A DNA stretch of 64,000 bases from NCBI RefSeq assembly GCF_963665995.1, contig NZ_OY762512.1, positions 930,001-994,000 on the forward strand. Direction: 5' to 3'. Origin of the DNA: Pleurocapsa sp. FMAR1. Lineage in GTDB: Bacteria; Cyanobacteriota; Cyanobacteriia; Cyanobacteriales; Xenococcaceae. The notes below the pieces were generated by a model. The model did not search any database, was not told the DNA's origin, and saw only the letters and a list, made by a program, of their open reading frames with translations. Both the position numbers and the translations under genes were made by a program. This document shows, one piece after another, positions 1 to 64,000 of the stretch. Numbering within the stretch: position 1 is the first letter of the stretch; each line of letters opens with the position of its first letter.

Positions 1-133
1 ATCCCACATCTTTATAAAGTTGGCGATCGCGTATCTTCGCCAAAGCTTCCCCCACTCGGTAAAAAATTTCTAGTCCCTGCTTAACAATGTGTTCGAGTTT
101 ATCTAGGTCTTGTTTATCAAAAAGCTTTAAGCT
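1..133 (-). pseudogene. Partial phage/plasmid-type protein, 5' end lost
   Basis: The minus strand is open from a TAG at 134-136 to the window edge and reads ...LDKLEHIVKQGLEIFYRVG then EALAKIRDRQLYKDVG. This resembles the N-terminal region of small phage and plasmid proteins with the pattern (V/I)GxALxxIRDxxLY. No ATG, GTG or TTG lies upstream of the conserved part; the reading frame instead runs into the AGCTTTAAGCTCTAGGC-type repeat DNA. I infer that the start was lost when the repeat moved in. The C-terminal part lies outside the window. The family match is recalled from pattern and is not certain. Confidence 0.4.
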
Positions 134-413
134 CTAGGCTCTAAGCCTTTTAGTTGACTACCTGCGTAGTAGCTTTAAACTGCACAAAGCAAAGCTTTGA
201 GTCGCGCCTAGCGACGCAAGGCGGCTGTACCAAGCCCTGCGCTTCGTGGGTTTAAGACCCCCTTCAAGCAACCGCTTGGTGGTCTTCAATCAGGCGGGGT
301 TTAATACCTTGTCTGATACAGCCCCAAGAGCGAAGCGCGCTTCGCTCTTGGGGCGTAAGCCCCGTGCTTATAGCTTAAGGCTTAAAGCTTATAGCTGGGG
401 CTTCGCCCCTTTA
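134..413. repeat. Intergenic repeat block with 34-bp perfect palindrome
   Basis: No convincing gene is present. The block is made of short repeats: variants of AGCTTTAAGGC/GCTTATAGC, a GCACAAAGCAAAGCTTTGA segment (182-200) that recurs inverted at 2420-2438, and a perfect palindrome at 321-354 whose arms are GCCCCAAGAGCGAAGCG and its complement. The short open frame here is repeat sequence and has no coding character. The composition resembles intergenic repeats of large-genome cyanobacteria. Confidence 0.7.
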
Positions 414-596
414 TTAACCCAGATAATTCTTTTGCGTAGGTAGTAAATAAAAATCTCCAGACTCGGCTACAACATCAGGAGTACCATCGACTGCATATTG
501 CGATCGCCATTTAGCTTCCGCGCGCTCGGCGGTAAAGTTAGTATCGTAATTGGAGTTGATATTTTTATAAATACCAACTCCAAAACGATCACTCAT
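414..596 (-). CDS. Small hypothetical phage-region protein (60 aa)
   Basis: The ATG at 596 opens a 60-codon frame starting MSDRFGVGIYKN and containing AERAEAKWRSQYAVDG, with a balanced amino-acid composition. The AT-rich DNA around it would tend to give low-complexity frames instead. It lies on the same strand as the phage structural genes, between the repeat block and a broken four-helix-bundle gene. I do not recognise the family. It may be an intact small phage gene or the surviving N-terminus of a larger one, since its end abuts the repeat block. Confidence 0.45.
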   Translation of the reverse strand: MSDRFGVGIYKNINSNYDTNFTAERAEAKWRSQYAVDGTPDVVAESGDFYLLPTQKNYLG

Positions 597-621
597 AACT
601 AGGTAGTGAGTAGTGGGTAAA

Positions 622-1000
622 TTATTTTTCTTTTAGTTTTTTTGTTATTGAAACTAATATTTTTATTATTACTTCTATCTCAGAAAACATCTCGGTAAAT
701 TTAGCTCCAGAAGCTAAATTATTTTCAACAATTAATTCAATCCAATGAACGCGCTATGCCGATTGTTTCATTTGCCTCTTTTAAAGCTATTATATATTTT
801 GATAAAAAGTCTTTGTTTGACTGTGCGAATTCTGCCTCGGAACAATTTGCACCTATTGAAGTACCAAAGCGTAAAAACTGTTTTAATAATATTTTACTTG
901 CGTCATTGTAATGTTTTTTATTTAACTCTGTGTAAGCGTTAATTACTCTGTTAGCAAAATTTCTAGTTCTATTTTAAATTGAAATACTATTATTAATCAT
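622..1000 (-). pseudogene. Four-helix-bundle (S23/IVP/Avd-like) protein, broken
   Basis: Read from an ATG at 1000, the minus strand gives MINNSISI, an in-frame TAA, then NRTRNFANRVINAYTELNKK, later FGTSIGANCSEAEFAQS and SKYIIALKEANET. The frame is lost near 741-763 and resumes in another frame as WIELIVENNLASGAKF to a TAA at 622-624. The pattern SGTSIGANxxEAxxAQSxxDFxxKxxIALKEANETxYW is that of the small four-helix-bundle family (23S rRNA intervening-sequence proteins, structurally related to DGR accessory protein Avd). The ~126-codon span fits a full family member. One stop plus one frameshift or short insertion makes it a pseudogene. Confidence 0.75.
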
Positions 1001-1058
1001 GAAAAAAATTGAACGTCGTAACTCAATTTTACCAGTGGCAAGTAGTATTTTTTGCTAC

Positions 1059-1919
1059 TTACTTTGTCGGTGTTTCAATCGCTAAATCTGTAGTTGGAAT
1101 ATCAGGTTCACCATCAAAATAATAAAAGTTTTGAAACTTAGTTATACAGGCTAACTTGGTTTTATTGCATCCTGCGAGCGCCGTCAAGTTATCGCCTACG
1201 GCAATGTTAAATGGTGCTTGTTCAAACAGGATTATTTGTGAACCGACATAAAAGTCAATATCCAGGTGTACACCATTATTTGCCCCACTGGTAAAATATA
1301 AGCGTCCCCGATCCAAGTGTTTATCAGGTAGTCCACCATTAACTGAAAACACGCGCCGATTAACTACGTTAGTTACAGCTAAAAGGTGCGTGAAGTTGGT
1401 TAAATCTTTGGTACAGACATCATCACCTAGGTGCGCCCTACAGGTCTTACCAGTAGTTGTGCCGACATTATTCTCTAGTAAAGATAAGTTGCTTTTGACT
1501 TTGATTTCGTAACCTAAATTATTGCTCGTAAAATCAGCTAAATATCCCGTGGGTAACTCTATATGCTTGGGGGGATTTAAACTAAAAGAAGAAGGTAAAT
1601 TTGTATAGTCCACAATAAAACGCCGTACTTGAGCCTTGGCATAGATACCACTTTGTAAGTCAACTTTAGATATCACCGCCACATCTAAAATACCTTTTAA
1701 ATTCTGACTGTCCAATCTTTCTAACCCCTCACTTACCTGGTCTGCGGTAGAGTCAAAACCTGTAAAACTTTGGTAAGTTACCCCGCCGATCGCGATCATT
1801 TGGTCAAAACCCGTAAAGCCAAGCTGCGCTCCATCGGTGCGCGTAATTAACCAGCACCAGCAAAGAGTTAGAGTTTTTTTAGTTATCGCACTGGTTGAGA
1901 CAGGATCTAGAATTAGCAT
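1059..1919 (-). CDS. Phage DUF2163/BR0599-family protein (GTA gp12-like)
   Basis: This 286-residue protein matches the DUF2163/phage BR0599 pattern. The N-terminus has an LTLCWCWLITRTDGAQLGFT-type segment (family: tLawCWrItRrDG..lGFTdhD) and a TYQSFTGFD segment. The C-terminus has paired Cys motifs, CRAHLGDDVC near residue 160 and GCNKTKLACITKF near 250, followed by the family-typical FYYFDGEPDIP. The family sits at the tail tip or baseplate hub of GTA-like and siphovirus particles, usually close to the tape measure and an NlpC/P60 protein. Those partners would lie to the left, but that DNA holds repeats and broken genes. The start abuts the stop of the upstream regulator gene. No truncation is evident. 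Confidence 0.8.
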   Translation of the reverse strand: MLILDPVSTSAITKKTLTLCWCWLITRTDGAQLGFTGFDQMIAIGGVTYQSFTGFDSTADQVSEGLERLDSQNLKGILDVAVISKVDLQSGIYAKAQVRRFIVDYTNLPSSFSLNPPKHIELPTGYLADFTSNNLGYEIKVKSNLSLLENNVGTTTGKTCRAHLGDDVCTKDLTNFTHLLAVTNVVNRRVFSVNGGLPDKHLDRGRLYFTSGANNGVHLDIDFYVGSQIILFEQAPFNIAVGDNLTALAGCNKTKLACITKFQNFYYFDGEPDIPTTDLAIETPTK

Positions 1920-2273
1920 TTAGAAGCATGAGGTGCGGTCTGGAGCGTGTGTATGAGGTATGAAGTAATGTTTTTCTTCAAACTTCGCGCCTTCAAACTT
2001 CGTACTTAAAGAGCGAAGCTCTGTCAAAGATTCTGGCAAATTATTAAAACTTTGCTTAGTCGCTACTAAAAATCTACGCATCTGAGCGACAGTCATTGTC
2101 GGTTCAGCCTGTCCTTTTTCCCAGTGCCTAATAGTAGAAACCGCCACCCCTATTCTTCTAGCTAAATTCTCTTGAGACAGTCCTACAGATAGTCTTAATT
2201 TTTTAAACGGGATATCAGTTATTTGAACCTTATCTCTAGCAGGGCGCATATTAACTTTAAGTAAACGCTTCAA
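1920..2273 (-). CDS. XRE-family helix-turn-helix regulator
   Basis: A 117-residue protein with a Cro/C1-type helix-turn-helix at about residues 22-70 (FKKLRLSVGLSQENLARRIG followed by VAVSTIRHWEKGQAEPTM). The C-terminal ~45 residues are not recognised. It resembles short cyanobacterial XRE proteins annotated as antitoxin-like or phage regulators. Its position is odd: it is embedded in a tail-gene string, its stop directly abuts the DUF2163 start, and a block of heptamer repeats lies just upstream. No toxin partner is visible. DNA binding is secure from the motif; the target is unknown. Confidence 0.75.
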   Translation of the reverse strand: MKRLLKVNMRPARDKVQITDIPFKKLRLSVGLSQENLARRIGVAVSTIRHWEKGQAEPTMTVAQMRRFLVATKQSFNNLPESLTELRSLSTKFEGAKFEEKHYFIPHTHAPDRTSCF

Positions 2274-2461
2274 CTAAGTTGGCATTAATTGAGCGATCTT
2301 ACCTGGGGGAAAACTCGTAACCTATAACCTATAACCTATAACTTAAATAGTTAACTTGACTGCTGTTAAATTAACCACAGGGCTATCGCCCAGAGCGCGC
2401 AGATCGTCGTAAGACAACTTCAAAGCTTTGCTTTGTGCGGTTATAGCTTGTAGGTTATAGG
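2274..2461. repeat. Heptamer (AACCTAT)n and inverted repeats
   Basis: This gene-free stretch contains AACCTAT tandem heptamers at about 2319-2342, a related GGTTATAG copy near 2440-2461, and TCAAAGCTTTGCTTTGTGC (2420-2438), an exact inverted copy of 182-200. Short tandem heptamers of this kind are known in cyanobacteria as STRR sequences. The block starts exactly where the short tail gene upstream ends, which suggests insertion or rearrangement. Confidence 0.7.
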
Positions 2462-2563
2462 TTAATCACTTGGGACATCATCCCAAACCCGCACCCGCTC
2501 AAAAGTCGAGATCTCCCCAAGCAGACTGGTTAGCCGATTGATTATTTCCTGCCTAGTTGTCAT
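2462..2563 (-). pseudogene. Truncated phage tail-terminator-like gene (33 codons)
   Basis: The ATG at 2563 overlaps the TGA of the upstream gene (ATGA), the usual sign of translational coupling in phage operons. The product starts MTTRQEIINRLTSLLGEI and ends in VRVWDDVPSD. The N-terminus MTTRxxII..L...L..I plus an RxWDDVP motif resembles ~140-residue phage tail completion/terminator-like proteins, which continue with an EQPALF-type segment. Here the frame stops at TAA 2462-2464, exactly at the edge of a repeat block, and no continuation is seen in the next 190 bp. I infer a gene cut by repeat insertion. Confidence 0.5.
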
Positions 2564-2961
2564 TGGGATTGGGTACTGGGTAGCTTCAATTCAAAATCAG
2601 AGTCGGCAACAGCAAGTTCTTTCCAGTACCCAGGAAAAAATAAGTTAGGTATGATTTTTTTTCCTTTGTTTTGGGCGATCGCTATTTTTATAGTCTCTAA
2701 ATCGTTATTGTCGATTATGCCCGCCTCTCTAAATGGTTTGAGAGCATTGACCAGTTTAACAGTACTAGCTTTTTTGCTAATCGGAAATTCATCGTCGTCT
2801 GGCATTCTTAAGTACCAATACCCACTCACAGGATGCTGTTCTACGGGGCAATAATATCTAGATACGTCATTTGGATCGGGATTAGGTCTTGATAACTGAT
2901 AAAACAAAGCAGAAATTTGATAACCAAACTCCTCAGACAACACAGGGATATTAATCATCAC
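2560..2961 (-). CDS. Hypothetical phage protein (133 aa)
   Basis: A 133-residue soluble protein of unrecognised family, with segments such as YYCPVEQHPVSGYWYLRMPD and IIPNLFFPGYWKELAVADS. Two methionines begin the frame; the first overlaps the TGA of the upstream LamG-like gene (ATGA), so translation is probably coupled. Its own TGA overlaps the ATG of the truncated tail-terminator-like gene. Position between fibre-like and tail genes suggests a minor tail or chaperone role, which is inference only. Confidence 0.65.
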   Translation of the reverse strand: MMINIPVLSEEFGYQISALFYQLSRPNPDPNDVSRYYCPVEQHPVSGYWYLRMPDDDEFPISKKASTVKLVNALKPFREAGIIDNNDLETIKIAIAQNKGKKIIPNLFFPGYWKELAVADSDFELKLPSTQSQ

Positions 2962-3788
2962 AAATAGTAATCAATTAAATTTTGGTTGATATTAGATGTA
3001 GTTAAATTATCTATGACATCTGAAAATATTAATAACTCCGAATAAGTACCTTGCCATCCACGGTCTGGAAAATATCTGTCTTTACTAATTCGATCTGCCA
3101 ACAAATTACCTGTTGTGTTAATTGAAAATACAAATGAGTTTTCAGGTATTTTTGTGTTGGCAGCCACATTAGAATTGTTAAGTTTTATAGTTCCATTTGT
3201 TATAAAAGGAGAACAATATTGTGTGTTAAAAAATACACCAGAACTTCCAGCATGAAAATCATAGTTTGTGTCACTACCCAATAAATAAGCCAAAACTTGG
3301 TTAGCCGTGCTGGAATATTCAAGTTTAAAAAAAAGAGTTCTAATATTACTTATGTCATTAAATTCAAAAGAGTTAGAACCATTGTCATCAAATAATAAAG
3401 CAGGTTTATTACTACTTAAATCAAGTTTGGGTTGATACTGAATATTAGGCTGAATAGCATGATTATTATTATCAGATTGGTCATACCATTTGACGACATA
3501 ACCAGTACTAGCGCCTAAAAAAGCATCAATGCTCTCGCTATCTAAGTATCCGTTCAAAAAGCCAAAATCTTGCTCTAAATTATCGCTCTCACGCCTCAGC
3601 CTAAGACAGAAACCAGTATAAGCCGTGCTTAATTTGCGTATAGAGTACGCAATTGAAGCTATGGGAACTTCATCTAAAAGTAATTTAATAGAATCTGCTA
3701 CGGAATAAACTAAATCATTACCTAAATGTATCTTTTTTATCGTCTCAGAACCTAGACAAAGCTTGTAGTTGTTATTTAGCAAAACCAT
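2958..3788 (-). CDS. Phage tail/fibre protein, arabinofuranosidase B-like lectin fold
   Basis: About 276 residues from the ATG at 3788. An upstream ATG at 3842 would overlap the previous gene, so the downstream start MVLLNNNYKLCLGS is preferred. The middle carries AYSIRKLSTAYTGFCLRLRR, an FGF..GYLD segment, then VVKWYDQSDNNNHAIQ and a QP segment. This is the recurrent signature of the alpha-L-arabinofuranosidase B catalytic/LamG-like (concanavalin-A fold) domain found in phage and bacterial surface proteins. Catalysis is not claimed; in phages such domains often serve receptor recognition. It lies between the upper-fibre-like gene and the 133-residue protein, with a 4-bp overlap downstream. 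Confidence 0.65.
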   Translation of the reverse strand: MVLLNNNYKLCLGSETIKKIHLGNDLVYSVADSIKLLLDEVPIASIAYSIRKLSTAYTGFCLRLRRESDNLEQDFGFLNGYLDSESIDAFLGASTGYVVKWYDQSDNNNHAIQPNIQYQPKLDLSSNKPALLFDDNGSNSFEFNDISNIRTLFFKLEYSSTANQVLAYLLGSDTNYDFHAGSSGVFFNTQYCSPFITNGTIKLNNSNVAANTKIPENSFVFSINTTGNLLADRISKDRYFPDRGWQGTYSELLIFSDVIDNLTTSNINQNLIDYYL

Positions 3789-3810
3789 ACGCGCGAAAAA
3801 CAACTTCCGT

Positions 3811-4095
3811 TTACTCGTTAATAACGTAGAGCGTAGTAGCACTCTTGGGGGTTATGGCATTATAGTCAGCTTGTGTTAAAACAATCACGTCAGTAACGGT
3901 GCTGTTACTAGAGCCAACTTTACCGTTTACGCTCTCAAAAACTATTGGTGTAACCGTCAATTTAGTTCCTTCTAACTTATGCTTGTGTCGCTCAAACTCA
4001 ATATTAGTCAAATCTATTTGTTCTCCTGCGCCATAAACAACGCCTTGCTTAACAATCGTAAAAGCTGTATTTGCTCTAATTGTGTAAATAGCCAT
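3811..4095 (-). CDS. Small phage baseplate/upper-fibre-like protein
   Basis: A 94-residue protein whose C-terminus, VIVLTQADYNAITPKSATTL followed by YVI, matches the (K/V)VVLTQAEYDAL.P...TLYxI motif that recurs in phage baseplate and tail-fibre proteins. The N-terminal half (MAIYTIRANTAFTIVKQG, GAGEQIDLT) resembles short head-tail or decoration proteins. It overlaps the gpFII-like gene by one base (start at 4095) and lies directly before the lectin-fold protein, fitting a place at the head-tail or tail-tip side of the module. Confidence 0.6.
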   Translation of the reverse strand: MAIYTIRANTAFTIVKQGVVYGAGEQIDLTNIEFERHKHKLEGTKLTVTPIVFESVNGKVGSSNSTVTDVIVLTQADYNAITPKSATTLYVINE

Positions 4096-4409
4096 TAAAA
4101 GTCTTCTTTGAGAATTAAATTTGTCAACTTGCCATCTTCAATCGGCTGAATACCTTTAATTAAATAGTTCTTGCCTTTGATAATTAAGCGATCGCCCGAT
4201 CGCAAGTCGTGAACGGAGACGGTTTCTACCAAAAAAGTAATTTGCTTTCCTTCGGACACGCCTTGCCCATTAAATATCGGGTCATAGTTGAGGTCAAGTA
4301 TGCCCGATAGCTCTATTAGGGACGAGTTAGTACTGACCACAGTAGCCAAGGTACTAAATTCGTTGTCTATGAAGATAGACAAGTCTTCAGATTCAGAGAT
4401 CCAGCCCAT
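4095..4409 (-). CDS. Head-tail joining protein, lambda gpFII-like
   Basis: A 104-residue protein aligned by eye to lambda gpFII (head-tail attachment, Phage_attach family). Shared features are NYDPIFNGQGVSEGKQITFL (lambda: FDDPENISYAGQGV...), V.V.DLRSGDRLIIKGKNYLI (lambda: LRRGDTLTIGEENFWV), and a closing DG..LI segment. gpFII forms part of the connector that joins filled heads to tails. The gene order portal, protease/capsid, small proteins, FII is that of lambda. The start overlaps the end of the upstream gene by 17 bp. Confidence 0.7.
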   Translation of the reverse strand: MGWISESEDLSIFIDNEFSTLATVVSTNSSLIELSGILDLNYDPIFNGQGVSEGKQITFLVETVSVHDLRSGDRLIIKGKNYLIKGIQPIEDGKLTNLILKEDF

Positions 4410-4737
4410 TGTTTATTTTCTTTTTGCCGAAGGTTGGACTGAGGGGTTGGGGGACTAGGGGGCTGGGGGGCAAGGGAGCAACAGGGGCAAGCTCCTCCAC
4501 TCCTCTGCTCCCCTGCTCCTCCTCTCCACTGCTCTCCATCTCCTGTTGAGCCTGCCACTCGGCAAACTCAGCAGCCACAGCAGATTCGTTTTTCTCAACA
4601 GGAGCGTCACTTTTTTCTACCTTTTCGCCGTGCAGGGAAGCCTGTTCCTCGCTTAACAATATTTTCTTACCTTCGGGGATGTCCACGCCACAATGATTTA
4701 ACGCGCCAGCCTCTCTGTTTATGTACCAGTTTTTCAT
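4393..4737 (-). CDS. Hypothetical phage protein with in-frame repeat insert
   Basis: A 114-residue protein. The N-terminal 40 residues (NHCGVDIPEGKKILLSEEQA) look like short phage head proteins. The C-terminal part from about residue 70 (EEEQGSRGVEE, then PLPPSPLVPQPLSPT) is encoded by a G/C-skewed run of GGGGAGCAGGGGAGCAG-type sequence at about 4437-4545. That is a common cyanobacterial intergenic repeat, which here stays in frame. It lies between a 69-residue gene and the gpFII-like gene, where lambda has gpFI. A role in head maturation is inference. Confidence 0.55.
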   Translation of the reverse strand: MKNWYINREAGALNHCGVDIPEGKKILLSEEQASLHGEKVEKSDAPVEKNESAVAAEFAEWQAQQEMESSGEEEQGSRGVEELAPVAPLPPSPLVPQPLSPTFGKKKINNGLDL

Positions 4738-4947
4738 TTACTTCTCCTTTTTGACGGTGACTGTAGTAATTTTTGGTTGTCGAGACTGATATTGTTCTTC
4801 AGTCTCAATTAAATGCTGATATTTAATTGCTTCAAATACATCTAATTCAACGGTTTCACCCATTTGAAATATTTGTCTTGACTTTTTGCCGTTGACAATT
4901 TTTTCATGGTGCAATGGCAGCGATCGCACGTAATATTTTGTTTTCAT
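4738..4947 (-). CDS. Hypothetical small phage protein (69 aa)
   Basis: A 69-residue basic protein starting MKTKYYVRSLPLHHEKIVNG and ending in KITTVTVKKEK. No family recognised. The stop abuts the start of the next gene (4737) and the gene begins 12 bp after the capsid stop, so it belongs to the head operon. In lambda-like phages this position is held by small head-stabilising proteins; no sequence support exists for that here. Confidence 0.6.
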   Translation of the reverse strand: MKTKYYVRSLPLHHEKIVNGKKSRQIFQMGETVELDVFEAIKYQHLIETEEQYQSRQPKITTVTVKKEK

Positions 4948-4959
4948 TTTTTGTAGTAT

Positions 4960-7116
4960 TTAAGTATTTATAATGTCGGTTGCCACCACAAAATATTCGC
5001 CTCTCGTTAGATTCAAGTCCAGCATTTGCATAGCGCGAATTGAAATAATCGCTTGGTCAAATTGAGAGTAGGGATTAGCCATGAGGTCTAAACCGCTCCA
5101 GATACCCAAAAGGACATTACTAAAGTCGCCAAAGAAGGCAGCCGATAAATTGCTGGCTGTACCTTTAACTAAATTATTAGGAATTTGATTTGAGCATCTA
5201 GCACGGTAACCAGCAATCATGCCCTCGGCACTGTTGTTGCCCATTTGCCAGATCCAAGTTCCCGCACCCGTATCCTGATTTAGTTTGGTTTGCAGCTTGC
5301 CTCTGGTTCTGGCATTAACTACATAGCCAAACGTGCCTTGATTCATGGCGTTGGTCACAGCTAATTCGCTCTGCATAGCAATCACAGCAGCCCAGTCAAG
5401 CTCACCGCCGTTTGCTCCCAGGACAATACTGTTTACCTCTGGGTGGGAAATAATTCCCAATGGTTCTTCACCAGTACCAGAGCCAAAGCCGATGGTGCGG
5501 TCAATCTCCAAAGCGATCGCGCGCATGATCCGATTGCGAGTTAACTGCTCTAGGTCAATAGAACTTTGGACAGTCATCTCGTAAGTCATCTTAGAAATAA
5601 CGGCAATCTTTTTAGGCGAGAGAGTAATCTTATCGAAAGTTCCCTCGTCTTCGGTGATGGTTTGTCCTTCACCAATCCAGTAGGCATTTTGATAGGTAGC
5701 TTCTCTGGGGATTTCAATGTTGCCTTGCAAATCGCGCAGGTAAGTTACCCCCATCGGTAAAAAAGCCGACATATTATATAGCTGCTCGATAAAGCGATCG
5801 CTAAGTAAGTCAGTGCTAATTAAATTACCAGCAGCAACAGGTACACCTGTTTCATAAGGAGCGCGATGAGACAGTCCGTTGCGGAGGTTCCCTCCGTTAT
5901 AGGAACTGTCGAACCCGTTAGGGTAAGACACTAACTGAGACTGATCTAGGTAAAGCTTGCCCTGTGGGGGCTTGCCTATCCTTTGCTCTAAAGCCCTACT
6001 AACCTCAAGCTCTAGCCCACATTTATCGGCAGGAATCAACCCTGCTGCATAACCTACGGCACGGTTAAAGCTGTAGCTTCTGCGTTCGGGGTCGCTCATG
6101 CCTAGGGGCTTTACCCCTGTTGCCACGGGTTCTTGTTTTTGGACTGTTACTTCATCTAAATATTTAGACCTAGCAGCTTCGATTGATAAACCTGCACCTA
6201 TGCTGTGTTTTGCTAGTTCAGGATTACCGTATTTTTGAGCTAGGGCATAAATCCCCTGTACTCGTTCGCGTTCGGTTTTTATTAAGTCGGTTTCGTTTAT
6301 TTCAATTTCGGGCATACGGGTCGCCTCTTTTATCTCTTGGTCTTCCTTACTTGAACGGGGGAGTGGAGCCGTTTCCTCCCCCCAGTTTTCCCTCGAAGTA
6401 GATACAAAGTAACTTCGACCCACCCCCACACTTTGATCGGCTGGCACGGTAACAATAGAAGTCTCAAAAGGAGTCCATTTCTTAACGCGATAGCGATCGT
6501 AATCATCTGCCGATTCAATCAAAACTAATTCCTTGATTTCGTAGCCAATTGAGACGTTGCGAATAATCCCAGATTTAATACTTTGGTAAATCTTTTCTGC
6601 TAAAGCATGAGTATCAAAGGATATTCTGTTGTAAAGCTTTTCCCCTTCAATCCAGGCGTTTTTGATTACGCCAATATAATCATCTCGATTGTGATTAAAC
6701 AATACATTTGCTCCATCGTTAAAGCGAGATAGGTCAATAGAATCACTGCTATGCTCTAACTCTTCGTAGCCAAACCAGCGCAGGTAAGGCGTACTGCTGC
6801 TTACAGATAGTTCAATGGTTCTTTCTTCTGTTACCTCAGCCTTTTGCAGAGGAATAAATCTAGTTTGGTGCTTATTTATGTGTCTATATAATTTATTAGG
6901 CTCTGGATCTATCGGGAAAAAAGCATCTCCTAGATCTTCCATTAATATATTTTTCATAAAGTGCGATCGCGGTTTTAGCTCATCACAATCTAAAGTTCCC
7001 GAAAGCCAAAACCTAAGCTTATTTTTAGAGGCTTTTCTCCGTTCTTGCCAAAAACCCAAATAAATTGCATCTTTTCCGCCGAAGAGGCTATAAGCCATAC
7101 AGGACAAATAATACAA
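4960..7116 (-). CDS. Prohead protease-HK97-type major capsid fusion
   Basis: A 718-residue protein made of two normally separate phage proteins. Residues ~85-235 are an S78 (HK97-type) prohead protease: NHNRDDYIG near 141 supplies the catalytic His and NVSIGYE near 187 the catalytic Ser. Residues ~430-718 are a HK97-fold major capsid protein (GNIEIPREAT, YWIGEGQTITEDEGTF, FGSGTGEEPLGI, closing RGEYFVV). The acidic, Gln-rich stretch between them probably serves as scaffold/propeptide. The ATG at 7116 gives ~50 unremarkable residues; MKNILMEDLGDAF (ATG near 6957) is an alternative start. A hairpin repeat encoding NGGNLRNG lies in frame at 5878-5898. The gene sits directly downstream of the portal gene. 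Confidence 0.88.
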   Translation of the reverse strand: MYYLSCMAYSLFGGKDAIYLGFWQERRKASKNKLRFWLSGTLDCDELKPRSHFMKNILMEDLGDAFFPIDPEPNKLYRHINKHQTRFIPLQKAEVTEERTIELSVSSSTPYLRWFGYEELEHSSDSIDLSRFNDGANVLFNHNRDDYIGVIKNAWIEGEKLYNRISFDTHALAEKIYQSIKSGIIRNVSIGYEIKELVLIESADDYDRYRVKKWTPFETSIVTVPADQSVGVGRSYFVSTSRENWGEETAPLPRSSKEDQEIKEATRMPEIEINETDLIKTERERVQGIYALAQKYGNPELAKHSIGAGLSIEAARSKYLDEVTVQKQEPVATGVKPLGMSDPERRSYSFNRAVGYAAGLIPADKCGLELEVSRALEQRIGKPPQGKLYLDQSQLVSYPNGFDSSYNGGNLRNGLSHRAPYETGVPVAAGNLISTDLLSDRFIEQLYNMSAFLPMGVTYLRDLQGNIEIPREATYQNAYWIGEGQTITEDEGTFDKITLSPKKIAVISKMTYEMTVQSSIDLEQLTRNRIMRAIALEIDRTIGFGSGTGEEPLGIISHPEVNSIVLGANGGELDWAAVIAMQSELAVTNAMNQGTFGYVVNARTRGKLQTKLNQDTGAGTWIWQMGNNSAEGMIAGYRARCSNQIPNNLVKGTASNLSAAFFGDFSNVLLGIWSGLDLMANPYSQFDQAIISIRAMQMLDLNLTRGEYFVVATDIINT

Positions 7117-7135
7117 GGCGCATAAGCATTTATGC

Positions 7136-8716
7136 TTAGTGTTCCCAGTTAGTGTTCCCAGGTTTTTGCTCTTCTGACACTGGGTTTATAGCTATCCCAT
7201 CAAAATTAACGGCAATACCGTTTTCTTCCAAAATTTCTCGTTCGCGGGCGATGGTTTTAATGCTCTCTTCAAAATCCTCTCCTTGTTCTGCATAAACTTT
7301 AGTCAGGCTAGTCATGCCCCCAGCCAAGCTTGCCAAAGTAGCCTGTACTTCTTTGTTGGGGTCAACCCAACTCCAACCGCGACACTGCCACTTGATAGCT
7401 GCGTAGCGTTTGGGGCGTAGTTCGTAGTCAGCAAAGTTTAAGACCCCTGAGAGTACTGCCATATCTAGCCAGCCATCAGATTCTGGATTGCCTAATAGGA
7501 TTTCGCGGTTGAAGTTACATACAAACCAAGCCTGCAAAACCTTATAGCGATCGCGTGCGGTGATTAGAGATAACCTGCTGCTTGAATAGTTAGATTTAGA
7601 GTAGTCATTAGATATAGTCTCGTAGCTTGCGCCAATCCCCGCGCCACTGGCTCTTAGCTGTGCTTCGATAAATGCTACTAGGTTAGGATTTGGTCTAGTG
7701 GGGTCAAGTAGGTTGAACTGTTCTCCCTGTGCCTGATAGCGGATTATCCCAGGTTCAAATCTTTCATCGGCGGGCAAAGAACTATTGTCACCTTCTGTTG
7801 GTTCACCCAATAGGTCAGAATCAGGAGTAGTTACAATACCCATTACGCAGGTAGCCAGCTTGGCTGCAAGCTGCTCTGATTCCTCGTAGTCCCCCACGTT
7901 TTTCATCCTGCAAAGAGTGCTATACAGAATCGGCAAGCCTCGAAGCTGGTTAGGGCGATCGCTAAAGTACAGGTGGATAATTTCTGATGCTGGTATACGC
8001 TCTAATTCTCTTGAAATTACTCCACCCCGCCCCTGCCATAAATCCCCTGGATGCTCCTTGTAAAACCAATAGGCTACAGGACGCTGCCAACGGTTGACCT
8101 CGACTCCCATGACTATCTGATTACCTGCCCAAGATTGGTTGTGGTCTTCGGCACACTGATCGGCTTCAATTATCTCTAAAGTAAAGGGAACGGGGGAATT
8201 AGAAAAGCTCTGCTTGACCTTGCGGATAAAAACTTCTCCCGACTCCAAAACCGACCTGAAGGCAAGCTGCTGTATCTCAGGGAAAGTAAGCTGACCTGCG
8301 GTATGACACCACATCTTTTCAGATGCCCAGTCATTCCATGCAGATTCAATCAGATCGTTAACGCGATCGTCATTCAACCCCCCTTCGTCCCCCCTAATAG
8401 GGGGGATGCCTTCGGCAGGGGGGTTCTGTCTTACCTGTGCCTGAAAACCGATACCCTGATAAACAACGTTATCAACTAGCCTGCCAATTACGCCTCTAGC
8501 ATAATCATTATTGCGACACAGATCGCGACTGCGACCCCGCAGGGTAGTTAGGTCACGCCAAATATCGGCGTTAGCAGAGTTTTGGGTAGACAGCCAGTCG
8601 CCATAGTTACGTCCCCGTCTTGCTCCGTCGTATCTACGTTTACTTTGAGTACGATGTTCGATTGAATGCCTTGGGGGAGTGTTCCATAGTTTCAGAGCGA
8701 AGTTGAGCAAACCCAT
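7136..8716 (-). CDS. Phage portal protein, lambda family
   Basis: A 526-residue lambda-family (phage_portal_2) protein, the dodecameric ring through which DNA enters and leaves the head. Family features include LRGRSRDLCRNNDYARGVIG near residue 60, VDNVVYQGIGFQAQ, IIEADQC..., VNRWQRPVAYWFY, HLYFSDRPNQLRGLP, and a C-terminal AWFVCNFNREILL and WQCRGWSWVDPNKE. Length is close to lambda gpB (533). Residues ~98-113 (NPPAEGIPPIRGDEGG) have no counterpart in the family and come from a palindromic repeat. The gene precedes the protease-capsid fusion by 19 bp. Confidence 0.92.
   Translation of the reverse strand: MGLLNFALKLWNTPPRHSIEHRTQSKRRYDGARRGRNYGDWLSTQNSANADIWRDLTTLRGRSRDLCRNNDYARGVIGRLVDNVVYQGIGFQAQVRQNPPAEGIPPIRGDEGGLNDDRVNDLIESAWNDWASEKMWCHTAGQLTFPEIQQLAFRSVLESGEVFIRKVKQSFSNSPVPFTLEIIEADQCAEDHNQSWAGNQIVMGVEVNRWQRPVAYWFYKEHPGDLWQGRGGVISRELERIPASEIIHLYFSDRPNQLRGLPILYSTLCRMKNVGDYEESEQLAAKLATCVMGIVTTPDSDLLGEPTEGDNSSLPADERFEPGIIRYQAQGEQFNLLDPTRPNPNLVAFIEAQLRASGAGIGASYETISNDYSKSNYSSSRLSLITARDRYKVLQAWFVCNFNREILLGNPESDGWLDMAVLSGVLNFADYELRPKRYAAIKWQCRGWSWVDPNKEVQATLASLAGGMTSLTKVYAEQGEDFEESIKTIAREREILEENGIAVNFDGIAINPVSEEQKPGNTNWEH
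8378..8425. repeat. Palindromic CCCCCC...GGGGGG repeat in frame in portal gene
   Basis: The DNA has CCCCCCTAATAGGGGGG flanked by further runs (AACCCCCCTTCG and CAGGGGGGTT), closely like the intergenic CCCCCCTTATTAAGGGGGG at about 8759-8778. Within the portal gene it adds about 16 residues and keeps the frame. Confidence 0.7.
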
Positions 8717-8806
8717 ATATAACTACCGTTGATAACTGTAGTTAGAGTTCCCCCAATCCCCCCTTATTAAGGGGGGCTAGGGGGGATTGAGAATAGGATA
8801 GTTGAA

Positions 8807-9136
8807 TTGGTTTTTTGTCTTTGGTCTGAATTACCAACAGGTTTTAAAAAACTTGGTCTACAGGTCAACGTAACGGAAAATGGCGAATCAATAATAATTT
8901 ACAACGGTCACCAACAATATGGGTTAACCGATATCGATCCACCTACAAAAGCCGTCATGATTTGTGCTGCTCTCTCTGGCTCATTCAGAATTGGCTTTTA
9001 TTTTCCTCCGCGAAGTGGAAAGAATTATCTAAGAGCGGAAACTGACCCCAACATTCCGTCCGCCAATAGAAGATTTGTTTTTAAGTTTAGCTATGCGATT
9101 TCTCAAATATTTCTGACGCTCGTAAAGGCTGGCTAA
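8807..9136 (+). CDS. Possible small protein opposite the phage operon
   Basis: A 109-codon frame with a TTG start on the plus strand, in the 312-bp gap between the portal gene and the gpW-position gene; its last 108 bp are antisense to the latter. The non-overlapping part (LQVNVTENGESIIIYNGHQQ, ALSGSFRIGFYFPP) has gene-like codon use, while the overlapping part does not need to be coding. No family recognised. It may be a small accessory gene, a fragment, or chance. Confidence 0.28.
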   Translation: MVFCLWSELPTGFKKLGLQVNVTENGESIIIYNGHQQYGLTDIDPPTKAVMICAALSGSFRIGFYFPPRSGKNYLRAETDPNIPSANRRFVFKFSYAISQIFLTLVKAG

Positions 9137-9559
9137 ATCGTTATAGCGAACTTTTCGAGTACCGATATAGTATTCGGCTACATTTTTGCTAGATAGTTCG
9201 GCGATCGCTTTGGTTAATAGTTCTAGTTCAATCTCATCACTGAATCTAGCCTCAAACCCAGTAGAAGCTCTGGCTAAATCTTGAATAACCATTATTGACC
9301 CAGTAGCAATGGTTGTCCTCTCGTTGCCACGAGTTACCATTGCCTGCCAAGAGTAAGTTCCAGGAAGTAAATTAGCACTCTGGGTTGAGGAGATTTGAGT
9401 TTGGTAGTTTCCATCATAGGGGCTAGCGACAAGATCTAAGACAGATTCTCCACGTATAGCCCAGGATAATTGCCATTCGGTCGGGGGATACTCTGGTAAG
9501 GTACTAATCCATTTTTTGAAGTCGCCAGATACGATTGATTTGGGTGGGTTTAGGAGCAT
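9029..9559 (-). CDS. Ig-like phage protein with gpW-like C-terminus
   Basis: A 176-residue protein. Residues ~15-95 have the pattern of a phage Ig-like module (YPPTEWQLSWAIRG, LPGTYSWQAMVTRGNERTTI, TGSIMVIQDL). The C-terminal ~80 residues (ELLTKAIAELSS, KVRYNDLASLYERQKYLRNR, closing GRNVGVSFRS) resemble the gpW-like head-completion region, which ends in a basic GR.V.V.F segment. In lambda, gpW lies between terminase large subunit and portal, exactly this position. gpW plugs the portal before tail joining. The assignment rests on position plus weak motif similarity. Confidence 0.65.
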   Translation of the reverse strand: MLLNPPKSIVSGDFKKWISTLPEYPPTEWQLSWAIRGESVLDLVASPYDGNYQTQISSTQSANLLPGTYSWQAMVTRGNERTTIATGSIMVIQDLARASTGFEARFSDEIELELLTKAIAELSSKNVAEYYIGTRKVRYNDLASLYERQKYLRNRIAKLKNKSSIGGRNVGVSFRS

Positions 9560-9637
9560 TTTTTAACAACAATAGACACAACCCTTATTTTTTCCCTATC
9601 AACTCAGCTATGTATCGATTTTTTTAATTTTTGTTTT

Positions 9638-11545
9638 CTAACCTCGCCTTCTTTTTCTTGTCCTGCTCCGATTAACGTTCGCGCCCTCTTTTTTTGGTTC
9701 GGAGCTTTTGCCATTAACATCTGCGTTATTTTGAGGCGCGGAAATATTCTCAGGCTGTTGAGTCTCTAAATTCTTTTTGATCGTATTCCAGTTTACTCGA
9801 CTAACTCCGCAAAGGTGAGCAGCAGCTAAAGCGTAAACGGAACAATCTAACGCCTCGTTACGAACTCCTGCTAGTACTTGCCAAACTAGATAAGGTCTGC
9901 CATTTTTATGCTTTGTTACCTGCACCTCGCTACAAAATCCCTCGTACCAGTTTGTATCTAAGTTATTGGCAAAGTTTAAATACTTAGCTCCTGGTGTTTC
10001 TATTTGCGACCTGCTGTATAGGGTTTCTTTAGCCAAATCCACGCCGATTTTATAGAGCTTGATAGCCGCCTTTATCTTCTCCCCGCGATAGTTCACCTGC
10101 TGAAGCGTGGGAATTGACACCAGTGGTTTGTCTCCAGATACACCTTTAATGGCAAACCAATGAGATGCCTTAAACTTACGTACCCAGTGATAGACTTCTT
10201 GAGTTAAATATCCAGAGTCAACGCAAGTGGCTCTAACCCTTAATTCGCCACCCAATACGTGAGCATAGTTTTGAGAAGTCAGATGATAAAGCTGTTCCCA
10301 CACATCGCTAGAGAGCGGATCGCCCATTATTTTCTCATAGCGAACTACATAAGCCTCCTCCCCGCGTCCCCAACCCCAAATGGCAACCTCAAGGCGATCG
10401 GCTTGTACATCTACTCCAGCAGTTAGCATCAAGCATCCATTTGGTACAGTACCAGTAGAATAATTTGATTGTAGCCCGCGATCGCGTAACTTCTGCCAGT
10501 TTAATCTTTCCCCTGCCACGCGTTCAAAAGGCAGTCCTAGAGTGGCGTTCCAGAATACCTGTAGCTTTTGGTGGTCATCTTTACTGCTCTCGTAATCTAG
10601 GCATAAATCAATCCAGCCGTTCCAGGGAGAATAAAAGCGATTGATATGAAAACCAATATGCCTGGGGTCTTTTGCTTTGGCTGTGGCTTGCCATTGCCCA
10701 CTACGCAACATTTGTGCCTTGTCTTTTTCGGCTATGGGAGCATTACAGCTTTGACAGATATAGTAGACTCCTCCTAAAGGGTCAGCATCACTCGTGTCTT
10801 TACCCGCATACTGAAACCTGTCCCAAATCAAATGCTGACGATGCCCACAGTGAGGGCAGGGGACAAAATATCTGCGTTTATCCGATACGTTCCACTCATC
10901 CTCAATTCGCGAATTCTCTTTGATACTGGGAGTGCTTACTAGAAATACCAGCCAGTTCCAGAATGTCTCTGTCCGTTGAATCGCTAGCTTAACTGGGTCG
11001 CCTTCTTTTCCTGCCGATGCTGGATACTTATCAATCTCATCGCCAAAATAAGCACGGATGCTCATTGATGCCAGGGAGCTAGGAGAATTAGCACCAGCCA
11101 AGCGTAGAAATCCTCCTGCAAACATCTTCATCAAAATGGTGGAAGTGGCATTTCTTGACTTTTGAACTACCTTTTTAGCGACTGGCTTAACGTTAACTAT
11201 CGCACTAGCTAACTTCTCCTTGCTAAACATCTCCGTCATAGCCGTAGTCGGGTGAGTCATCATCATCGAGCAAGGGTCGAGGTCAATCAGATAGCAGATA
11301 ATCATCAGCAAAATGATTGTCTTGCCTATCTGTGCGCTACACATCAAAGTTACCTTTTGTACGCGGGGTTCACAGACGGCATCTAAGATACCCTCTTGAT
11401 ATGGCGCACGGGTTACACTCCACTTCCCAGGCTCTGCGGATGTTTCGGGCAATTCAAAATTCTCGACCCCCCATTGGGAAATTAACTGTCTTTTAGGTGG
11501 AGTAAATTCTGTAAAGGCACGATATAAAAGAGATGTAGCTTTCAT
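9638..11545 (-). CDS. Terminase large subunit, GpA family
   Basis: A 635-residue DNA-packaging motor. The N-terminal ATPase has the atypical P-loop LMCSAQIGKT near residue 67, Walker B YFGDEID at ~166-172 and motif III FLVSTPS. A zinc-binding PCPHCGHRQ with a later CQSC follows, then the nuclease domain starting GVDVQADRLEVAIWGWG near 372, with ATCVDSGYLT and EALDCSVYALAAA near the end. This is the complete GpA layout, and the length is close to lambda gpA (641). The C-terminal tail is basic (NRSRTRKRRRG). It works with the Nu1-like small subunit at 13 kb, but two opposite-strand genes separate the pair. Confidence 0.95.
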   Translation of the reverse strand: MKATSLLYRAFTEFTPPKRQLISQWGVENFELPETSAEPGKWSVTRAPYQEGILDAVCEPRVQKVTLMCSAQIGKTIILLMIICYLIDLDPCSMMMTHPTTAMTEMFSKEKLASAIVNVKPVAKKVVQKSRNATSTILMKMFAGGFLRLAGANSPSSLASMSIRAYFGDEIDKYPASAGKEGDPVKLAIQRTETFWNWLVFLVSTPSIKENSRIEDEWNVSDKRRYFVPCPHCGHRQHLIWDRFQYAGKDTSDADPLGGVYYICQSCNAPIAEKDKAQMLRSGQWQATAKAKDPRHIGFHINRFYSPWNGWIDLCLDYESSKDDHQKLQVFWNATLGLPFERVAGERLNWQKLRDRGLQSNYSTGTVPNGCLMLTAGVDVQADRLEVAIWGWGRGEEAYVVRYEKIMGDPLSSDVWEQLYHLTSQNYAHVLGGELRVRATCVDSGYLTQEVYHWVRKFKASHWFAIKGVSGDKPLVSIPTLQQVNYRGEKIKAAIKLYKIGVDLAKETLYSRSQIETPGAKYLNFANNLDTNWYEGFCSEVQVTKHKNGRPYLVWQVLAGVRNEALDCSVYALAAAHLCGVSRVNWNTIKKNLETQQPENISAPQNNADVNGKSSEPKKEGANVNRSRTRKRRRG

Positions 11546-11635
11546 CCCTTAAATTTACTCTGTTTATTTACCTGGGCGGTGCGATCGCGATCGCGGATAA
11601 ATATGTGGCTGTCCAATAATTTGAATGCTATCATT

Positions 11636-11680
11636 ATCGGCGCAAGGCAGAACGTAGCTGAGCGTATCGAGTCTAAGCAA
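11636..11680 (+). repeat. Pentanucleotide-phased array, block A
   Basis: Nine consecutive 5-nt units (ATCGG, CGCAA, GGCAG, AACGT, AGCTG, AGCGT, ATCGA, GTCTA, AGCAA) all have C as third base. The block ends 21 bp before the ATG of the plus-strand phage gene. The same unit structure occurs in the larger array downstream of that gene. Confidence 0.6.
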
Positions 11681-11701
11681 TTAATAATAGTGTATGGGTA
11701 A

Positions 11702-12295
11702 ATGGCAAAAAAAATTGAGTTAGAAATTGAATCGTTGGGTACTTACTCTCAAAATAAGCCAGTTAGCGTCGAAAAGAACAAAAAAGAATCGCACGATGAC
11801 TATGAACAGAGAACCTGGATGTACAGAATGCACTGGGACGATGACGACCGCGTTTTTATTCCCCCAATGGCATTTAAGAACTGTATCTCCGAAGCAGCTA
11901 AATATCTGAGCATAAAAACTTCAGGTAAAGCCACTTTTACCAAGCATTTTAAAGCTGGTGTCTTGATTGTCGATCCTTCAGTTCTTAAAAATCCGCAAAA
12001 AGAACAACCAATTCTCAAAGACTCAGTTAGAGGCGACAGAGTTTTTGTTCCCAGCAACGGCATAGCTGGTGGAGGATCGAGAGTCTGGAAAACTTTTCCC
12101 TGTATCGATGCCTGGAAAACCAGTTTAACGGTGCTAATACTAGACGACATTATTACAGAATCAGTCTTTTTAGAACATATTAATCAGGCTGGTCATTTAA
12201 TCGGTGTCGGTCGCTTTAGACCAATTAACAACGGCTACTATGGCAGGTTTAAGGTCAATAACCACAGTTGGTATGATAGCTTAACTGCTTCTTAG
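11702..12295 (+). CDS. Conserved phage protein, possibly RAMP/Cas7-like
   Basis: A 197-residue protein of a family common in temperate phages as a hypothetical protein. Visible features are a beta-rich start (KIELEIESLGTYSQNKPVSV), a short acidic region WDDDDRVFIPPMAFKNCISE (family pattern: D..G..IP...I...L..AAK), FPCIDAWKTSLTVLILDD (family: RP.F..W...V...), and a C-terminal glycine-rich loop IGVGRFRPINNGYYGRFKV. A small beta/alpha protein ending in a G-rich loop is reminiscent of RAMP-fold RNA-binding proteins such as Cas7, but this is inference. It lies opposite to and between the terminase genes and is bracketed by pentanucleotide-phased DNA, which begins inside its stop codon. Confidence 0.75.
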   Translation: MAKKIELEIESLGTYSQNKPVSVEKNKKESHDDYEQRTWMYRMHWDDDDRVFIPPMAFKNCISEAAKYLSIKTSGKATFTKHFKAGVLIVDPSVLKNPQKEQPILKDSVRGDRVFVPSNGIAGGGSRVWKTFPCIDAWKTSLTVLILDDIITESVFLEHINQAGHLIGVGRFRPINNGYYGRFKVNNHSWYDSLTAS

Positions 12296-12515
12296 CAAAG
12301 CAAAGCCCAGCCTAGCCGAATCCAGCACAGTGAAGCGAAATTTAGCAAAGCGTAGCGAAATTTAGCGAAGCGGAGCGTAGCAGAGTACAGCCAATCAGAT
12401 CTGAACAAGTCGAAGCAATTATTTCAATCTTTTTTGTCTTAGCATAGCAAAGCAAAACTCAGCCAAGCGTGGCAAAACGTAGCATATCCCATCCCATCAA
12501 ACTAATTCAAAGCGA
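12294..12515 (+). repeat. Pentanucleotide-phased AGCNN arrays, blocks B and C
   Basis: From 12294 (inside the TAG of the upstream gene) to 12418 the DNA divides into 25 units of 5 nt; AGC opens 16 of them, A is first in 24, and the third base is a pyrimidine in all 25. A T-rich break (12419-12440) follows, then 15 more units from 12441 to 12515, third base C in 14 and T in 1, running into the ATG of the next gene. Units are degenerate (AGCAA, AGCGT, AGCGA, ATCCC), so simple slippage does not explain the pattern. The 220-bp interval holds no coding frame. Confidence 0.85.
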
Positions 12516-13012
12516 TGAATCCTCTTAAAGTCCTTCCAGAGACATCTTTGCTGGTCAACAAGTTCAAGCAAACTAAAGCAGGAGAAATATTGACCTACGA
12601 AGAGATGAGCAAATGCTTAAACTTTGATATCAAAGATAAAAGGCACATATTTTATTCGGCAGCCAATATAGCCAGAAAAGAGGCAAATATCGAACTTGTT
12701 AACATATCTGGAATTGGCTACAAAAGATTGCCCAACAATCAAATTGCCAAAACTACCCAAGAAAAGTACCAAGAAAAACTTAGAAACGACAACCTAAGCT
12801 ACTGTAGCAAACTCCAAAGCATACAGGTAAAAGATTTAGGCAAGGCAGAATATACTCAATACCTATCTGCTCAAGCTATTTTAGTTGTCAGACAGGCAAT
12901 CTCTGATGATTTTGTTAATAAAAAAATCGAGGCAGCGATCGCCAACGATCCTAATAAAATACTTAAAAGTGCTACTCAAGCAGTAATTGATAATTTGCCT
13001 AGCTTTTATTAG
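12515..13012 (+). CDS. Phage protein with winged-helix-like N-terminus
   Basis: A 165-residue protein. Residues ~15-75 (AGEILTYEEMSKCLNFDIKD, then YSAANIARKEANIELVNISG and GYKRL) match a phage pattern L..G..ISYeeLs...g.d.....r..l.sA..I.r.e.gi.f..v.g.GykRL, which looks like a winged-helix DNA/RNA-binding domain. The C-terminal half is helical (YLSAQAILVVRQAISDDFVN) and unrecognised. The ATG is joined directly to the pentanucleotide array. The 3' end overlaps the stop of the terminase small subunit gene by 4 bp, tail to tail. With the preceding gene it forms a plus-strand pair. Confidence 0.7.
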   Translation: MNPLKVLPETSLLVNKFKQTKAGEILTYEEMSKCLNFDIKDKRHIFYSAANIARKEANIELVNISGIGYKRLPNNQIAKTTQEKYQEKLRNDNLSYCSKLQSIQVKDLGKAEYTQYLSAQAILVVRQAISDDFVNKKIEAAIANDPNKILKSATQAVIDNLPSFY

Positions 13013-13476
13013 TCTTCTCCCCCCAATTCAACCAACGCCTCATTAATGACTTGTGCAAGCCTTGCCTGTATATCTTCGGGCTTATCCATACCAGACAATT
13101 CTAAGGCTAATTTAGCAGGAAGATTTATAAACTTTGCCTTAGTATTAGCGATCGCATTTTTCCACAAGTCCAGCACTTCTCCTGCATCTACCAACTTACC
13201 TTCTAGCAGATCGGCTTTCATGTTTTTAATTCTGGCGATCGCCCTACGTTCGGCGACCTCCTCTTTTAGTTTCTGCAACTGTAACTCTGCTTTGGGATTA
13301 TCCTTTAATCCCATCACCTCATCTTCTAATTGAGCAATACGATGTCTCAGAGCCGAAATTAACCCATATTTGCCCTCATCTCGCTCCAAATACTCTTGGG
13401 CTGCCCAATTCTCAATCGTGCGGTAGTGTACGCCTACTGCCTTTGCCACTTCTGCTGCCGACAAATATTGCTCCAT
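13009..13476 (-). CDS. Terminase small subunit, Nu1-like
   Basis: About 155 residues from the ATG at 13476, chosen because MEQYLSAAEVAKAVGVHYRT places the helix-turn-helix at the N-terminus as in lambda Nu1; the frame itself extends up to 13527. The HTH (AEVAKAVGVHYRTIENWAAQ) would recognise the packaging site. A long charged helix follows (KAELQLQKLKEEVAERRAIA and RIKNMKADLLEGKLVDAGEV), then a helical dimerisation region with IAGE-like LALELSGM. This is the layout of the Nu1 terminase small subunit family. It marks the start of the head operon but has no lysis or regulatory genes upstream. Confidence 0.82.
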   Translation of the reverse strand: MEQYLSAAEVAKAVGVHYRTIENWAAQEYLERDEGKYGLISALRHRIAQLEDEVMGLKDNPKAELQLQKLKEEVAERRAIARIKNMKADLLEGKLVDAGEVLDLWKNAIANTKAKFINLPAKLALELSGMDKPEDIQARLAQVINEALVELGGED

Positions 13477-13694
13477 GAACACAATATGCCCAAGGTGCGT
13501 TTTGAGTAACAAAGGACTTGTCCGCATGTAGCTTCATACTCAATCATTCACCGCACCACCACAACCCCTCTCAAAATTTTTTGCACCTAAAAACGTACCG
13601 CGGATTTCCCAACTGCATATGTTTAGGTTCAGTAAGTACCTTTTTAATTAGATCGAATATAGATCGCACTCTTTTAATCAATCTTTCAAACTAG

Positions 13695-13768
13695 TGTCAG
13701 AGGGGAGACTTGAACTCCCGACCCCCGGCTTATGAGTCCGATGCTCTAACCAACTGAGCTACTCTGAC
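13695..13768 (-). tRNA. tRNA-Met (CAT), elongator type
   Basis: The minus strand gives a complete cloverleaf: acceptor GTCAGAG/CTCTGAC, D arm GCTCAGTTGGTTAGAGC, anticodon loop CTCATAA (anticodon CAT), variable region GGGTC, T arm GGGAG-TTCAAGT-CTCCC, discriminator A; CCA is not encoded. The anticodon stem shows an A-G mismatch next to the loop. The T-stem, the usual phage attachment site, faces the phage module 167 bp away. Confidence 0.93.
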
Positions 13769-14014
13769 TAACGGATTACTAAAATATATAGTAGCAAAAA
13801 AAGTCACAAGATAAAAAGTATTTATCTAAAATTTTTGCTTGTGGTAATTTGATTTCTAATTTTTGCTCGTTGAAAGATTCGACAAATTGTCAAAATCATT
13901 GCTGTTTATCTATAGATAATTACAGCACTTTTCTCTTTATTTTTGTACAAAAAACTTGTTGTCAAACTTACAATTTTAACAATAGGTGTTACAAGCAAAA
14001 CGTTGCAGTTATTC

Positions 14015-14587
14015 TCAGCTATGAGTCTTATTATGATCTTTTATGGTGCGATTACTTTGTGATTTGGTATGGCTCAAATGGAGTAAATACTGGCTGATAG
14101 AAATAAGTAAAATTGCCAAAGCAACATAAATTACATCACTCAGTTTGCCGAGTTCGATACTCAGCATTTGCTTAAATAGGCTGACAATTAGAGCAACGAC
14201 AATTACATTAACTAATTTGCCTTTTAGTTCTTCTAGGCTGGCGCTTTGCAGAATACTAGAATCATCTTGATGCTTGATTTCTATTTCTGAAATAAATAAC
14301 TCGTAAATACCAAAAGCGAAAATTAACAAAACAATGCCGATGAGATAATAATCTACACCCCCAATGATGTAGGTAACTGTCTTAATCGTCATTTCCGCCT
14401 CTGGATGTTGAGGATCTAATGTCAGAGTTAATCCTGCCCAGATATCTACAGTGCCGATCAAGATCAAGCGTAAAGCACTGAGTAAACTAAAAATAACTGG
14501 AATTAGAATGAAAAAACGAAAGTTCCAAATCAAGCTTTCAAAAGTTAACTCAAGCTTTCTAAATTTTCCTGTTGTCTTGTTTTTCAT
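14015..14587 (-). CDS. YqhA/UPF0114-family membrane protein
   Basis: A 190-residue protein with the UPF0114 (YqhA) layout: a basic amphipathic start leading into FESLIWNFRFFILIPVIFSL (TM1), a second hydrophobic segment around YYLIGIVLLIFAFGIYELFI (TM2), the conserved SLEELKGKLVNVIVVALIVS (TM3) and VIYVALAILLISISQYLLHL (TM4). The function of the family is not established. The C-terminal tail (SQSNRTIKDHNKTHS) is hydrophilic. It lies 31 bp downstream of the glycosyltransferase gene on the same strand, so the two may be co-transcribed. Confidence 0.85.
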   Translation of the reverse strand: MKNKTTGKFRKLELTFESLIWNFRFFILIPVIFSLLSALRLILIGTVDIWAGLTLTLDPQHPEAEMTIKTVTYIIGGVDYYLIGIVLLIFAFGIYELFISEIEIKHQDDSSILQSASLEELKGKLVNVIVVALIVSLFKQMLSIELGKLSDVIYVALAILLISISQYLLHLSHTKSQSNRTIKDHNKTHS

Positions 14588-14618
14588 TAATGCCCATTAT
14601 GATTAGCAATCATTAAAT

Positions 14619-15827
14619 TTATACTGAATCTTTAACCCATTGTAGATGTTGAGGTAATAGTTTAGCTAAATCATAGTTTTCTAAGATAGTTTCTCTAGCC
14701 TTGATGCGAATGACTGCCATCTGATCGCGATGATCTAAAGCTTCTATAATGCGATCGCTCGTCTGCTCGGGAGAGAAGAAATCAACCAGTAAGCCATTGA
14801 CCCCATCTTCAATTACTTCGGTTACAGGGGCGGTATCAGAAGCTACAATCAAACAACCCGTAGATAAAGCTTCTAACATCGACCAAGAAAGCACAAAGGG
14901 ACGGGTAAGATATATATGCGCTGAAGAGGCTTGTAACACCTGAAGATATTCGTTATAAGGTAATAAATCTGTAAAGTGTACTCGCGACTTATCTAAAGAA
15001 AATTGCTCTAACATTACCTTTTTATAGGTTTTACCATCAGGTAGGCTTTTGCCATAAGCAACGCGATCTTTGCCCACAATGACAAAGTGACATTGTGGTC
15101 GTTTCTTTTGCAGGATGGATATAGTTTCAATTAACTGGGGAAAACCGCGATAAGGCTCCATTCCTCTGGCGACATAAGTAATAATTTCTTTTGCGCCCGT
15201 AAGGTCAAGATCAATACGAGGTAAAAATAACTTAGCATTTAATATGGGTTGAAAATATTCTGTATCTATACCGTCGTGATGAACTTTGATTTTGCTGTGA
15301 AACTCTGGGGGAAATTGCGATCGCTGCCACTTTGTCGGGGATAAACCGCGATCGCAAGTTGCTAGATCTAGTAATATTGGCGCATTTTTAATTCTGATTC
15401 TCGCTTCATCATCAGCGTTAATTGGATCGCTGGGGTCAAAGCTAGCATCTGAGCCATAAGACTTATAAAACCATTCAAAATAGCAAAGCAAAGTCGCTTT
15501 TGGGAAAATGTCCTTCATAAATAAAGTGGGTCCCCAGCCAGAATGTCCGTAAACAACATCAGGATAAAAACCCCGATCTTTTAATTTTTGAGCAACACGA
15601 TATGCTCCTTGAGCTTCTAAGACTGCATTTTCTAATGGTCGGACATAATGATGAGTCTCAGGGTGAGCAGTGCGTGATTTCTCGTAAACTACTTTAGTAA
15701 CTCCCGCTATCTGACCTTCATGGCGATTTGTGGCGTATACAACCGTATTTCGTGGATCTTGTCCCAAAACTGTAGCTAAATGACGGAATTGAGCAGGAAA
15801 ATTAGGATGTAAAAATAAAATTTTCAT
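14619..15827 (-). CDS. Glycosyltransferase, GT-B fold (GT4-like)
   Basis: About 402 residues from the ATG at 15827 (MKILFLHPNFPAQFRHLA), which places the Rossmann strand of the GT-B fold at the N-terminus; an upstream in-frame ATG at 15899 adds 24 residues without homology. The N-terminal acceptor domain has VVYGHSGWGPTLFMKDIFPK; the C-terminal donor domain has VHHDGIDTEYFQP, YVARGMEPYRGFPQLIE, HFTDLLPYNEYLQVLQ and the GT4 donor motif around SWSMLEALSTGCLIVASDTA with PVTEVIEDGVNGLLV. It probably transfers a sugar to a cell-surface polysaccharide or glycolipid; the substrate cannot be read from sequence. Confidence 0.88.
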   Translation of the reverse strand: MKILFLHPNFPAQFRHLATVLGQDPRNTVVYATNRHEGQIAGVTKVVYEKSRTAHPETHHYVRPLENAVLEAQGAYRVAQKLKDRGFYPDVVYGHSGWGPTLFMKDIFPKATLLCYFEWFYKSYGSDASFDPSDPINADDEARIRIKNAPILLDLATCDRGLSPTKWQRSQFPPEFHSKIKVHHDGIDTEYFQPILNAKLFLPRIDLDLTGAKEIITYVARGMEPYRGFPQLIETISILQKKRPQCHFVIVGKDRVAYGKSLPDGKTYKKVMLEQFSLDKSRVHFTDLLPYNEYLQVLQASSAHIYLTRPFVLSWSMLEALSTGCLIVASDTAPVTEVIEDGVNGLLVDFFSPEQTSDRIIEALDHRDQMAVIRIKARETILENYDLAKLLPQHLQWVKDSV

Positions 15828-16035
15828 GACTAAACTACTCGGCTGATCTAAAAGCTTTTTAATTCGCCTTAATTCTATCCTTTGTCCAACAGACTGCAAT
15901 GAATAAGTCCTTATCCTTTGTTATTTACCCTTTAATTTATGACTCTGCGCGATCGCATTTCTAACTTGAATTGATTTCACTATCAAGAAAATTAAGTTTA
16001 TTATTTAAATAATAAAATTTTCATCTTATTTTCTC

Positions 16036-16530
16036 TTGATTTTATTATTTAATTTGATTCTAATTTTTACCATAAGTTCTTTGAGTATTTGTTTTCCAGC
16101 GACGGCATTACTCAGACAACATCACGAAATGCCAAATGTTTTACGTTATCATGCTCAAGATTCTTTAAAGGATCGCGATGGCAACACATGGCAGGTGATA
16201 TTATTTCCTGACAGCCTCAAGACTTCTGAAACAAAGTATTATTTACGTTTGGTAGGATTTCCTGGCATCAAATCTTTTAATCATCCTCAGTCTTTAGAAA
16301 TTATTACCTCTCAAGGAAATGTCCTTACCGCAGCAGATGCTTATCCTCAGTCTGCTCCTGCCCCTAACGTTGGTCAATATGATTTCACTCCCATAATGCT
16401 TGATTTGCCATCAAAAGGGAGTTTGAAATTAGCAGTTGTCCTCAAGGAAAATAACGAATTATCTCTAAAAATTCCTAACCAAGTCCTAACTGAATGGCAG
16501 CTATTAAGCAAAGAAATTGAAGTTCAATAG
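16036..16530 (+). CDS. DUF3122 family exported protein
   Basis: A 164-residue protein starting at a TTG directly before a signal peptide (ILLFNLILIFTISSLSICFP then ATA); no ATG exists between the upstream in-frame stop and this point, so the TTG start is required. The mature part has the cyanobacterial DUF3122 pattern: HAQDSLKDRDGNTWQVILFP, YYLRLVGFPGI, PLxIxT-like LEIITSQGNVLTA, QYDF and a closing LTEWQLL. It is expected in the periplasm or thylakoid lumen; the function is unknown. Confidence 0.8.
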   Translation: MILLFNLILIFTISSLSICFPATALLRQHHEMPNVLRYHAQDSLKDRDGNTWQVILFPDSLKTSETKYYLRLVGFPGIKSFNHPQSLEIITSQGNVLTAADAYPQSAPAPNVGQYDFTPIMLDLPSKGSLKLAVVLKENNELSLKIPNQVLTEWQLLSKEIEVQ

Positions 16531-16650
16531 TTTAATTATTTCCTCATCGCTTTGAAAATTCCTTTAAAATTCTCCTGTTATTTTAGGGCGGCGATCGGGA
16601 ATTATAAATTTATCCCCATCGCCAGTTGTTAAGATAGCAATCTAAATTTA

Positions 16651-17622
16651 ATGAATGGAGAAGAGTTATTATTACTTTACAAACAGGGTAATAAAGATTT
16701 TAGCCGTGCCGATCTGAGTCAAATACAGATTATGCAGGTGGAATTGATTGATATCGATCTAAGTCGAACGGAATTGGACTGGGCAAACTTCAGTGGTGCT
16801 AATCTATCTAGAGGTAATTTCAATCGCGCTAATCTAGCAAATGCTCGCCTGATCAAGGTAAATTTAGCAGGAGCAAGCTTAAACAGTGCTGATTTAACTA
16901 ATGCCGATCTTAGCTGGGCTAATTTAGAAAATACTTCTTTAATTAGAGCCGATTTAAGCAACGCTAATCTTAGTCAATCTTTTTTTCGGGATGCTAATCT
17001 TGCCGATGCAAACTTTAGCAATGCTAATCTCAGCCGAGCTAATCTTGCGGGTGCTAATCTTGCGGGTGCTAATCTTGCGGGTGCAGACCTTACAGGAATA
17101 GACTTAAACGGTGCAAATTTGACTCGTGCAGATTTGAGTGAAGCTAATTTAACCAATGCAGATTTAAGTTATGCCAACTTTAATCGAGCCGACTTAAGCG
17201 GTAGCAACTTAAGACAGTCAAGTTTACAGCAAGCAATCTTAAAGGGAGCGAATTTAAGCTCAACTAACTTACGTAGTGCCATACTTGCTGGGGCAATATT
17301 AAAAGATACTGATGCAAGTAATAGTAGTCTGGCTAGTTTATCTCAATTGAGTTTGGCTACTCTTGAACCAGGCAATAAGACTGATTTAAGTAATGCTAAT
17401 CTCACTGGAGCTAATTTACAAGGCGTAAATCTGCAAAATGCTAACTTTAGATTTGCCTTATTGTTTAAAACTAATTTAGAAAAAGCCAATTTAGAGAATG
17501 CTAGTTTAATCGACGTATATTTACGTGGAGCTAATCTTAGAGGTGCTAACCTAAAAAATAGTGTCCTAAGTGGCATTAATTGGACGGGAACAACTATGCC
17601 TGATGGTACGATTCATCCTTAA
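16651..17622 (+). CDS. Pentapeptide-repeat protein
   Basis: A 323-residue protein that after a short lead (EELLLLYKQGNKDFSRADLS) is almost entirely tandem A(D/N)LxX pentapeptides, e.g. ANLAGANLAGANLAGADLTG and ADLSNANLSQSF, with an interruption near residues 225-245 (LASLSQLSLATLEPGNKTDL). It closes with the common cap TGTTMPDGTIHP. This predicts a right-handed quadrilateral beta-helix. There is no signal peptide, so a cytosolic location is likely. The biological role of this cyanobacterial class is unknown. The antisense frames are shadows of the repeat. Confidence 0.93.
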   Translation: MNGEELLLLYKQGNKDFSRADLSQIQIMQVELIDIDLSRTELDWANFSGANLSRGNFNRANLANARLIKVNLAGASLNSADLTNADLSWANLENTSLIRADLSNANLSQSFFRDANLADANFSNANLSRANLAGANLAGANLAGADLTGIDLNGANLTRADLSEANLTNADLSYANFNRADLSGSNLRQSSLQQAILKGANLSSTNLRSAILAGAILKDTDASNSSLASLSQLSLATLEPGNKTDLSNANLTGANLQGVNLQNANFRFALLFKTNLEKANLENASLIDVYLRGANLRGANLKNSVLSGINWTGTTMPDGTIHP

Positions 17623-17637
17623 ATCAACGATAGATAG

Positions 17638-19011
17638 CTACAAGCCTAAAATAGTTTTGGCGATATAAAAGTAAATTAATACTCCTAAGACATCAACGGC
17701 AGTAGTAATAAAAGGTGCAGACATCAGGGCTGGATCTAAGCCAAAAGAGCGGAATAGAAAAGGTAAAGCCGAACCCGCAACGGAAGCTAAAAGTGCGATC
17801 GCAACAAGGCTAATGCCTACAGACACGGCTACTTCTATACTCCCCTGAAGAAAATAAGCCCAAACCGTTGCCAATGTGCCTAAGATTAAACCTAATAATA
17901 TTCCCGCAGCCGCCTCGCGAAAAATAACCTTTCCTGCCCCCATGTTTTGAATTTCTTCTGTATTTAAACCACGAATTACTACTGTAGAAGACTGTGCGCC
18001 CACGTTTCCTCCCGTCCCCGTTAACAAAGGGATAAAAGCAGCTAAAATAACTACCTGCTTTAAAAGCTCTTCATTATAGCGAATAATTGCCCCAGTAACA
18101 GTATTGGTAAGTAAAAGTACAAATAACCAAACTACTCGGCGACGAGCCACTGTAAGTAAATTGGTTTGAAAATAGTTGTCTTTATCAGACTGTACGCCAC
18201 CTAAGGCATAGATATCTTCTGTGGCTTCCCGTTCAATAATATCAATCACATCATCAACGGTGACAACTCCTACTAACCTTTCCTCGCTGTCAACGACGGG
18301 CAACGCCAGAATATCATAGCGTTGAATAGTTCTTGCCACTTCTTCTTGATCTGTATCGGTATGAACAAAAACCACGTCACGAGTCATAATTTCTGCCAAA
18401 GTTGTTTCGGGGCTGGCGATCACTAAATCTCTCAAGGAAACAATTCCTGTTAGCTGTCGCGATGTATCGCTTACGTAGAGATAGTAAACCACCTCTGAGG
18501 CATTAGATAAGCTGCGAATTCGCTCTAAAGTCTGGCTAACGGTCAAATTCTCTTTTAAAGAGATATATTCGGGGGTCATGATGCGCCCCGCGGTGTCTTC
18601 CTCGTAACCGAGTAAAATAGCTGTAGCTTGTCTTTCTCCTGGGCTTAACTGTGACAATAGACGACGGACGATTTTAGCGGGTAGTTCATCAAACATTCTA
18701 GCGCGATCGTCAGGAGACATTTTATCTACAATGTCTAAAACTTCTTGGCGTTTGAATTCTTGAATTAGTGCTTGTTGGACATCAGTATTTAGATATTCAT
18801 AGACTTCGATCGCCTCGGCTTTTGATAGTAGGCGAAAAGCAATTAATTGGCTTGATTCGGGTAAACCTTCAATTGCTTCGGCGATGTCTACTGGCTGTAC
18901 AGGAATTAAAAGAGATTTTGCTCCTTGCAGGTTGCCACTTTCTAGTAATAATTCTAGTTGCGATCGAACTAACTGTCGTAATTCGTTGTGTTTAACTCCA
19001 TTTGGTATCAT
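17638..19011 (-). CDS. mgtE: Magnesium transporter MgtE
   Basis: A 457-residue MgtE: N-terminal superhelical domain (residues ~1-130; VDIAEAIEGLPESSQLIAFR, MSPDDRARMFDELP, LSPGERQATAILLGY), two CBS domains (TAGRIMTPEYISLKE... and MTRDVVFVHTDTDQEEVART ... DSEERLVGVVTVDDVIDII), a plug helix, and five C-terminal TM helices including RRRVVWLFVLLLTN, TGTGGNVGAQSSTVVIRGL and TAVDVLGVLIYFYIAK. All elements of the Mg2+-gated channel are present, at the usual length. It is convergent with the pentapeptide gene, 15 bp away. Confidence 0.95.
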   Translation of the reverse strand: MIPNGVKHNELRQLVRSQLELLLESGNLQGAKSLLIPVQPVDIAEAIEGLPESSQLIAFRLLSKAEAIEVYEYLNTDVQQALIQEFKRQEVLDIVDKMSPDDRARMFDELPAKIVRRLLSQLSPGERQATAILLGYEEDTAGRIMTPEYISLKENLTVSQTLERIRSLSNASEVVYYLYVSDTSRQLTGIVSLRDLVIASPETTLAEIMTRDVVFVHTDTDQEEVARTIQRYDILALPVVDSEERLVGVVTVDDVIDIIEREATEDIYALGGVQSDKDNYFQTNLLTVARRRVVWLFVLLLTNTVTGAIIRYNEELLKQVVILAAFIPLLTGTGGNVGAQSSTVVIRGLNTEEIQNMGAGKVIFREAAAGILLGLILGTLATVWAYFLQGSIEVAVSVGISLVAIALLASVAGSALPFLFRSFGLDPALMSAPFITTAVDVLGVLIYFYIAKTILGL

Positions 19012-19322
19012 ACATTACGTCCAATAATACAAACTTATTATTTTTTGATTTTTACTATTCTTTTAAACCAATAAAATTTAGTTATTCAGTTGTTCAAAGT
19101 ATTTATAATCAAATCCTCTACATTTTGGTATTTTTTAAGATTGTTTTCCATCTTGAGATGAATCCTTTTATTTTGGCTGTGTTAACCTACTAAAAAGTAG
19201 AGATTTCGATTCGGTAAGCCTGTTTATTTTAATTTGTTATAACCTCTCGGCTGCATATAGATTGACAAGCTTTCTGCCGAAATATCTATCCCAAAATAAT
19301 TTCGTTAATCAGGAGACAATCA
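19012..19322. other. AT-rich gap upstream of the RRM gene
   Basis: This 311-bp divergent gap carries the promoters of mgtE and of the RNA-binding protein. It has no gene-like frame. The only site I can point to is a Shine-Dalgarno AGGAG about 10 bp before the RRM gene start. Many cyanobacterial RRM genes have long cold-regulated leaders, which would fit the AT-rich gap, but no defined structure is seen. Confidence 0.5.
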
Positions 19323-19622
19323 ATGTCAATCTATGTAGGTAATCTTTCTTATGAGGTCACTAAAGAAGATCTTACGACTGTTTTTGAAGAATATGGTACT
19401 GTATCTAGAGTATCTCTTCCTTCGGATCGTGAAACAGGTCGTCCTAGAGGATTTGGATTTGTAGAAATGGGCAGCGAGGACGAAGAAACAAAAGCAATTG
19501 AAAGTTTGGATGGTGCAGAATGGATGGGAAGAGAACTGAAGGTTAATAAAGCAAGACCTCGCGAAAATAGCAAAGGTGGTGGGGGTAGTCGTCGTTTTGA
19601 AAGCTCTCCTAGTAACTACTAA
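19323..19622 (+). CDS. RRM-type RNA-binding protein (Rbp family)
   Basis: A 99-residue protein with one RNA-recognition motif: RNP2 IYVGNL at residues 3-8 and RNP1 RGFGFVEM at ~41-48, followed by a short Gly/Ser/Arg-rich tail (ENSKGGGGSRRFESSPSNY). This is the usual form of the cyanobacterial Rbp proteins, many of which are cold-induced or help localise photosynthetic mRNAs. An AGGAG precedes the ATG. Monocistronic: hairpins follow the stop. Confidence 0.95.
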   Translation: MSIYVGNLSYEVTKEDLTTVFEEYGTVSRVSLPSDRETGRPRGFGFVEMGSEDEETKAIESLDGAEWMGRELKVNKARPRENSKGGGGSRRFESSPSNY

Positions 19623-19652
19623 ATTCTAGTTTCAGAAAATCATTGTTTTGAG

Positions 19653-19678
19653 AAATCATTGTTTTAAGACAATGATTT
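19653..19678 (+). terminator. Hairpin downstream of RRM gene
   Basis: AAATCATTGT pairs with ACAATGATTT around a 6-nt loop, 31 bp after the RRM stop. A partial tandem copy of the left arm precedes it. No clean U-run follows, so it may be an mRNA-stabilising hairpin that works together with the next one. Confidence 0.45.
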
Positions 19679-19685
19679 TCCAAGT

Positions 19686-19726
19686 CAACAGTATCTGAGT
19701 TTAACTGATATGACTCAGAACTGTTG
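19686..19726. terminator. Long hairpin between RRM gene and cpcE (convergent)
   Basis: CAACAGT-A-TCTGAGT pairs with ACTCAGA-ACTGTTG, a ~14-bp stem with one interruption, followed on the plus strand by ATTTTCTGTT. It lies between the convergent RRM and cpc transcription units, so a bidirectional terminator is likely. Confidence 0.55.
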
Positions 19727-19843
19727 ATTTTCTGTTCAAAATTGTTTATTGTCTACGATGTTTTAAATTAAAGCTTTTGCATAAATATTAGGCAAAGCGA
19801 TCGCCTTATTTAAAAATTCTTGATTTATAGGTTTTATTTACAA

Positions 19844-20704
19844 TTATAAAAGTGAATCCATCAAATTCATTATTTCAATACTAGCTTGAGATATTTCTGA
19901 GCTATCATGTTGTAAATCAGCTTCAAGCAATCCTTTTAAAGCAATCAGCTTCATACTGTTTTCAGCTAAGGTATTGGCGATCGCTTTTCCTGCCTTAATG
20001 TATCCCACTGCACCCAAATCCATTAAAGCAGAACGTCGTAATTGTAAATCGTTCCCTTCTAAAGCTGCGATTAAAATTGCACCATATCGATCTTCTTTGG
20101 TTAACTGATACATCGCTCTTGCAGCAGCATACTTTACCTTGTCCGTTGTATGACCTGTAAACGGCTCAATTAGCGCAATGGCTTCCGTAGCCCCTAATGT
20201 TCCTAATGCCTCAATTACTGCTTCGTAAGGCTGCACCAAATGGGGTTTTCCAGCTACTCTAGTAGCTGCTGCTACTCCTCCCCTTAATAGCTTCATCAAA
20301 CCCCGAATACAACTTTTGTCACCCAACATTTCTAAAGCTTGAGCAGCAGCTTCTCTAACGTAAAAATCAGGAAACTCCAAACAGCGAGTTAATGGCTCGA
20401 CTGCCCTGCGATCGCCTAATTTTCCTAATGCTCTAGCAGCATTACGGCGCAAAGGGTAGCCTCCGTCTGGAGCGCGATCTTGTTCATCCTCTAATGCCAT
20501 CAATAAAGTGGCGATCGCTTCTGACTCTTTAATGCGAAATTTTCCTAACCACCATGCAGCATAATAGCGTGCGCCTAAATCTTCTTTTTGCTTCAAGTTG
20601 GCGATCGCTTTTTCTACCGTTAACTGCTCTGCCTCATTTCTTTCCTCATCCTTCATCCTTTGTCCTTCATCCTTTAACATGACAATACTCAGAGAAGTAA
20701 ACAA
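19844..20704 (-). CDS. cpcE: Phycocyanobilin lyase subunit CpcE
   Basis: A 286-residue HEAT-repeat protein with the CpcE signature: RYYAAWWLGKFRIKESEAIA, GGYPLRRNAARALGKLGDRR, CLEFPDFYVREAAAQALEML, KPHLVQPYEAVIEALGTLGA and a closing NSMKLIALKGLLEADLQHD. CpcE/CpcF attaches phycocyanobilin to Cys84 of CpcA. The gene follows cpcA, as expected for the operon, but cpcF does not follow it. The first ~25 residues (MFTSLSIVMLKDEGQRMKDE) are partly encoded by AAGGATGA-type heptamer repeats (20641-20680), so the true start may be the ATG at 20680 or 20656. Its specificity could also extend to phycoerythrin-type subunits, but the CpcE pattern fits best. Confidence 0.88.
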   Translation of the reverse strand: MFTSLSIVMLKDEGQRMKDEERNEAEQLTVEKAIANLKQKEDLGARYYAAWWLGKFRIKESEAIATLLMALEDEQDRAPDGGYPLRRNAARALGKLGDRRAVEPLTRCLEFPDFYVREAAAQALEMLGDKSCIRGLMKLLRGGVAAATRVAGKPHLVQPYEAVIEALGTLGATEAIALIEPFTGHTTDKVKYAAARAMYQLTKEDRYGAILIAALEGNDLQLRRSALMDLGAVGYIKAGKAIANTLAENSMKLIALKGLLEADLQHDSSEISQASIEIMNLMDSLL

Positions 20705-20838
20705 ATACTAGCTATGGTGCTGGCATTCGCATACTCTTCTGAGTAATGCTTTGTTAATCAAGTATCTTGATTTTATATATTACCTATCTTTCTTAGATAG
20801 ATTGTACGACCCGTAACTAAAAACAACCAGGAGTTATT

Positions 20839-21327
20839 CTAGCTAAGTGCGTTGATTGCATAGTCTAAGTAGCTGTTGGCTTCAGTAGCTGGATCGCCAC
20901 TTAAACCGTGATTGCTCTTGATATATTTTAGAGCTTCGATATACCAGCTAGGAGATAGTTCGTAAGCGCGGTTAATTTCATCCAAACCAGCTACCAAATA
21001 CTCATCCATAGGACCTGTGCCACCAGAAACCAAACAGTAAGTTACCATTCTTAAGTAGTAGCCAATGTCACGAGAACATTTGGCTTTACCAGTAGGAGTA
21101 GAAGCGTAGTTAGGTCCTTGAGTGCTAGTAGTGTAAGGAAATTTAGAATACACTGCGTTAGCTGCACCGTCGATTAAACTTTGAGAATTGCTAGTTAAAG
21201 CTTTAGCAGCTTCTAGTGAAGCACTAGCTTGGTTAAAACGACCAAAAGCAGTCTGAATTTCAGTGCTGCTCAAGAAACGACCCTGGGAATCAGCAGAGGA
21301 TACTGCTTCAGTTAGAGGAGTTTTCAT
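20839..21327 (-). CDS. cpcA: C-phycocyanin alpha subunit
   Basis: A 162-residue protein of standard CpcA length, with the canonical start [20 protein letters not shown], bilin Cys84 within [40 protein letters not shown], and ending [12 protein letters not shown]. It binds phycocyanobilin and forms the phycobilisome rod hexamer with CpcB. The gene lies 85 bp downstream of cpcB with a hairpin in the gap, and cpcE follows 134 bp downstream. Confidence 0.98.
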
Positions 21328-21368
21328 GATTGTGATGATTCTCTATAATTTTACTAATTTTTTCTAAA

Positions 21369-21386
21369 CAACCAAAGCTTTGGTTG
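21369..21386 (-). promoter_or_regulatory. Intercistronic cpcB-cpcA hairpin
   Basis: CAACCAAAG pairs with CTTTGGTTG, an 18-bp perfect palindrome in the 85-bp gap between cpcB and cpcA. It may set the cpcB:cpcA transcript ratio or stabilise processed RNA. The role is inferred. Confidence 0.45.
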
Positions 21387-21412
21387 GGGTTGTTTAAATT
21401 GCTCTGCTGAAA

Positions 21413-21931
21413 TTAACCTACTGAGGAAGCAGCGCGATCGAAGTAGCCAGCAATTTCAGAAGTAATTGCGCTACAGTCACCAGGAGTGATGCCGTTAGTG
21501 TCTTTAACGATCGCCAAAGCAGCTTCCTTCATTTTTTGAACGCCAACAGCTACAGAAGCACCAGGAGTACCAAGAGCTAGATAAGTTTCACGTAATCCAT
21601 TAAGACAACGATCTTCTAGAACACTTGCGTCACCAGTGAAGATAGCGTAAGTGATGTAGCGTAAGATAATTTCCATATCGCGCAAGCAAGCTGCGTTGCG
21701 ACGACTTGTATAAGCATTTCCACCAGGTGCAATTAATTGAGGCTGCTCGGCAAACAAAGCACGAGCTGCATTAGTAACAATAGCGGAAGCACTTCCAGTA
21801 ATGCGGTTTACAGAGTCCATGCGTTTGTTGCTGGCAGAAACCATGGCGCTGAGAGCGTCTAATTGGCTAGTGGATAGGAATTCACCACGAGCATCAGCTT
21901 GAGACACGACTCTAGTAAATGCGTCGAACAT
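21413..21931 (-). CDS. cpcB: C-phycocyanin beta subunit
   Basis: A 172-residue CpcB with all family marks: [40 protein letters not shown] (Asn72 region and bilin Cys82), [20 protein letters not shown] and [10 protein letters not shown] (Cys153, the second bilin site), ending [10 protein letters not shown]. First gene of the cpc operon. A clear Shine-Dalgarno AGGAG lies about 10 bp before the ATG. CpcS-type lyases serve Cys82 and CpcT serves Cys153; only a CpcS-like gene is in this window. Confidence 0.98.
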
Positions 21932-22527
21932 TATAATTAATCTCCTACTCGATTTAAATTTGGTTTAGTTGAACTTCAAAAAGAAATTTTAACTTAAAAC
22001 TACTTTCAGCTACTGACCGAAATCAGCTAGAAAAAAGTTTTTTTATCGCTGAAGGTGCTAAGTTACTATTCTCTACGTGCTTAGTAAAAGTTTCTTAAGC
22101 CACTAAATAAAACTTTACACTCTTAATAAAAAATTCTAAGAGAGATAGCTTGACAACGATTGCTCTTTAAGCTCTCGTTCATAAAGCATTTACCCCTCAG
22201 GTAACTTTTATACAACGATGACGAACCTTTATTTGTTACATCTTGTTAATTTTCCCTAATTCGGCTACTTATGCTCAATAAAAATTTATACTTATTAAGT
22301 TTTGTTCAGCCTTTTACCTTAATTACTGATTTTAGTAATTCAGCATTGAATTTTAAATCTAAAAAAAATGACTTTTTCTTTGATTGTGGTCAGCGTTGCA
22401 ATATTAAGGACTTTTTGAAAACAACTTTTCTTATACCTTATTATCTTATTTTTCTGTAACTTAAAGCAATTTTCTGTAACTTTTATCAACAATTGCCCAA
22501 TTGACAACCAAAACTAACTCATAGTCT
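21932..22527. other. Long cpcB leader/promoter region
   Basis: No gene is seen in 596 bp. It must hold the cpc promoter and a long 5' leader, typical of phycocyanin operons. The part next to cpcB is A/T-rich with an AGGAG. The plus-strand frame at 22271-22459 has no coding character. No promoter could be fixed by eye. Confidence 0.6.
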
Positions 22528-23274
22528 TTAGCTGGCCAATGACAGTTGGCGATCAAGATCAAAAAGAAAGCCATGAATATATTCTTCTGTCCACTCAGAG
22601 CCATATAGACGAGTCAGCATTCCTCTAGCGGGGTCTTTTTCGGCTCGATAGTCAGCATAGCTTTTTTGAGCTTTTAAAATTGCTGCTAGCTTTTGTGGAT
22701 CGCTTACCTCTTCGGCTTGTTCAACAAAGTTAAGATAAGCATCAAGATAATCACAAAAAGCTTGAAATACTTTAGTTTTGACTACTTCTGTCTCTGTCGG
22801 ACGAGTCCACAAAAAGGCGGGAGAAAAGTATTGCTGTGCTTCGGCGGGAAAGTCTCCACCCCAAGGTAAATCTTTTTGATAACCCTGGAACATCGGCATG
22901 ATCGGTTCAGTATATTTAGCCTGATAAGATTTATCTTGACTAAATAAAGGCTGCATATCGATCGCAATTAAATGTCCTCCAGGCAAAGTAACTAAATCTG
23001 CACCAAAAAACGGCAAATCATAGTTAAGCTTCGGAAAGATAACAAAATTAAGTACCTGTAAAGAGTTTCCTCCCTGAACATGAGCGGCTCTGATCTGTCT
23101 GAGTTTATCAGATTGAAAACCATAGCTGGTCGTTAAGACTGGTTCTTGTTTTTTCCCTTTACCCATCACGCCTTCCTTACTTTCAAAGGCAGAAGGTATA
23201 GGATAGGTTTCTAAGTTCAATTTTGCTTGTAAAGTGGCGATCGCCTGCTCGATAAAAGGCTGATATAAAGTCAT
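22528..23274 (-). CDS. pebB: Phycoerythrobilin:ferredoxin oxidoreductase
   Basis: A 248-residue ferredoxin-dependent bilin reductase. PebB reduces 15,16-dihydrobiliverdin to phycoerythrobilin. Family marks are [20 protein letters not shown] followed by [20 protein letters not shown], the C-terminal [20 protein letters not shown] and [12 protein letters not shown]. The assignment to PebB rather than PcyA or HY2-like enzymes rests on these motifs, the length, and the adjacent pebA, 80 bp upstream on the same strand; the two normally work by substrate channelling. Its presence means the organism makes phycoerythrobilin, although no phycoerythrin gene lies in the window. Confidence 0.9.
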
Positions 23275-23280
23275 ATTTTT

Positions 23281-23320
23281 GAAGCTGTTAGCTGTTAGCC
23301 ATTAGCTTTTAGCTTATTGT
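23281..23320. repeat. AGCTGTT/AGCTTTT heptamer repeats between pebA and pebB
   Basis: Degenerate tandem heptamers (AGCTGTT, AGCTGTT, AGCCATT, AGCTTTT, AGCTTAT) lie directly upstream of pebB. This is the STRR type seen also near 2.3, 20.65 and 54.17 kb. Confidence 0.55.
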
Positions 23321-23353
23321 TAACTGTATTAAATGTTGATATTTATGAAGCAA

Positions 23354-24088
23354 TCATTTTCTAGGAGATGATATTGCTAAAGGAGAGGCATCTTCAAACA
23401 AAAACTCATATAAGAATTTCTCTGACCATTCTGCACCAAAGTAACTGCTAAATAAGCCATGAGCAGGATCGCGCTCGGCACTGTACTGATCGTAGTGCTT
23501 TTGAGCTTCGACGATGCGCTGAATGTCTTCTGGGTTAGTCAGAGGTTCAGCATTAGCTAGCATCTGCCAATATAAGTCGAGATATTCTTGAAAAGCAGGA
23601 AAGAGTCGATTGACTACGGTTTCTGAGTCGAGTTTAGCAAATAGTAAGTATTTAGAAAAATATTGATTAGCATCATAGAACTTCATTTCTAAATCCTGTG
23701 CTAATTCATTGTATTTATCTCGGATCTCGCACATCGGTTCGATGTATTTGTCAATGTAGGCGCGATCGCGAAATAATGGTTGAAAGTCCATTACTACCAA
23801 TATTTTTTTCTTGCCAAAAGAAAGAAAATCGACTCCCAACAAAGGAATATCATAATGATGAGCAGGGTAAACAACGCTATTGAATACCTGAGCAGTTTCG
23901 CCTGCATCTATATAGGAATAGCGGATCTTCCTTAATTGTTCAGATTGATAACACCAACTTTGAATGGTGGCGGGGTTTTTGCCTCTTTCACTGACGTTAG
24001 ATTCCAATCCTGCGGGAATAGGACGACTACGTAAATCGAAGCGTTTAAAAAGTTCTTCTTCTAAATATTCTTTAAAGGGCGCGAACAT
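23354..24088 (-). CDS. pebA: 15,16-dihydrobiliverdin:ferredoxin oxidoreductase
   Basis: About 244 residues from the ATG at 24088 (MFAPFKEYLEEELFKRFDLR), chosen over an upstream ATG because this is the family's usual N-terminus. PebA reduces biliverdin IXalpha at C15. Motifs: NPATIQSWCYQSEQLRKIRY, NSVVYPAHHYDIPLLGVDFL, KKILVVMDFQPLF, and C-terminal YSAERDPAHGLFSSYFGAEW with KFLYEFLFED. It heads the pebA-pebB pair. Confidence 0.9.
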   Translation of the reverse strand: MFAPFKEYLEEELFKRFDLRSRPIPAGLESNVSERGKNPATIQSWCYQSEQLRKIRYSYIDAGETAQVFNSVVYPAHHYDIPLLGVDFLSFGKKKILVVMDFQPLFRDRAYIDKYIEPMCEIRDKYNELAQDLEMKFYDANQYFSKYLLFAKLDSETVVNRLFPAFQEYLDLYWQMLANAEPLTNPEDIQRIVEAQKHYDQYSAERDPAHGLFSSYFGAEWSEKFLYEFLFEDASPLAISSPRK

Positions 24089-24240
24089 ATAATTATTGCT
24101 ATATACAGTATGCCTCGTTACCAGAATAAAAAAGCTTTTGGATGTAAGTCTCTTTTTCTGAGAACAATGCAACAAAGCTTAATGAATATACGAGTTAATC
24201 ATTTTGTATTTCATATTGAGGCTAACTACACTAGCACTAT

Positions 24241-24672
24241 TCAATCATTTAAAATATCTTCTAGGCCGTATTTTCTATCCAGAGGAAAGCGGTCGTCTTT
24301 GATGCTACTTTTAGTTTTTTTGATTGCAGCTTTACGTGATTTATCGTATAAAAAATCTAGGCGTTTCTGAAGATGATTAAGTAAATTAGTTGTTAATTTG
24401 TTATTTAACTGTAGACGAAATCCTGTAATTTCTGATTCCCAATGATCTCGCGTCCATTCAGCCTGTTCGTGCCAATAATCGACTAGTAAAAGATGAAACA
24501 TAATTAGGTATGCAAACTGTTCTACCGATGATTTTTCACCCCTTACCAACGCTTCTAACTCTCCAATTAAGTTATTCACATCCAAATTATCAAAATCTCT
24601 TTGGCGCAGTATTTCCGCTTGTTCTAGCAACCATGAATCATATTCTTGCTCAATATCACTTTTTTGTAACAT
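24241..24672 (-). CDS. DUF29 family protein
   Basis: About 143 residues from the ATG at 24672 (MLQKSDIEQEYDSWLLEQAE), the standard DUF29 start. Family pattern YxxDFxxWxxxQAxLLRxxxF.xlD..nl.eEiE.. appears as YDSWLLEQAEILRQRDFDNL, DVNNLIGELEAL, then LIMFHLLLVDYWHEQAE and a closing FPLDRKYGLEDIL. It is a small helical cytosolic protein of unknown function, very numerous in cyanobacteria. Confidence 0.88.
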   Translation of the reverse strand: MLQKSDIEQEYDSWLLEQAEILRQRDFDNLDVNNLIGELEALVRGEKSSVEQFAYLIMFHLLLVDYWHEQAEWTRDHWESEITGFRLQLNNKLTTNLLNHLQKRLDFLYDKSRKAAIKKTKSSIKDDRFPLDRKYGLEDILND

Positions 24673-24753
24673 TTTGAGGATATTTATTTTTGAGAAATTT
24701 AATAGATATAAATATTTTAATAGCAACCTTGTTTAGATTAGCTTTAGTTCTTT

Positions 24754-24957
24754 TTGTATCCAAAATCATCAGTTATCAGTGCAAAACTATTTCTGATTGT
24801 TATAGGATCGCTAATCGCTTTATTGATAATTTTTAATTCTGTAAAAGCTATCTTAATTGACACTACAACTATAACTATCCATGATAGAAGTTCAAGGTCG
24901 AATCAACAACTTAGGTTTGATTGCTTGTTAAATTGTAGAAAGATAATAGCTTCATGA
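24754..24957 (+). CDS. Possible small membrane protein before methyltransferase
   Basis: A 67-codon frame with a TTG start; it contains one strong hydrophobic segment, AKLFLIVIGSLIALLIIFNS. Its TGA overlaps the ATG of the methyltransferase gene (ATGA), which could mean coupling. The rest is AT-rich and the start is not convincing. No family is recognised; it may be chance. Confidence 0.25.
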   Translation: MYPKSSVISAKLFLIVIGSLIALLIIFNSVKAILIDTTTITIHDRSSRSNQQLRFDCLLNCRKIIAS

Positions 24958-25763
24958 AACAGCCTATAAATATTTCAGGGCTACAAGGAGTATCTGAAAC
25001 CCTTTTGCTGACGCTTTACATGAGAAATTTGGAGACTAAGCGCAAAAACGGCATCATCAAAGATAAAAAATCTGTCGAGATTGTAGATCGAATCAACTAT
25101 AATTTTTCGCGTCATGATTCGGATTTTAGTCAAGCTCTGATTGCCATTCGTACCGAAGCTATAGACAAGCTGGTTTATAATTTTATCAATCAATATCCTA
25201 ATTCTACAGTTGTTAATTTGGGAGCAGGTTTATGTACCAGATTTTTTCGTCTAGATAACGGCTTAGTCCGTTGGATTGATATAGATTTACCCAAAGTCAA
25301 GCCAGTTTGGGATAGTTTGATTGGTGCATCAGAGCGATCGCAATATCTTGCCTACTCAATTTTAGACTTTGATTGGCTGGGGAAGATAAAAAAAATATCA
25401 TCAGACAAGATACTGTTTATTGCCGAAGGAGTGATGATGTTTTTTTCAGAATCAGAAGTTAAGCAATTAATTCTTAATATCAAAGATAATTTTGCTGAAT
25501 CAGAAATTATTTTTGACTCATTAGGCATATTTCTGGCTCACAATAGCAATCTTAATTCTGGCAAATTGGGCATCAAAGCAGCTTATAAATGGGGAATTAA
25601 GGATCTAAAGGAAATAGAAACCTGGAATCATCGAATCAAGTTGGTTAATCAATATTATTATTTAGATCGACACAAACATCGCCTAGGATGGATTGGATTA
25701 CTGAGCTACCTTCCCATGTTGAGAAGGCAAGTTAAAATAGGTCATTTTCGATTTATTTGCTAG
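24954..25763 (+). CDS. LCM-family O-methyltransferase
   Basis: A 269-residue member of the leucine carboxyl methyltransferase/TcmP-type family. It has a RTEAIDKLVYNFINQYP segment before the SAM-binding VVNLGAGLCTRFFRLD (~residues 87-102), RWIDIDLPKVKPVWDSLI, SILDFDWL, and the motif LFIAEGVMMFFSESEVKQLI. These proteins methylate polyketide, peptide or carboxylate substrates; the substrate here is unknown. There is no adjacent biosynthetic cluster, so a stand-alone role is likely. Confidence 0.85.
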   Translation: MKQPINISGLQGVSETLLLTLYMRNLETKRKNGIIKDKKSVEIVDRINYNFSRHDSDFSQALIAIRTEAIDKLVYNFINQYPNSTVVNLGAGLCTRFFRLDNGLVRWIDIDLPKVKPVWDSLIGASERSQYLAYSILDFDWLGKIKKISSDKILFIAEGVMMFFSESEVKQLILNIKDNFAESEIIFDSLGIFLAHNSNLNSGKLGIKAAYKWGIKDLKEIETWNHRIKLVNQYYYLDRHKHRLGWIGLLSYLPMLRRQVKIGHFRFIC

Positions 25764-25811
25764 AACATTAATCTAAACAAGGAGATCGTAGAATCGACAA
25801 TTTTTAAGAGC

Positions 25812-26684
25812 CTAAAAGTACTTTTTGGTAAGCAAAGCCAATTTTTCTTTAGTTGCAGCAGGTATCTTATCAGGAGGAGTCAAGATGGCATATTTTAAAG
25901 CTGAATGAGCCATTGATTCTGGCGGTTTGGCGTTTAACCTTTTGACTGTTTCTTTAATTACTAATTGAGCATTGATAGCATTTTTCTGTAGATTATCAAT
26001 AATCATTTCCACCGTAACGCTGTCATGATCGTCATGCCAACAGTCGTAATCTGTAACTAAAGCAAGAGTGGCATAGGCAATTTCCGCTTCTCTGGCTAAC
26101 TTAGCTTCAGTCAAATTGGTCATGCCAATCACAGTTGCCCCCCAACTACGATAAAGATAAGACTCGGCTTTAGTAGAAAATGCGGGACCTTCCATACAAA
26201 CATAAGTGCCACCACGATGCAGATTTAACTCAGATAAATCTAAAGACTCCACAGCATTAGCCAAGACACTAGCCAGGTTGGGGCAAACAGGATCGCCAAA
26301 AGCAATGTGAGCTACCAAACCTTCGCCAAAAAAAGTAGATTCGCGATTCTTGGTGCGATCGATAAACTGATCGGGTATTACCATATCTAAGGGTCTAGCT
26401 TCTTCTTTTAAAGAGCCAACGGCAGAAGCAGAAATGATATATTCCACTCCCAGTTGTTTCATGGCATGAATATTGGCACAAAAAGGTAGCTCAGAGGGGA
26501 GCAAATGATGACCACGCCCATGCCGAGCTAAGAAAGCTACTGTTGCGCCTTCAATTTCTCCAACTATTAAGACATCAGAGGGATCGCCAAAAGGAGTAGA
26601 TAATTTTATCTCCTGAACATCTTTCAGAGCGTCCATTTTATACAAACCACTACCGCCAATGATACCAATCTTTGCTTCTACCAT
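25812..26684 (-). CDS. mtnP: S-methyl-5'-thioadenosine phosphorylase
   Basis: A 290-residue MTAP/PNP-fold enzyme splitting 5'-methylthioadenosine into adenine and methylthioribose-1-phosphate in methionine salvage. Motifs: [42 protein letters not shown] (phosphate/substrate loop), [28 protein letters not shown] and [20 protein letters not shown], then [10 protein letters not shown]. Full length. No other salvage genes are nearby. Confidence 0.95.
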
Positions 26685-26874
26685 AAAAATTAAGCCTGCC
26701 GTATTATATTTAGTTGAACTTGATTATTTTAGCGATTTAAGCAAATACCTACTGATATCTCTAACCGCACTAATTGTTGATTTAAAGCGATTGCATTTTA
26801 AATCGGTGGGCAAATTCTAGAAATTTAGATAGTACTATTCAATAAAATAATTTTGCCCACTCTACAAAACTGTC

Positions 26875-27408
26875 CTAATTGTCAACTTCCGTTGCTAATA
26901 CTAAGGGCATTATTTCTGTAGCAGGAGAAAAGGTAATATTGTTAGTAATGCGATCGCGAATCAATTGAGCAATCATCTGGTTGAGACGATACATTTCTGG
27001 ACAAGGATTATAGCGATACTTAACGTCGATAATGCGCTGTTTTTTACGTGTGATTATAGAAGAATTTTTCTTCTTCTCCTCTACTTGTTTACTACGGTTA
27101 CGCAGAAAAATATCGGGTTTCTCACTACTGTTTTTTACATCGGGTAAAGTTTCTAGTACGGGATTTTGCCAATAGCCCTTATAATTTTCACTTTTAGGAT
27201 TCTTGTACAGCTTGAAACTGTCTATACTCGGAATATACAGGGCATAAAATTCCCCTTCTTTGACCACATGAAAACATCCCCAGTCTTTTTCTTGTCGATT
27301 GAGTAAAATATCAAGAGTCAGCCCTAAGGACGGGAGATTATCAAGGTTAGTAGGATAATTGTGATGGCTGTTCATAAACTTCAAAAAGGTTGTAGTATTG
27401 CCAATCAA
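26875..27408 (-). CDS. Hypothetical cyanobacterial protein (177 aa)
   Basis: A soluble 177-residue protein of unrecognised family. It has a possible later start at MNSHHNYPTNLDN. Visible segments are LTLDILLNRQEKDWGCFHVV and GEFYALYIPSIDSFKLYKN, a lysine-rich middle (KQVEEKKKNSSIITRKKQR), and a final helical part NPCPEMYRLNQMIAQLIRDR. It is divergent from the bilin lyase gene, 73 bp away. Confidence 0.65.
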   Translation of the reverse strand: MIGNTTTFLKFMNSHHNYPTNLDNLPSLGLTLDILLNRQEKDWGCFHVVKEGEFYALYIPSIDSFKLYKNPKSENYKGYWQNPVLETLPDVKNSSEKPDIFLRNRSKQVEEKKKNSSIITRKKQRIIDVKYRYNPCPEMYRLNQMIAQLIRDRITNNITFSPATEIMPLVLATEVDN

Positions 27409-27481
27409 ACCAAGATATGGTCAATTGATTAAAGGCATAGTTTTATAAATTTTTTACAGGTATTAGCAAAACACCGTAATC

Positions 27482-28006
27482 ATGGAGCTAAAGAAATTTC
27501 TAGATTTAAGTGAGGGAAGATGGTTTAGTCAGCGTACTAATTATCTCTTAGGCGGGGACAAAGCAGACAATAGTAAAGCAGATATTACTATTGAAACCAT
27601 TTCTGCTGATGATTCACGAGCCGTTGAGCTATGCCAGAAGCATCATTTAGACCCTAATCTCATTATTGGTGGTACGGTGCAAAGCTGGGATAATTCTGTA
27701 GACTGGGGTAAAGACAAGCAGGTAGGCTCGGCAACTATAGTTTTAGTTAGTAACCCTGATAGCGATCGCACTGGCAAAATAATTCGCCCCCAGGATGCTA
27801 AAGTATGCGGTCATTATGCTTTAGGCGTAGACGAAGCTTTAACCTTAACTATTGAGAATGATCGAATGTACGCCGAAGAGCGTCAATGGTTTGCCAGCGA
27901 TAACTTTAAAATGCGTACCACAGTTGTCAAATACCACGATGGCAGAAAACAAACCTCTTTCTATTCAGAAATTCGCAAAGCAGCACCAAAAGACAATGAA
28001 CAGTAG
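27482..28006 (+). CDS. Phycobiliprotein lyase, CpcS/CpeS family
   Basis: A 174-residue lipocalin-fold lyase. The family start (FLDLSEGRWFSQRTNYLLGG) and SKADITIETISADDS, GTVQSWDNSVDWGKD, KVCGHYALGVDEALTLTIEN and ERQWFASDNFKMRTTVVKY all match CpcS/CpeS/CpcU proteins, which attach bilins to Cys82/84 of beta subunits. Whether it serves phycocyanobilin (CpcS) or phycoerythrobilin (CpeS) cannot be told by eye; the nearby pebAB and cpcBA allow either. The stop codon lies inside a hairpin. Confidence 0.88.
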   Translation: MELKKFLDLSEGRWFSQRTNYLLGGDKADNSKADITIETISADDSRAVELCQKHHLDPNLIIGGTVQSWDNSVDWGKDKQVGSATIVLVSNPDSDRTGKIIRPQDAKVCGHYALGVDEALTLTIENDRMYAEERQWFASDNFKMRTTVVKYHDGRKQTSFYSEIRKAAPKDNEQ

Positions 28007-28030
28007 GGGCGAACAACTGTTCTCCCCTAC
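28003..28030. terminator. GTAGGGG hairpin at end of bilin lyase gene
   Basis: GTAGGGG (28003-28009) pairs with CCCCTAC (28024-28030), with GAACA/TGTTC inside. It lies between convergent genes and includes the lyase stop codon. It resembles the GTAGGGGCG repeat at 40968-41032. Confidence 0.55.
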
Positions 28031-28043
28031 ATTAGTAATTAAA

Positions 28044-28691
28044 TCATCTTCTAGACTGTAGTTGACGATAGACATCACGAATATCAACGTTATGATAAGC
28101 CAGGGCAACTAGGGTATGATAGAGCAAATCTGCTACTTCAGAAGCGATCGCTTTTGAGTCATCATCTTTACAAGCCATGACTACTTCGGCTGATTCTTCG
28201 CCAATTTTCTTGAGAATCTTATTGTCTCCTCCTGCAAGCAAACTACAGGTATAAGAAGTCTCGCTGGGATAAGCTTGGCGATCGCGAATGACTCGGTATA
28301 CTTCAGTTAGAGTATCGGCTGGAGGAGCTTTTTTATTTTTGCTTTCGTCTACCTGATGAAAACAGCTTCGCTCTCCAGTGTGACAAGCAATATCGCCTAT
28401 CTGCTCAATAGTAACCAACAGAGCATCACTATCACAGTCGTAGCGTAAAGATTGTACTTTTTGAATATGCCCCGAAGTTGCCCCTTTGTGCCACAATTGT
28501 TGACGCGATCGACTCCAATACCAAGCTTCTCCTGTCTCGATGGTTTTTTGTAGTGAATCTTTATTCATCCACGCCATCATCAAAACTGTACCGTCAAGAT
28601 AATCTTGAGCGATCGCAGGTACTAATCCCTGTTCGTTATAGCAAATTTCATTTAAAGGAATATTGTAATTTTTGATTGTGCTTGAGGACAT
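28044..28691 (-). CDS. hisIE: Bifunctional HisIE (histidine biosynthesis)
   Basis: A 215-residue fusion. Residues ~1-115 are phosphoribosyl-AMP cyclohydrolase HisI ([67 protein letters not shown] with the zinc/catalytic Cys and His). Residues ~128-215 are phosphoribosyl-ATP pyrophosphatase HisE ([46 protein letters not shown]). They catalyse steps 2 and 3 of histidine synthesis. Standard cyanobacterial fusion, full length. Confidence 0.95.
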
Positions 28692-28825
28692 TATTTATGT
28701 GCAAAATTTATATTGTGCAGTTAGAAAAGTATAGAGTATTGGAAAGAACCATACACAAACTATAGATCTTTCCTCAGTCCTTTTTTAATCCTGTTACAAT
28801 GTTCGTCAAACATACCAGATCATGA

Positions 28826-29017
28826 ATACATCAATACATTACCTATATTAAACATCAGTTGGTTACTGCTGGTACACCAATAGCCGTTGAAGACTTTTAT
28901 ATTGGCGCGATCGCACTACATCATGATTTTACCGTAATCACAAGTAACACCAAGCATTTTGAGAAAATTCAGGAATTAGAAGTTATAAATTGGAAAGTAG
29001 GCAATAGACAGAAGTAA
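28826..29017 (+). pseudogene. C-terminal remnant of a PIN-domain (VapC-like) toxin
   Basis: The plus strand from a TGA at 28823-28825 reads YIKHQLVTAGTPIAVEDFYI, GAIALHHDFTVITSNTKHFE and KIQELEVINWKVG to TAA at 29015-29017. The pattern aGtPI...D..IAa.Al.h..t.VT.NTrhF..i..L...nW is the C-terminal half of PIN-domain VapC toxins, including the acidic D and TSNT motif. No start codon or N-terminal half is present and no antitoxin adjoins it, so it is a decayed toxin gene. Confidence 0.7.
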
Positions 29018-29028
29018 TTATTTAAAGA

Positions 29029-30276
29029 TTGTCATGCAAAAAAGCACAAATTCTAAATGGATTCTATAAGGACAGCCTTTATTCTAAAATCACCTTGAAT
29101 CAATCTGTTGCTTCAAATCTAACTAAACTATACATTCTGAGAGGACTAGCTTTTGCTTGGTTTCCTATCCCAACTATTGTTTTATTTTACGAGAGTCACG
29201 GACTGGATTTACAACAGGTAGTTTTACTCAAAACCATTTTATCTCTATCAGTTTTGGTGCTAGAAGTGCCATCGGGATACTTAGCTGATGTTTGGGGCAG
29301 AAAAGCCTGTCTGGTAGTGGGTAGTGGAGTTTGGGTTGGTAGCTGGTTAATTTATTGTGTTGGCAGTTCTTTTACAGAATTTGCGATCGCCGAAATATTA
29401 GCAGGAGTAGCAGGAAGTCTAATTTCGGGGGCGGACACTGCCCTAAGTTTTGATAGCTTATTACAATTAGGCAGAGAAAAATATTATCAAATTTGGGAAG
29501 GAAGACTAGTTGCGATCGCTGGCATTAGTGAGGCGGTATGTGGCATTATCGGTGCTGCGATCGCTTCTGTTAATTTAGTCTATCCTTTTTATCTTCAAAC
29601 TGTTTGTTTAGTTATCTATTTCTGTTTAGCATTAACTTTAGTTGAGCCTGAGTGTCATCAACCCATTGCTAAAAACCAAAAGTTAGGACAGCTTAAAAGC
29701 ATTATGGTTGATGTATTTAAACGTCCTCGTCTGCGGTGGCTGATTTTGTTGAGCGGTACTTTTTCTAGTGCTAGCTTTTTAATTGTTTGGTTATCTCAAG
29801 ACTATTTAAAACTATTAAATATTCCAATTCAGGCTTTCGGTTGGGCGTGGGCAATATTTCATCTGGGTATGAGTTTGGCTTCGGTTAATACTCATCACTT
29901 TGAACGTATTTTGGGCATCAAAAAAGCTACTTTGAGTTTGGTTTTATTACTAGCTGTTGCTTATGTTGGTTTGGGCAGCATTAAGCAAGTCTGGGGAATA
30001 GCTTTTATTATGATTATCTATTTAGTTAGAGGTTTTTCTTCCCCGCTAATTCTCAACGCTATTAACCAGCAAATTTCCTCTTCTGTGCGTGCTACTATTC
30101 TTTCAATCAATAGCTTAGTATTTCGCATTGGTTTTGCTGTCGTTGCGCCTATAGTTGGCGCGATCGCATCTCGCTACGATTTATTTACAGGCTTGATTAC
30201 CGCTGGTTGCTTGTTTTTAATTTCAGGCTTATTTTGTTGGTGGCAATTGGTTCAAAATAAAGCATTTTATCGTTGA
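29029..30276 (+). CDS. MFS transporter
   Basis: About 415 residues with ~12 predicted TM segments. MFS marks include the loop 2-3 motif GYLADVWGRKACLVVGSGVW, repeats such as IIGAAIASVNLVYPFYLQTV, and ILSINSLVFRIGFAVVAPIV in the C-terminal half. It resembles small-molecule exporters of the multidrug type. The start is uncertain: the frame begins with a TTG at 29029, and the TTG at about 29095 (LNQSVASNLTKLYIL) is more likely to be the true N-terminus. The 3' 18 bp recur at 30462-30479. Confidence 0.85.
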   Translation: MSCKKAQILNGFYKDSLYSKITLNQSVASNLTKLYILRGLAFAWFPIPTIVLFYESHGLDLQQVVLLKTILSLSVLVLEVPSGYLADVWGRKACLVVGSGVWVGSWLIYCVGSSFTEFAIAEILAGVAGSLISGADTALSFDSLLQLGREKYYQIWEGRLVAIAGISEAVCGIIGAAIASVNLVYPFYLQTVCLVIYFCLALTLVEPECHQPIAKNQKLGQLKSIMVDVFKRPRLRWLILLSGTFSSASFLIVWLSQDYLKLLNIPIQAFGWAWAIFHLGMSLASVNTHHFERILGIKKATLSLVLLLAVAYVGLGSIKQVWGIAFIMIIYLVRGFSSPLILNAINQQISSSVRATILSINSLVFRIGFAVVAPIVGAIASRYDLFTGLITAGCLFLISGLFCWWQLVQNKAFYR

Positions 30277-30427
30277 TAACCAAGAGTAACTAAAAAGTCT
30301 TCTACTTTTTTGATAACTTGCTTAAGATCTAACACTGTACTTGTAGTATGACACTGCTGACTCATGGTAAAGGTTGTAGTCAGAAGTATCTATGTTTGCG
30401 ATCGCATTTTCAGAGCGATCTGAATCT

Positions 30428-30466
30428 AAAATCGATCCTTAAAAAATATTTTTAAGGATCGATTTT
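30428..30466 (+). terminator. Perfect 18-bp hairpin downstream of MFS gene
   Basis: AAAATCGATCCTTAAAAA pairs perfectly with TTTTTAAGGATCGATTTT around a 3-nt loop. The right arm ends in TTTT, so it could terminate the MFS transcript, although it is 150 bp from the stop. The following 18 bp duplicate the MFS gene end. Confidence 0.5.
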
Positions 30467-30480
30467 GTTGGTGGCAATTA

Positions 30481-30532
30481 GTCACAGATTACTCTGTTGT
30501 TATACGGCAGAGTAATCTGTGACCATTGGTCA
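30481..30532. repeat. Hairpin element copy 1 (GTCACAGATTACTCTG arms)
   Basis: A perfect 16-bp inverted repeat, GTCACAGATTACTCTG (30481-30496) and its complement (30508-30523), with an 11-nt spacer. It runs into TGACC-ATT-GGTCA (30520-30532). Related elements are at 31809-31913 and 32266-32307. The remaining 30277-30667 holds no gene. Confidence 0.75.
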
Positions 30533-30667
30533 AAAAGTAATTCACATTAAACGTTACGCAGAATAACGAAAAATCAATACTTTCATCAAGCGCGTAGAAG
30601 CAGAAAAATAAAATCTACTACCTACTACCTACTTTTCACAGATTAATTAGTGCTTAACATCAGCTAT

Positions 30668-31765
30668 TTAACCAACAGACACCTCAAGATAGCCATTTAT
30701 AAATTTCGCCCCTGTTACAGAATTACCACGCCAGGCAGGAGGAAGAGTAATATTACGTCGCTGATCTCCAGCCTCAATCGTAATCTCTGGACCATATTGG
30801 GTCAGCTTGACATCTTTTTTCTCAAATCCTGGCAAGAATACCTTAATTTTGCGTTCTGCCATGACAACTTCTGTAGGCTTGGGTACGTCAAGCTTCTCAT
30901 CCATGGCAGGTAATTTGTCAATTATTGCCTGCCAGTTGTCACCATCAAATTTAGGTACAGAAGCAACGCTTAAGGGAGCAAAATCAGCAGATACATCGTC
31001 AGCAATAGTTCCCTGGTTAACTATTAATCCTCCTACACCTAAACCAATTTGTTGTGAACTACCCCAAAGATATTTTGCCGTCGCTACTGCTGCGGGGTCG
31101 GGAGTGGTAACCAAATAAGCCATTACTTTTCCCTGATTTAAAGCTGCCGTACCGTTTTCTAACATTTGGCTGGCAGGATTATCGGTACTGCTAGTAATGT
31201 CGTTGGCTGACCAGGTTGTATTGAGGATGGCACCGGTAACGGGTTGAACAAAAGGAGAGAGGGTTTTGACAATATCTGATTCAGAAAATACGCCTCGAAA
31301 ACGGCGAACATACCAGCTTAAAATTTCTGGCAGCCCAAACATTCTCAGAGTGTCTATGCCCCCTGTACCGTCGTAAACAATTACGTCATATTTATTACCT
31401 TGATAATATTCGCGGATAGCATTAAGAGCCAAGGCTCGATCCATACCAGGCAAAATGCCCAACTCCTGACCATATACCTGTTTAAGAATTGGCGATCGCA
31501 AATATTGGGATTCCAGTTGCTTAACCTGCTCCCAGCTATTTTCTAGCAATACAGCCGAATTTAATTGCATTGCAGCAAAGTTAAGGCTAATCTCTTGAGG
31601 TTCAGTGGCAGGAGTTGTACCTAGTGCCATTCCCCAAGCAGGACTAGAATCTTGTCCGATTAAAAGAACTTTTTTTCCTTCTGTAGCTAGCTTTTTAGCA
31701 GTTGCGATCGCGCTAATAGTGCGACCCGTACCGCCTTTACCTAAAAAGGTGACGATCAAGGACAT
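30668..31765 (-). CDS. Get3d-type ATPase with C-terminal alpha-crystallin domain
   Basis: A 365-residue ArsA/Get3-family ATPase. The P-loop GKGGTGRT at residues 9-16 heads the domain; DVIVYDGTGGIDTLRMFGLP follows at ~130. The C-terminal ~90 residues (IKVFLPGFEKKDVKLTQYGP and EITIEAGDQRRNITLPPAWR) form an Hsp20/alpha-crystallin-like domain. This combination is the mark of Get3d, a Get3 branch of cyanobacteria and plastids, probably a chaperone or targeting factor for hydrophobic proteins; its clients are unknown. The Get3 CxxC zinc motif is not seen. Hairpin elements lie on both sides of the gene. Confidence 0.88.
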   Translation of the reverse strand: MSLIVTFLGKGGTGRTISAIATAKKLATEGKKVLLIGQDSSPAWGMALGTTPATEPQEISLNFAAMQLNSAVLLENSWEQVKQLESQYLRSPILKQVYGQELGILPGMDRALALNAIREYYQGNKYDVIVYDGTGGIDTLRMFGLPEILSWYVRRFRGVFSESDIVKTLSPFVQPVTGAILNTTWSANDITSSTDNPASQMLENGTAALNQGKVMAYLVTTPDPAAVATAKYLWGSSQQIGLGVGGLIVNQGTIADDVSADFAPLSVASVPKFDGDNWQAIIDKLPAMDEKLDVPKPTEVVMAERKIKVFLPGFEKKDVKLTQYGPEITIEAGDQRRNITLPPAWRGNSVTGAKFINGYLEVSVG

Positions 31766-31808
31766 ACGTTAAAAATTTTAGTCTGTTATCTATTTATCTT
31801 ATTATGAC

Positions 31809-31913
31809 TGACCAACGGTCACAGCAGCGCGAAAAGCCGTTGCGGGGGTTCCCCCCGTTGAGGCTATTGAGTAAGCAGGCTTCGTCCGTTTAGGGCGAAG
31901 TAATCTGTGACTA
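31809..31913. repeat. Hairpin element copy 2
   Basis: It begins TGACC-AAC-GGTCACAG and ends AGTAATCTGTGAC, so its termini are inverted repeats like those of copies 1 and 3. Inside lies GTTGCGGGGGTTCCCCCCGTT (31839-31859), a hairpin that recurs in a diverged but still paired form within the phage capsid gene (5878-5898). It separates Get3d from the DUF2862 gene. Confidence 0.7.
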
Positions 31914-32102
31914 TACGGGCTTAATTTCATCCTCAAAAAACCAGGTCGATGAGCGATCGTCAAACTGAACAACTACGCCAACACCACTGCCATCAGTCAT
32001 TCTATATTCTTTAATAGTACCGACTTTGCCGAGTGTTCCAGCAACGTTTCTGTTTACTCTGTCTCTAATTCTATAAACTTTTACTTTTTGCCCGATTTCC
32101 AT
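31911..32102 (-). CDS. DUF2862 small protein (SipA/CRR42 type)
   Basis: A 63-residue protein starting MEIGQKVKVYRIRDRVNRNV and containing VGTIKEYRMTDGSGVGVVVQ, then FDDRSSTWFFEDEI. This is the DUF2862 SH3-like fold, conserved in cyanobacteria and chloroplasts. Members include SipA, a partner of the histidine kinase NblS, and plant CRR42, an NDH assembly factor. Which role applies here cannot be told. The stop codon overlaps the end of hairpin element 2. Confidence 0.85.
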   Translation of the reverse strand: MEIGQKVKVYRIRDRVNRNVAGTLGKVGTIKEYRMTDGSGVGVVVQFDDRSSTWFFEDEIKPV

Positions 32103-32265
32103 TGCTGTTTATTTATTCTGAATTTGTAATGAGCCATTTCACAGTTTAAAGCAAAACCAGCCCTCTTTGAAGTTGTACAGCCTCAGTTATTTGTTATAGC
32201 AAAGCGATTTCTAAGCAAAAAATAAAATTGATTATCATATTTTTAGCCACTTTTCATTACAATAT

Positions 32266-32307
32266 TGACCAACGGTCACAAATTACGGCAGAGTAAAATC
32301 TGTGACC
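32266..32307. repeat. Hairpin element copy 3
   Basis: TGACC-AAC-GGTCACAAATT at the left and AAAATCTGTGACC at the right form imperfect inverted termini around CGGCAGAGT. The layout matches copy 1 in short form. It lies just upstream of the ABC permease gene; a GTG inside it is in frame with that gene but is probably not the start. Confidence 0.65.
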
Positions 32308-32334
32308 ATACGTAATATTTGTAAAAACTACTGT

Positions 32335-33141
32335 ATGTTTACATCCATTCTCAAAAATAAGGGTAGTCAAAACCTATCCTGGTATCGTGAACTGTTAATG
32401 GTTTTAATTAAACGTAATCTCAAAAGGAGATATCGTGGCTCTTTTTTGGGTATTTATTGGTCTTTGTTGAATCCTATAGCAATGACAGGTTTGTATGCAG
32501 CAATTTTTGGAGCAGCCTTTGCCCAGTATTACGATAATTCTGCCTTAAATTATATCTTGGCAGCTTTTACAGGTTTAGTAGTAATTAATTTTTTCTGTGC
32601 ATCTACGGCACAGGCTTTACCTAGCGTGGTAGAGAATGGCGGAATGGTCAATAAAATACGTTTGCCTTTATTTGTTTTTCCTTTATCTACTATCGGAGCC
32701 AATGTTTTTCAACTGTTGATGGGAGCTTTTCCCCTATTGGCTGTCGTTACTTTTATTCTTTCTCAAAGTTTGATCAACGTTATTGCTTTAACCCTACCAA
32801 TTACAGGTTTAATTTTGGTTTGTACGGGAATTGGTATGTTGATGAGCGCACTATACGTATTCTTTCGCGATCTATCCTATTTTTATGAGCTATTAACTTT
32901 TTTACTGTGGATTAGCTCGCCTATTTTTTATCCCAAGGATATTGTCCCCGAAAATGTAGCCAAATTCTTAGTTTTAAATCCGATTTATCCCATTATTGAG
33001 AGTATTCGTCAGATTTCATTATCAGGAGATCTTCCTGACTTAGTGTTAATTTCTCACAGTTTAATTAGCGGTCTAATAGTCTTGACTATTGGCGTGGTGG
33101 GATTTTCAATTTGGCGTTCTCAATTTATGGATCTACTATAA
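32335..33141 (+). CDS. ABC-2 permease for polysaccharide export (Wzm-like)
   Basis: About 268 residues from the ATG at 32335 (MFTSILKNKGS); the in-frame GTG at 32302 lies in a repeat and is disfavoured. The start of the membrane domain, LIKRNLKRRYRGSFLGIYWS then LLNPI, is the hallmark of Wzm/TagG permeases (ikRdlk.RYkgS.LG..W..l.P). Six TM segments follow, with FRDLSYFYELLTFLLWISSP and NPIYPIIESIR. Together with the ATPase 12 bp downstream it would export a surface polysaccharide. Confidence 0.92.
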   Translation: MFTSILKNKGSQNLSWYRELLMVLIKRNLKRRYRGSFLGIYWSLLNPIAMTGLYAAIFGAAFAQYYDNSALNYILAAFTGLVVINFFCASTAQALPSVVENGGMVNKIRLPLFVFPLSTIGANVFQLLMGAFPLLAVVTFILSQSLINVIALTLPITGLILVCTGIGMLMSALYVFFRDLSYFYELLTFLLWISSPIFYPKDIVPENVAKFLVLNPIYPIIESIRQISLSGDLPDLVLISHSLISGLIVLTIGVVGFSIWRSQFMDLL

Positions 33142-33153
33142 AAAATAAACTAT

Positions 33154-33957
33154 ATGATGCAAGAATCGATTAGATTAGACGGAGTTTCTTTGTGGCGCAG
33201 GACTCAAGAGGAGTTTTCTTACGATCTTAAACGAACTATTCTTTCTTTTTTAGAAGGCAAATATCGTCATCCTGCCAAAAAAATAGTCTTAGATAATATT
33301 GACCTAACCATTGCCCGCGGGGAAAAAATTGGTATTATTGGCGCGAATGGTTCTGGTAAATCTACTATTCTCAAGGTAATTTCTGGTATTCTGAACCCTA
33401 CTACTGGTAAAGTCAGGGTTAAAGGCAAAATTGCGCCTTTAATTGAGCTTGGTGCAGGATTTGACCCCGATTTAGCGGTAATAGATAATATTATTCTCTA
33501 TGGAGTAATGTTGGGCTACACTCAAGACCAGATGCGAGGCAGGTCTAAGGCGATTTTAGCGTTTGCTGAACTGGAAGATTATGCTATAGCCCCCGTCAAA
33601 AGTCTGTCTTCTGGGATGACAGCCCGTTTAGGATTTGCAGTTGCCACTGATGTTAAGCCAGACATATTAATCTTGGACGAAGTGCTTTCTGTAGGCGATG
33701 CTAGCTTCAAAGAGAAATCTAGTAAGAAAATGGAAGAGTTTTGGCAGGATCATGTCACCGTATTGTTAGTTTCTCACTCAATGGAAATGATTCGTCAAAA
33801 CTGCCACAAAGCTATCTGGTTGGAGAAAGGGCGGATTAGAATGATTGGTAGTACCAATGATGTGGTAGATCAATATTTAGGTTGCGTTACTACTCCCCAC
33901 ACAGAGGTTTCTCATCCTATAGCAACTCAATTTAGCAAACACTTAAGATCTATCTAA
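33154..33957 (+). CDS. ABC ATPase for polysaccharide export (Wzt-like)
   Basis: A 267-residue Wzt/TagH-type ATPase: Walker A GANGSGKST near residue 67, the family-specific LIELGAGFDPDLAVIDNIIL, signature SLSSGMTARLGFAVATD, Walker B DILILDEVLSVGDASFKEKS and switch His VLLVSHSM. Its C-terminus ends soon after the nucleotide domain, without the large carbohydrate-binding domain of some Wzt proteins. It forms an operon with the permease upstream. Confidence 0.93.
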   Translation: MMQESIRLDGVSLWRRTQEEFSYDLKRTILSFLEGKYRHPAKKIVLDNIDLTIARGEKIGIIGANGSGKSTILKVISGILNPTTGKVRVKGKIAPLIELGAGFDPDLAVIDNIILYGVMLGYTQDQMRGRSKAILAFAELEDYAIAPVKSLSSGMTARLGFAVATDVKPDILILDEVLSVGDASFKEKSSKKMEEFWQDHVTVLLVSHSMEMIRQNCHKAIWLEKGRIRMIGSTNDVVDQYLGCVTTPHTEVSHPIATQFSKHLRSI

Positions 33958-34016
33958 GCCTGAACTTACTACAATATATTGTAGGTGAAAGTATTTTTTA
34001 ACTAGATAATGATATT

Positions 34017-35036
34017 ATGGCTGCTGCCGTTTCGATCAAAAACTTACGGAAAAGCTATGGTGATGTCCAGGCGGTAAAGGATATATCTTTTACTGTGCAA
34101 CCAGGAGAAATATTTGGTTTACTTGGTCCTAATGGTGCAGGAAAAACCACTACCATCCGCTGTTTGTGTACCCTAGCCAAGCCCGATGGCGGAAAAATAG
34201 AGGTTGGGGGCATATCGGCGATCGCCTCACCTAAAGCAGCAAGACAAAGATTAGGTTATGTTGCTCAAGAAGTCGCTATTGACAAGGTTTTAACTGGTAG
34301 AGAATTGTTAAGGCTACAGGCAGCACTCTACCACTTACCTAAAAAACTGATTGGCGATCGCATTGACCAGCTTTTGACAGTCTTGGGCTTGAGCGAATAT
34401 GCCGATAAGAAAACAGGCACTTATTCAGGAGGCATTCGTAAACGTCTCGACTTGGCAGCAGGACTTTTGCATCAGCCTGAAGTGTTGGTTTTAGATGAGC
34501 CGACAGTAGGCTTAGATATTGAAAGCCGTAGGGTAGTTTGGGAATTTTTACGAGAGTTGCGATCGGCAGGGACAACTGTTTTAATTACTAGTCATTACTT
34601 AGAAGAAATCGATGCTTTAGCCGATCGCCTGGCAATCATAGGCAAAGGAGTCGTGATTGCTGAAGGCACACCCTCAGAGTTAAAAAACAAGCTGGGAGGC
34701 GATCGCGTTACCTTAAGAATTAGAGAGTTTACTGCCCAAGAAGAAGCAGAAAAAGCAAAGCATATTTTAGAATCTTTGCCTTTCGTCGAAGAAATAATTA
34801 TCAATACTACCCAGGGTAATTCTTTAAATTTAATTGTTAAATCTGGTCAGAGTTCTTTAAGTAAAATAGAACAATCCTTATCAGAAATAGATTTACCTAC
34901 CTTTAGTCTGGCACAGTCTCGCCCTAGCCTTGACGATGTATACCTCGCTGCTACTGGTCAAACCATTATGGATGCCGAAGTGTCCGCATCCAGCACCAGG
35001 GATCTTAAAAAAGAGAAAAAACAGCAAATGAAATGA
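34017..35036 (+). CDS. ABC ATPase, DrrA-type
   Basis: A 339-residue ATPase of the daunorubicin-resistance type: Walker A GLLGPNGAGKTTTIRCL, signature YSGGIRKRLDLAAGLLHQPE, Walker B VLVLDEPTVGLDIESRRVVW, and a C-terminal ~100-residue extension (GDRVTLRIREFTAQEEAEKA, ending in SLDDVYLAATG), all typical of DrrA. Its membrane partner is probably the DrrB-like protein at 38537. The last bases overlap the P450 start by 4 bp. Confidence 0.93.
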   Translation: MAAAVSIKNLRKSYGDVQAVKDISFTVQPGEIFGLLGPNGAGKTTTIRCLCTLAKPDGGKIEVGGISAIASPKAARQRLGYVAQEVAIDKVLTGRELLRLQAALYHLPKKLIGDRIDQLLTVLGLSEYADKKTGTYSGGIRKRLDLAAGLLHQPEVLVLDEPTVGLDIESRRVVWEFLRELRSAGTTVLITSHYLEEIDALADRLAIIGKGVVIAEGTPSELKNKLGGDRVTLRIREFTAQEEAEKAKHILESLPFVEEIIINTTQGNSLNLIVKSGQSSLSKIEQSLSEIDLPTFSLAQSRPSLDDVYLAATGQTIMDAEVSASSTRDLKKEKKQQMK

Positions 35037-36418
35037 CTACTGCAATTCCATCATCAGCCAAACCCAAACTTCCTCCTGGTTCAAAAGCTCCTGCGATCGT
35101 CGGTATGGTTCAAGCTTTACTCGATCAGTTTGGCACACTAGAAAGATATAACCAAAAATATGGAGAAATATTTTATGGTCCAAAATCTTCTTTAATGCCT
35201 CCTTATGTAATTTTTAGTAGTCCTCAAGCAATTGAAAAAGTTTTTACCGCCGATCCTAGTTTATTTGAAATTGGTCAACAGTCCACCGCACCAGTAAGGG
35301 TTTTGCTAGGAGATAAATCTTTAGTGTTGCTAGACGGCAGCGAACACAAACAACATCGTAAGTTACTGATGCCACCTTTTCACGGGGAGAGGATGAAAAG
35401 CTATGGTCAAACTATGGTTAGTGTGACTAAAGAAGTAATATCTCAATGGCAGGTTGGTCAAACTATTTGTATTCGAGACTATACTCAAGAGATTTCTCTG
35501 CAAATTATTTTAAGAACTATTTTTGGTTTAGAAGAAGGACAAAGATACGATCGCCTCAAAGCAATTTTGGTAGATTGGTTAGATACCTTTAACTCGCCAC
35601 TGCGTTCTTTTTTCTTATTTTTTCCCGCCTTACAAAAAGACTTGGGTAGATTAACTCCCTGGGGTAAGTTTCTCCAACAACAAGGTCAAATTAAACAGAT
35701 TTTACAAGAAGAATGCGATCTCCGTCGTCAAAATCCCGATACTATGGGCGAAGATATCCTCAGCTTATTGTTAACAGCTAGATATGAAGATGGTCAACCA
35801 ATGAGTGATGAATCGATCAAAGATGAATTGATGACCATGTTGTTCGCAGGACATGAAACTACTGCAAGTTCTTTGGCTTGGTCATTCTATTGGCTACATC
35901 GTTTGCCCCAAGTCGGTCAAAAGTGCCGACAAGAATTAAATTCTCTGGCTAAAAATGCCGAATTTACCAATATTGCTAAACTTCCCTATCTTAGTGCGGT
36001 AGTATCAGAAACCCTCAGATTAAATCCCGTGGTGGTATTTGTTGGTCGTCAATTAAAGCAACCCTTTGAATTGATGGGATATCAGCTTGAGGCGGGAACA
36101 TCTTTGTTTCCTTCTATTTATTTGACTCATCAACGAGAAGATCTTTATCCCGAACCCAAAAAATTTAAACCAGAAAGATTTATTGAAAGACAGTTTTCTG
36201 CCTATGAATATTTGCCTTTCGGCGGGGGAAATCGTCGTTGCTTGGGCTATGCTTTTGCCTTATTTGAAATGAAACTAGTTTTAGCGACTATTATGTCCCA
36301 GATAAAATTGGAATTGCTCGATAATCGCCCCTTAAAATTTGGTCGTCGCGGTTTTACTTTTACCCCTGAAGGCGGAGTTAAGATGAAGGTAATAAGTATA
36401 AGTAATGGGCAATCGTGA
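35033..36418 (+). CDS. Cytochrome P450 (CYP110-like)
   Basis: A 461-residue P450: PPGSKAP N-terminus without a membrane anchor, I-helix AGHETTASSLAW near 273, ExxR in SETLRLNP near 325, PERF in KFKPERFIE, and the heme loop FGGGNRRCLGYAFALFEMKL with the ligand Cys near 402. It matches the CYP110 group, common in cyanobacteria and linked to fatty-acid or terpene oxidation; the substrate is unknown. The overlap (ATGA) with the DrrA-type gene suggests joint expression, and thus oxidation and export of the same compound, which is inference. Confidence 0.92.
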   Translation: MTTAIPSSAKPKLPPGSKAPAIVGMVQALLDQFGTLERYNQKYGEIFYGPKSSLMPPYVIFSSPQAIEKVFTADPSLFEIGQQSTAPVRVLLGDKSLVLLDGSEHKQHRKLLMPPFHGERMKSYGQTMVSVTKEVISQWQVGQTICIRDYTQEISLQIILRTIFGLEEGQRYDRLKAILVDWLDTFNSPLRSFFLFFPALQKDLGRLTPWGKFLQQQGQIKQILQEECDLRRQNPDTMGEDILSLLLTARYEDGQPMSDESIKDELMTMLFAGHETTASSLAWSFYWLHRLPQVGQKCRQELNSLAKNAEFTNIAKLPYLSAVVSETLRLNPVVVFVGRQLKQPFELMGYQLEAGTSLFPSIYLTHQREDLYPEPKKFKPERFIERQFSAYEYLPFGGGNRRCLGYAFALFEMKLVLATIMSQIKLELLDNRPLKFGRRGFTFTPEGGVKMKVISISNGQS

Positions 36419-36504
36419 CAAGTTAGGCTGATTAATTTTAAATTAAATAAGCTCTGAGGGCGATCGCTCTATTTTGATGATGAGTTTGGATAGTGCGATC
36501 GCAT

Positions 36505-38046
36505 TTAGCCACATTGCCATAAAAAAGTAACTTGCTTTTTATGCTCAGGGCATTGTAAAAAATATCCAGTGCCAACATCACCCCAAAGATAAGGAATATT
36601 ATCGTCAGAGGCAAATTCAAAAATCAATCGATCCATAGAATGATCGCAGATGGGACAATTAGGATACTCAGGATCTTGAACCCATCGAGGATATCCTGAT
36701 AACTTATCTCTTTCAAGGGGCAACATACTTGCTTCATCCATAATATGGTGAACTATTTCGCTTCTTTGAGAACGCAAACTATATTCCTTTTGAAAATCGC
36801 TAAGATGGCTGAAATCTTCCAATTCTTCTTGGTTGCCACCAGACAAAAAAGTTTTAAACTGTTCATCGTTTAAAGTAACTCCTGTTGATTCCGCATCTAT
36901 CCAATCAGGATAATCGGTTGTCTCTTTCCAATTGACAATAATTCTGGCGGGAAATTTTCCGTTACTTTTTTTAACTAAAGAATCATCACTCCAATTATCT
37001 TGAAAGTGAGGTAATTCATATTCTGCTGTTTCGCCTTGAGGTTCGATTATTCTTACTAAATGAGATTCCGAAAATGGTTGCCAATCATCACAATCAACGC
37101 AATAAAAAAACTGTAAAAGTCCTTTGCCAAATTCACCTTTGATATTATTAGGAACTTGTTCTAAATTTAACTGAAAAAAGAAGCGCATCCAATTATTACA
37201 GCAACCACAGCAAGGAAATGATTCATCTGCGTTTAACCAAGGTTTTCCTGCGAATTTTGAGGTTGTTAAATCTCCATCCTGTTTAACCGTAATAGGAAAC
37301 CAAGCTTTTCTTTGTAGAGGATTTATCTTGGAATTAATCAGTTCTAGGGCAGGATTGCCATGTAAGCTACCATCAGGCATAATTGTCCAATTTAATAGAG
37401 CGTTTTTAAGACTACCCCGATCTATTTTTGCGCCAGTGAGATTAGTTTGACTTAGATTAACGCGACCAAATTTTACTCCAGTCAGATTCGCATTGCTTAA
37501 ATTTGCATTCCGTAAATCTGCTTCGCTGAGATTAGCATTAGTTAAATCTGTACCCTGTAAGTTAGCATCATTTAAGTATGTTCTTCTTAAGTCTGCCTGG
37601 GTAAGATTAGCTCTTTCTAAATTAGCTCTTTTTAGAGATACGGGAAACAGAAATTCTGGTAATTGCTGAGACATTTGAGCATACATTTGCTCCTTTGCTT
37701 GAGTTGCAGTCTCTGTAGGTAAATTTTTCCAAATTCCAGTCCAACTATTCTCAATACTTGTCATTATCTGAGCATAATCTTTACTTTCCCCTACACAAAA
37801 ATTAGTTTGGCTCATATCTGCATCACTCAGATTTACACCTTCCAAATTTGATCCAGGAAGATTAGCCTTACTTAAATTTGCATTACTCAAATTGCAGCCA
37901 ACTAAACTGACCTGACTTAAGCTGGCATCACTCAAATTAATATTAGATAAGTCTTGATTAGCTAATTCTCCTAGGCGAATCTTAATCTGACTAAAGTTCC
38001 TTTCCCCTGCAAGATAGCGATTTAAAATTTCTTCTAAAGTAATCAT
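36505..38046 (-). CDS. Pentapeptide-repeat/DUF1963 fusion protein
   Basis: A 513-residue protein. Residues ~25-85 and ~140-215 are A(D/N)LxX pentapeptides, split by a non-repeat insert (CVGESKDYAQIMTSIENSWT). From ~235 a DUF1963 (YwqG-like) domain follows, with WLNADESFP, MRFFFQLNLEQVP, LLQFFYCVDCDDWQPFSESH, and Cys pairs CCGCC, CVDC, CPIC and a final CPEHKK that may bind zinc. It lies opposite to and between the P450 and the DrrB-like gene. Function unknown. Confidence 0.85.
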   Translation of the reverse strand: MITLEEILNRYLAGERNFSQIKIRLGELANQDLSNINLSDASLSQVSLVGCNLSNANLSKANLPGSNLEGVNLSDADMSQTNFCVGESKDYAQIMTSIENSWTGIWKNLPTETATQAKEQMYAQMSQQLPEFLFPVSLKRANLERANLTQADLRRTYLNDANLQGTDLTNANLSEADLRNANLSNANLTGVKFGRVNLSQTNLTGAKIDRGSLKNALLNWTIMPDGSLHGNPALELINSKINPLQRKAWFPITVKQDGDLTTSKFAGKPWLNADESFPCCGCCNNWMRFFFQLNLEQVPNNIKGEFGKGLLQFFYCVDCDDWQPFSESHLVRIIEPQGETAEYELPHFQDNWSDDSLVKKSNGKFPARIIVNWKETTDYPDWIDAESTGVTLNDEQFKTFLSGGNQEELEDFSHLSDFQKEYSLRSQRSEIVHHIMDEASMLPLERDKLSGYPRWVQDPEYPNCPICDHSMDRLIFEFASDDNIPYLWGDVGTGYFLQCPEHKKQVTFLWQCG

Positions 38047-38536
38047 AGTAAATAAATAATATTAATATAGTGTCAGTATGTCTTGATCGCAACAAAAAAC
38101 GTCTCAATAGACAGTTTGGCGATCATGTAGTCAGAAATCAAACTCGTAGCTTAAAGCGATCGCTTGCCCTGAGAGAATTTGCTCTCGGTATTGAAGCTTT
38201 AGAGCGTTTTGTTGGTAATGCAGCTTTGAGGCAGACTCATGAGTGTATATTTGGCGTTTTAGCATTAAAAAGCGAACCAGTCGAGCCGAGATTGTGATTA
38301 TTATTTTCAAAAAAAATTCTGGATGACATTCAAACCACTACTTTGTGTCGTTTTCCGCCCATGTGTTTTAATCGAGATTGGTTTTGTTATCGCAGAGCAA
38401 GTTAACATTATTCATGGGGGTTTCATGCTTAAAACTTTTTTTTCAATACTTTTTAAACTTTTGTCTACTTAGATAAATTTCAGATAAAACGGAAAAATTA
38501 AACTTTTTAGTTTATATCAAACACCAATAAATAATC
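38047..38536. other. Intergenic gap before the DrrB-like gene
   Basis: No supported gene is seen in 490 bp. The frame at 38070-38297 (alternative start) crosses HIP1 sites and has no recognisable protein features. The last 200 bp are AT-rich and probably hold the promoter of the DrrB-like gene, with divergent transcription of the pentapeptide gene from the left part. Confidence 0.45.
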
Positions 38537-39433
38537 ATGAGTCAGTCAATATCTAGTCAAAATATCAAGTCTGCTTTAGCACCAAATCCAGGTATTAGTG
38601 GACAAAGCAATCAGCAAAATAGTTCTTTAGCTGATTTTATTCAGGAAACATTAGCTCTTACCAAACGTCTATTTATTCAACTGCAACGTCGTCCTTCGAC
38701 ATTGGTTGCGGGAATTATTCAGCCGTTTATGTGGTTAGTCCTTTTTGGCGCACTGTTTAGCAAAGCTCCTTCTGGATTATTTGGTAGTGACATAAGTTAC
38801 GCCAAATTTCTCGCACCAGGAGTAATTGTCTTTACTGCCTTTTCTGGAGCATTAAACGCGGGATTACCAATCATGTTCGATCGCGAGTTTGGTTTTCTCA
38901 ACCGTTTATTGGTTGCGCCCTTGTCCTCCCGCTATTCTATTGTGGCAGCTTCTACCGTTTATATTATTGCCTTGAGCTTTATTCAAACAGCAGTAATTAT
39001 CTTTGCTAGTGCCATTCTAGGTGCAGGATTGCCAGGAATTGCAGGATTAAGCGCGATCGCCTTAATCGTCTTTCTGATTGTTCTAGGGGTAACAGCTTTG
39101 AGCTTGGGTTTAGCTTTTGCTTTACCTGGTCATATTGAACTTTTAGCAGTGATATTTGTAACTAACTTACCGTTGTTGTTTGCTAGTACTGCCCTTGCAC
39201 CCTTAAGCTTTATGGCTGGGTGGCTACAGGTAATTGCTAGTCTTAATCCCTTGACCTATGCCATTGAGCCTATTCGTTATATTTATGGTCATGGAGAATG
39301 GGCAATCAACAGCGTCGTCATGAATACACCCTGGATAGGATTTAGTTTTGGTAGTGTTATTTTGGTATTGTTAGTTTTTGACGCGCTAATTCTTTTATCA
39401 ATTCAACCTTTGTTACGTCGTCGTTTTGCTTAG
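38537..39433 (+). CDS. ABC-2 permease, DrrB-type
   Basis: A 298-residue membrane protein: LTKRLFIQLQRRPSTLVAGI and IQPFMWLVLFGALFSK at the first TM, GVIVFTAFSGALNAGLPIMF, the ABC-2 motif DREFGFLNRLLVAPLSSRYS, six TM segments, and NPLTYAIEPIRYIYGHG. This is the DrrB pattern. It is the likely partner of the DrrA-type ATPase 3.5 kb upstream, from which it is separated by the P450 and an opposite-strand gene. Confidence 0.92.
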   Translation: MSQSISSQNIKSALAPNPGISGQSNQQNSSLADFIQETLALTKRLFIQLQRRPSTLVAGIIQPFMWLVLFGALFSKAPSGLFGSDISYAKFLAPGVIVFTAFSGALNAGLPIMFDREFGFLNRLLVAPLSSRYSIVAASTVYIIALSFIQTAVIIFASAILGAGLPGIAGLSAIALIVFLIVLGVTALSLGLAFALPGHIELLAVIFVTNLPLLFASTALAPLSFMAGWLQVIASLNPLTYAIEPIRYIYGHGEWAINSVVMNTPWIGFSFGSVILVLLVFDALILLSIQPLLRRRFA

Positions 39434-39464
39434 AAAAAGATTTTATTTATATAAAGGTGTGATT

Positions 39465-39830
39465 ATGTTTAAACAAAACAAACTAAGTATAGGTCTATGT
39501 TTGGGAATTTCCTTGGCTTTAGTAGCTGGATTAAATTCATCTGCCACTGCCCAAACTCAATCTGATTACAATGGCTATCAATCTAACGAGAAAGATGCAA
39601 CCTATGGCGATGCACCTGGGGGTTTAAACCCTTTAGATTTGATGCACCGCGCTCAACAACTAAATAGACGTAGCTCAGCAGAATTTAACGCCGAATCTCA
39701 AGTACAAATTCAGAATTCTGTGTCTAATTATAAGCAGCTTCAGCAGCAAAGAATATTAGAACAACAGAAGTCAAATGCAACACCTACGGATACGGAAGCC
39801 CAAGCAGAATCAAGCACAGATGCACAATAA
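39465..39830 (+). CDS. Small exported hypothetical protein
   Basis: About 121 residues from the ATG at 39465. The signal peptide KQNKLSIGLCLGISLALVAG ends at SATAQ. The mature part has GGLNPLDLMHRAQQLNRRSS and is Gln/Ser-rich, with a low-complexity C-terminus, a pattern seen in small periplasmic cyanobacterial proteins. A longer frame would overlap the DrrB-like gene end by 8 bp. The function is unknown. The short spacing suggests co-transcription with the transporter gene. Confidence 0.7.
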   Translation: MFKQNKLSIGLCLGISLALVAGLNSSATAQTQSDYNGYQSNEKDATYGDAPGGLNPLDLMHRAQQLNRRSSAEFNAESQVQIQNSVSNYKQLQQQRILEQQKSNATPTDTEAQAESSTDAQ

Positions 39831-39839
39831 TTGCTCTTG

Positions 39840-40856
39840 CTAGCCTCCGAATAATGCGCCGATCGCTTTGCCCATATTTTCAGGCTGCATAGCTGCTGTA
39901 GCTGCGGTTGGTTCATAGCCGCAATGCACCATACAGTCTTGGCATTGAGGATTACCGCTTTTTTTGCCGTAATTACTCCACTGAGTCTGTTCAATTAGCT
40001 CTTTATAGCTGGAAAAATGACCTTCATTCAGGAGGTAACAGGGTTTTTGCCAGCCCAAAACGCTGTAGCTAGGACTACCCCAAGGAGTACAGTCAAAGTC
40101 TTGGTCGCCCATCAAAAACTCTAGAAACAAAGGATTGTGGTTAAAATTCCATTTCTTTTTGCCAGATTTCCAGGGAGATAAAATTTCTTTGAATAAGGCT
40201 TTAGTTTGCTCTCGTTTTAAGAAGTTTTCCTGATCTGGCGCCCACTCGTAGCTATAGCCAGGAGAAACCATTATCCCATCGAGATTTAGAGTATCTAGAT
40301 AATCAAAAAACTTCTGCATCTCTTGTGGATCGGCACCTTCAAAAACCGTGGTGTTGGTAGTAACTCGAAAACCTTGTTGTTTAGCAGCTTTGATAGCAGC
40401 GATCGCTTTGACAAATACTCCCTGGCGATCGACACACTTGTCATGTTGTTCTTCTAACCCATCTAAATGCACGCTGAAAGTCAGGTAAGGCGAAGGTTTA
40501 AATTTGCTCAAGCTTTTTTCTAGCAAAATGCCGTTGGTGCAAAGATAAACAAATTTCTTACGTTGGACTAAACCTCTAACGATCTCATCAATTTGAGGGT
40601 GCAGTAAAGGCTCTCCTCCAGGAATAGAAACTACTGGCGCACCACATTCTTCTGCCGCAGCAAAACATTGTTCTGGAGTTAGATTTTGCTTCAATATTTC
40701 CGTAGGATGCTGAATCTTACCACAGCCTGAGCAAGCCAAATTGCAGCGAAATAAAGGCTCTAGCATTAATACCAAAGGAAAGTGTTTACGTCCCCTTAGA
40801 CGTTGGGTAACTAAATACTTTCCCACCGTCATTGCCTGTTGTAATTGAATTGCCAT
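39840..40856 (-). CDS. hpnH: HpnH, adenosyl-hopene transferase (radical SAM)
   Basis: A 338-residue radical SAM enzyme with the cluster motif CNLACSGC (CxxxCxxC), preceded by [12 protein letters not shown], then [21 protein letters not shown] and [15 protein letters not shown], and the HpnH-specific HCGYEPTAA near the C-terminus within [15 protein letters not shown]. HpnH joins 5'-deoxyadenosine to diploptene as the first step to extended bacteriohopanepolyols. Shine-Dalgarno GAGGAG precedes the ATG. No other hopanoid genes are adjacent. Confidence 0.95.
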
Positions 40857-40967
40857 TACTTTATCTCCTCAAGAACACCTAAATTTCTTTCTATCTAATG
40901 TACCAACTTGCGAGCAAGTTCATACATTAACATCCGAGTTTTAAATAAAATTCTGCCCAAAAACTAT

Positions 40968-41032
40968 CCGCCCCCACAGGTCGATAGCGGTTAACAACAA
41001 ATGTTGCTATGGCTATTTACCTGTAGGGGCGG
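40968..41032. repeat. Nested GTAGGGGCGG hairpin upstream of hpnH
   Basis: CCGCCCCCACAGGT pairs with ACCTGTAGGGGCGG (one mismatch), and inside it ATAGC pairs with GCTAT and ACAAC with GTTGC, giving a 65-nt nested structure. The outer arm matches the hairpin at 28003-28030. It is a widespread cyanobacterial intergenic hairpin type rather than a specific riboswitch. Confidence 0.6.
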
Positions 41033-41124
41033 TCTAGAGGGTCTCTTAGTCGAAACCTAACTGCTGGAAGGAACTCCAACAATGTCTACCTAGCTGTTTC
41101 CGAAGAAACTAAAGATGCGACTGT

Positions 41125-41196
41125 TTAGAGAACAGCCCCAGCGCGCAGCTGGCTATCATCAACTAGAAGACCCATGTTACTACTGTGTTCTGTCAT
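41125..41196 (-). CDS. 23-residue ORF with ideal Shine-Dalgarno
   Basis: The minus strand has GGAGGTGAT placed 8 nt before ATG, a full match to the anti-SD sequence. The ORF encodes MTEHSSNMGLLVDDSQLRAG then AVL and a TAA. Short hairpins follow (GTTTC-TTC-GGAAAC; GTTGGA...TCCAGC). It lies between cobB/cbiA and hpnH on the same strand. It could be a leader peptide, a small protein, or chance; no homolog is known to me. Confidence 0.4.
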   Translation of the reverse strand: MTEHSSNMGLLVDDSQLRAGAVL

Positions 41197-41258
41197 GGGC
41201 ATCACCTCCTATATCCCTAAATGGTTATTAATAAATTTCGTATCTCCAATTAATATAG

Positions 41259-42641
41259 CTAATTTTTATAGTTTCGGCAACGTTGGCTAAATCTTTGCGC
41301 CAAAAATTTGTATTCACCCCAATGAAGATGTAAATAAGAAGCGTGTAGCTGCTTGATATTCCAACCTTCTGTAAGCTGAAGACTAGAGTTGTGAAAACCT
41401 TTTAACTGCCATTGAGGAGTGGGGGAAACAGCAGTAAGTTGAGAGTGATGAAATTCATGCCCTCTAACGGTTTGTTGAGCGGTAACCAAAGAACTAGTTT
41501 GTAACGCCATTGCCCGTCGATAGCCCAAAGTCAATTTTGCTTTCATGGTGACACAACTAGGAATTACGCCTACCATTGACCAAGTTTTTTGATTTAAATC
41601 GATTAACTGTTGGCAAAGATACATTAAGCCTCCACACTCAGCATAAGTAGGTATACCAGCTTGAATTATCTGTTTTAACTCTTGTCTTACTGTCTTGTTT
41701 TCTGCTAGCTGCTGGGCAAAAATCTCTGGAAATCCACCGCCAAAGTATAATCCCTGAACGTTTCTGGGAATCTGCCGATCTTCTAAAGGACTCCAAAAGA
41801 TTAATTCTGCACCTAGTTCTTTTAGAAGATCCAAATTGTCTTGGTAATAAAAATTGAAAGCTTTATCTTTAGCGATCGCAATTCTTACAGGACTTGGCGA
41901 GGTGGCGAGGTGACGAGGTGGCGAGGTGACGAGGTGGCGAGGTGACGAGGTGAGTAAAGGTAATAGTTTATCCCAGTCTAGAGTTTTGGCTAGTTCTGCT
42001 AATTGAGAGAAAACGCTTTTAAGATTAGGTATTTCTGAGGAGGGAATAAGACCTAAATGACGATCGCCAAGGGTAATTTCTTGGTTACGTCTAATAACTC
42101 CCAAAATTGGCATCTCAATTGTTTCTAGGGCCGTTTCTAGTAGCTCTAAATGGCGATCGCTTGCCACCTTATTGAGAATTACTCCTGCAATAGTTACTTT
42201 TGGATCTAAATTAGCATAGCCCAAAGCGATCGCTGCAATCGAACCAGATAAGCGAGAACAGTCTAAAACCAAAGCTACAGGCAGATTGAGTATTCTGGCA
42301 ATATGAGCAGTACTGCCATAGTCATTCAAGGAATTAGTATTAGTAACCTCTGGGTTACGGATACCATCAAATAACCCCATCACCCCTTCTATCACTACAC
42401 AATCAGCATTTTGAGTATTGCGCTTGAAACAATTCTGAACATAATTAGGGGAAGTCAAAACAGGATCTAAGTTACGACAGGGTATCCCCGTAGCCGAGAA
42501 GTGAAACATCGGATCTATATAATCTGGTCCTACCTTAAATGACTGAACTCTATTTCCCTGTTGGGTAAGAAAGGCAAGTATGGCAAGGGTTACCGTCGTT
42601 TTGCCTACTCCAGAGCGATCGCCAGCAATAATTAAAGCCAT
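41259..42641 (-). CDS. cbiA: Cobyrinate a,c-diamide synthase
   Basis: A 460-residue CbiA/CobB: N-terminal dethiobiotin synthetase-like ATPase (ALIIAGDRSGVGKTTVTLAI, VKVGPDYIDP-like KVGPDYIDPMFH, VVIEGVMGLFDG) and C-terminal class I glutamine amidotransferase (GLYFGGGFPEIFAQQLAENK, YAECGGLMYLCQQL with the nucleophile Cys, final HASYLHLHW). It amidates the a and c side chains of cobyrinate in cobalamin synthesis. Residues ~230-248, between the domains, come from an 8-bp minisatellite (41899-41954). No cobalamin riboswitch is seen upstream. Confidence 0.95.
   Translation of the reverse strand: MALIIAGDRSGVGKTTVTLAILAFLTQQGNRVQSFKVGPDYIDPMFHFSATGIPCRNLDPVLTSPNYVQNCFKRNTQNADCVVIEGVMGLFDGIRNPEVTNTNSLNDYGSTAHIARILNLPVALVLDCSRLSGSIAAIALGYANLDPKVTIAGVILNKVASDRHLELLETALETIEMPILGVIRRNQEITLGDRHLGLIPSSEIPNLKSVFSQLAELAKTLDWDKLLPLLTSSPRHLVTSPPRHLATSPSPVRIAIAKDKAFNFYYQDNLDLLKELGAELIFWSPLEDRQIPRNVQGLYFGGGFPEIFAQQLAENKTVRQELKQIIQAGIPTYAECGGLMYLCQQLIDLNQKTWSMVGVIPSCVTMKAKLTLGYRRAMALQTSSLVTAQQTVRGHEFHHSQLTAVSPTPQWQLKGFHNSSLQLTEGWNIKQLHASYLHLHWGEYKFLAQRFSQRCRNYKN
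41899..41954. repeat. GAGGTGGC/GAGGTGAC minisatellite inside cbiA
   Basis: Seven 8-bp units alternate GAGGTGGC and GAGGTGAC (last unit GAGGTGAG), i.e. a 16-bp period. On the coding strand they give repeats of SPRHL(V/A)T in the linker between the ATPase and amidotransferase domains, where extra residues are tolerated. Confidence 0.9.
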
Positions 42642-42787
42642 GTAGTTTTATCTCGATCCCAAATTCAAATCATTAAAACATGAATTTTCCTAAAGTTTTT
42701 GGGAACTATAAAAAAAGTACAACCAGACCATCTACTTTTAATTTTTTTTTAGCTAGCTTCCCTTAACAGTTAATTTTTAGCAAGATT

Positions 42788-43999
42788 ATGAACAACCATC
42801 TTCAAAGTCCTCTACAAGTTATCAATGCCAAATCAAAAGAAACTTGGTCTGGTTGTGTTGAAGTAACAGAACCAAAGGATGCTTCTGTTTGTTGGCATAT
42901 ATATCTGCTACAGGGAAAAATTCAATATATAAGTACAAATGTCGAACAGCAAACTCGCTTAAATTATCTGTGGCAAAACTTAAAGCTTGATTCGATATCT
43001 CCTGATTTATCGGGAGAAAAAGTTTCCGAGTATTCTTTATTATGCCAGCATTTAATCGATAAACAACTATCAGAAGTAGATATCAAAAAGCTGCTTTTTA
43101 TGTTCGCTAAAGAGGGATTAATTAATGTTTTAAGTATCGAAAAAACTAGTATCGAATTAAAGCCAGCTAAACGAATCAACAAATCAATTATTAGTTTTGA
43201 ACTAAAAAAGCTATACTTCCACGAACAGGTAAAAGAGCAGATACAAGCTTGGCAACAGGTAAGAAAATATTTTTATTCTCCTATTAGCAGGCTATATCTA
43301 GATCAGAAAAACGCCTTGAGGTTCTACAAAATCTGGAAAGTGCTGTTCACCAAACCTGAATTTGAGATTTTGGCAAACTCTCAAAAACTTTCTTCTTTTG
43401 TCAGCTTATTCGTTGCCAAAAGCAATCTATACGAAATAGCAATAAAAGCCAAAGTTGATACTTATTTCTTAGCTAAAAATCTCGAAGAATCTATTGAAGA
43501 AAAAATTGTTGATTTGTTACCTTTTGATGAAGCTGCTGCTAACGAAATGCAAAAGCAAAATACTAGCCAACAAGATAGTGTTAATCAATCACCCCCTGCT
43601 GATAGTAATGCTGCTCAAACTTTGATTGTCTGTATTGATGATAGTAAAACAGTACAAAGACAGGTAAAAATGACTTTAGAAGCAGCTAATTATCGAGTTA
43701 TCAGTATCCACGATCCGACTACCGCCTTAAAAGAATTATCTCTTCATCAACCTGCGGTAATTTTTATGGATATCAATATGCCAAATATGAATGGCTATGA
43801 CTTGTGTAGTCTCTTGAGAAAATCACAAAAATTCAAAGAAATTCCTATAGTTATGTTAACTGGTAGGGACGGAATGATCGATCGAGTTAGGGCTAAGTTA
43901 GCTGGAGCTACCGATTATTTAACCAAGCCTTGTGACCCCAACAAATTAATTCAGTTAGCTAAAGTTTTAGAAAAATCCGTTGTGTTTACTACTCAATAA
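42788..43999 (+). CDS. PatA-type response regulator (PilG/PixG-like)
   Basis: A 403-residue protein: N-terminal PATAN-type region (residues ~1-100; FEELxxxGxVxV-like TWSGCVEVTEPKDASVCWHI and YLLQGKIQYISTN), a helical middle, an acidic/Gln-rich linker, and a C-terminal receiver domain (LIVCIDDSKTVQRQVKMTLE, phospho-Asp in FMDINMPNMNG near 326, PIVMLTGRDG, YLTKPCDP). It is the first gene of a five-gene chemotaxis operon that in cyanobacteria controls type IV pili motility or phototaxis. Confidence 0.9.
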   Translation: MNNHLQSPLQVINAKSKETWSGCVEVTEPKDASVCWHIYLLQGKIQYISTNVEQQTRLNYLWQNLKLDSISPDLSGEKVSEYSLLCQHLIDKQLSEVDIKKLLFMFAKEGLINVLSIEKTSIELKPAKRINKSIISFELKKLYFHEQVKEQIQAWQQVRKYFYSPISRLYLDQKNALRFYKIWKVLFTKPEFEILANSQKLSSFVSLFVAKSNLYEIAIKAKVDTYFLAKNLEESIEEKIVDLLPFDEAAANEMQKQNTSQQDSVNQSPPADSNAAQTLIVCIDDSKTVQRQVKMTLEAANYRVISIHDPTTALKELSLHQPAVIFMDINMPNMNGYDLCSLLRKSQKFKEIPIVMLTGRDGMIDRVRAKLAGATDYLTKPCDPNKLIQLAKVLEKSVVFTTQ

Positions 44000-44188
44000 A
44001 CCGTGTCAAATTTGAAACTTTGTTCCAAAAAAAGCTGGAATATAGTTGTTTTTAATCCACATATATTTTTGTCTCAATCCTGCTATTACTCTTATAAGTG
44101 ATGATAGTTCAAGCATCATTTTGGGAATTATAGTATTAGCCCAATTACCGATCTTTTACATAACCTGAAAAAACATCATCTAAATATT

Positions 44189-44554
44189 ATGAAAACTATA
44201 TTAATTGTTGAAGATACCCACGCTGAAAGACAAATGAGTTCTGCTCTATTGTCTCATGCTGGTTTTAATGTTGCTGTTGCCGCGAGTGCCGAAGCAGCTT
44301 GGGAATGGCTTAATAATAACCCTAGTCCTAATTTGATTTTGTTGGATATTGTTATGCCAGGAGAAAGTGGTTTAGATCTCTGTCGCAAAATTAGAGAACG
44401 TGATGAATGGAAAGAGATTCCTATCTTGTTTTGTAGCTCTAAAGCTGAAGAATTTGATCGCTTTTGGGCAATGCGTCAAGGTGGAAATGAATATATTACC
44501 AAACCTTATGTTCCCCAAAATCTGGTTGATAAAGTGAATCAGTTTGCTAGCTAA
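44189..44554 (+). CDS. CheY-type response regulator (PilH/PixH-like)
   Basis: A 121-residue single receiver domain: ILIVEDTHAERQMSSALLSH, phospho-Asp in LILLDIVMPGESGLDLC near 52, PILFCSSKAEEFD and a closing YITKPYVPQNLVDKV with the conserved Lys. It is the second gene of the operon, 189 bp after the PatA-type gene, and expected to take phosphate from the CheA hybrid. Confidence 0.92.
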   Translation: MKTILIVEDTHAERQMSSALLSHAGFNVAVAASAEAAWEWLNNNPSPNLILLDIVMPGESGLDLCRKIRERDEWKEIPILFCSSKAEEFDRFWAMRQGGNEYITKPYVPQNLVDKVNQFAS

Positions 44555-44619
44555 AGCAAATTAACTTAAAGCAAACTAGTTTTACTTTGTGTACCTGTAG
44601 ATAGATTTAAATTTACTTT

Positions 44620-45096
44620 GTGTTAATGAATCAAGAATATTTTAGCGTTCAATTAGCTCCAGAAATAAACTTAGGAATTCCCTTAGCAAATATGGGCGCG
44701 GTAATACAGTTAGAAGTAAATAATATCTGCCCAGTTCCAGGGGTAGCTGCTTTTTGGTATGGGGTAGTAAATTTTAAAGGTTCTTTGCTTTGGGTTTTAG
44801 ATAGCGATCGCTATTTTCATTTAGTTAGTAAGCAAAAGTTGAAAAGAAAGCTAACGGCTGTAGTTCTCAAGTACGATCCAGCCAAAAGCTCAAGACAGAT
44901 AGCATTAGTAACGCAGCAGCTAATCGGCATTACCACCTTAAAAGCTCAACATGAAGAAATCTCCGAGAACATATCATCTAACCTAAAAAACTGTTGTTCT
45001 GCCAGTGCCGTCACAGAAGCTAAAAATACTTATATTTTAAACCCTGCCAATCTATCACAGCAGCTACATCAACAATCAAGTTTAATATCTGCCTAA
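44620..45096 (+). CDS. CheW-type coupling protein (PilI/PixI-like)
   Basis: A 158-residue CheW-domain protein: YFSVQLAPEINLGIPLANMG, ICPVPGVAAFWYGVVNFKGS and LLWVLDSDRYFHL give the beta-barrel pattern of CheW. It joins the MCP at 45156 to the CheA at 46904. The C-terminal part is diverged, as is usual for cyanobacterial PilI/PixI. Confidence 0.85.
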   Translation: MLMNQEYFSVQLAPEINLGIPLANMGAVIQLEVNNICPVPGVAAFWYGVVNFKGSLLWVLDSDRYFHLVSKQKLKRKLTAVVLKYDPAKSSRQIALVTQQLIGITTLKAQHEEISENISSNLKNCCSASAVTEAKNTYILNPANLSQQLHQQSSLISA

Positions 45097-45155
45097 TCAC
45101 AGTAAAGCTGTAAACGTTGGTCGAACTTTATATTTTAATTACCAGGAAAAATACT

Positions 45156-46826
45156 ATGTCTGATTCGGAATTAAAACCCTTTGAAAACATTAGCGATGAT
45201 ATCGTCGGTAAAATTGTTGAGGCAAACACCTTAGAAAGTAAGGGAGAAATAGAAAAAGCGATCGCGGTTTATCAAGAAATTGTAGTCCTAGATCCTGATG
45301 GCAACTACGGTAATGTCGCCAGGGAAGCGTTAGCCAATCTACAAAAATCCCAACCATCTTTGCTAACAAAAGAATTTCAGGTTATTCCAACTGATTCTCA
45401 AGGTTGGTTTGGGCAGAATTTGAGTTTAAAACTTAAAGTCCCGTTAATGGTATTCTTCCTGAGTATAATACCAACTATTACTATTGGTTCAACAGCCTAT
45501 TTCTATGTTAATCAGGTACTGCAAGTAGAAATGTCTGAACAGCAAAAGTCTGCAATTCAAAAAAATTTAGGCTTGACTTTGGGACTAAGTAGTGCTGTCT
45601 TGATAGCTTTAGTCGGTCTAGCAGCCTCAGCCCTAGCAACTAAAATCACTAAACCTCTTCTAGAAGCTAGTAATGCCATTGACGAAATAGGAAAAGGAAA
45701 GTTTGATGTTCGCATACCTATTACTGGACAAGATGAATTAGCTCATTTAAGTTCTAACATCAACAAAATGGCAGGGCAAATTCAAGATCTGCTCTACACT
45801 CAAGAGCGAGAAGCTAAAAATCAGCAGCAACAAAGAGAAACTCTACAGCGAGGGGTAATGAGTCTGCTGATGGACGTAGAGGGAGCGCAAAAAGGAGATT
45901 TAACCGTTAGAGCAGCTATAAGTGATGGTGCAGTCGGCTCAATTGCTGATGCCTTTAACTCGACTCTCAAAAAATTACAGGGATTACTGCAAAAAGTCCA
46001 AACTGTATCTGCCGATGTCGGTCAATTGTCTTTAGCTGGGGAAGGTTCGGTACGACAGCTTTCAGAATCTGCCTTGATTCAAGCAGCAGAAATCGAGCAG
46101 GCGTTAGGCAGTATTGACCAAATTAATCAATCGGTAAAAACTATAGCTGATTATGCTCAAGAGGCTGCTAAAATTGCCCGTAATGGTTCAATTCAAGCCA
46201 AAGAAGGGGATTTAGCGATGGATGCAACGGTTTATAGTATTGAAAAAATTCGGACTACCGTTGCTAACACCTCAAAAAAAGTAAAACAGCTTGCAGAATC
46301 TTCCCAAGAAATTGCCAAAATTGTGGAAATCATTTCGGGTATTTCCGAGAAAACAAACTTACTGGCTTTTAACGCTTCAGTTGAAGCAGCGCGGGCAGGG
46401 GAACATGGAGAAGGATTTAGAATTGTTGCCGAAGAAGTCCGTCGTTTAGCAGATCGAATTACCGAATCAACCAAGGATATTCAACAACTAGTAACGGCAA
46501 TTCAGCAAGACACCACTTCGGTACTGCAAGGGATGGAAACTAGCACCTCAGAAGTAGTAAATGGTAGTGAACTAGTACGCATGACTAAACTTAACCTTCA
46601 AAGTTTAGCAAACACTAGTCAACAAATTGATGAATATTTAAAATCAATTTCTACCAATACTACAAAGCAAACCGATAATTCCAAGCAGGTTAACGAACAA
46701 ATTAATGGTATTGCTCTAGTTGCAAAAACTAATTCTACTGAAGCCCAAAACGTGGTGAAATCACTGAAAACTTTGGTTCAAGAAGCAGAAACTCTTCAAT
46801 CATCGGTATCGCAATTTAAACTCTAA
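45156..46826 (+). CDS. Methyl-accepting chemotaxis protein (PilJ-like)
   Basis: About 556 residues from the ATG at 45156 (MSDSELKPFENISDD); an earlier in-frame start at 45117 lacks support. It has a short TPR-like N-terminus (EIEKAIAVYQEIVVLDPDGN), TM1 at ~95-117 (PLMVFFLSIIPTITIGSTAY), TM2 at ~138-160, HAMP, and a signalling hairpin with the tip EIISGISEKTNLLAFNASVE, AARAGEHGEGF. There is no GAF domain, so it is closer to PilJ/HmpD than to the photoreceptor PixJ. The periplasmic loop is very short. Confidence 0.92.
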   Translation: MSDSELKPFENISDDIVGKIVEANTLESKGEIEKAIAVYQEIVVLDPDGNYGNVAREALANLQKSQPSLLTKEFQVIPTDSQGWFGQNLSLKLKVPLMVFFLSIIPTITIGSTAYFYVNQVLQVEMSEQQKSAIQKNLGLTLGLSSAVLIALVGLAASALATKITKPLLEASNAIDEIGKGKFDVRIPITGQDELAHLSSNINKMAGQIQDLLYTQEREAKNQQQQRETLQRGVMSLLMDVEGAQKGDLTVRAAISDGAVGSIADAFNSTLKKLQGLLQKVQTVSADVGQLSLAGEGSVRQLSESALIQAAEIEQALGSIDQINQSVKTIADYAQEAAKIARNGSIQAKEGDLAMDATVYSIEKIRTTVANTSKKVKQLAESSQEIAKIVEIISGISEKTNLLAFNASVEAARAGEHGEGFRIVAEEVRRLADRITESTKDIQQLVTAIQQDTTSVLQGMETSTSEVVNGSELVRMTKLNLQSLANTSQQIDEYLKSISTNTTKQTDNSKQVNEQINGIALVAKTNSTEAQNVVKSLKTLVQEAETLQSSVSQFKL

Positions 46827-46903
46827 GCTTAAAAAGAGCTTCATAGTTTTAAACCAACTTTTTATTACCTAACTAATCTTACCAAGGCGCAGTCTTATTC
46901 AAC

Positions 46904-49900
46904 ATGAGTTCCCAGTTAGACCCTGAAATTCTCGCTGCTATTACCGCCGAAGCTCGTCAGTGTTTTTTAGATGAAGATGCTCCAGAATATCTTCAGATGC
47001 TCGAACAAGGCTTGCAAGATCGTGCCGATCCTAATTTTACTGATTTATTGCGGGCTGCTCACTCCCTAAAAGGGGGAGCGGGTTTAGCTTGTTTGACTAG
47101 CCTGCAAAACTTGGCTCATAAACTAGAAGATGTGATGGTGGGCATTCAGGAGAAAAAAATTGACGAACTAGATTTGGCTTGGGCGTTAGTAGAAAAAAGT
47201 ATTGACGAGGTAGGGTATATTTTAAGTCAGGCTCGCACAGTAGATAATGCGATCGCCAATCCTGAATTAATTACGGCTCTAGAGTCTTTGGTCGGCTTTA
47301 GTTCAGATACCCAGGAATATTCAGAATATTCAACTGGAGAAAGTGATGACAATAGTAGCCAAGACGCTCTAGTTTACAGTACCTTAACCGTAGACTTAGA
47401 AAATAGCTTTGTGGTTATTGAAGAATTAGAGCTAGATACCCCTGAAGAAGTTATTGAGCCTCTTTTGTCAGGATTTGCTGATGAATGTACCTTTTTGGCA
47501 GAAACTCTGGATTTACCCTGGTTAGGGGAAGTTGCTGCACCAATTACCGAGACTTTACAGGGATCTGATGCGGTTGAAGCATTGTTACTAACTAAAGAGA
47601 TTATTACTCAGCTACGAACTGAGATTGCAGATTACCTTGGCAATATTACTCTTAATCAAAAGTCTGAACCTGAGATAGCAAGTAACTACGAATTTGTCGC
47701 TAGTACTCTCAATCAGGATTTAGAAGACTTATGCCAAGGTATTTTAGGCTTAGCTTTAGATACGCCAGAAGAAGTTATTAATGAGGCTTTAACTGGCTTT
47801 GGGGATGAATGTACTTTTTTGGGAGAAACTTTGTCCTTGCCTTGGTTAATTGAAGCGGTATCAGAAATCGGCACGCTGATAGCTGAAGCCGATCCCCTAG
47901 AAGCTTTATTAACGGTACAGGAATTAGCCGAGCAGATTCGTCAACAGCGAGATTCTTATTTAGATTTGACAAAGGTTGATGAGCAGACATTTATTGACAG
48001 CGAAGAAGATGCAGAAGAATTATCTAGCGAAGATGTAGAGCAGGGACTAAATGAAAATGAGGAAATAGATGAAGCAGGGTTTTTTGGCTCTGAAGATGAA
48101 GACGAGGAAGCAGTACCAGCTACCATAATGTTTGCCCCTGCTGCGGTGTCGGCTGCTAAAGTAGCAGAAGAATCTAAAAAACCTGCCCCTGCTGCAAATC
48201 AGCTAAAAATCCCCTTAGAAAGACTACAGGATATGACTAGCAACGTAGAGGAGTTGATTTTAACCTACTCTCGTTTTGGTCGCCAACAAAAACAGTTAAA
48301 CCAAGCAAATCGTCGTTTGCGATCGCTTACTCGTCAGTTTGAACCGATTCGAGAGCAAATTCAGAATCTATACGATCGCCTAGCAATTGGTTCTAGTGAT
48401 GTATCCCCAACCATAGGTAATGCTCAAAAAGTTAATGAAGGCTTCGATTCTTTGGAAATGGATCGCTACACAGATTTACACAGTAGCTTGCAATTGTTCC
48501 AAGAATTAATGCTTCAGATCCAAGAAACTCGCACTGACATTGATTTTGTCGAGCGAGAGTTTGCCGAAGATATTGAACAAACTCGGAATAATCTAGATAA
48601 CTTATATTCTGAAGTTACTGATTCACGACTAGTTCCCTTTGATTTGTTGGCTAAAAGATTCGTTCCCCAAATTATTGGCTTAAGTCAACGATTTGATAAG
48701 CTAGTTGACCTAAAAATTGAAGGAAAAAATACTCCTGTCGATCAAATATTACTTGAACAGCTACAAACTCCCTTAACTCATCTGCTCAACAATGCTTTCG
48801 ATCATGGTATTGAATCAAAATACGAACGTATTACTGCTGGCAAGCCAGAAACGGCAACTATACAGTTAACTTCCAAGCTTCAAAGAAATAGCTTAGTAAT
48901 CACGATTAAAGATGATGGGGGGGGAATTAGTATTGAAAAAGTCTACAATCGTGCAGTAGAAAGAGGAATTTGTCCTCCCGAAAAATCAATTAAAGACTTT
49001 CAGCCAGGAGAAATTTTAAACTGGATTTTTAAACCTGATTTTTCTACCGCAGCCAAAGTTAGTGATATTTCTGGTCGAGGTATGGGGCTAGATATTGTCC
49101 TCAACTTAATTCGCAAATTGAAAGGTCAATTACAGGTACAAACTGATGCTGGTTTAGGCACAACTTTTACCATCACCTTGCCTTTAAACCTCAGCCTACA
49201 ATCTTTGTTACTGGTTCAGCTACAGAATCAAATTATAGCTTTCCCTCACACTAGCGTTTTAGAAATATTGCCCTATCGGGAATTGGATTTTACCAATGAG
49301 CGAAAACAACATATTAATTGGCACAATCAGGTTATCACCTTAACTTCTGTTTCTAATCTGTTTCCCTGTCCTAGAGAACCTTTTCAACTGAGTTTAGAGA
49401 AAGTTGCGATCGTTTTAGAAACAGCCTTTGAACCTGTGACAATTGTGGTAGATGCTATTGTCAAAGAAGAAAAATTGATTATTAAACCTTTTGATGAAAC
49501 TATTCCTGTACCAGCTTACATGGCAGGCTGTACTGTATTAGGCTCAGGGGAAGTAATTCCCGTGATTCTGCCTCAAGGTTTGGAACAAAATGCTGTGACC
49601 AAAGGTTCACTCAAAGCAAAATCCGTTGCTCAAGCCAACAACACTTCTACCATCTTAATTGCTGAGGATTCTATTGCTACAAGAAAAATGCTGGATAAAA
49701 TATTAACTGCTGTTGGTTATAAAGTAATTGTTTGCCGTGATGGACAAGAAGCTTTGGAGCAAACAGAACAATATACAGGCAGAATCGATCTGATAGTTTC
49801 CGATGTGGAAATGCCTCGACTTAATGGTTTTGAACTATTAGCAAAAGTCCGCGCCCAACCCGCATTTAAAAACACGCCAGTAATTATGGCAACTTCGCGT

Positions 49901-50017
49901 ACAGGCGATCGCCATAAGCAAGAAGCTAAACGATTAGGCGCAACAGACTATTTAGGAAAACCCGTTCAGCCACAAGAATTAATTGATACCGTAGCAGCCT
50001 TATTAGCACGAAGATAG
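46904..50017 (+). CDS. CheA-type hybrid kinase (PilL/PixL-like)
   Basis: A 1037-residue protein: Hpt domain (residues ~5-110, phospho-His in RAAHSLKGGAGL near 52); two similar segments at ~172-245 and ~281-352 sharing DTPEEVI...GF.DECTFL.ETL.LPWL; acidic linker (~360-420); dimerisation helices; HATPase (LTHLLNNAFDHGIESKYERI, KDDGGGISIEKV, SDISGRGMGLDIVLNLIRKL); CheW-like domain; and a C-terminal receiver domain (STILIAEDSIATRKM, SDVEMPRLNGFELL, YLGKPVQP). This layout is the PilL/PixL/HmpE type. It closes the operon; order and content equal pilGHIJL. Confidence 0.95.
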   Translation: MSSQLDPEILAAITAEARQCFLDEDAPEYLQMLEQGLQDRADPNFTDLLRAAHSLKGGAGLACLTSLQNLAHKLEDVMVGIQEKKIDELDLAWALVEKSIDEVGYILSQARTVDNAIANPELITALESLVGFSSDTQEYSEYSTGESDDNSSQDALVYSTLTVDLENSFVVIEELELDTPEEVIEPLLSGFADECTFLAETLDLPWLGEVAAPITETLQGSDAVEALLLTKEIITQLRTEIADYLGNITLNQKSEPEIASNYEFVASTLNQDLEDLCQGILGLALDTPEEVINEALTGFGDECTFLGETLSLPWLIEAVSEIGTLIAEADPLEALLTVQELAEQIRQQRDSYLDLTKVDEQTFIDSEEDAEELSSEDVEQGLNENEEIDEAGFFGSEDEDEEAVPATIMFAPAAVSAAKVAEESKKPAPAANQLKIPLERLQDMTSNVEELILTYSRFGRQQKQLNQANRRLRSLTRQFEPIREQIQNLYDRLAIGSSDVSPTIGNAQKVNEGFDSLEMDRYTDLHSSLQLFQELMLQIQETRTDIDFVEREFAEDIEQTRNNLDNLYSEVTDSRLVPFDLLAKRFVPQIIGLSQRFDKLVDLKIEGKNTPVDQILLEQLQTPLTHLLNNAFDHGIESKYERITAGKPETATIQLTSKLQRNSLVITIKDDGGGISIEKVYNRAVERGICPPEKSIKDFQPGEILNWIFKPDFSTAAKVSDISGRGMGLDIVLNLIRKLKGQLQVQTDAGLGTTFTITLPLNLSLQSLLLVQLQNQIIAFPHTSVLEILPYRELDFTNERKQHINWHNQVITLTSVSNLFPCPREPFQLSLEKVAIVLETAFEPVTIVVDAIVKEEKLIIKPFDETIPVPAYMAGCTVLGSGEVIPVILPQGLEQNAVTKGSLKAKSVAQANNTSTILIAEDSIATRKMLDKILTAVGYKVIVCRDGQEALEQTEQYTGRIDLIVSDVEMPRLNGFELLAKVRAQPAFKNTPVIMATSRTGDRHKQEAKRLGATDYLGKPVQPQELIDTVAALLARR

Positions 50018-50041
50018 TGCCATTTTCGGCTAGGTTAAATC

Positions 50042-50605
50042 ATGGTTTTAGCGATTCTCAACGTAACTATAAATTCTATTTTCTCAATATTGCTAACTCG
50101 CTTGGTTAAAGCGATCGCCATTCCTAGTTACTCTAGCCTGTCTAAAATGACTATTTTACTCTGCATATATGGTCTAGTGGCTATTCCTTGGGGCTTAAAA
50201 ACTAATTTTTTGCGCTGGGATATATGCAAATCTAAGCAATTAATATTCAAAATTACAGCAACTTCGTTGATTGCACCTGCCTTAATTGAAGAGATATTTT
50301 TCCGCGTCTCGCTTTTGCCTTATCCTCTAGAGCAAATTCAACCTAATTCTTGGTTTGCATGGTCACTATTAAGTTTATTTTGCTTCATCATTTATCATCC
50401 CCTTAATGCTTTTACTTTTTTTCCTCAAGGAAAAGAAACCTTTAGTAATCCAGTTTTTCTTTGTTTAGCAACTGGGTTGGGGATTATCTACACTTTAACG
50501 TATTGGCAAAGTGGTTCTCTTTGGCTACCAGTATTTGTGCATTGGTTAGTGGTAGTTATTTGGTTACTTTGCTGGGGCGGGTTAAGTAAACTAAATTTCA
50601 AATAG
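50042..50605 (+). CDS. CPBP-family intramembrane protease
   Basis: A 187-residue membrane protein with the CPBP (Abi/Rce1-like) motifs: LIAPALIEEIFFRVSLLPY (the paired Glu of EExxxR), a second-motif His in FIIYHPLNAFTFFP, and a final WLPVFVHWLVVVIWLL. Four or more TM segments. It starts 24 bp after the pilL-like stop, perhaps in the same transcript. The substrate is unknown. Confidence 0.82.
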   Translation: MVLAILNVTINSIFSILLTRLVKAIAIPSYSSLSKMTILLCIYGLVAIPWGLKTNFLRWDICKSKQLIFKITATSLIAPALIEEIFFRVSLLPYPLEQIQPNSWFAWSLLSLFCFIIYHPLNAFTFFPQGKETFSNPVFLCLATGLGIIYTLTYWQSGSLWLPVFVHWLVVVIWLLCWGGLSKLNFK

Positions 50606-50711
50606 CGATCGCTCTAGAGAAAATTTGAAACTTAGACGATAATCAGACATTATGCTTGGTGTTCTAAATTATATTTCTAATTACCTATGCCAGATTAATT
50701 CCATTAGAAAA

Positions 50712-51266
50712 TTATTGTGAATTGATGGTTAATATTTCTGCTACTTTGATATCAATTGTGGGAAAGGCTAAGGGCTTAACAATACCTGTAGTAATTTCTT
50801 TTTTACTTGAATAACCATCCTGCTTTGGACTAGTAAATACCCAAAGTTTATTATCAGGTAAATCAACTACCCAATATTCAGGAATGCTATTACGAGCATA
50901 AGTAACAGATTTTTCTTCAAGATCCCTTGTCAAAGTAGTATTAGATACTTCGACTAGCCAATAAATATTTTGAGGATCAGGATGGCGATCGCGATAATTA
51001 TTATCCTCAAACTGAACTATGGCAATATCAGGTTCAGGTTCAGAGTTATCTAGGGTAATTGGATGAGCTTCTCTTACCTTAGCTTTTCCTCGTAATACAT
51101 CTCTTAAGTAATCAGCTACGGTATCAATCCGAGAGCTATGAATAGGCTTTTCTGGACTCATAGCAATAATTTCCCCTTCCAAAAGTTCGACAGATTTGCC
51201 TTCCAAAACTCCAGATTCAATTATTCGGTGATAATCCTCAACTGACCATTTATAAAGTGCTTTCAT
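50712..51266 (-). CDS. Uma2-family endonuclease-like protein (DUF820)
   Basis: A 184-residue Uma2 protein: YKWSVEDYHRIIESGVLEGK, SVELLEGEIIAMSPEKPIHS, ITLDNSEPEPDIAIVQ, PQNIYWLVEVSNTTLTRDLE, EKSVTYARNSIPEYWVVDLP. The D...E.K pattern of PD-(D/E)XK nucleases is visible as EPDI, LVEVS and EEK. The family is greatly expanded in cyanobacteria; its role is not established. Confidence 0.92.
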   Translation of the reverse strand: MKALYKWSVEDYHRIIESGVLEGKSVELLEGEIIAMSPEKPIHSSRIDTVADYLRDVLRGKAKVREAHPITLDNSEPEPDIAIVQFEDNNYRDRHPDPQNIYWLVEVSNTTLTRDLEEKSVTYARNSIPEYWVVDLPDNKLWVFTSPKQDGYSSKKEITTGIVKPLAFPTIDIKVAEILTINSQ

Positions 51267-51530
51267 AACTATATTTTTATAATTTTACCTGCATTTATTT
51301 CTACTTTAATAATATCTCCGTCCTTTAATTCAAACTCATTTCGTATCTAATTTATCCTCCTAATTGCCTAATTTCTTAGATTAAAATGTGGTAAAGCGAT
51401 CGCTTTTAAAATATCGCTTTTAAAATTTAGTCAGTTCGGGTTTTTATAACCAAAAATAAATCTTAAGTAAAATTTTGCTGAATTAGATACCCTAATCTAT
51501 AAAGGTATACTGCAATTATTCACATAATCC

Positions 51531-54146
51531 ATGTCTCATTTTTATTTTGATGCTGAAGATCAACGCAAGTCTTTTGAGCTTCCAGGGGCGAAACCCCATT
51601 ACAATCCAGATCGCCCAGGACAGGTAGATCATATATTTCTTGATTTAATTCTCGATATCCCTAATCAAAGTTTCCAAGGGACTTGTACTACTACTATTAC
51701 TCCTGTACGTCCAGGTATTCAGCAACTGACGATGGATGCAGTAGATTTAACCATTGAATCCGTATTAGTTGATGGTGTTAGTCAAAATTTTGACTATGAC
51801 GGGGAACAAATTGAAATTCGTCTACAGCAAGCCACTACAACAGAAGCAGTTAAAGTTGCGATCGCCTATTCGGTGGATCATCCTCAACGAGGACTATATT
51901 TTATCGCTCCTACAGAATATTATCCTGATAAACCGACTCAGGTTTGGACACAAGGGGAGGATGAAGATTCTCGCTTTTGGTTTCCCTGCTTTGATTATCC
52001 TGGGCAATTAGCCACTTCAGAAATTCGAGTCCAAATACCAGCAGGATTTAAGGCAGTTTCTAACGGGGAATTGATTAATACTGAAAAAGCAGATGATGGC
52101 GAGATATACCATTGGTCACAGCAGCAGGTACATCCTACTTACCTAATGACTTTGGCGGTAGGAGACTTTGCCGAGATTGCTGATGAATGGAAAGGCAAAC
52201 CGATTACCTATTATGTAGAGAAAGGAAGAGAAGCAGACGGTAAGCGCAGTATGGGTAAAACACCCCGTATGGTAGAGTTTTTGTCTCAGAAATATGGCTA
52301 TGACTATCCCTATCCTAAATACGCCCAGGTGTGTGTAGACGACTTTATCTTTGGCGGGATGGAAAATACTTCTACTACCTTATTAACAGATCGTTGTTTG
52401 CTAGATGAACGAGCAGCGACTGATAACATGAGGACAGAGAGTTTAGTGCTACACGAGCTAGCTCATCAGTGGTTTGGAGATTTGGTGGTAATTAAACACT
52501 GGTCACACGCCTGGATTAAAGAAGGGATGGCTTCTTATGCAGAGGTGTTTTGGACAGAGGAAGAATATGGTAAAGATGATGCTGCTTATTATCTGTTAAA
52601 TGAAGCCCGTACCTATATCGATGAAGATAGTACTCGTTATCGCCGTCCAATTGTGACGAATGTTTACCGTGAAGCGATCGAGCTTTATGACCGCCATCTT
52701 TATGAAAAGGGTGCTTGTGTTTATCACATGATTCGGGCAATTTTAGGGGATGAACTGTTTGATAAGGCAATTCAAACCTTTGTCCAGGATAATGCCCACC
52801 AGACAGTAGAGACAGTAGATTTGCTGCGGGCGATCGATAAAGCTACTGGTTATAACCTGATGTTTTTGTTCGATCAGTATGTTTTTCGTGGTGGTCATCC
52901 TGATTTTCAGGTAGCTTATGCTTGGGATGGCGATAGCAATCTGGCTAAGTTGACCGTTACTCAAAAACAGGCGCAGAAAGATAGTGAGAGTAAGGAATTA
53001 TTCGATCTCAAGATTCCCGTTGCTTTTGGCTATGTAGCTGAAAAATCTGATGCTACAGAATTTAAAACTTTTTCGCTTCGTACCTATCAAGCTGAACAAA
53101 GCTTTTATTTTCCCTTAGAAAGTAAGCCTGATTTTATTAGCTTTGATGTGGGCAACAATTTCCTCAAAACAGTTACCTTACAGTATCCTGTTGCCCAACT
53201 TAAAAAACAGTTAAAATACGATCGCGATCCTATTTCCCGTATTTATGCTGTTGCTGCTTTAGCTAAAAAAGGTGGACTGGAAACAGTTAAAGCCTTAGCT
53301 GAATCTTTAACTGGCGATCGCTTTTGGGGAGTACGGGTAGAGGTAGCTAAAAAGCTAGGCAAAATCAAGCTCAATCAGGCTATGGATGCTTTACAGTCTG
53401 GCTTGAAAGATGAAGATGCCAGAGTACGTAGGACTATAGTTACTGCCCTGAGTAACTTTAAAAATGCTGCTAGCTATCAAGTTATTGCTGATTCTCTTAA
53501 TCAAGGTGATCCTAGCTACTATAATGAAGCTGCTGCTGCGCGTAGTTTGGGTGGTATGGTAGGGGGAAATCTCAAGGCGAAACAGCCAGAGGCTATCGCT
53601 TTACTCAAGACTATCTTAGAACAGCGTGCGGGTTGGAATGAAGTTGTGCGTGGTGGTGCGATTTCAGGCTTGAGCAGAATGAAAACTTCTGCTGATGCGG
53701 TGGATATTATCATGGAATATACTAAGCTAGGTACTCCCCAAGCTCTAAGACTTACCGCCATTCGCTGTTTGGGAGAGATATCTACTGGTCAAACTCCTGA
53801 GAAACTGGGAGAGATTTTAGAACAGTTAGAAGCGATCGCAGGGGAATCTTTTTTCTTAACTCAGGTGGCAGTCGTCGGTGCTTTAGGTCAAATGCAAACA
53901 GCCCAAGCAATTAATATTCTCAATGGGCTGGCAGAGCAAACTCCTGATGGCAGAGTGCGTCGTCGTGCAGAAGAAGCTGTAAATAAGGTGCAGAAAAACT
54001 TGGGTGCGGACAAGGCGGTGAAAGAATTACGTCAAGAGGTTGATAAATTAAAACAAACTAATCAGGATCTTGTTAGTCGTTTGGCTAAATTGGAAGCACA
54101 AAGTGATAAAGGTGTTACTGATTTAAAGTATCAAACCGAGAAGTAA
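51531..54146 (+). CDS. M1 family aminopeptidase with HEAT repeats
   Basis: An 871-residue zinc aminopeptidase: N-terminal beta domain, exopeptidase motif GGMENTSTTLLTDRC near 278, zinc motif HELAHQWFGD near 308 with the third ligand in WIKEGMASYAEVFW, and the catalytic Tyr region further on. The C-terminal ~300 residues are HEAT-like repeats (RDPISRIYAVAALAKKGGLE, DEDARVRRTIVTALSNFKNA) and a final coiled coil (VKELRQEVDKLKQTNQDLVS). Without a signal peptide it should be cytosolic and recycle peptides. Confidence 0.95.
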   Translation: MSHFYFDAEDQRKSFELPGAKPHYNPDRPGQVDHIFLDLILDIPNQSFQGTCTTTITPVRPGIQQLTMDAVDLTIESVLVDGVSQNFDYDGEQIEIRLQQATTTEAVKVAIAYSVDHPQRGLYFIAPTEYYPDKPTQVWTQGEDEDSRFWFPCFDYPGQLATSEIRVQIPAGFKAVSNGELINTEKADDGEIYHWSQQQVHPTYLMTLAVGDFAEIADEWKGKPITYYVEKGREADGKRSMGKTPRMVEFLSQKYGYDYPYPKYAQVCVDDFIFGGMENTSTTLLTDRCLLDERAATDNMRTESLVLHELAHQWFGDLVVIKHWSHAWIKEGMASYAEVFWTEEEYGKDDAAYYLLNEARTYIDEDSTRYRRPIVTNVYREAIELYDRHLYEKGACVYHMIRAILGDELFDKAIQTFVQDNAHQTVETVDLLRAIDKATGYNLMFLFDQYVFRGGHPDFQVAYAWDGDSNLAKLTVTQKQAQKDSESKELFDLKIPVAFGYVAEKSDATEFKTFSLRTYQAEQSFYFPLESKPDFISFDVGNNFLKTVTLQYPVAQLKKQLKYDRDPISRIYAVAALAKKGGLETVKALAESLTGDRFWGVRVEVAKKLGKIKLNQAMDALQSGLKDEDARVRRTIVTALSNFKNAASYQVIADSLNQGDPSYYNEAAAARSLGGMVGGNLKAKQPEAIALLKTILEQRAGWNEVVRGGAISGLSRMKTSADAVDIIMEYTKLGTPQALRLTAIRCLGEISTGQTPEKLGEILEQLEAIAGESFFLTQVAVVGALGQMQTAQAINILNGLAEQTPDGRVRRRAEEAVNKVQKNLGADKAVKELRQEVDKLKQTNQDLVSRLAKLEAQSDKGVTDLKYQTEK

Positions 54147-54162
54147 TCTGTTCGTAGCTATC

Positions 54163-54190
54163 AGCTCTTAGCTCTTAGCTCTTAGCTTTT
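54163..54190. repeat. AGCTCTT heptamer repeats
   Basis: Tandem AGCTCTT units (three, with diverged AGCTATC and AGCTTTT flanks) lie just after the aminopeptidase stop. They are of the STRR type. Confidence 0.6.
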
Positions 54191-54285
54191 TAGTTGATTT
54201 GCTGGATCGTGAAAATTATATAATCATACCTCGATCCAGCAACGCCGTGATAAATAACTATTAGCGTCTAAATTCTGCTAAATAA

Positions 54286-54315
54286 CCGAAAAAACCCTGT
54301 TAAAAAACAGGGTTT
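54286..54315 (-). terminator. Rho-independent terminator of hli
   Basis: On the minus strand AAACCCTGTT-TTTT-AACAGGGTTT is followed by a six-T run, 32 bp beyond the hli stop. This is a canonical intrinsic terminator. Confidence 0.85.
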
Positions 54316-54346
54316 GAACTTAAAATATTGAATATTTAGAAACTAT

Positions 54347-54556
54347 TTACACAATGCCAAGCCAGTGGAAGAACCCTTGTCCAGTAGTTAATTCCACCGC
54401 TAATGCTCCCAAAAATCCAATCATAGCTAATCTACCATTCCAAATTTCAGCACTAGGATTAGAACCGAATTGAAACTTGGTAGCGAATTCGCCATACTTG
54501 CGGCTGGATTGAACATCATAATGTTCTGTTGGTGTTTTATTTTCCATATTTGCCAT
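54347..54556 (-). CDS. hli: High-light-inducible protein (Hli/SCP)
   Basis: A 69-residue protein with one chlorophyll-binding helix: FGSNPSAEIWNGRLAMIGFL and GALAVELTTGQGFFHWLGI. The ExxNxR chlorophyll motif reads EIWNGR. Hlips bind chlorophyll and carotenoid in thylakoids and protect or help assemble photosystem II under high light. Monocistronic, with its own terminator. Confidence 0.95.
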   Translation of the reverse strand: MANMENKTPTEHYDVQSSRKYGEFATKFQFGSNPSAEIWNGRLAMIGFLGALAVELTTGQGFFHWLGIV

Positions 54557-54979
54557 GATTTTTAATTCCTTTGTTGAGTTTTGTAACTAGTTATTATTAA
54601 GATAAATAAAAAATTTTTGTTTGTTCTCTATCTTTGGTTAGAGATAAAAATAAAAAGTTAAAGATCGAAACAAAGATATATGAGTTTGGTGACTTTAGCA
54701 ATAATTGGTTAACAACTATTAATGGATAGTTATTTCTGTTGATTGCCAAAGCGATCGCTTTTTAAACCCCGTCCATATTCAAAACTCGTTACTCGTTACT
54801 TAAAACAGTTAACTGAAAAACTACAGGTTTCAACAAGTGCGTGGAATAGCGCAACAGCCTTGCAGGAGGGAAACCCTCCGCAGACGAAGGACTTGTCCGC
54901 ACGTACTGTTGCAAGACAGCTTGTGAAACCCAAGCATTTCCGCACTTCAAACTAGATGAGGTTTATTATCTATCTTCCC
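54557..54979. other. hli promoter region and hairpin repeat
   Basis: No supported gene in 423 bp. The part next to hli is AT-rich and must carry its promoter. At about 54863-54885 lies GCAGGAGGGAAACCCTCCGC, a hairpin of the common cyanobacterial GGAGGG-AAA-CCCTCC type, within a G+C-rich repeat segment. A plus-strand frame across it is repeat sequence. Confidence 0.55.
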
Positions 54980-55798
54980 TCAAACAAAAACGCGGTGTTG
55001 CAAGGAAGGCATTTGTTGGCGTACTTGCTGTAAACGATCAGGATTTATTTCGGCTATAGCTACTCCTGGGGCATTGCCTGCATCAGCTAGGATTACTCCC
55101 CAAGGGTCGATAATCATGGCATGACCATGAGTGTAGCGACGTTCGTAATGGTTGCCTGTTTGGGCAGGAGCGATAACATAACAGGTGTTTTCAATCGCTC
55201 TTGCCTGTAATAATACTTGCCAGTGATCTTTACCTGTAAAAGCGGTAAAGGCAGCCGGAATAAATAGTACATCTGCTCCCAAATGAGATAGATAACGGTA
55301 AAATTCTGGAAAGCGAACATCATAACAGATAGATAAACCCAATTTACCTAATTTTTCAGAGTCATAGATAGGAGGAATTCTCTCGCCAGCCATGACGGTG
55401 CTAGATTCTTGATAGGTATTGCCATCAGGGACGTTGACATCAAACAAATGAACTTTTTGATAGTGAACAGCCTGTTGACCATCGGGGGTAACTAAAACCG
55501 CTGTATTATAGGCTTTCTCTGGGTTATCTGCTACAGGAACAGGAAAGCCACCACCTAAAATTGTGATTTGAAACCTCTGCGCCATTTTTTTGAGAAACTG
55601 CTCGGATTTGTCCGCAATTTCCCTTGCTTGAGCAATTTTGTCTACTTCTTGACCTAAAAAAGCAAAATTTTCTGGCAGACTAACTAATTCTGCGCCTTTG
55701 TGAACTGCTAGCTCGATTAATTCTTCTGCCTCGACCAAGTTTTTTCCTAGGTCAGGTTTACTGGTCATTTGAACAGCGGCGGCAAGATATGACTTCAT
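54980..55798 (-). CDS. Carbon-nitrogen hydrolase (Nit family)
   Basis: A 272-residue nitrilase-superfamily protein with the Glu-Lys-Cys triad: Glu in LPENFAFLG, Lys in HYQKVHLFDVNVPDG, Cys in LGLSICYDVRFPEFYRYLS. It also has GGGFPVPV and GHAMIIDPWGVILADAG. It is closest by pattern to Nit1/Nit2-type amidases; in Nit1 the role is hydrolysis of deaminated glutathione. The C-terminus ends QMPSLQHRV. A full-length enzyme; the substrate is inferred only. Confidence 0.9.
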   Translation of the reverse strand: MKSYLAAAVQMTSKPDLGKNLVEAEELIELAVHKGAELVSLPENFAFLGQEVDKIAQAREIADKSEQFLKKMAQRFQITILGGGFPVPVADNPEKAYNTAVLVTPDGQQAVHYQKVHLFDVNVPDGNTYQESSTVMAGERIPPIYDSEKLGKLGLSICYDVRFPEFYRYLSHLGADVLFIPAAFTAFTGKDHWQVLLQARAIENTCYVIAPAQTGNHYERRYTHGHAMIIDPWGVILADAGNAPGVAIAEINPDRLQQVRQQMPSLQHRVFV

Positions 55799-55875
55799 GG
55801 AGAAACTTAATTTTTAGATAGTTAATTCTGGGATATGGCTCAAAGATTAAATTTAGGAACCGTATTTAACCCTAT

Positions 55876-56292
55876 TTATAAAGCAAATTCAGTAAATCCT
55901 TCTGGAAGCAATTCTTTAATAGTTAAATTTTGCCAACCCTGGCTTCCTAGGAAAATAATCTGAGTCTGTTTTCCAAACTCCCAGATTACTTGGCGACAAG
56001 CTCCACAAGGAGAGCAGGGTACATTTTGACTATTAGTTACGGCGATCGCTTTTATCTCGATTGTATAGCCTCCTTCGGCGATCATGGCATTAGCGATCGC
56101 ATTTCTTTCGGCACACACGCCCAATCCATAGGAAACGTTTTCTATATTGCAACCAGCATATATTTTGCCCGTAGTTGTTAGGAGTGCTGCCCCAACTCGA
56201 AACTGCGAATAAGGCGCATAGGCTTTAGTTAGTGCTTGAGTCGCCACTTCGAGCAACTGTTGTTCTGATTCACTTAAAGAAGATTTGTTCAT
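55876..56292 (-). CDS. cdd: Cytidine deaminase
   Basis: A 138-residue homotetrameric-type enzyme: AYAPYSQFRVGAALLTTTGK, GCNIENVSYGLGVCAERNAI (catalytic Glu in CAERNA) and CSPCGACRQVIWEFG (zinc Cys pair). It deaminates cytidine and deoxycytidine in pyrimidine salvage. Full length. It lies 12 bp downstream of the DAHP synthase gene. Confidence 0.95.
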   Translation of the reverse strand: MNKSSLSESEQQLLEVATQALTKAYAPYSQFRVGAALLTTTGKIYAGCNIENVSYGLGVCAERNAIANAMIAEGGYTIEIKAIAVTNSQNVPCSPCGACRQVIWEFGKQTQIIFLGSQGWQNLTIKELLPEGFTEFAL

Positions 56293-56303
56293 TAAGTAAT
56301 TTT

Positions 56304-57395
56304 TTATTTCCCTACAGCAGAAGCAAGGTTTTGTTTAACATCTGGTCTACCATCAGCAACCGCAGCAGCCAGAGAATGAAGCATGGTTTGGGTTGTTTCC
56401 CAGTTGACGCAGGCATCAGTAATGCTCTGACCATGAACTAGAGATGAGCGATCTTTAGATATGGACTGACTACCTTCTACTAGATGGCTTTCAATCATGA
56501 CCCCCACAACTTGAAGTGAGCTAGTTTTAATTTGTTGAACAATATTATCCAAAACCGTAACCTGTTTGGTAAAATCTTTGCTGCTGTTGCCATGACTACA
56601 GTCAATCATCAAACGCGAATTCATTGCTTTCTGTTTTAAAGCATTACAGGCTGCCTCAATATCGCTGGCTTCATAGTTGGGTTTTTTGGCACCACCTCTT
56701 AAGACTAGGTGTCCATCGGGGTTACCTGTGGTTTTGACTATACTAGCTAGACCATCTTGGTTGATGCCTAAAAAATGGTGAGATATTCTGGCAGTGAGCA
56801 TGGCGTTAATGGCAGCGGTAAAGCTGCCGTCTGTACCGTTTTTATAGCCGACGGGCATTGATAAGCCAGAAGCCATTTGACGATGAATTTGACTTTCGGT
56901 AGTTCTCGCACCAATAGCCGTCCAGCAAATTAAGTCAGCAATATACTGAGGCGTAATCGGATCTAATAGCTCTGTAGCAGCAGGTAAACCTATATCTGCT
57001 AAATCGATTAATAGTTTTCTGGCGGCTCGTAAACCTGTATTAATATCGTAGCTGTTATTTAAATCAGGGTCGTTAATTAATCCTTTCCAGCCTACGGTAG
57101 TGCGAGGTTTTTCAAAATAAACTCGCATTACAATTTCTAGCCGATCTTGGAGTTGCGATCGCAATTTGACCAACTTCTCGCCATATTCTTTGGCTGCTGC
57201 AACATCATGAATAGAACAAGGGCCGACTACAACTAAAATTCTTTGGTCTTTGCCTTCCAATATATTACGAATACTGTTTCGGGTTTGGGTTACTAGCTTG
57301 GCAGCTTTTGGTTGTAAAGGTAATTCGCTTTTAACGAAAGCTGGGCTTAACAAAGGTCTGGTTTCAATAACGTGTAGATCGCTGGTAATATTCAT
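56304..57395 (-). CDS. DAHP synthase (3-deoxy-7-phosphoheptulonate synthase)
   Basis: A 363-residue class I (AroF/G/H-type) enzyme: VVGPCSIHDVAAAKEYGEKL, MRVYFEKPRTTVGWKGLIND, LLDPITPQYIADLICWTAIG, ARTTESQIHRQMASGLSMPV, GFKNGTDG-like YKNGTDGSFTAAINAM and DCSHGNSSKD. It joins phosphoenolpyruvate and erythrose-4-phosphate as the first shikimate step. Which feedback type (Phe, Tyr, Trp) applies cannot be told. Confidence 0.95.
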   Translation of the reverse strand: MNITSDLHVIETRPLLSPAFVKSELPLQPKAAKLVTQTRNSIRNILEGKDQRILVVVGPCSIHDVAAAKEYGEKLVKLRSQLQDRLEIVMRVYFEKPRTTVGWKGLINDPDLNNSYDINTGLRAARKLLIDLADIGLPAATELLDPITPQYIADLICWTAIGARTTESQIHRQMASGLSMPVGYKNGTDGSFTAAINAMLTARISHHFLGINQDGLASIVKTTGNPDGHLVLRGGAKKPNYEASDIEAACNALKQKAMNSRLMIDCSHGNSSKDFTKQVTVLDNIVQQIKTSSLQVVGVMIESHLVEGSQSISKDRSSLVHGQSITDACVNWETTQTMLHSLAAAVADGRPDVKQNLASAVGK

Positions 57396-57634
57396 ATTTT
57401 TAAGATTACTGGTTTTTTTAGAACTTCTTGAGGGAATAAACTGATAATTGATTAAATGGTTATCAGTTGGGAGCGATTGGCGAATTGCCCCTAACTATTT
57501 TGACATCTTTCTAGTTTCTGATGATTTCGGCTATAGTTTACAGTTTTTTTGGACTAAGTCTTGCTGCAAATCAAGAAACAACAGTTATCCTGTTAAAGAT
57601 ATAAATTAATCATATTTACCTTAAGTTGACTTTC

Positions 57635-58627
57635 ATGGGCATTCATATTGTTACTGGTGTTGCAGGATTTATTGGTTCTCACTTAGCCGAAGCTTTATTG
57701 CAAAAAGGTTCAGAAGTGATTGGCATCGATCAGTTTAATGATTACTATGATTGCCAGCTAAAACAGGACAATATAGTTAATCTTAGACAAAATTCTCGTT
57801 TTAAGCTAATTAGAGCTAATATTCAAGAGTTAGATTGGCAGCAGCTTTTAAAGCAAGTAGACGTAGTTTACCATCAGGCAGCCCAAGCAGGAGTTAGAGC
57901 TAGTTGGGGAGAGGGATTTGGGCAATATACAGCCAGAAACATTAACGCCACTCAGGTAATTTTAGAAGCAGCTAAACAAGCAAAATCATTAAAGAGATTT
58001 GTTTATGCTTCTAGCTCGTCAATTTATGGCGATGCAGCAACTATGCCTACTCCTGAGACTCTCTGTCCTCAACCAGTATCTCCCTATGGCATTACCAAGC
58101 TAGCAGGAGAACGTCTATGTTGGCTCTATCAAAAGAACTTTGGTGTCCCTGTTACTTCTTTGCGTTACTTTACTGTATACGGACCTCGGCAGCGTCCTGA
58201 TATGGCTTTTCACAAGTTTTTTAAAGCAGCAATCAACGATCGGACTATTTCTATTTATGGTGATGGACAACAAACCAGAGACTATACCTATGTAAGTGAT
58301 ATTGTGGCAGCTAATCTGGCTGCGGGAGAAATGCCAGAAGCTATAGGGGAAGTGTTTAATATTGGTGGCGGTAGCCGAGTGACTTTGATTGAGCTACTAA
58401 CTATGATGGAACAAGTTATAGGACAGCCAATTCGTAAAAAATATATTGAGCAAGCAGCAGGGGATGCCCGCCATACCAGTGCTGACATTACCAAAGCTAA
58501 AGAAATATTGGTTTACCAGCCTCAAGTTTCGTTGATGGCAGGTTTAACCCAAGAATGGCAATGGATTCAATCTCTGTACCAACCTTCAGATCTCAAATCA
58601 GAAAGACTTGCGTCTACAAATAATTAA
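57635..58627 (+). CDS. NAD-dependent sugar epimerase (UDP-glucuronate epimerase-like)
   Basis: About 330 residues from the ATG at 57635 (MGIHIVTGVAGFIGSHLAEA), which places the nucleotide motif GxxGxxG at the start; a TTG nine bases upstream is disfavoured. Extended SDR marks: HQAAQAGVRASWGEGFGQYT, SSSSIYGDA, the catalytic SPYGITKLAGERL (YxxxK), LRYFTVYGPRQRPDMAFHKF and GDGQQTRDYTYVSDIV. It resembles UDP-glucuronate 4-epimerases and related enzymes that feed surface polysaccharides. Confidence 0.92.
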   Translation: MGIHIVTGVAGFIGSHLAEALLQKGSEVIGIDQFNDYYDCQLKQDNIVNLRQNSRFKLIRANIQELDWQQLLKQVDVVYHQAAQAGVRASWGEGFGQYTARNINATQVILEAAKQAKSLKRFVYASSSSIYGDAATMPTPETLCPQPVSPYGITKLAGERLCWLYQKNFGVPVTSLRYFTVYGPRQRPDMAFHKFFKAAINDRTISIYGDGQQTRDYTYVSDIVAANLAAGEMPEAIGEVFNIGGGSRVTLIELLTMMEQVIGQPIRKKYIEQAAGDARHTSADITKAKEILVYQPQVSLMAGLTQEWQWIQSLYQPSDLKSERLASTNN

Positions 58628-58765
58628 ATCACCAACGCCATCTTTAATTAGACTTCGCAGACAGTGCTGCTGTAGTAGAGAATGTATTGACTATTTGTAC
58701 TCCTAATGGAGACTTAGTGTTTGAAGCTAATAGCTAGGGCGAAGCTCTTTATATCTCTACTCTAG

Positions 58766-59653
58766 TTAGAGATTGCGAAAGTGGGAGTTGATAGCTCCAG
58801 TTGTTGTAAACCATGTCTCGGCACCCGCCCGATCTTTTATGTAACGTAGAGCGCGTTCTAAATGAGCGAACCGATGTGCTTGTCCCATCAGATAAGGATG
58901 CAGCGCAATTCCCATAACGACTGGGCGAGTGGCGCATTCTCGCTGATGCAAATCGAATGCAGACACAATCATCTCGGCAAATTCGGAGGCTTCGCGATGG
59001 CGACCCATAATATGTGGTACGTCGTTTAATTCCTGCGGATAAGGAACTGAGAGAATACGCCCTGTTCCTTTCTTTGCTTCCGTGTCGAACCAAACTGGCT
59101 GCTCGTCGTGCGCCCAATCCAAAAGGTACTCATAACCAGCTTCGTCTAAAATATCTGGGGTATGAACGGACTCGGAAATAAGTGGTGCAAGGTAGCCCTT
59201 CGGTGCTGTACCAGTCGCCTCGGTCAAAAGCTCTTTCACTTTCTCAATCATTGCCTGCTCGTCCGAACGGCTGAGTTGCCCTGGCTGAGTCGAGTTTGTG
59301 AGACCGTGAGCCACAATCTCATCCCCCCGTAATCGAAAAGCCCGAACAATTTGGGGAGCGCGATCGCAGAGCGCAGCGTTCAGCAATGCTACTACAGGTA
59401 GTTCGAGTTCATCGAATAGATCGAGCATACGCCAGATGCCAACCCTGTTACCGTAGTCGCGCCAAGCATAGTTCAGCACATCTGGAGTTGGGTTAGGGGA
59501 GGCGAGCGTCGCACCACACTCCTCGTTGAAAGCAAACCATTCAACGTTAACGCCAATATAGACTGCAAGCCGCTTACCATCTTGCCAAGAAAAGTCTGGG
59601 CGATCGACGATTGGCGAGAAATTGTAGCGATTATGGTGGACTATCTCTAGCAT
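58766..59653 (-). CDS. Polysaccharide deacetylase-family protein (PuuE-like)
   Basis: A 295-residue NodB-fold protein of the PuuE/allantoinase-like branch: WQDGKRLAVYIGVNVEWFAF, DYGNRVGIWRMLDLFDELEL, GDEIVAHGLTNSTQPGQLSR, SEVHTPDIL-like SESVHTPDILDEAGYEYLLD, and VVMGIALHPYLMGQAHRFAH. Its DNA is visibly richer in G+C than its neighbours and almost lacks the A/T-ending codons usual here, suggesting transfer from another lineage. It may act on N-acyl or ureide compounds; the substrate is unknown. Confidence 0.85.
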   Translation of the reverse strand: MLEIVHHNRYNFSPIVDRPDFSWQDGKRLAVYIGVNVEWFAFNEECGATLASPNPTPDVLNYAWRDYGNRVGIWRMLDLFDELELPVVALLNAALCDRAPQIVRAFRLRGDEIVAHGLTNSTQPGQLSRSDEQAMIEKVKELLTEATGTAPKGYLAPLISESVHTPDILDEAGYEYLLDWAHDEQPVWFDTEAKKGTGRILSVPYPQELNDVPHIMGRHREASEFAEMIVSAFDLHQRECATRPVVMGIALHPYLMGQAHRFAHLERALRYIKDRAGAETWFTTTGAINSHFRNL

Positions 59654-59841
59654 ATTAGTCTCGGATCGTTTTATAAATAAATTAGTACATTCAAATTAGC
59701 ACTTTTCAAACCTCTAATTTGTGGCCTATGGCGATCGCTTTAGATGTATAATTAGAGCCTATGGCGATCGCTATATTAAACCTATAATCGAGTGAATTCG
59801 TTTGATTATTGTTTGAGTAAGTTAACTGCGGAATCTCAGTT

Positions 59842-62800
59842 CTAAATATCCAAGCTTAATTGGAGATAGTTGTGTTTTGCCTCAGCAACTTTTGATCTAG
59901 AAAGATTAAGAGTTTGCTCGGCAGACCAAAACAAGGAATTGCCAGGACGTTGGCGGTCTACGTTTAACCAGTGGCTAAATACTTGTTCTCGTCGATCTGT
60001 GGGGGACAGTATTTGATAGACTCTAACTCTCTTTTTGTTGATGCTTTCATAACACATACATTTAAGTTTGCAGCCGATTTTAGCGAGAAGACGACTAACT
60101 ATGGTTACGGGAGTAAAATTTTTAGCGATGCCAATGTTGAGGATTGTTTTGATTTCTGAACGATTATTATGAGCGATCGCACTGAGGGACTGTAAGTCAG
60201 CATCGGTATTGCGTAATTCTCGATTGGTATCTTGTAATAAAACGGGAATTCCCATTAGCTCTAAAGTGCCAACAATCGCTCCAAGCTGAGAGTTATTGAA
60301 ATCAGGTAAGAATAAACTACCGTTTCCCTGTTCAATTAGCTTACGGGCAACCTGAGTATCCCGATCTGCTAGGTAAGGACGACCAACTGTTAGAAAGTAA
60401 TGCAGCCTAATTTTTTCATACCATCCTTGATCATTTAAAGATACCAACTCTGGGGTGATCGGTAAATTGTAGCGTTGGTGTAGCTCATGTTTTTTAAGTT
60501 GACGGCGATCGCTTAAGGACTTAATTAAGCGTTTTTTGAGAGCCAAATACTGATGAGTATTAAGATCGGTAGAACAGGCGATCGCCTTACATTCTGCTAA
60601 ATAGTTTTGGGTGCTGATTTCGGTGATCGCTGCGACTAAACTATTATCGGCTTGAGATTCTCCTTGGCTTTCTAACTCTTCAAATTTAACCGTGGCTGCA
60701 TCTATTATTTGATGTCCTTCGGCTTTTAACCCCGCCAAAATAGAGTTACCATAATTGCTTGCGCTTGCATTAAAGCGTACCGCCATTTTTGCCCAACACA
60801 GCAGAGATTCTGCTTGAAAACCTGTGTCTAAATCATCGAGATAGGCAAAGTCCGACTGCTGTAACAGGCGGATATTTAGCTGGGTAAAACGCTGACTAGA
60901 GCTAAGTAAAGCAGGAATGGAAGTTGAACCGTTACCGATTTTATTAAAACTATAGTTGGCGCACCATAGATGTCGGGGGACATTTTGCCGTAAGCGAGAT
61001 AGAGTCTGACGGACGGCGTTTTCTGCCTGGATGCCTTGAGCGATCGCCCAAACAGAGGTAAAGTGATTTTTTAGTTCAATGGATATGCCCGTTTCAATTG
61101 AAGGACTAGCCACCAGAATATCGTACTGCCATAAAACTTTTTCTAGCTGAGAGATACAGCCATAAGCAACGTGGCTAAAATCGGCAAGGGACTCGGAATC
61201 TATACGCAGAATTTTTTTAGCAGGAAACTTCTGTTTTAAATAAGCTTCTAGGGTTTGAGTACTCCATTTACTAGTCAGCTTTTGTGCCGAGAGACAAATA
61301 AATGGTTTGCCTCCTTGTTGGATGTGGGTTTCTAGATTACCGACTAGTTTTTTTGGACTTTTCCCCTCATAGTTATATACCTGCCATGAGGTTTGGTCGT
61401 CATGTTGCCAAATATTATGGACAATATAGGGTTTAATTTCCATTCCTGATAAAGCAATCAAATAATCTAAGGCAATATTGCTCAAGTCCGCATCCGCTAT
61501 GTATACCTGTCCGCGATCGCCTAAAACATTCTGCATCAGAGTTTTAAATGACTTTAAAATCTCAACCCGTCTGTCTTTACAGGTATTTGAATTTAAACCA
61601 TGCCATAATACCTGCTCTACTTCATCAATAATTACTAGGCTATTTGACCAGTGAGCGGGGTTAAATTTTGCTTGAGAAGAGCCATGGAGAGAATCAATAC
61701 AAAGACCATAACCTAAAGCTGTCTGCTCAGGACAGTCTTTGTCGGTGACGTAATTAAGTCCAAACCTGCTACATAATTCTTTGACTAACTGCACTCGATG
61801 CCCAATGACTAAAACTTTCTGCCCACGAGCGATCGCTTGGGCGACAATTTTCTCAATAAATCTGGTTTTACCAGTGCCTTTGGGTGATTTAATACCGACT
61901 AACTTGGTTCTGGGTGGTATATTTAACTCTGGCAAATAACGGCTATTTAGCTCAACATCCGTAGGATGAGTTAAATTTGTCCAAGATTTTGCTTTCCAGG
62001 TTTCTAGATCTACCGCCTCATCAAAAGCCTGTGCAAAATGTGTCTGACCATGATTGATAATTAAATCGTCTACACCTTTGCCTAGCTGACTATTCCAGGT
62101 AACAACTTTGACTTGACAACCAGCTTGCTGTAACAAATAGCCCGTTTTTCTGATTGCTGCATTGACTGCCTGAACTGTTTTTGGTTTAGAATCTCGATCA
62201 AAGACAATGTATATTTGTCGTCCAGGGGTAGCCAGGGTAGTTAACTGAGGAATCAAATGAGATTTAGCGATCCGTTTACCATCAGCATCTTTAGGAGTCC
62301 GATAGCCATTATTAATGCCAGGTAAAGCGATCGCACTATAGCCAGCAGACAATAACGCTCCTGCTTTTTTTGCCCCTTCAGTAATACAAAGGGGAACTTG
62401 GGGATTATTTTTTAACCACTGCCAAAATCCCAAGTCAGCACTGTTTTGAGCAATATCCTGAAGAGTAATTTTGACTTGAGCGCGATCGGCAATTTTTTGC
62501 CACAAACTAAGAGGAACTTTAAGCGCAAATAAACCTGTGGCGGTTTTAGGGGGATGCTCATACTTGATAATCTTATCAGCATCTTGGCGAGGGCGATCGG
62601 GCTTAAAACAACCCCAGATATCTTCTTCACCGCTCAAAATATCTATGCCAGAACACCACCATCCTCCAGCATCAAGATGAGCATAACGTTGAAGAAATCT
62701 TGCATTAATTCTGCCGTCATTTCTTCTAGGGATAGAATTTGAGTATAGTAAATATTCCCCAGGGGACTCTCCCTCAAGGTTAACTACGTTTAAGCGGGTT

Positions 62801-62853
62801 AACTCTTCGTCTACGCCACTTGCTTTCCATTCCCGTAAATGATCCATTAACAC
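59842..62853 (-). CDS. Plasmid replication protein, CyRepA1 family (DUF3854)
   Basis: A 1003-residue protein. Residues ~30-270 form a DUF3854/primase-toprim region (CFKPDRPRQDADKIIKYEHP, PLCITEGAKKAGALLSAGYS, ALPGINNGYRTPKD, IYIVFDRDSKPKTVQAVNAA). A helicase part follows with Walker A GIKSPKGTGKTRFIEKIV near 325 and Walker B LVIIDEVEQVLWH near 410, then later motifs LVASPSIETGISIE and QTLSRLRQNVP. This matches the CyRepA1 replication proteins of cyanobacterial plasmids. Its place in chromosomal-type DNA suggests an integrated plasmid or element. No partition or mobilisation genes are seen. Confidence 0.88.
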   Translation of the reverse strand: MLMDHLREWKASGVDEELTRLNVVNLEGESPGEYLLYSNSIPRRNDGRINARFLQRYAHLDAGGWWCSGIDILSGEEDIWGCFKPDRPRQDADKIIKYEHPPKTATGLFALKVPLSLWQKIADRAQVKITLQDIAQNSADLGFWQWLKNNPQVPLCITEGAKKAGALLSAGYSAIALPGINNGYRTPKDADGKRIAKSHLIPQLTTLATPGRQIYIVFDRDSKPKTVQAVNAAIRKTGYLLQQAGCQVKVVTWNSQLGKGVDDLIINHGQTHFAQAFDEAVDLETWKAKSWTNLTHPTDVELNSRYLPELNIPPRTKLVGIKSPKGTGKTRFIEKIVAQAIARGQKVLVIGHRVQLVKELCSRFGLNYVTDKDCPEQTALGYGLCIDSLHGSSQAKFNPAHWSNSLVIIDEVEQVLWHGLNSNTCKDRRVEILKSFKTLMQNVLGDRGQVYIADADLSNIALDYLIALSGMEIKPYIVHNIWQHDDQTSWQVYNYEGKSPKKLVGNLETHIQQGGKPFICLSAQKLTSKWSTQTLEAYLKQKFPAKKILRIDSESLADFSHVAYGCISQLEKVLWQYDILVASPSIETGISIELKNHFTSVWAIAQGIQAENAVRQTLSRLRQNVPRHLWCANYSFNKIGNGSTSIPALLSSSQRFTQLNIRLLQQSDFAYLDDLDTGFQAESLLCWAKMAVRFNASASNYGNSILAGLKAEGHQIIDAATVKFEELESQGESQADNSLVAAITEISTQNYLAECKAIACSTDLNTHQYLALKKRLIKSLSDRRQLKKHELHQRYNLPITPELVSLNDQGWYEKIRLHYFLTVGRPYLADRDTQVARKLIEQGNGSLFLPDFNNSQLGAIVGTLELMGIPVLLQDTNRELRNTDADLQSLSAIAHNNRSEIKTILNIGIAKNFTPVTIVSRLLAKIGCKLKCMCYESINKKRVRVYQILSPTDRREQVFSHWLNVDRQRPGNSLFWSAEQTLNLSRSKVAEAKHNYLQLSLDI

Positions 62854-62999
62854 TTATTCCTTGCTCTTTAGGAATAAGAATCATACCACTATATATAGCG
62901 TAAATATAAAAACAAACCGTAAATATACGCCAGATATAGAGTAAAACTGGAGAAATAAGCAGACCCAGCTTAAATTTTGGGTAGTCGTTTTAGATCAGT

Positions 63000-63743
63000 A
63001 TGAGTAAAAATCTTGATGAAATTAAGAATTCAAACATCGTGAAACTATATCATCAAATTCCCATTCAGGAGTGTAACGAACGTCTAATTGCTATACCTTT
63101 AGAGAACTTTGCAGTTGAACTTCCTCATCATTACATGAATTTAGGGGCAGAGTATGGCGACAAATCACCATACTGTTTGCGCCAAGGAGTTGTTCGAGCT
63201 TTATTAGAAGCGCAATTTCTATTGGAGAAACGTTATCTTAATTGGAAAATTAAGATATTCGATGCCTATCGTCCTGTGGGGGTGCAGCAGTTTATGGTCA
63301 ACTATACCTATAATTCACTGCTAAAAAAATATAATCTAAGGGAACAACAGTTAACGGCACACCAATGTCAAGACCTATGGAGTCAGGTATATAGAATTTG
63401 GGCTGCACCTAGCTTAGATAAAAAGATGCCACCTCCTCATAGTACAGGGGCAGCAGTTGATGTGACTTTAGTTAACGATCGCGGCGAAACTCTAGATATG
63501 GGCGGGGAAATTGATGAGCTTTCAGAGCGATCGCAACCAGACTATTATTTAAGCCATCAAGACGGAGAAAATCAGCAGTATCATTTTCATCGTCAATTAC
63601 TAAATCGGGTAATGACCAATGCTGGCTTTCAAAGACATCCTGGAGAGTGGTGGCATTTTTCTTGTGGCGATCAGATGTGGGCTTGGATTTATAACCAGAA
63701 TAATCCCACCGAGCCAATGGTGGCACGCTACGGCAGAGTTTAA
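63000..63743 (+). CDS. D-alanyl-D-alanine dipeptidase (VanX/DdpX-like, M15D)
   Basis: A 247-residue M15 family zinc peptidase: WKIKIFDAYRPVGVQQFMVN (substrate Arg), PPPHSTGAAVDVTLV (SxHxxGxAxD zinc site), catalytic Glu and third ligand in PGEWWHFSCG. It splits D-Ala-D-Ala in peptidoglycan turnover. No van genes are near, so resistance is not implied. The gene begins 146 bp after the start of the divergent replication gene. Confidence 0.93.
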   Translation: MSKNLDEIKNSNIVKLYHQIPIQECNERLIAIPLENFAVELPHHYMNLGAEYGDKSPYCLRQGVVRALLEAQFLLEKRYLNWKIKIFDAYRPVGVQQFMVNYTYNSLLKKYNLREQQLTAHQCQDLWSQVYRIWAAPSLDKKMPPPHSTGAAVDVTLVNDRGETLDMGGEIDELSERSQPDYYLSHQDGENQQYHFHRQLLNRVMTNAGFQRHPGEWWHFSCGDQMWAWIYNQNNPTEPMVARYGRV

Positions 63744-63866
63744 CTAGATTTAGTAATTGACTTTTGCAGATAATTATTTATTAACGCTAATAAATTTGAA
63801 TGATTTAGAGAAAGACTAGCAAGGTTAAGAAAGTATCTTTCTCTATTTACAATTTATCACCTTGAT

Positions 63867-64000
63867 TTAAACGTTAACTTCACGTTCAGACTGCTTGGAA
63901 TAAATCCAGAGTGCATGAATAATGCCTGGAACATAACCCAAAAGTGTCAAGAGAATATTAATTAGCAAAGCTGAACTAACGCCAACTGTTAAGAAGACAC
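63867..64000 (-). CDS. YqaE/Pmp3-family membrane protein (partial)
   Basis: The minus strand from the window edge reads VFLTVGVSSALLINILLTLL, GYVPGIIHALWIYSKQSERE, VNV and a TAA at 63867-63869. The pattern ...lliNilLTllGyiPGiiHAlyii is that of UPF0057 (YqaE/Pmp3) proteins, ~52-60 residues with two TM segments, linked to salt and membrane-potential stress. The N-terminus lies outside the window. Confidence 0.88.
   Translation of the reverse strand, partial: VFLTVGVSSALLINILLTLLGYVPGIIHALWIYSKQSEREVNV

Follow-up and report, generated by a model that had tools for sequence, protein, structure and literature searches.

What are the five-nucleotide arrays that flank a small phage-type gene in the prophage of an apparent cyanobacterium, and what might their degenerate letters encode? 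A preliminary description, made from the letters of a 64,000-nt stretch of DNA (the window, that is, the whole stretch analysed here), had divided the non-coding DNA on both sides of a 197-residue gene into consecutive 5-nt units, had proposed that selection for a ligand contacting one base per unit maintains them, and had known no named element of this kind. Here, we confirm the observation, whereas its interpretation is partly supported. A named element does exist: the vrRNA of VIPR, a system described in 2026 on bioRxiv (PMC13142463). The features on which the argument depends are as follows.

Array U, 11636 to 11680, plus strand: nine pentads by 5-phase counts, a putative vrRNA upstream of vipr
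vipr, 11702 to 12295, plus strand: gene for a 197-residue RAMP/Cas7-like protein, recognised by phrog_4652, a PDB profile match and its fold
Array D1, 12294 to 12418, plus strand: 25 pentads by 5-phase counts and shuffles, one or more putative vrRNAs between vipr and vap
Array D2, 12441 to 12515, plus strand: 15 pentads, a putative vrRNA that runs up to the vap start codon
vap-like accessory gene, 12515 to 13012, plus strand: 165 residues, phrog_5926 at E 8e-5
Terminase large subunit (GpA), 9638 to 11545, minus strand: prophage context
Terminase small subunit, 13009 to 13527, minus strand: prophage context

The phase of the arrays is rigid. In the 40 downstream units, position 3 is always a pyrimidine (C in 34, T in six) and position 1 is A in 37, and all nine units of U carry C at the third position. 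The remaining positions had been said to vary freely, which holds for positions 4 and 5 and fails for position 2, occupied by G in 26 of the 40 downstream units; with position 2 mostly G, the free letters are confined to positions 4-5. In U these read, in order, GG AA AG GT TG GT GA TA AA. D2 may begin already at 12421 with its phase unchanged. Across the window, 5-phased information peaks at starts 12286-12346 and at 12441, reaching 4.76 bits at 12296 against a mean of 1.00 (sd 0.46), with runners-up near 16.0 kb (3.7 bits) and 37.5 kb (3.6 bits). Scored as phased AGC over 25 units, the stretch from 12294 matches at 62/75 positions, whereas 200 shuffled versions of the window gave 39 at most, and neighbouring DNA lacks an equal signal; likewise, the longest run with a pyrimidine at each fifth base is 28, as opposed to at most 22 in shuffles. 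A minus-strand stretch at about 16951-17075 also exceeds the shuffles (46/75), and its score stems from a pentapeptide-repeat gene (Pfam PF00805, 16651-17622), whose 15-nt coding repeat produces a strong 5-phase and which thus serves as a control. A 16-nt tandem repeat, CGAGGTGGCGAGGTGA, occurs at 41895-41952 (3.4 copies, 100% matches) in a phase unrelated to that of the arrays.

Short repeats are common in cyanobacteria, and the arrays might accordingly be read as a dispersed repeat or as a product of slippage. When the 5.43-Mb genome was searched for five successive AGCNN units, allowing one mismatch, five forward matches were obtained, all inside the D1 and D2 blocks, and none on the reverse strand or with a reversed control pattern, and a tandem-repeat finder detected the arrays as fragments only. 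Together, the uniqueness of the arrays in 5.43 Mb at this stringency and the fragmentary repeat calls lead us to reject a slippage or dispersed repeat; the same architecture recurs with other triplets in relatives as remote as a Nitrospirota MAG and E. coli phages, and we give this explanation practically no weight. The earlier preference for selection over slippage is thereby upheld. The weakest block is U, which is absent from the whole-genome matches; in its favour are its phase and position and the occurrence of upstream arrays in several relatives. A search against Rfam found no family at the arrays up to E 1, and tRNA alone over the whole 64-kb window.

The identity of the intervening gene is the second line of evidence. 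Its 197-residue product matches phrog_4652 at E 1.9e-17, a family with one matching gene in the SUSP1 genome (2.1e-98). As a single sequence it reaches PDB entry 36pp_D, “SUSP1 Vipr protein”, at E 0.0021, and a profile built from 23 window-type proteins reaches the same entry at E 1e-8, as its sole match in the PDB up to E 1. An AlphaFold2 model (pLDDT 93.6, pTM 0.86) was compared by Foldseek, and all 50 matches listed were type III or type VII CRISPR proteins, beginning at E 1.5e-7, with TM-scores by query of 0.46-0.58 and a large rmsd of 5.4-9.0. Near the C-terminus, the Vipr family of the window carries a glycine-rich loop, G-I/V-G-x-x-R-P-x-N-G-G-x-x-G-R-F. Neither the vipr nor the vap product has a match in Pfam at 0.001 or in PADLOC at 0.1. 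On the basis of phrog_4652, the family profile to 36pp_D and the modelled fold, the 197-residue gene is a Vipr. Among described phages, such as L012, L013, and L015, the gene is widespread: 134 phage records match the tootiki Vipr, and most of 40 among the matches listed are annotated as hypothetical protein.

The neighbouring 165-residue gene is related to vap1. In tootiki (1.4e-75) and LESphi2 (4.1e-31), too, vipr has a phrog_5926 gene as its neighbour, and in SUSP1 the corresponding place is occupied by an equally long gene. The vipr-neighbour proteins of two relatives, L007 and L011, have no PHROG match, though both align with the 165-residue protein; a profile of three vap-type proteins finds matching ORFs in 21 of 27 loci, a count that includes L007 and L011, which supplied sequences to the profile. 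The AlphaFold2 model of the 165-residue protein (pLDDT 89.9) bears a weak likeness to winged-helix proteins (best E 0.14), and a DNA-binding domain of this kind at its N-terminus is possible, judging from the model. The surroundings appear to be a prophage, as portal, capsid, and head-tail joining genes lie around the cassette and, like both terminase genes, on the minus strand. The VIPR cassette itself (11636-13012) sits on the opposite strand with a terminase gene on either side, from which we infer a cargo (moron)-like insertion. The host is taken to be a cyanobacterium from the plasmid records bearing genes of relatives and from the style of the sequence. Just past the small terminase gene lies a tRNA-Met (CAT, 13694-13768), and a search for an attachment-site repeat of this region found no repeated 14-mer in 49 kb to its left (genome positions 890001-930000 and window positions 1-9000).

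If the arrays belong to this gene, they should accompany it elsewhere. Twenty-seven relatives were fetched, of which 25 are viral contigs and two are genome contigs, belonging to Iningainema tapete, a cyanobacterium (56% identity), and to a Nitrospirota MAG. In each of the 27 loci, 5-phased arrays lie close to the gene (from -700 to +900 bases), which bears out the suggested link between arrays and flanking phage genes, and no fetched homologous locus lacks them; the maximal array scores near the gene are 4.99-7.27, compared with 3.20-4.40 for the maximum of three shuffles per locus, and the weakest are those of L018 (4.99) and L024 (5.10). Many loci have additional arrays at a greater distance; in L010 and L026 the strongest array is one of these. 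The independent cases are fewer than 27, because the array of L019 is the same as that of Iningainema and L033-L036 are near-copies of one another. As a positive control, a 5-phase scan of SUSP1 recovered one array upstream and three downstream, which is the published layout (PMC13142463), and the same kind of scan gave GGY as its triplet.

Throughout the 28 rows of this comparison, a pyrimidine occupies the third position in 80-100% of units and the first two letters differ, yielding the triplets AGY (window), GAY, CAY, CGY, CTY, GTY, and GGY, as well as mixed AAY/GAY in L018. When these triplets are mapped onto the protein tree, ten changes suffice, compared with 15.7 for shuffled labels (0/200 as low), and the triplet thus follows the Vipr lineage, a result to which the near-copies contribute. 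In the same tree, from which P. fulva is absent, the window Vipr falls outside the SUSP1 clade, in a group of 24 rows that is split from SUSP1, tootiki, LESphi2, and Trine (100/100); it pairs with Iningainema at a support of 85/92 (not starred). GGY is found in two rows inside this group, L020 and L022, and in four phage rows outside it (branch 100/100). Among 100 genomes of relatives, from genus to order, a vipr-type gene was found in the window's own genome only. Further observations concern particular loci: in L028 (4577-5170), successive GAY/NN array segments follow vipr and three of them end in GACAA-GACCA-GACAT. Some of the tootiki arrays have been annotated, but just as repeat_region. 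In L008-L010, CGC/NN arrays extend over long stretches, in L008 up to an SNF2-type helicase gene (4291-5799), and these three are perhaps one of the helicase-bearing VIPR types.

These properties fit VIPR as published. Vipr is a minimal RAMP protein encoded chiefly by proviruses and viruses, its vrRNA consists of 9-16 YNNGG pentads (that is, GGY/NN) whose NN letters pair with DNA, the locus includes a vap accessory gene, and the triplet may be GGY or “a related consensus” (PMC13142463). A literature search retrieved no publication on VIPR besides this one. Considering arrays, Vipr, and accessory gene together, we are highly confident that the window locus is a member of VIPR. The proposal of the preliminary description that a repeating protein protomer with a 5-nt footprint sits on the RNA fits VIPR well by analogy, whereas its idea of a single base contacted in every pentad gives way to a three-base scaffold followed by two guide bases, and positions 4-5, earlier regarded as merely free, are best read as a guide.

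A related possibility is that the arrays are a binding scaffold or an autoregulatory RNA site of Vipr devoid of any guide function, as might be imagined from the fact that they adjoin both genes, and that those of L007 and L011 stop immediately ahead of the gene starts. However, a conserved triplet accompanied by hypervariable letters 4-5 is also what the experimentally tested guides show (PMC13142463), and the candidate targets described below obey the skip rule, which makes this explanation very improbable. Returning to the guide reading, the ends of the arrays resemble each other:

3' end of U, 11671 to 11683, plus strand: GTCTAAGCAATTA, shared with the other arrays, read by eye
3' end of D1, 12409 to 12421, plus strand: GTCGAAGCAATTA, one difference from U over 13 nt
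3' end of D2, 12506 to 12518, plus strand: TTCAAAGCGATGA, of looser likeness

Judging from these sequences, the shared end is possibly a common tail of the RNAs, a conserved 3' tail being one of the features of VIPR. Moreover, D1 exceeds the published range of 9-16 units and may contain two overlapping vrRNAs.

What, then, could these guides recognise? In the SUSP1 and P. fulva systems, one DNA base is skipped between the paired dinucleotides (PMC13142463). A first DNA set of 371 kb, made up of the flanking chromosome, VIPR loci, and prophage-like contigs from relatives, was searched with U, D1, and D2 at skips of 0-3. Of these 12 guide-by-skip combinations, D1 at skip 1 is the sole one to stand out, with a score of 17.0, which shuffled guides reached in 0/300, 9/3303, and 2/288 cases in three runs. 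Since twelve combinations were tried, this excess is modest when taken alone; the scores of the other eleven were reached by at least 29/387 shuffles. The match, of 20/22 letters, lies in a tyrosine-integrase gene on a contig of the same genus (L054) and is due to the following part of D1:

D1 units 11-21, 12344 to 12398, plus strand: candidate guide AA GT GA TT GA GG GT AG AC CA AG

The DNA matched by these units encodes K-(L/V)-E-(I/L)-E-G-V-S-T-H-S, a motif of the integrase, and the one base skipped in each codon is always its third position. The D1 core falls on HxxR, which we take to be the catalytic motif of the tyrosine integrase. Among homologous integrases, the same register gives 20/22 letters at 15 of 52 loci (two being the same site), homologues which are non-independent evidence, and the remaining loci give 12-19/22 for the D1 core, some of them outside any integrase motif. 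At skips 0, 2, and 3, nothing appeared at the listing threshold in 30 integrase loci. In a second DNA set of 385 kb, comprising 22 loci of which most were selected because of their integrases, the D1 score at skip 1 was reached by 1/535 shuffles anywhere and by 0/535 at integrases, while its scores at skips 0, 2, and 3 were reached by at least 93/228. D1 units 1-10 and D2 have no target beyond shuffles in the DNA scanned. Within the 64-kb window, U, D1, and D2 at skips 0-2 have none beyond 60 shuffles, and at skip 3 each array finds itself only. Separately, D1 and D2 at skip 0 in L048 slightly exceeded 12 shuffles each, an effect that vanished with more of them (77/307 and 29/387 reach).

The second candidate arises from U. 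In the first set it gave nothing beyond shuffles (155/400 reach). In the second set, its best match is at skip 1, where units 3-9 agree in 14/14 letters with a site 36-62 nt ahead of the start codon of an integrase gene (G023:C268); this score of 14.0 was reached by 7/700 shuffles anywhere and by 0/700 within integrase neighbourhoods, a zone of 1.7% of the DNA that was defined after the D1 match. For its other skips (0, 2, and 3), the observed scores are reached by 17/250 shuffles or more. The match of U is good at only this one integrase locus, and 20 others with enough upstream DNA give 9-13/18 at best; comparable sites elsewhere by plain count are one of 15/18 (L055) and six of 14/18. Two of the matching units sit in the shared array end and hence may not be guide. 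By eye, a semi-conserved element (AG-TTTgAG...TTA...AT) is seen upstream of the integrase in L059, L061, L062, L065, L067, and L110, which is perhaps a promoter or recombination core, and in L110 the match of U lies at this element.

Relatives of the integrase were found in 213 plasmid records, 83 from Piscirickettsia and others from Nostoc, Synechocystis, Planktothrix, and more, and the ten best are cyanobacterial plasmids of 11.5-38.6 kb with two from Chondrocystis foremost. The elements bearing it are described here as plasmid-type or phage-like because the first target contig, L054, has a terminase gene too. Better-matching integrases were absent from the loci returned by a DNA search of 196 genomes, and among viral contigs 57 stretches fit the pattern for the integrase, of which none encodes a relative.

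Could a genuine VIPR locus have matched these integrases by chance, its real targets being unsampled phages and the locus itself perhaps an eroded remnant? No guide has a perfect target (the best are 20/22 for the D1 core and 15/18 for U), U is short, degenerate, and without a match in the first set, neither D2 nor units 1-10 of D1 have a target, and several tests were made. Yet both best matches, of U and of D1, arise at the published 1-nt skip only, they fall on the same gene family, and that of D1 is codon-framed; as for erosion, vipr and vap are both open and the arrays are in phase. We thus consider a chance match unlikely, albeit with appreciable weight, and regard targeting of the integrase by U and D1 as somewhat the more probable, as far as sequence matches can tell.

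By analogy with the SUSP1 and P. fulva experiments, we infer RNA expression, RNP assembly, DNA binding, and repression at the window locus. The arrays would be transcribed into vrRNAs, which would provide at least three guides, and Vipr protomers would line up along each vrRNA, one per pentad, gripping AGY and presenting NN. These dinucleotides would then pair with double-stranded DNA, skipping every third base, and the bound complex would, together with Vap, block transcription of the target. U would be directed to DNA just upstream of the integrase gene, and D1 to the coding sequence of the catalytic motif, in an integrase family of plasmid-type or phage-like elements from the same genus and family as the host. 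Two guides toward one integrase family would imply a conflict between mobile elements. Since D1 lies on a conserved protein motif and the skip coincides with third positions, changes at codon third positions would be hidden from this guide.

Combining both aspects, we tentatively propose an “NNY” family of VIPR codes, in which the first two letters diversify with Vipr while the pyrimidine stays fixed, along with a prophage that aims two guides at one integrase gene of a rival element, a proposal that as a whole is slightly more apt to fail than to hold. If the NNY reading is true, co-resident VIPRs could be orthogonal, and if the skipped base indeed ignores codon third positions, one guide could cover many integrase variants. 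Irrespective of this, a VIPR is placed in the prophage of an apparent cyanobacterium, in a lineage whose scaffold triplet does not have a fixed GG. The locus also offers a test case for the skip code beyond the characterised clade, as it comes with a concrete predicted target and two seemingly convergent guides.

Compared with known systems, the window locus is closest in organisation to VIPR type II as represented by SUSP1 and the P. fulva prophage. It shares with them a Vipr of phrog_4652 and a neighbour of the phrog_5926 family, pentad arrays on both sides with a pyrimidine as the third letter and two free letters, and candidate targets that follow the 1-nt skip. It differs, however, in its triplet (AGY instead of GGY), in its Vipr, whose BLASTP identity with the tootiki homologue is only 24% (169 columns), in the location of D1 and D2 between vipr and the accessory gene, and in its candidate targets, which are integrases of plasmid-type elements. 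Likewise, the CGC/NN loci L008-L010 have a Vipr 41, 40, and 41% identical to that of the window and arrays that flank the gene, but in L008 the SNF2/helicase gene follows vipr directly, whereas the window has none at that place. Finally, the window Vipr has the RAMP fold and the glycine-rich loop in common with the backbone proteins of class 1 CRISPR (Csm3 of type III and Cas7 of type VII), whose guides are disrupted at every sixth position (PMC13142463), in contrast to the 5-nt phase with three non-pairing bases seen here, where no repeat-spacer array was noticed. VIPR has been proposed as an ancestor of the CRISPR RAMP proteins (PMC13142463), and the present locus, spotted from raw sequence alone, would work like such a simple ancestor.
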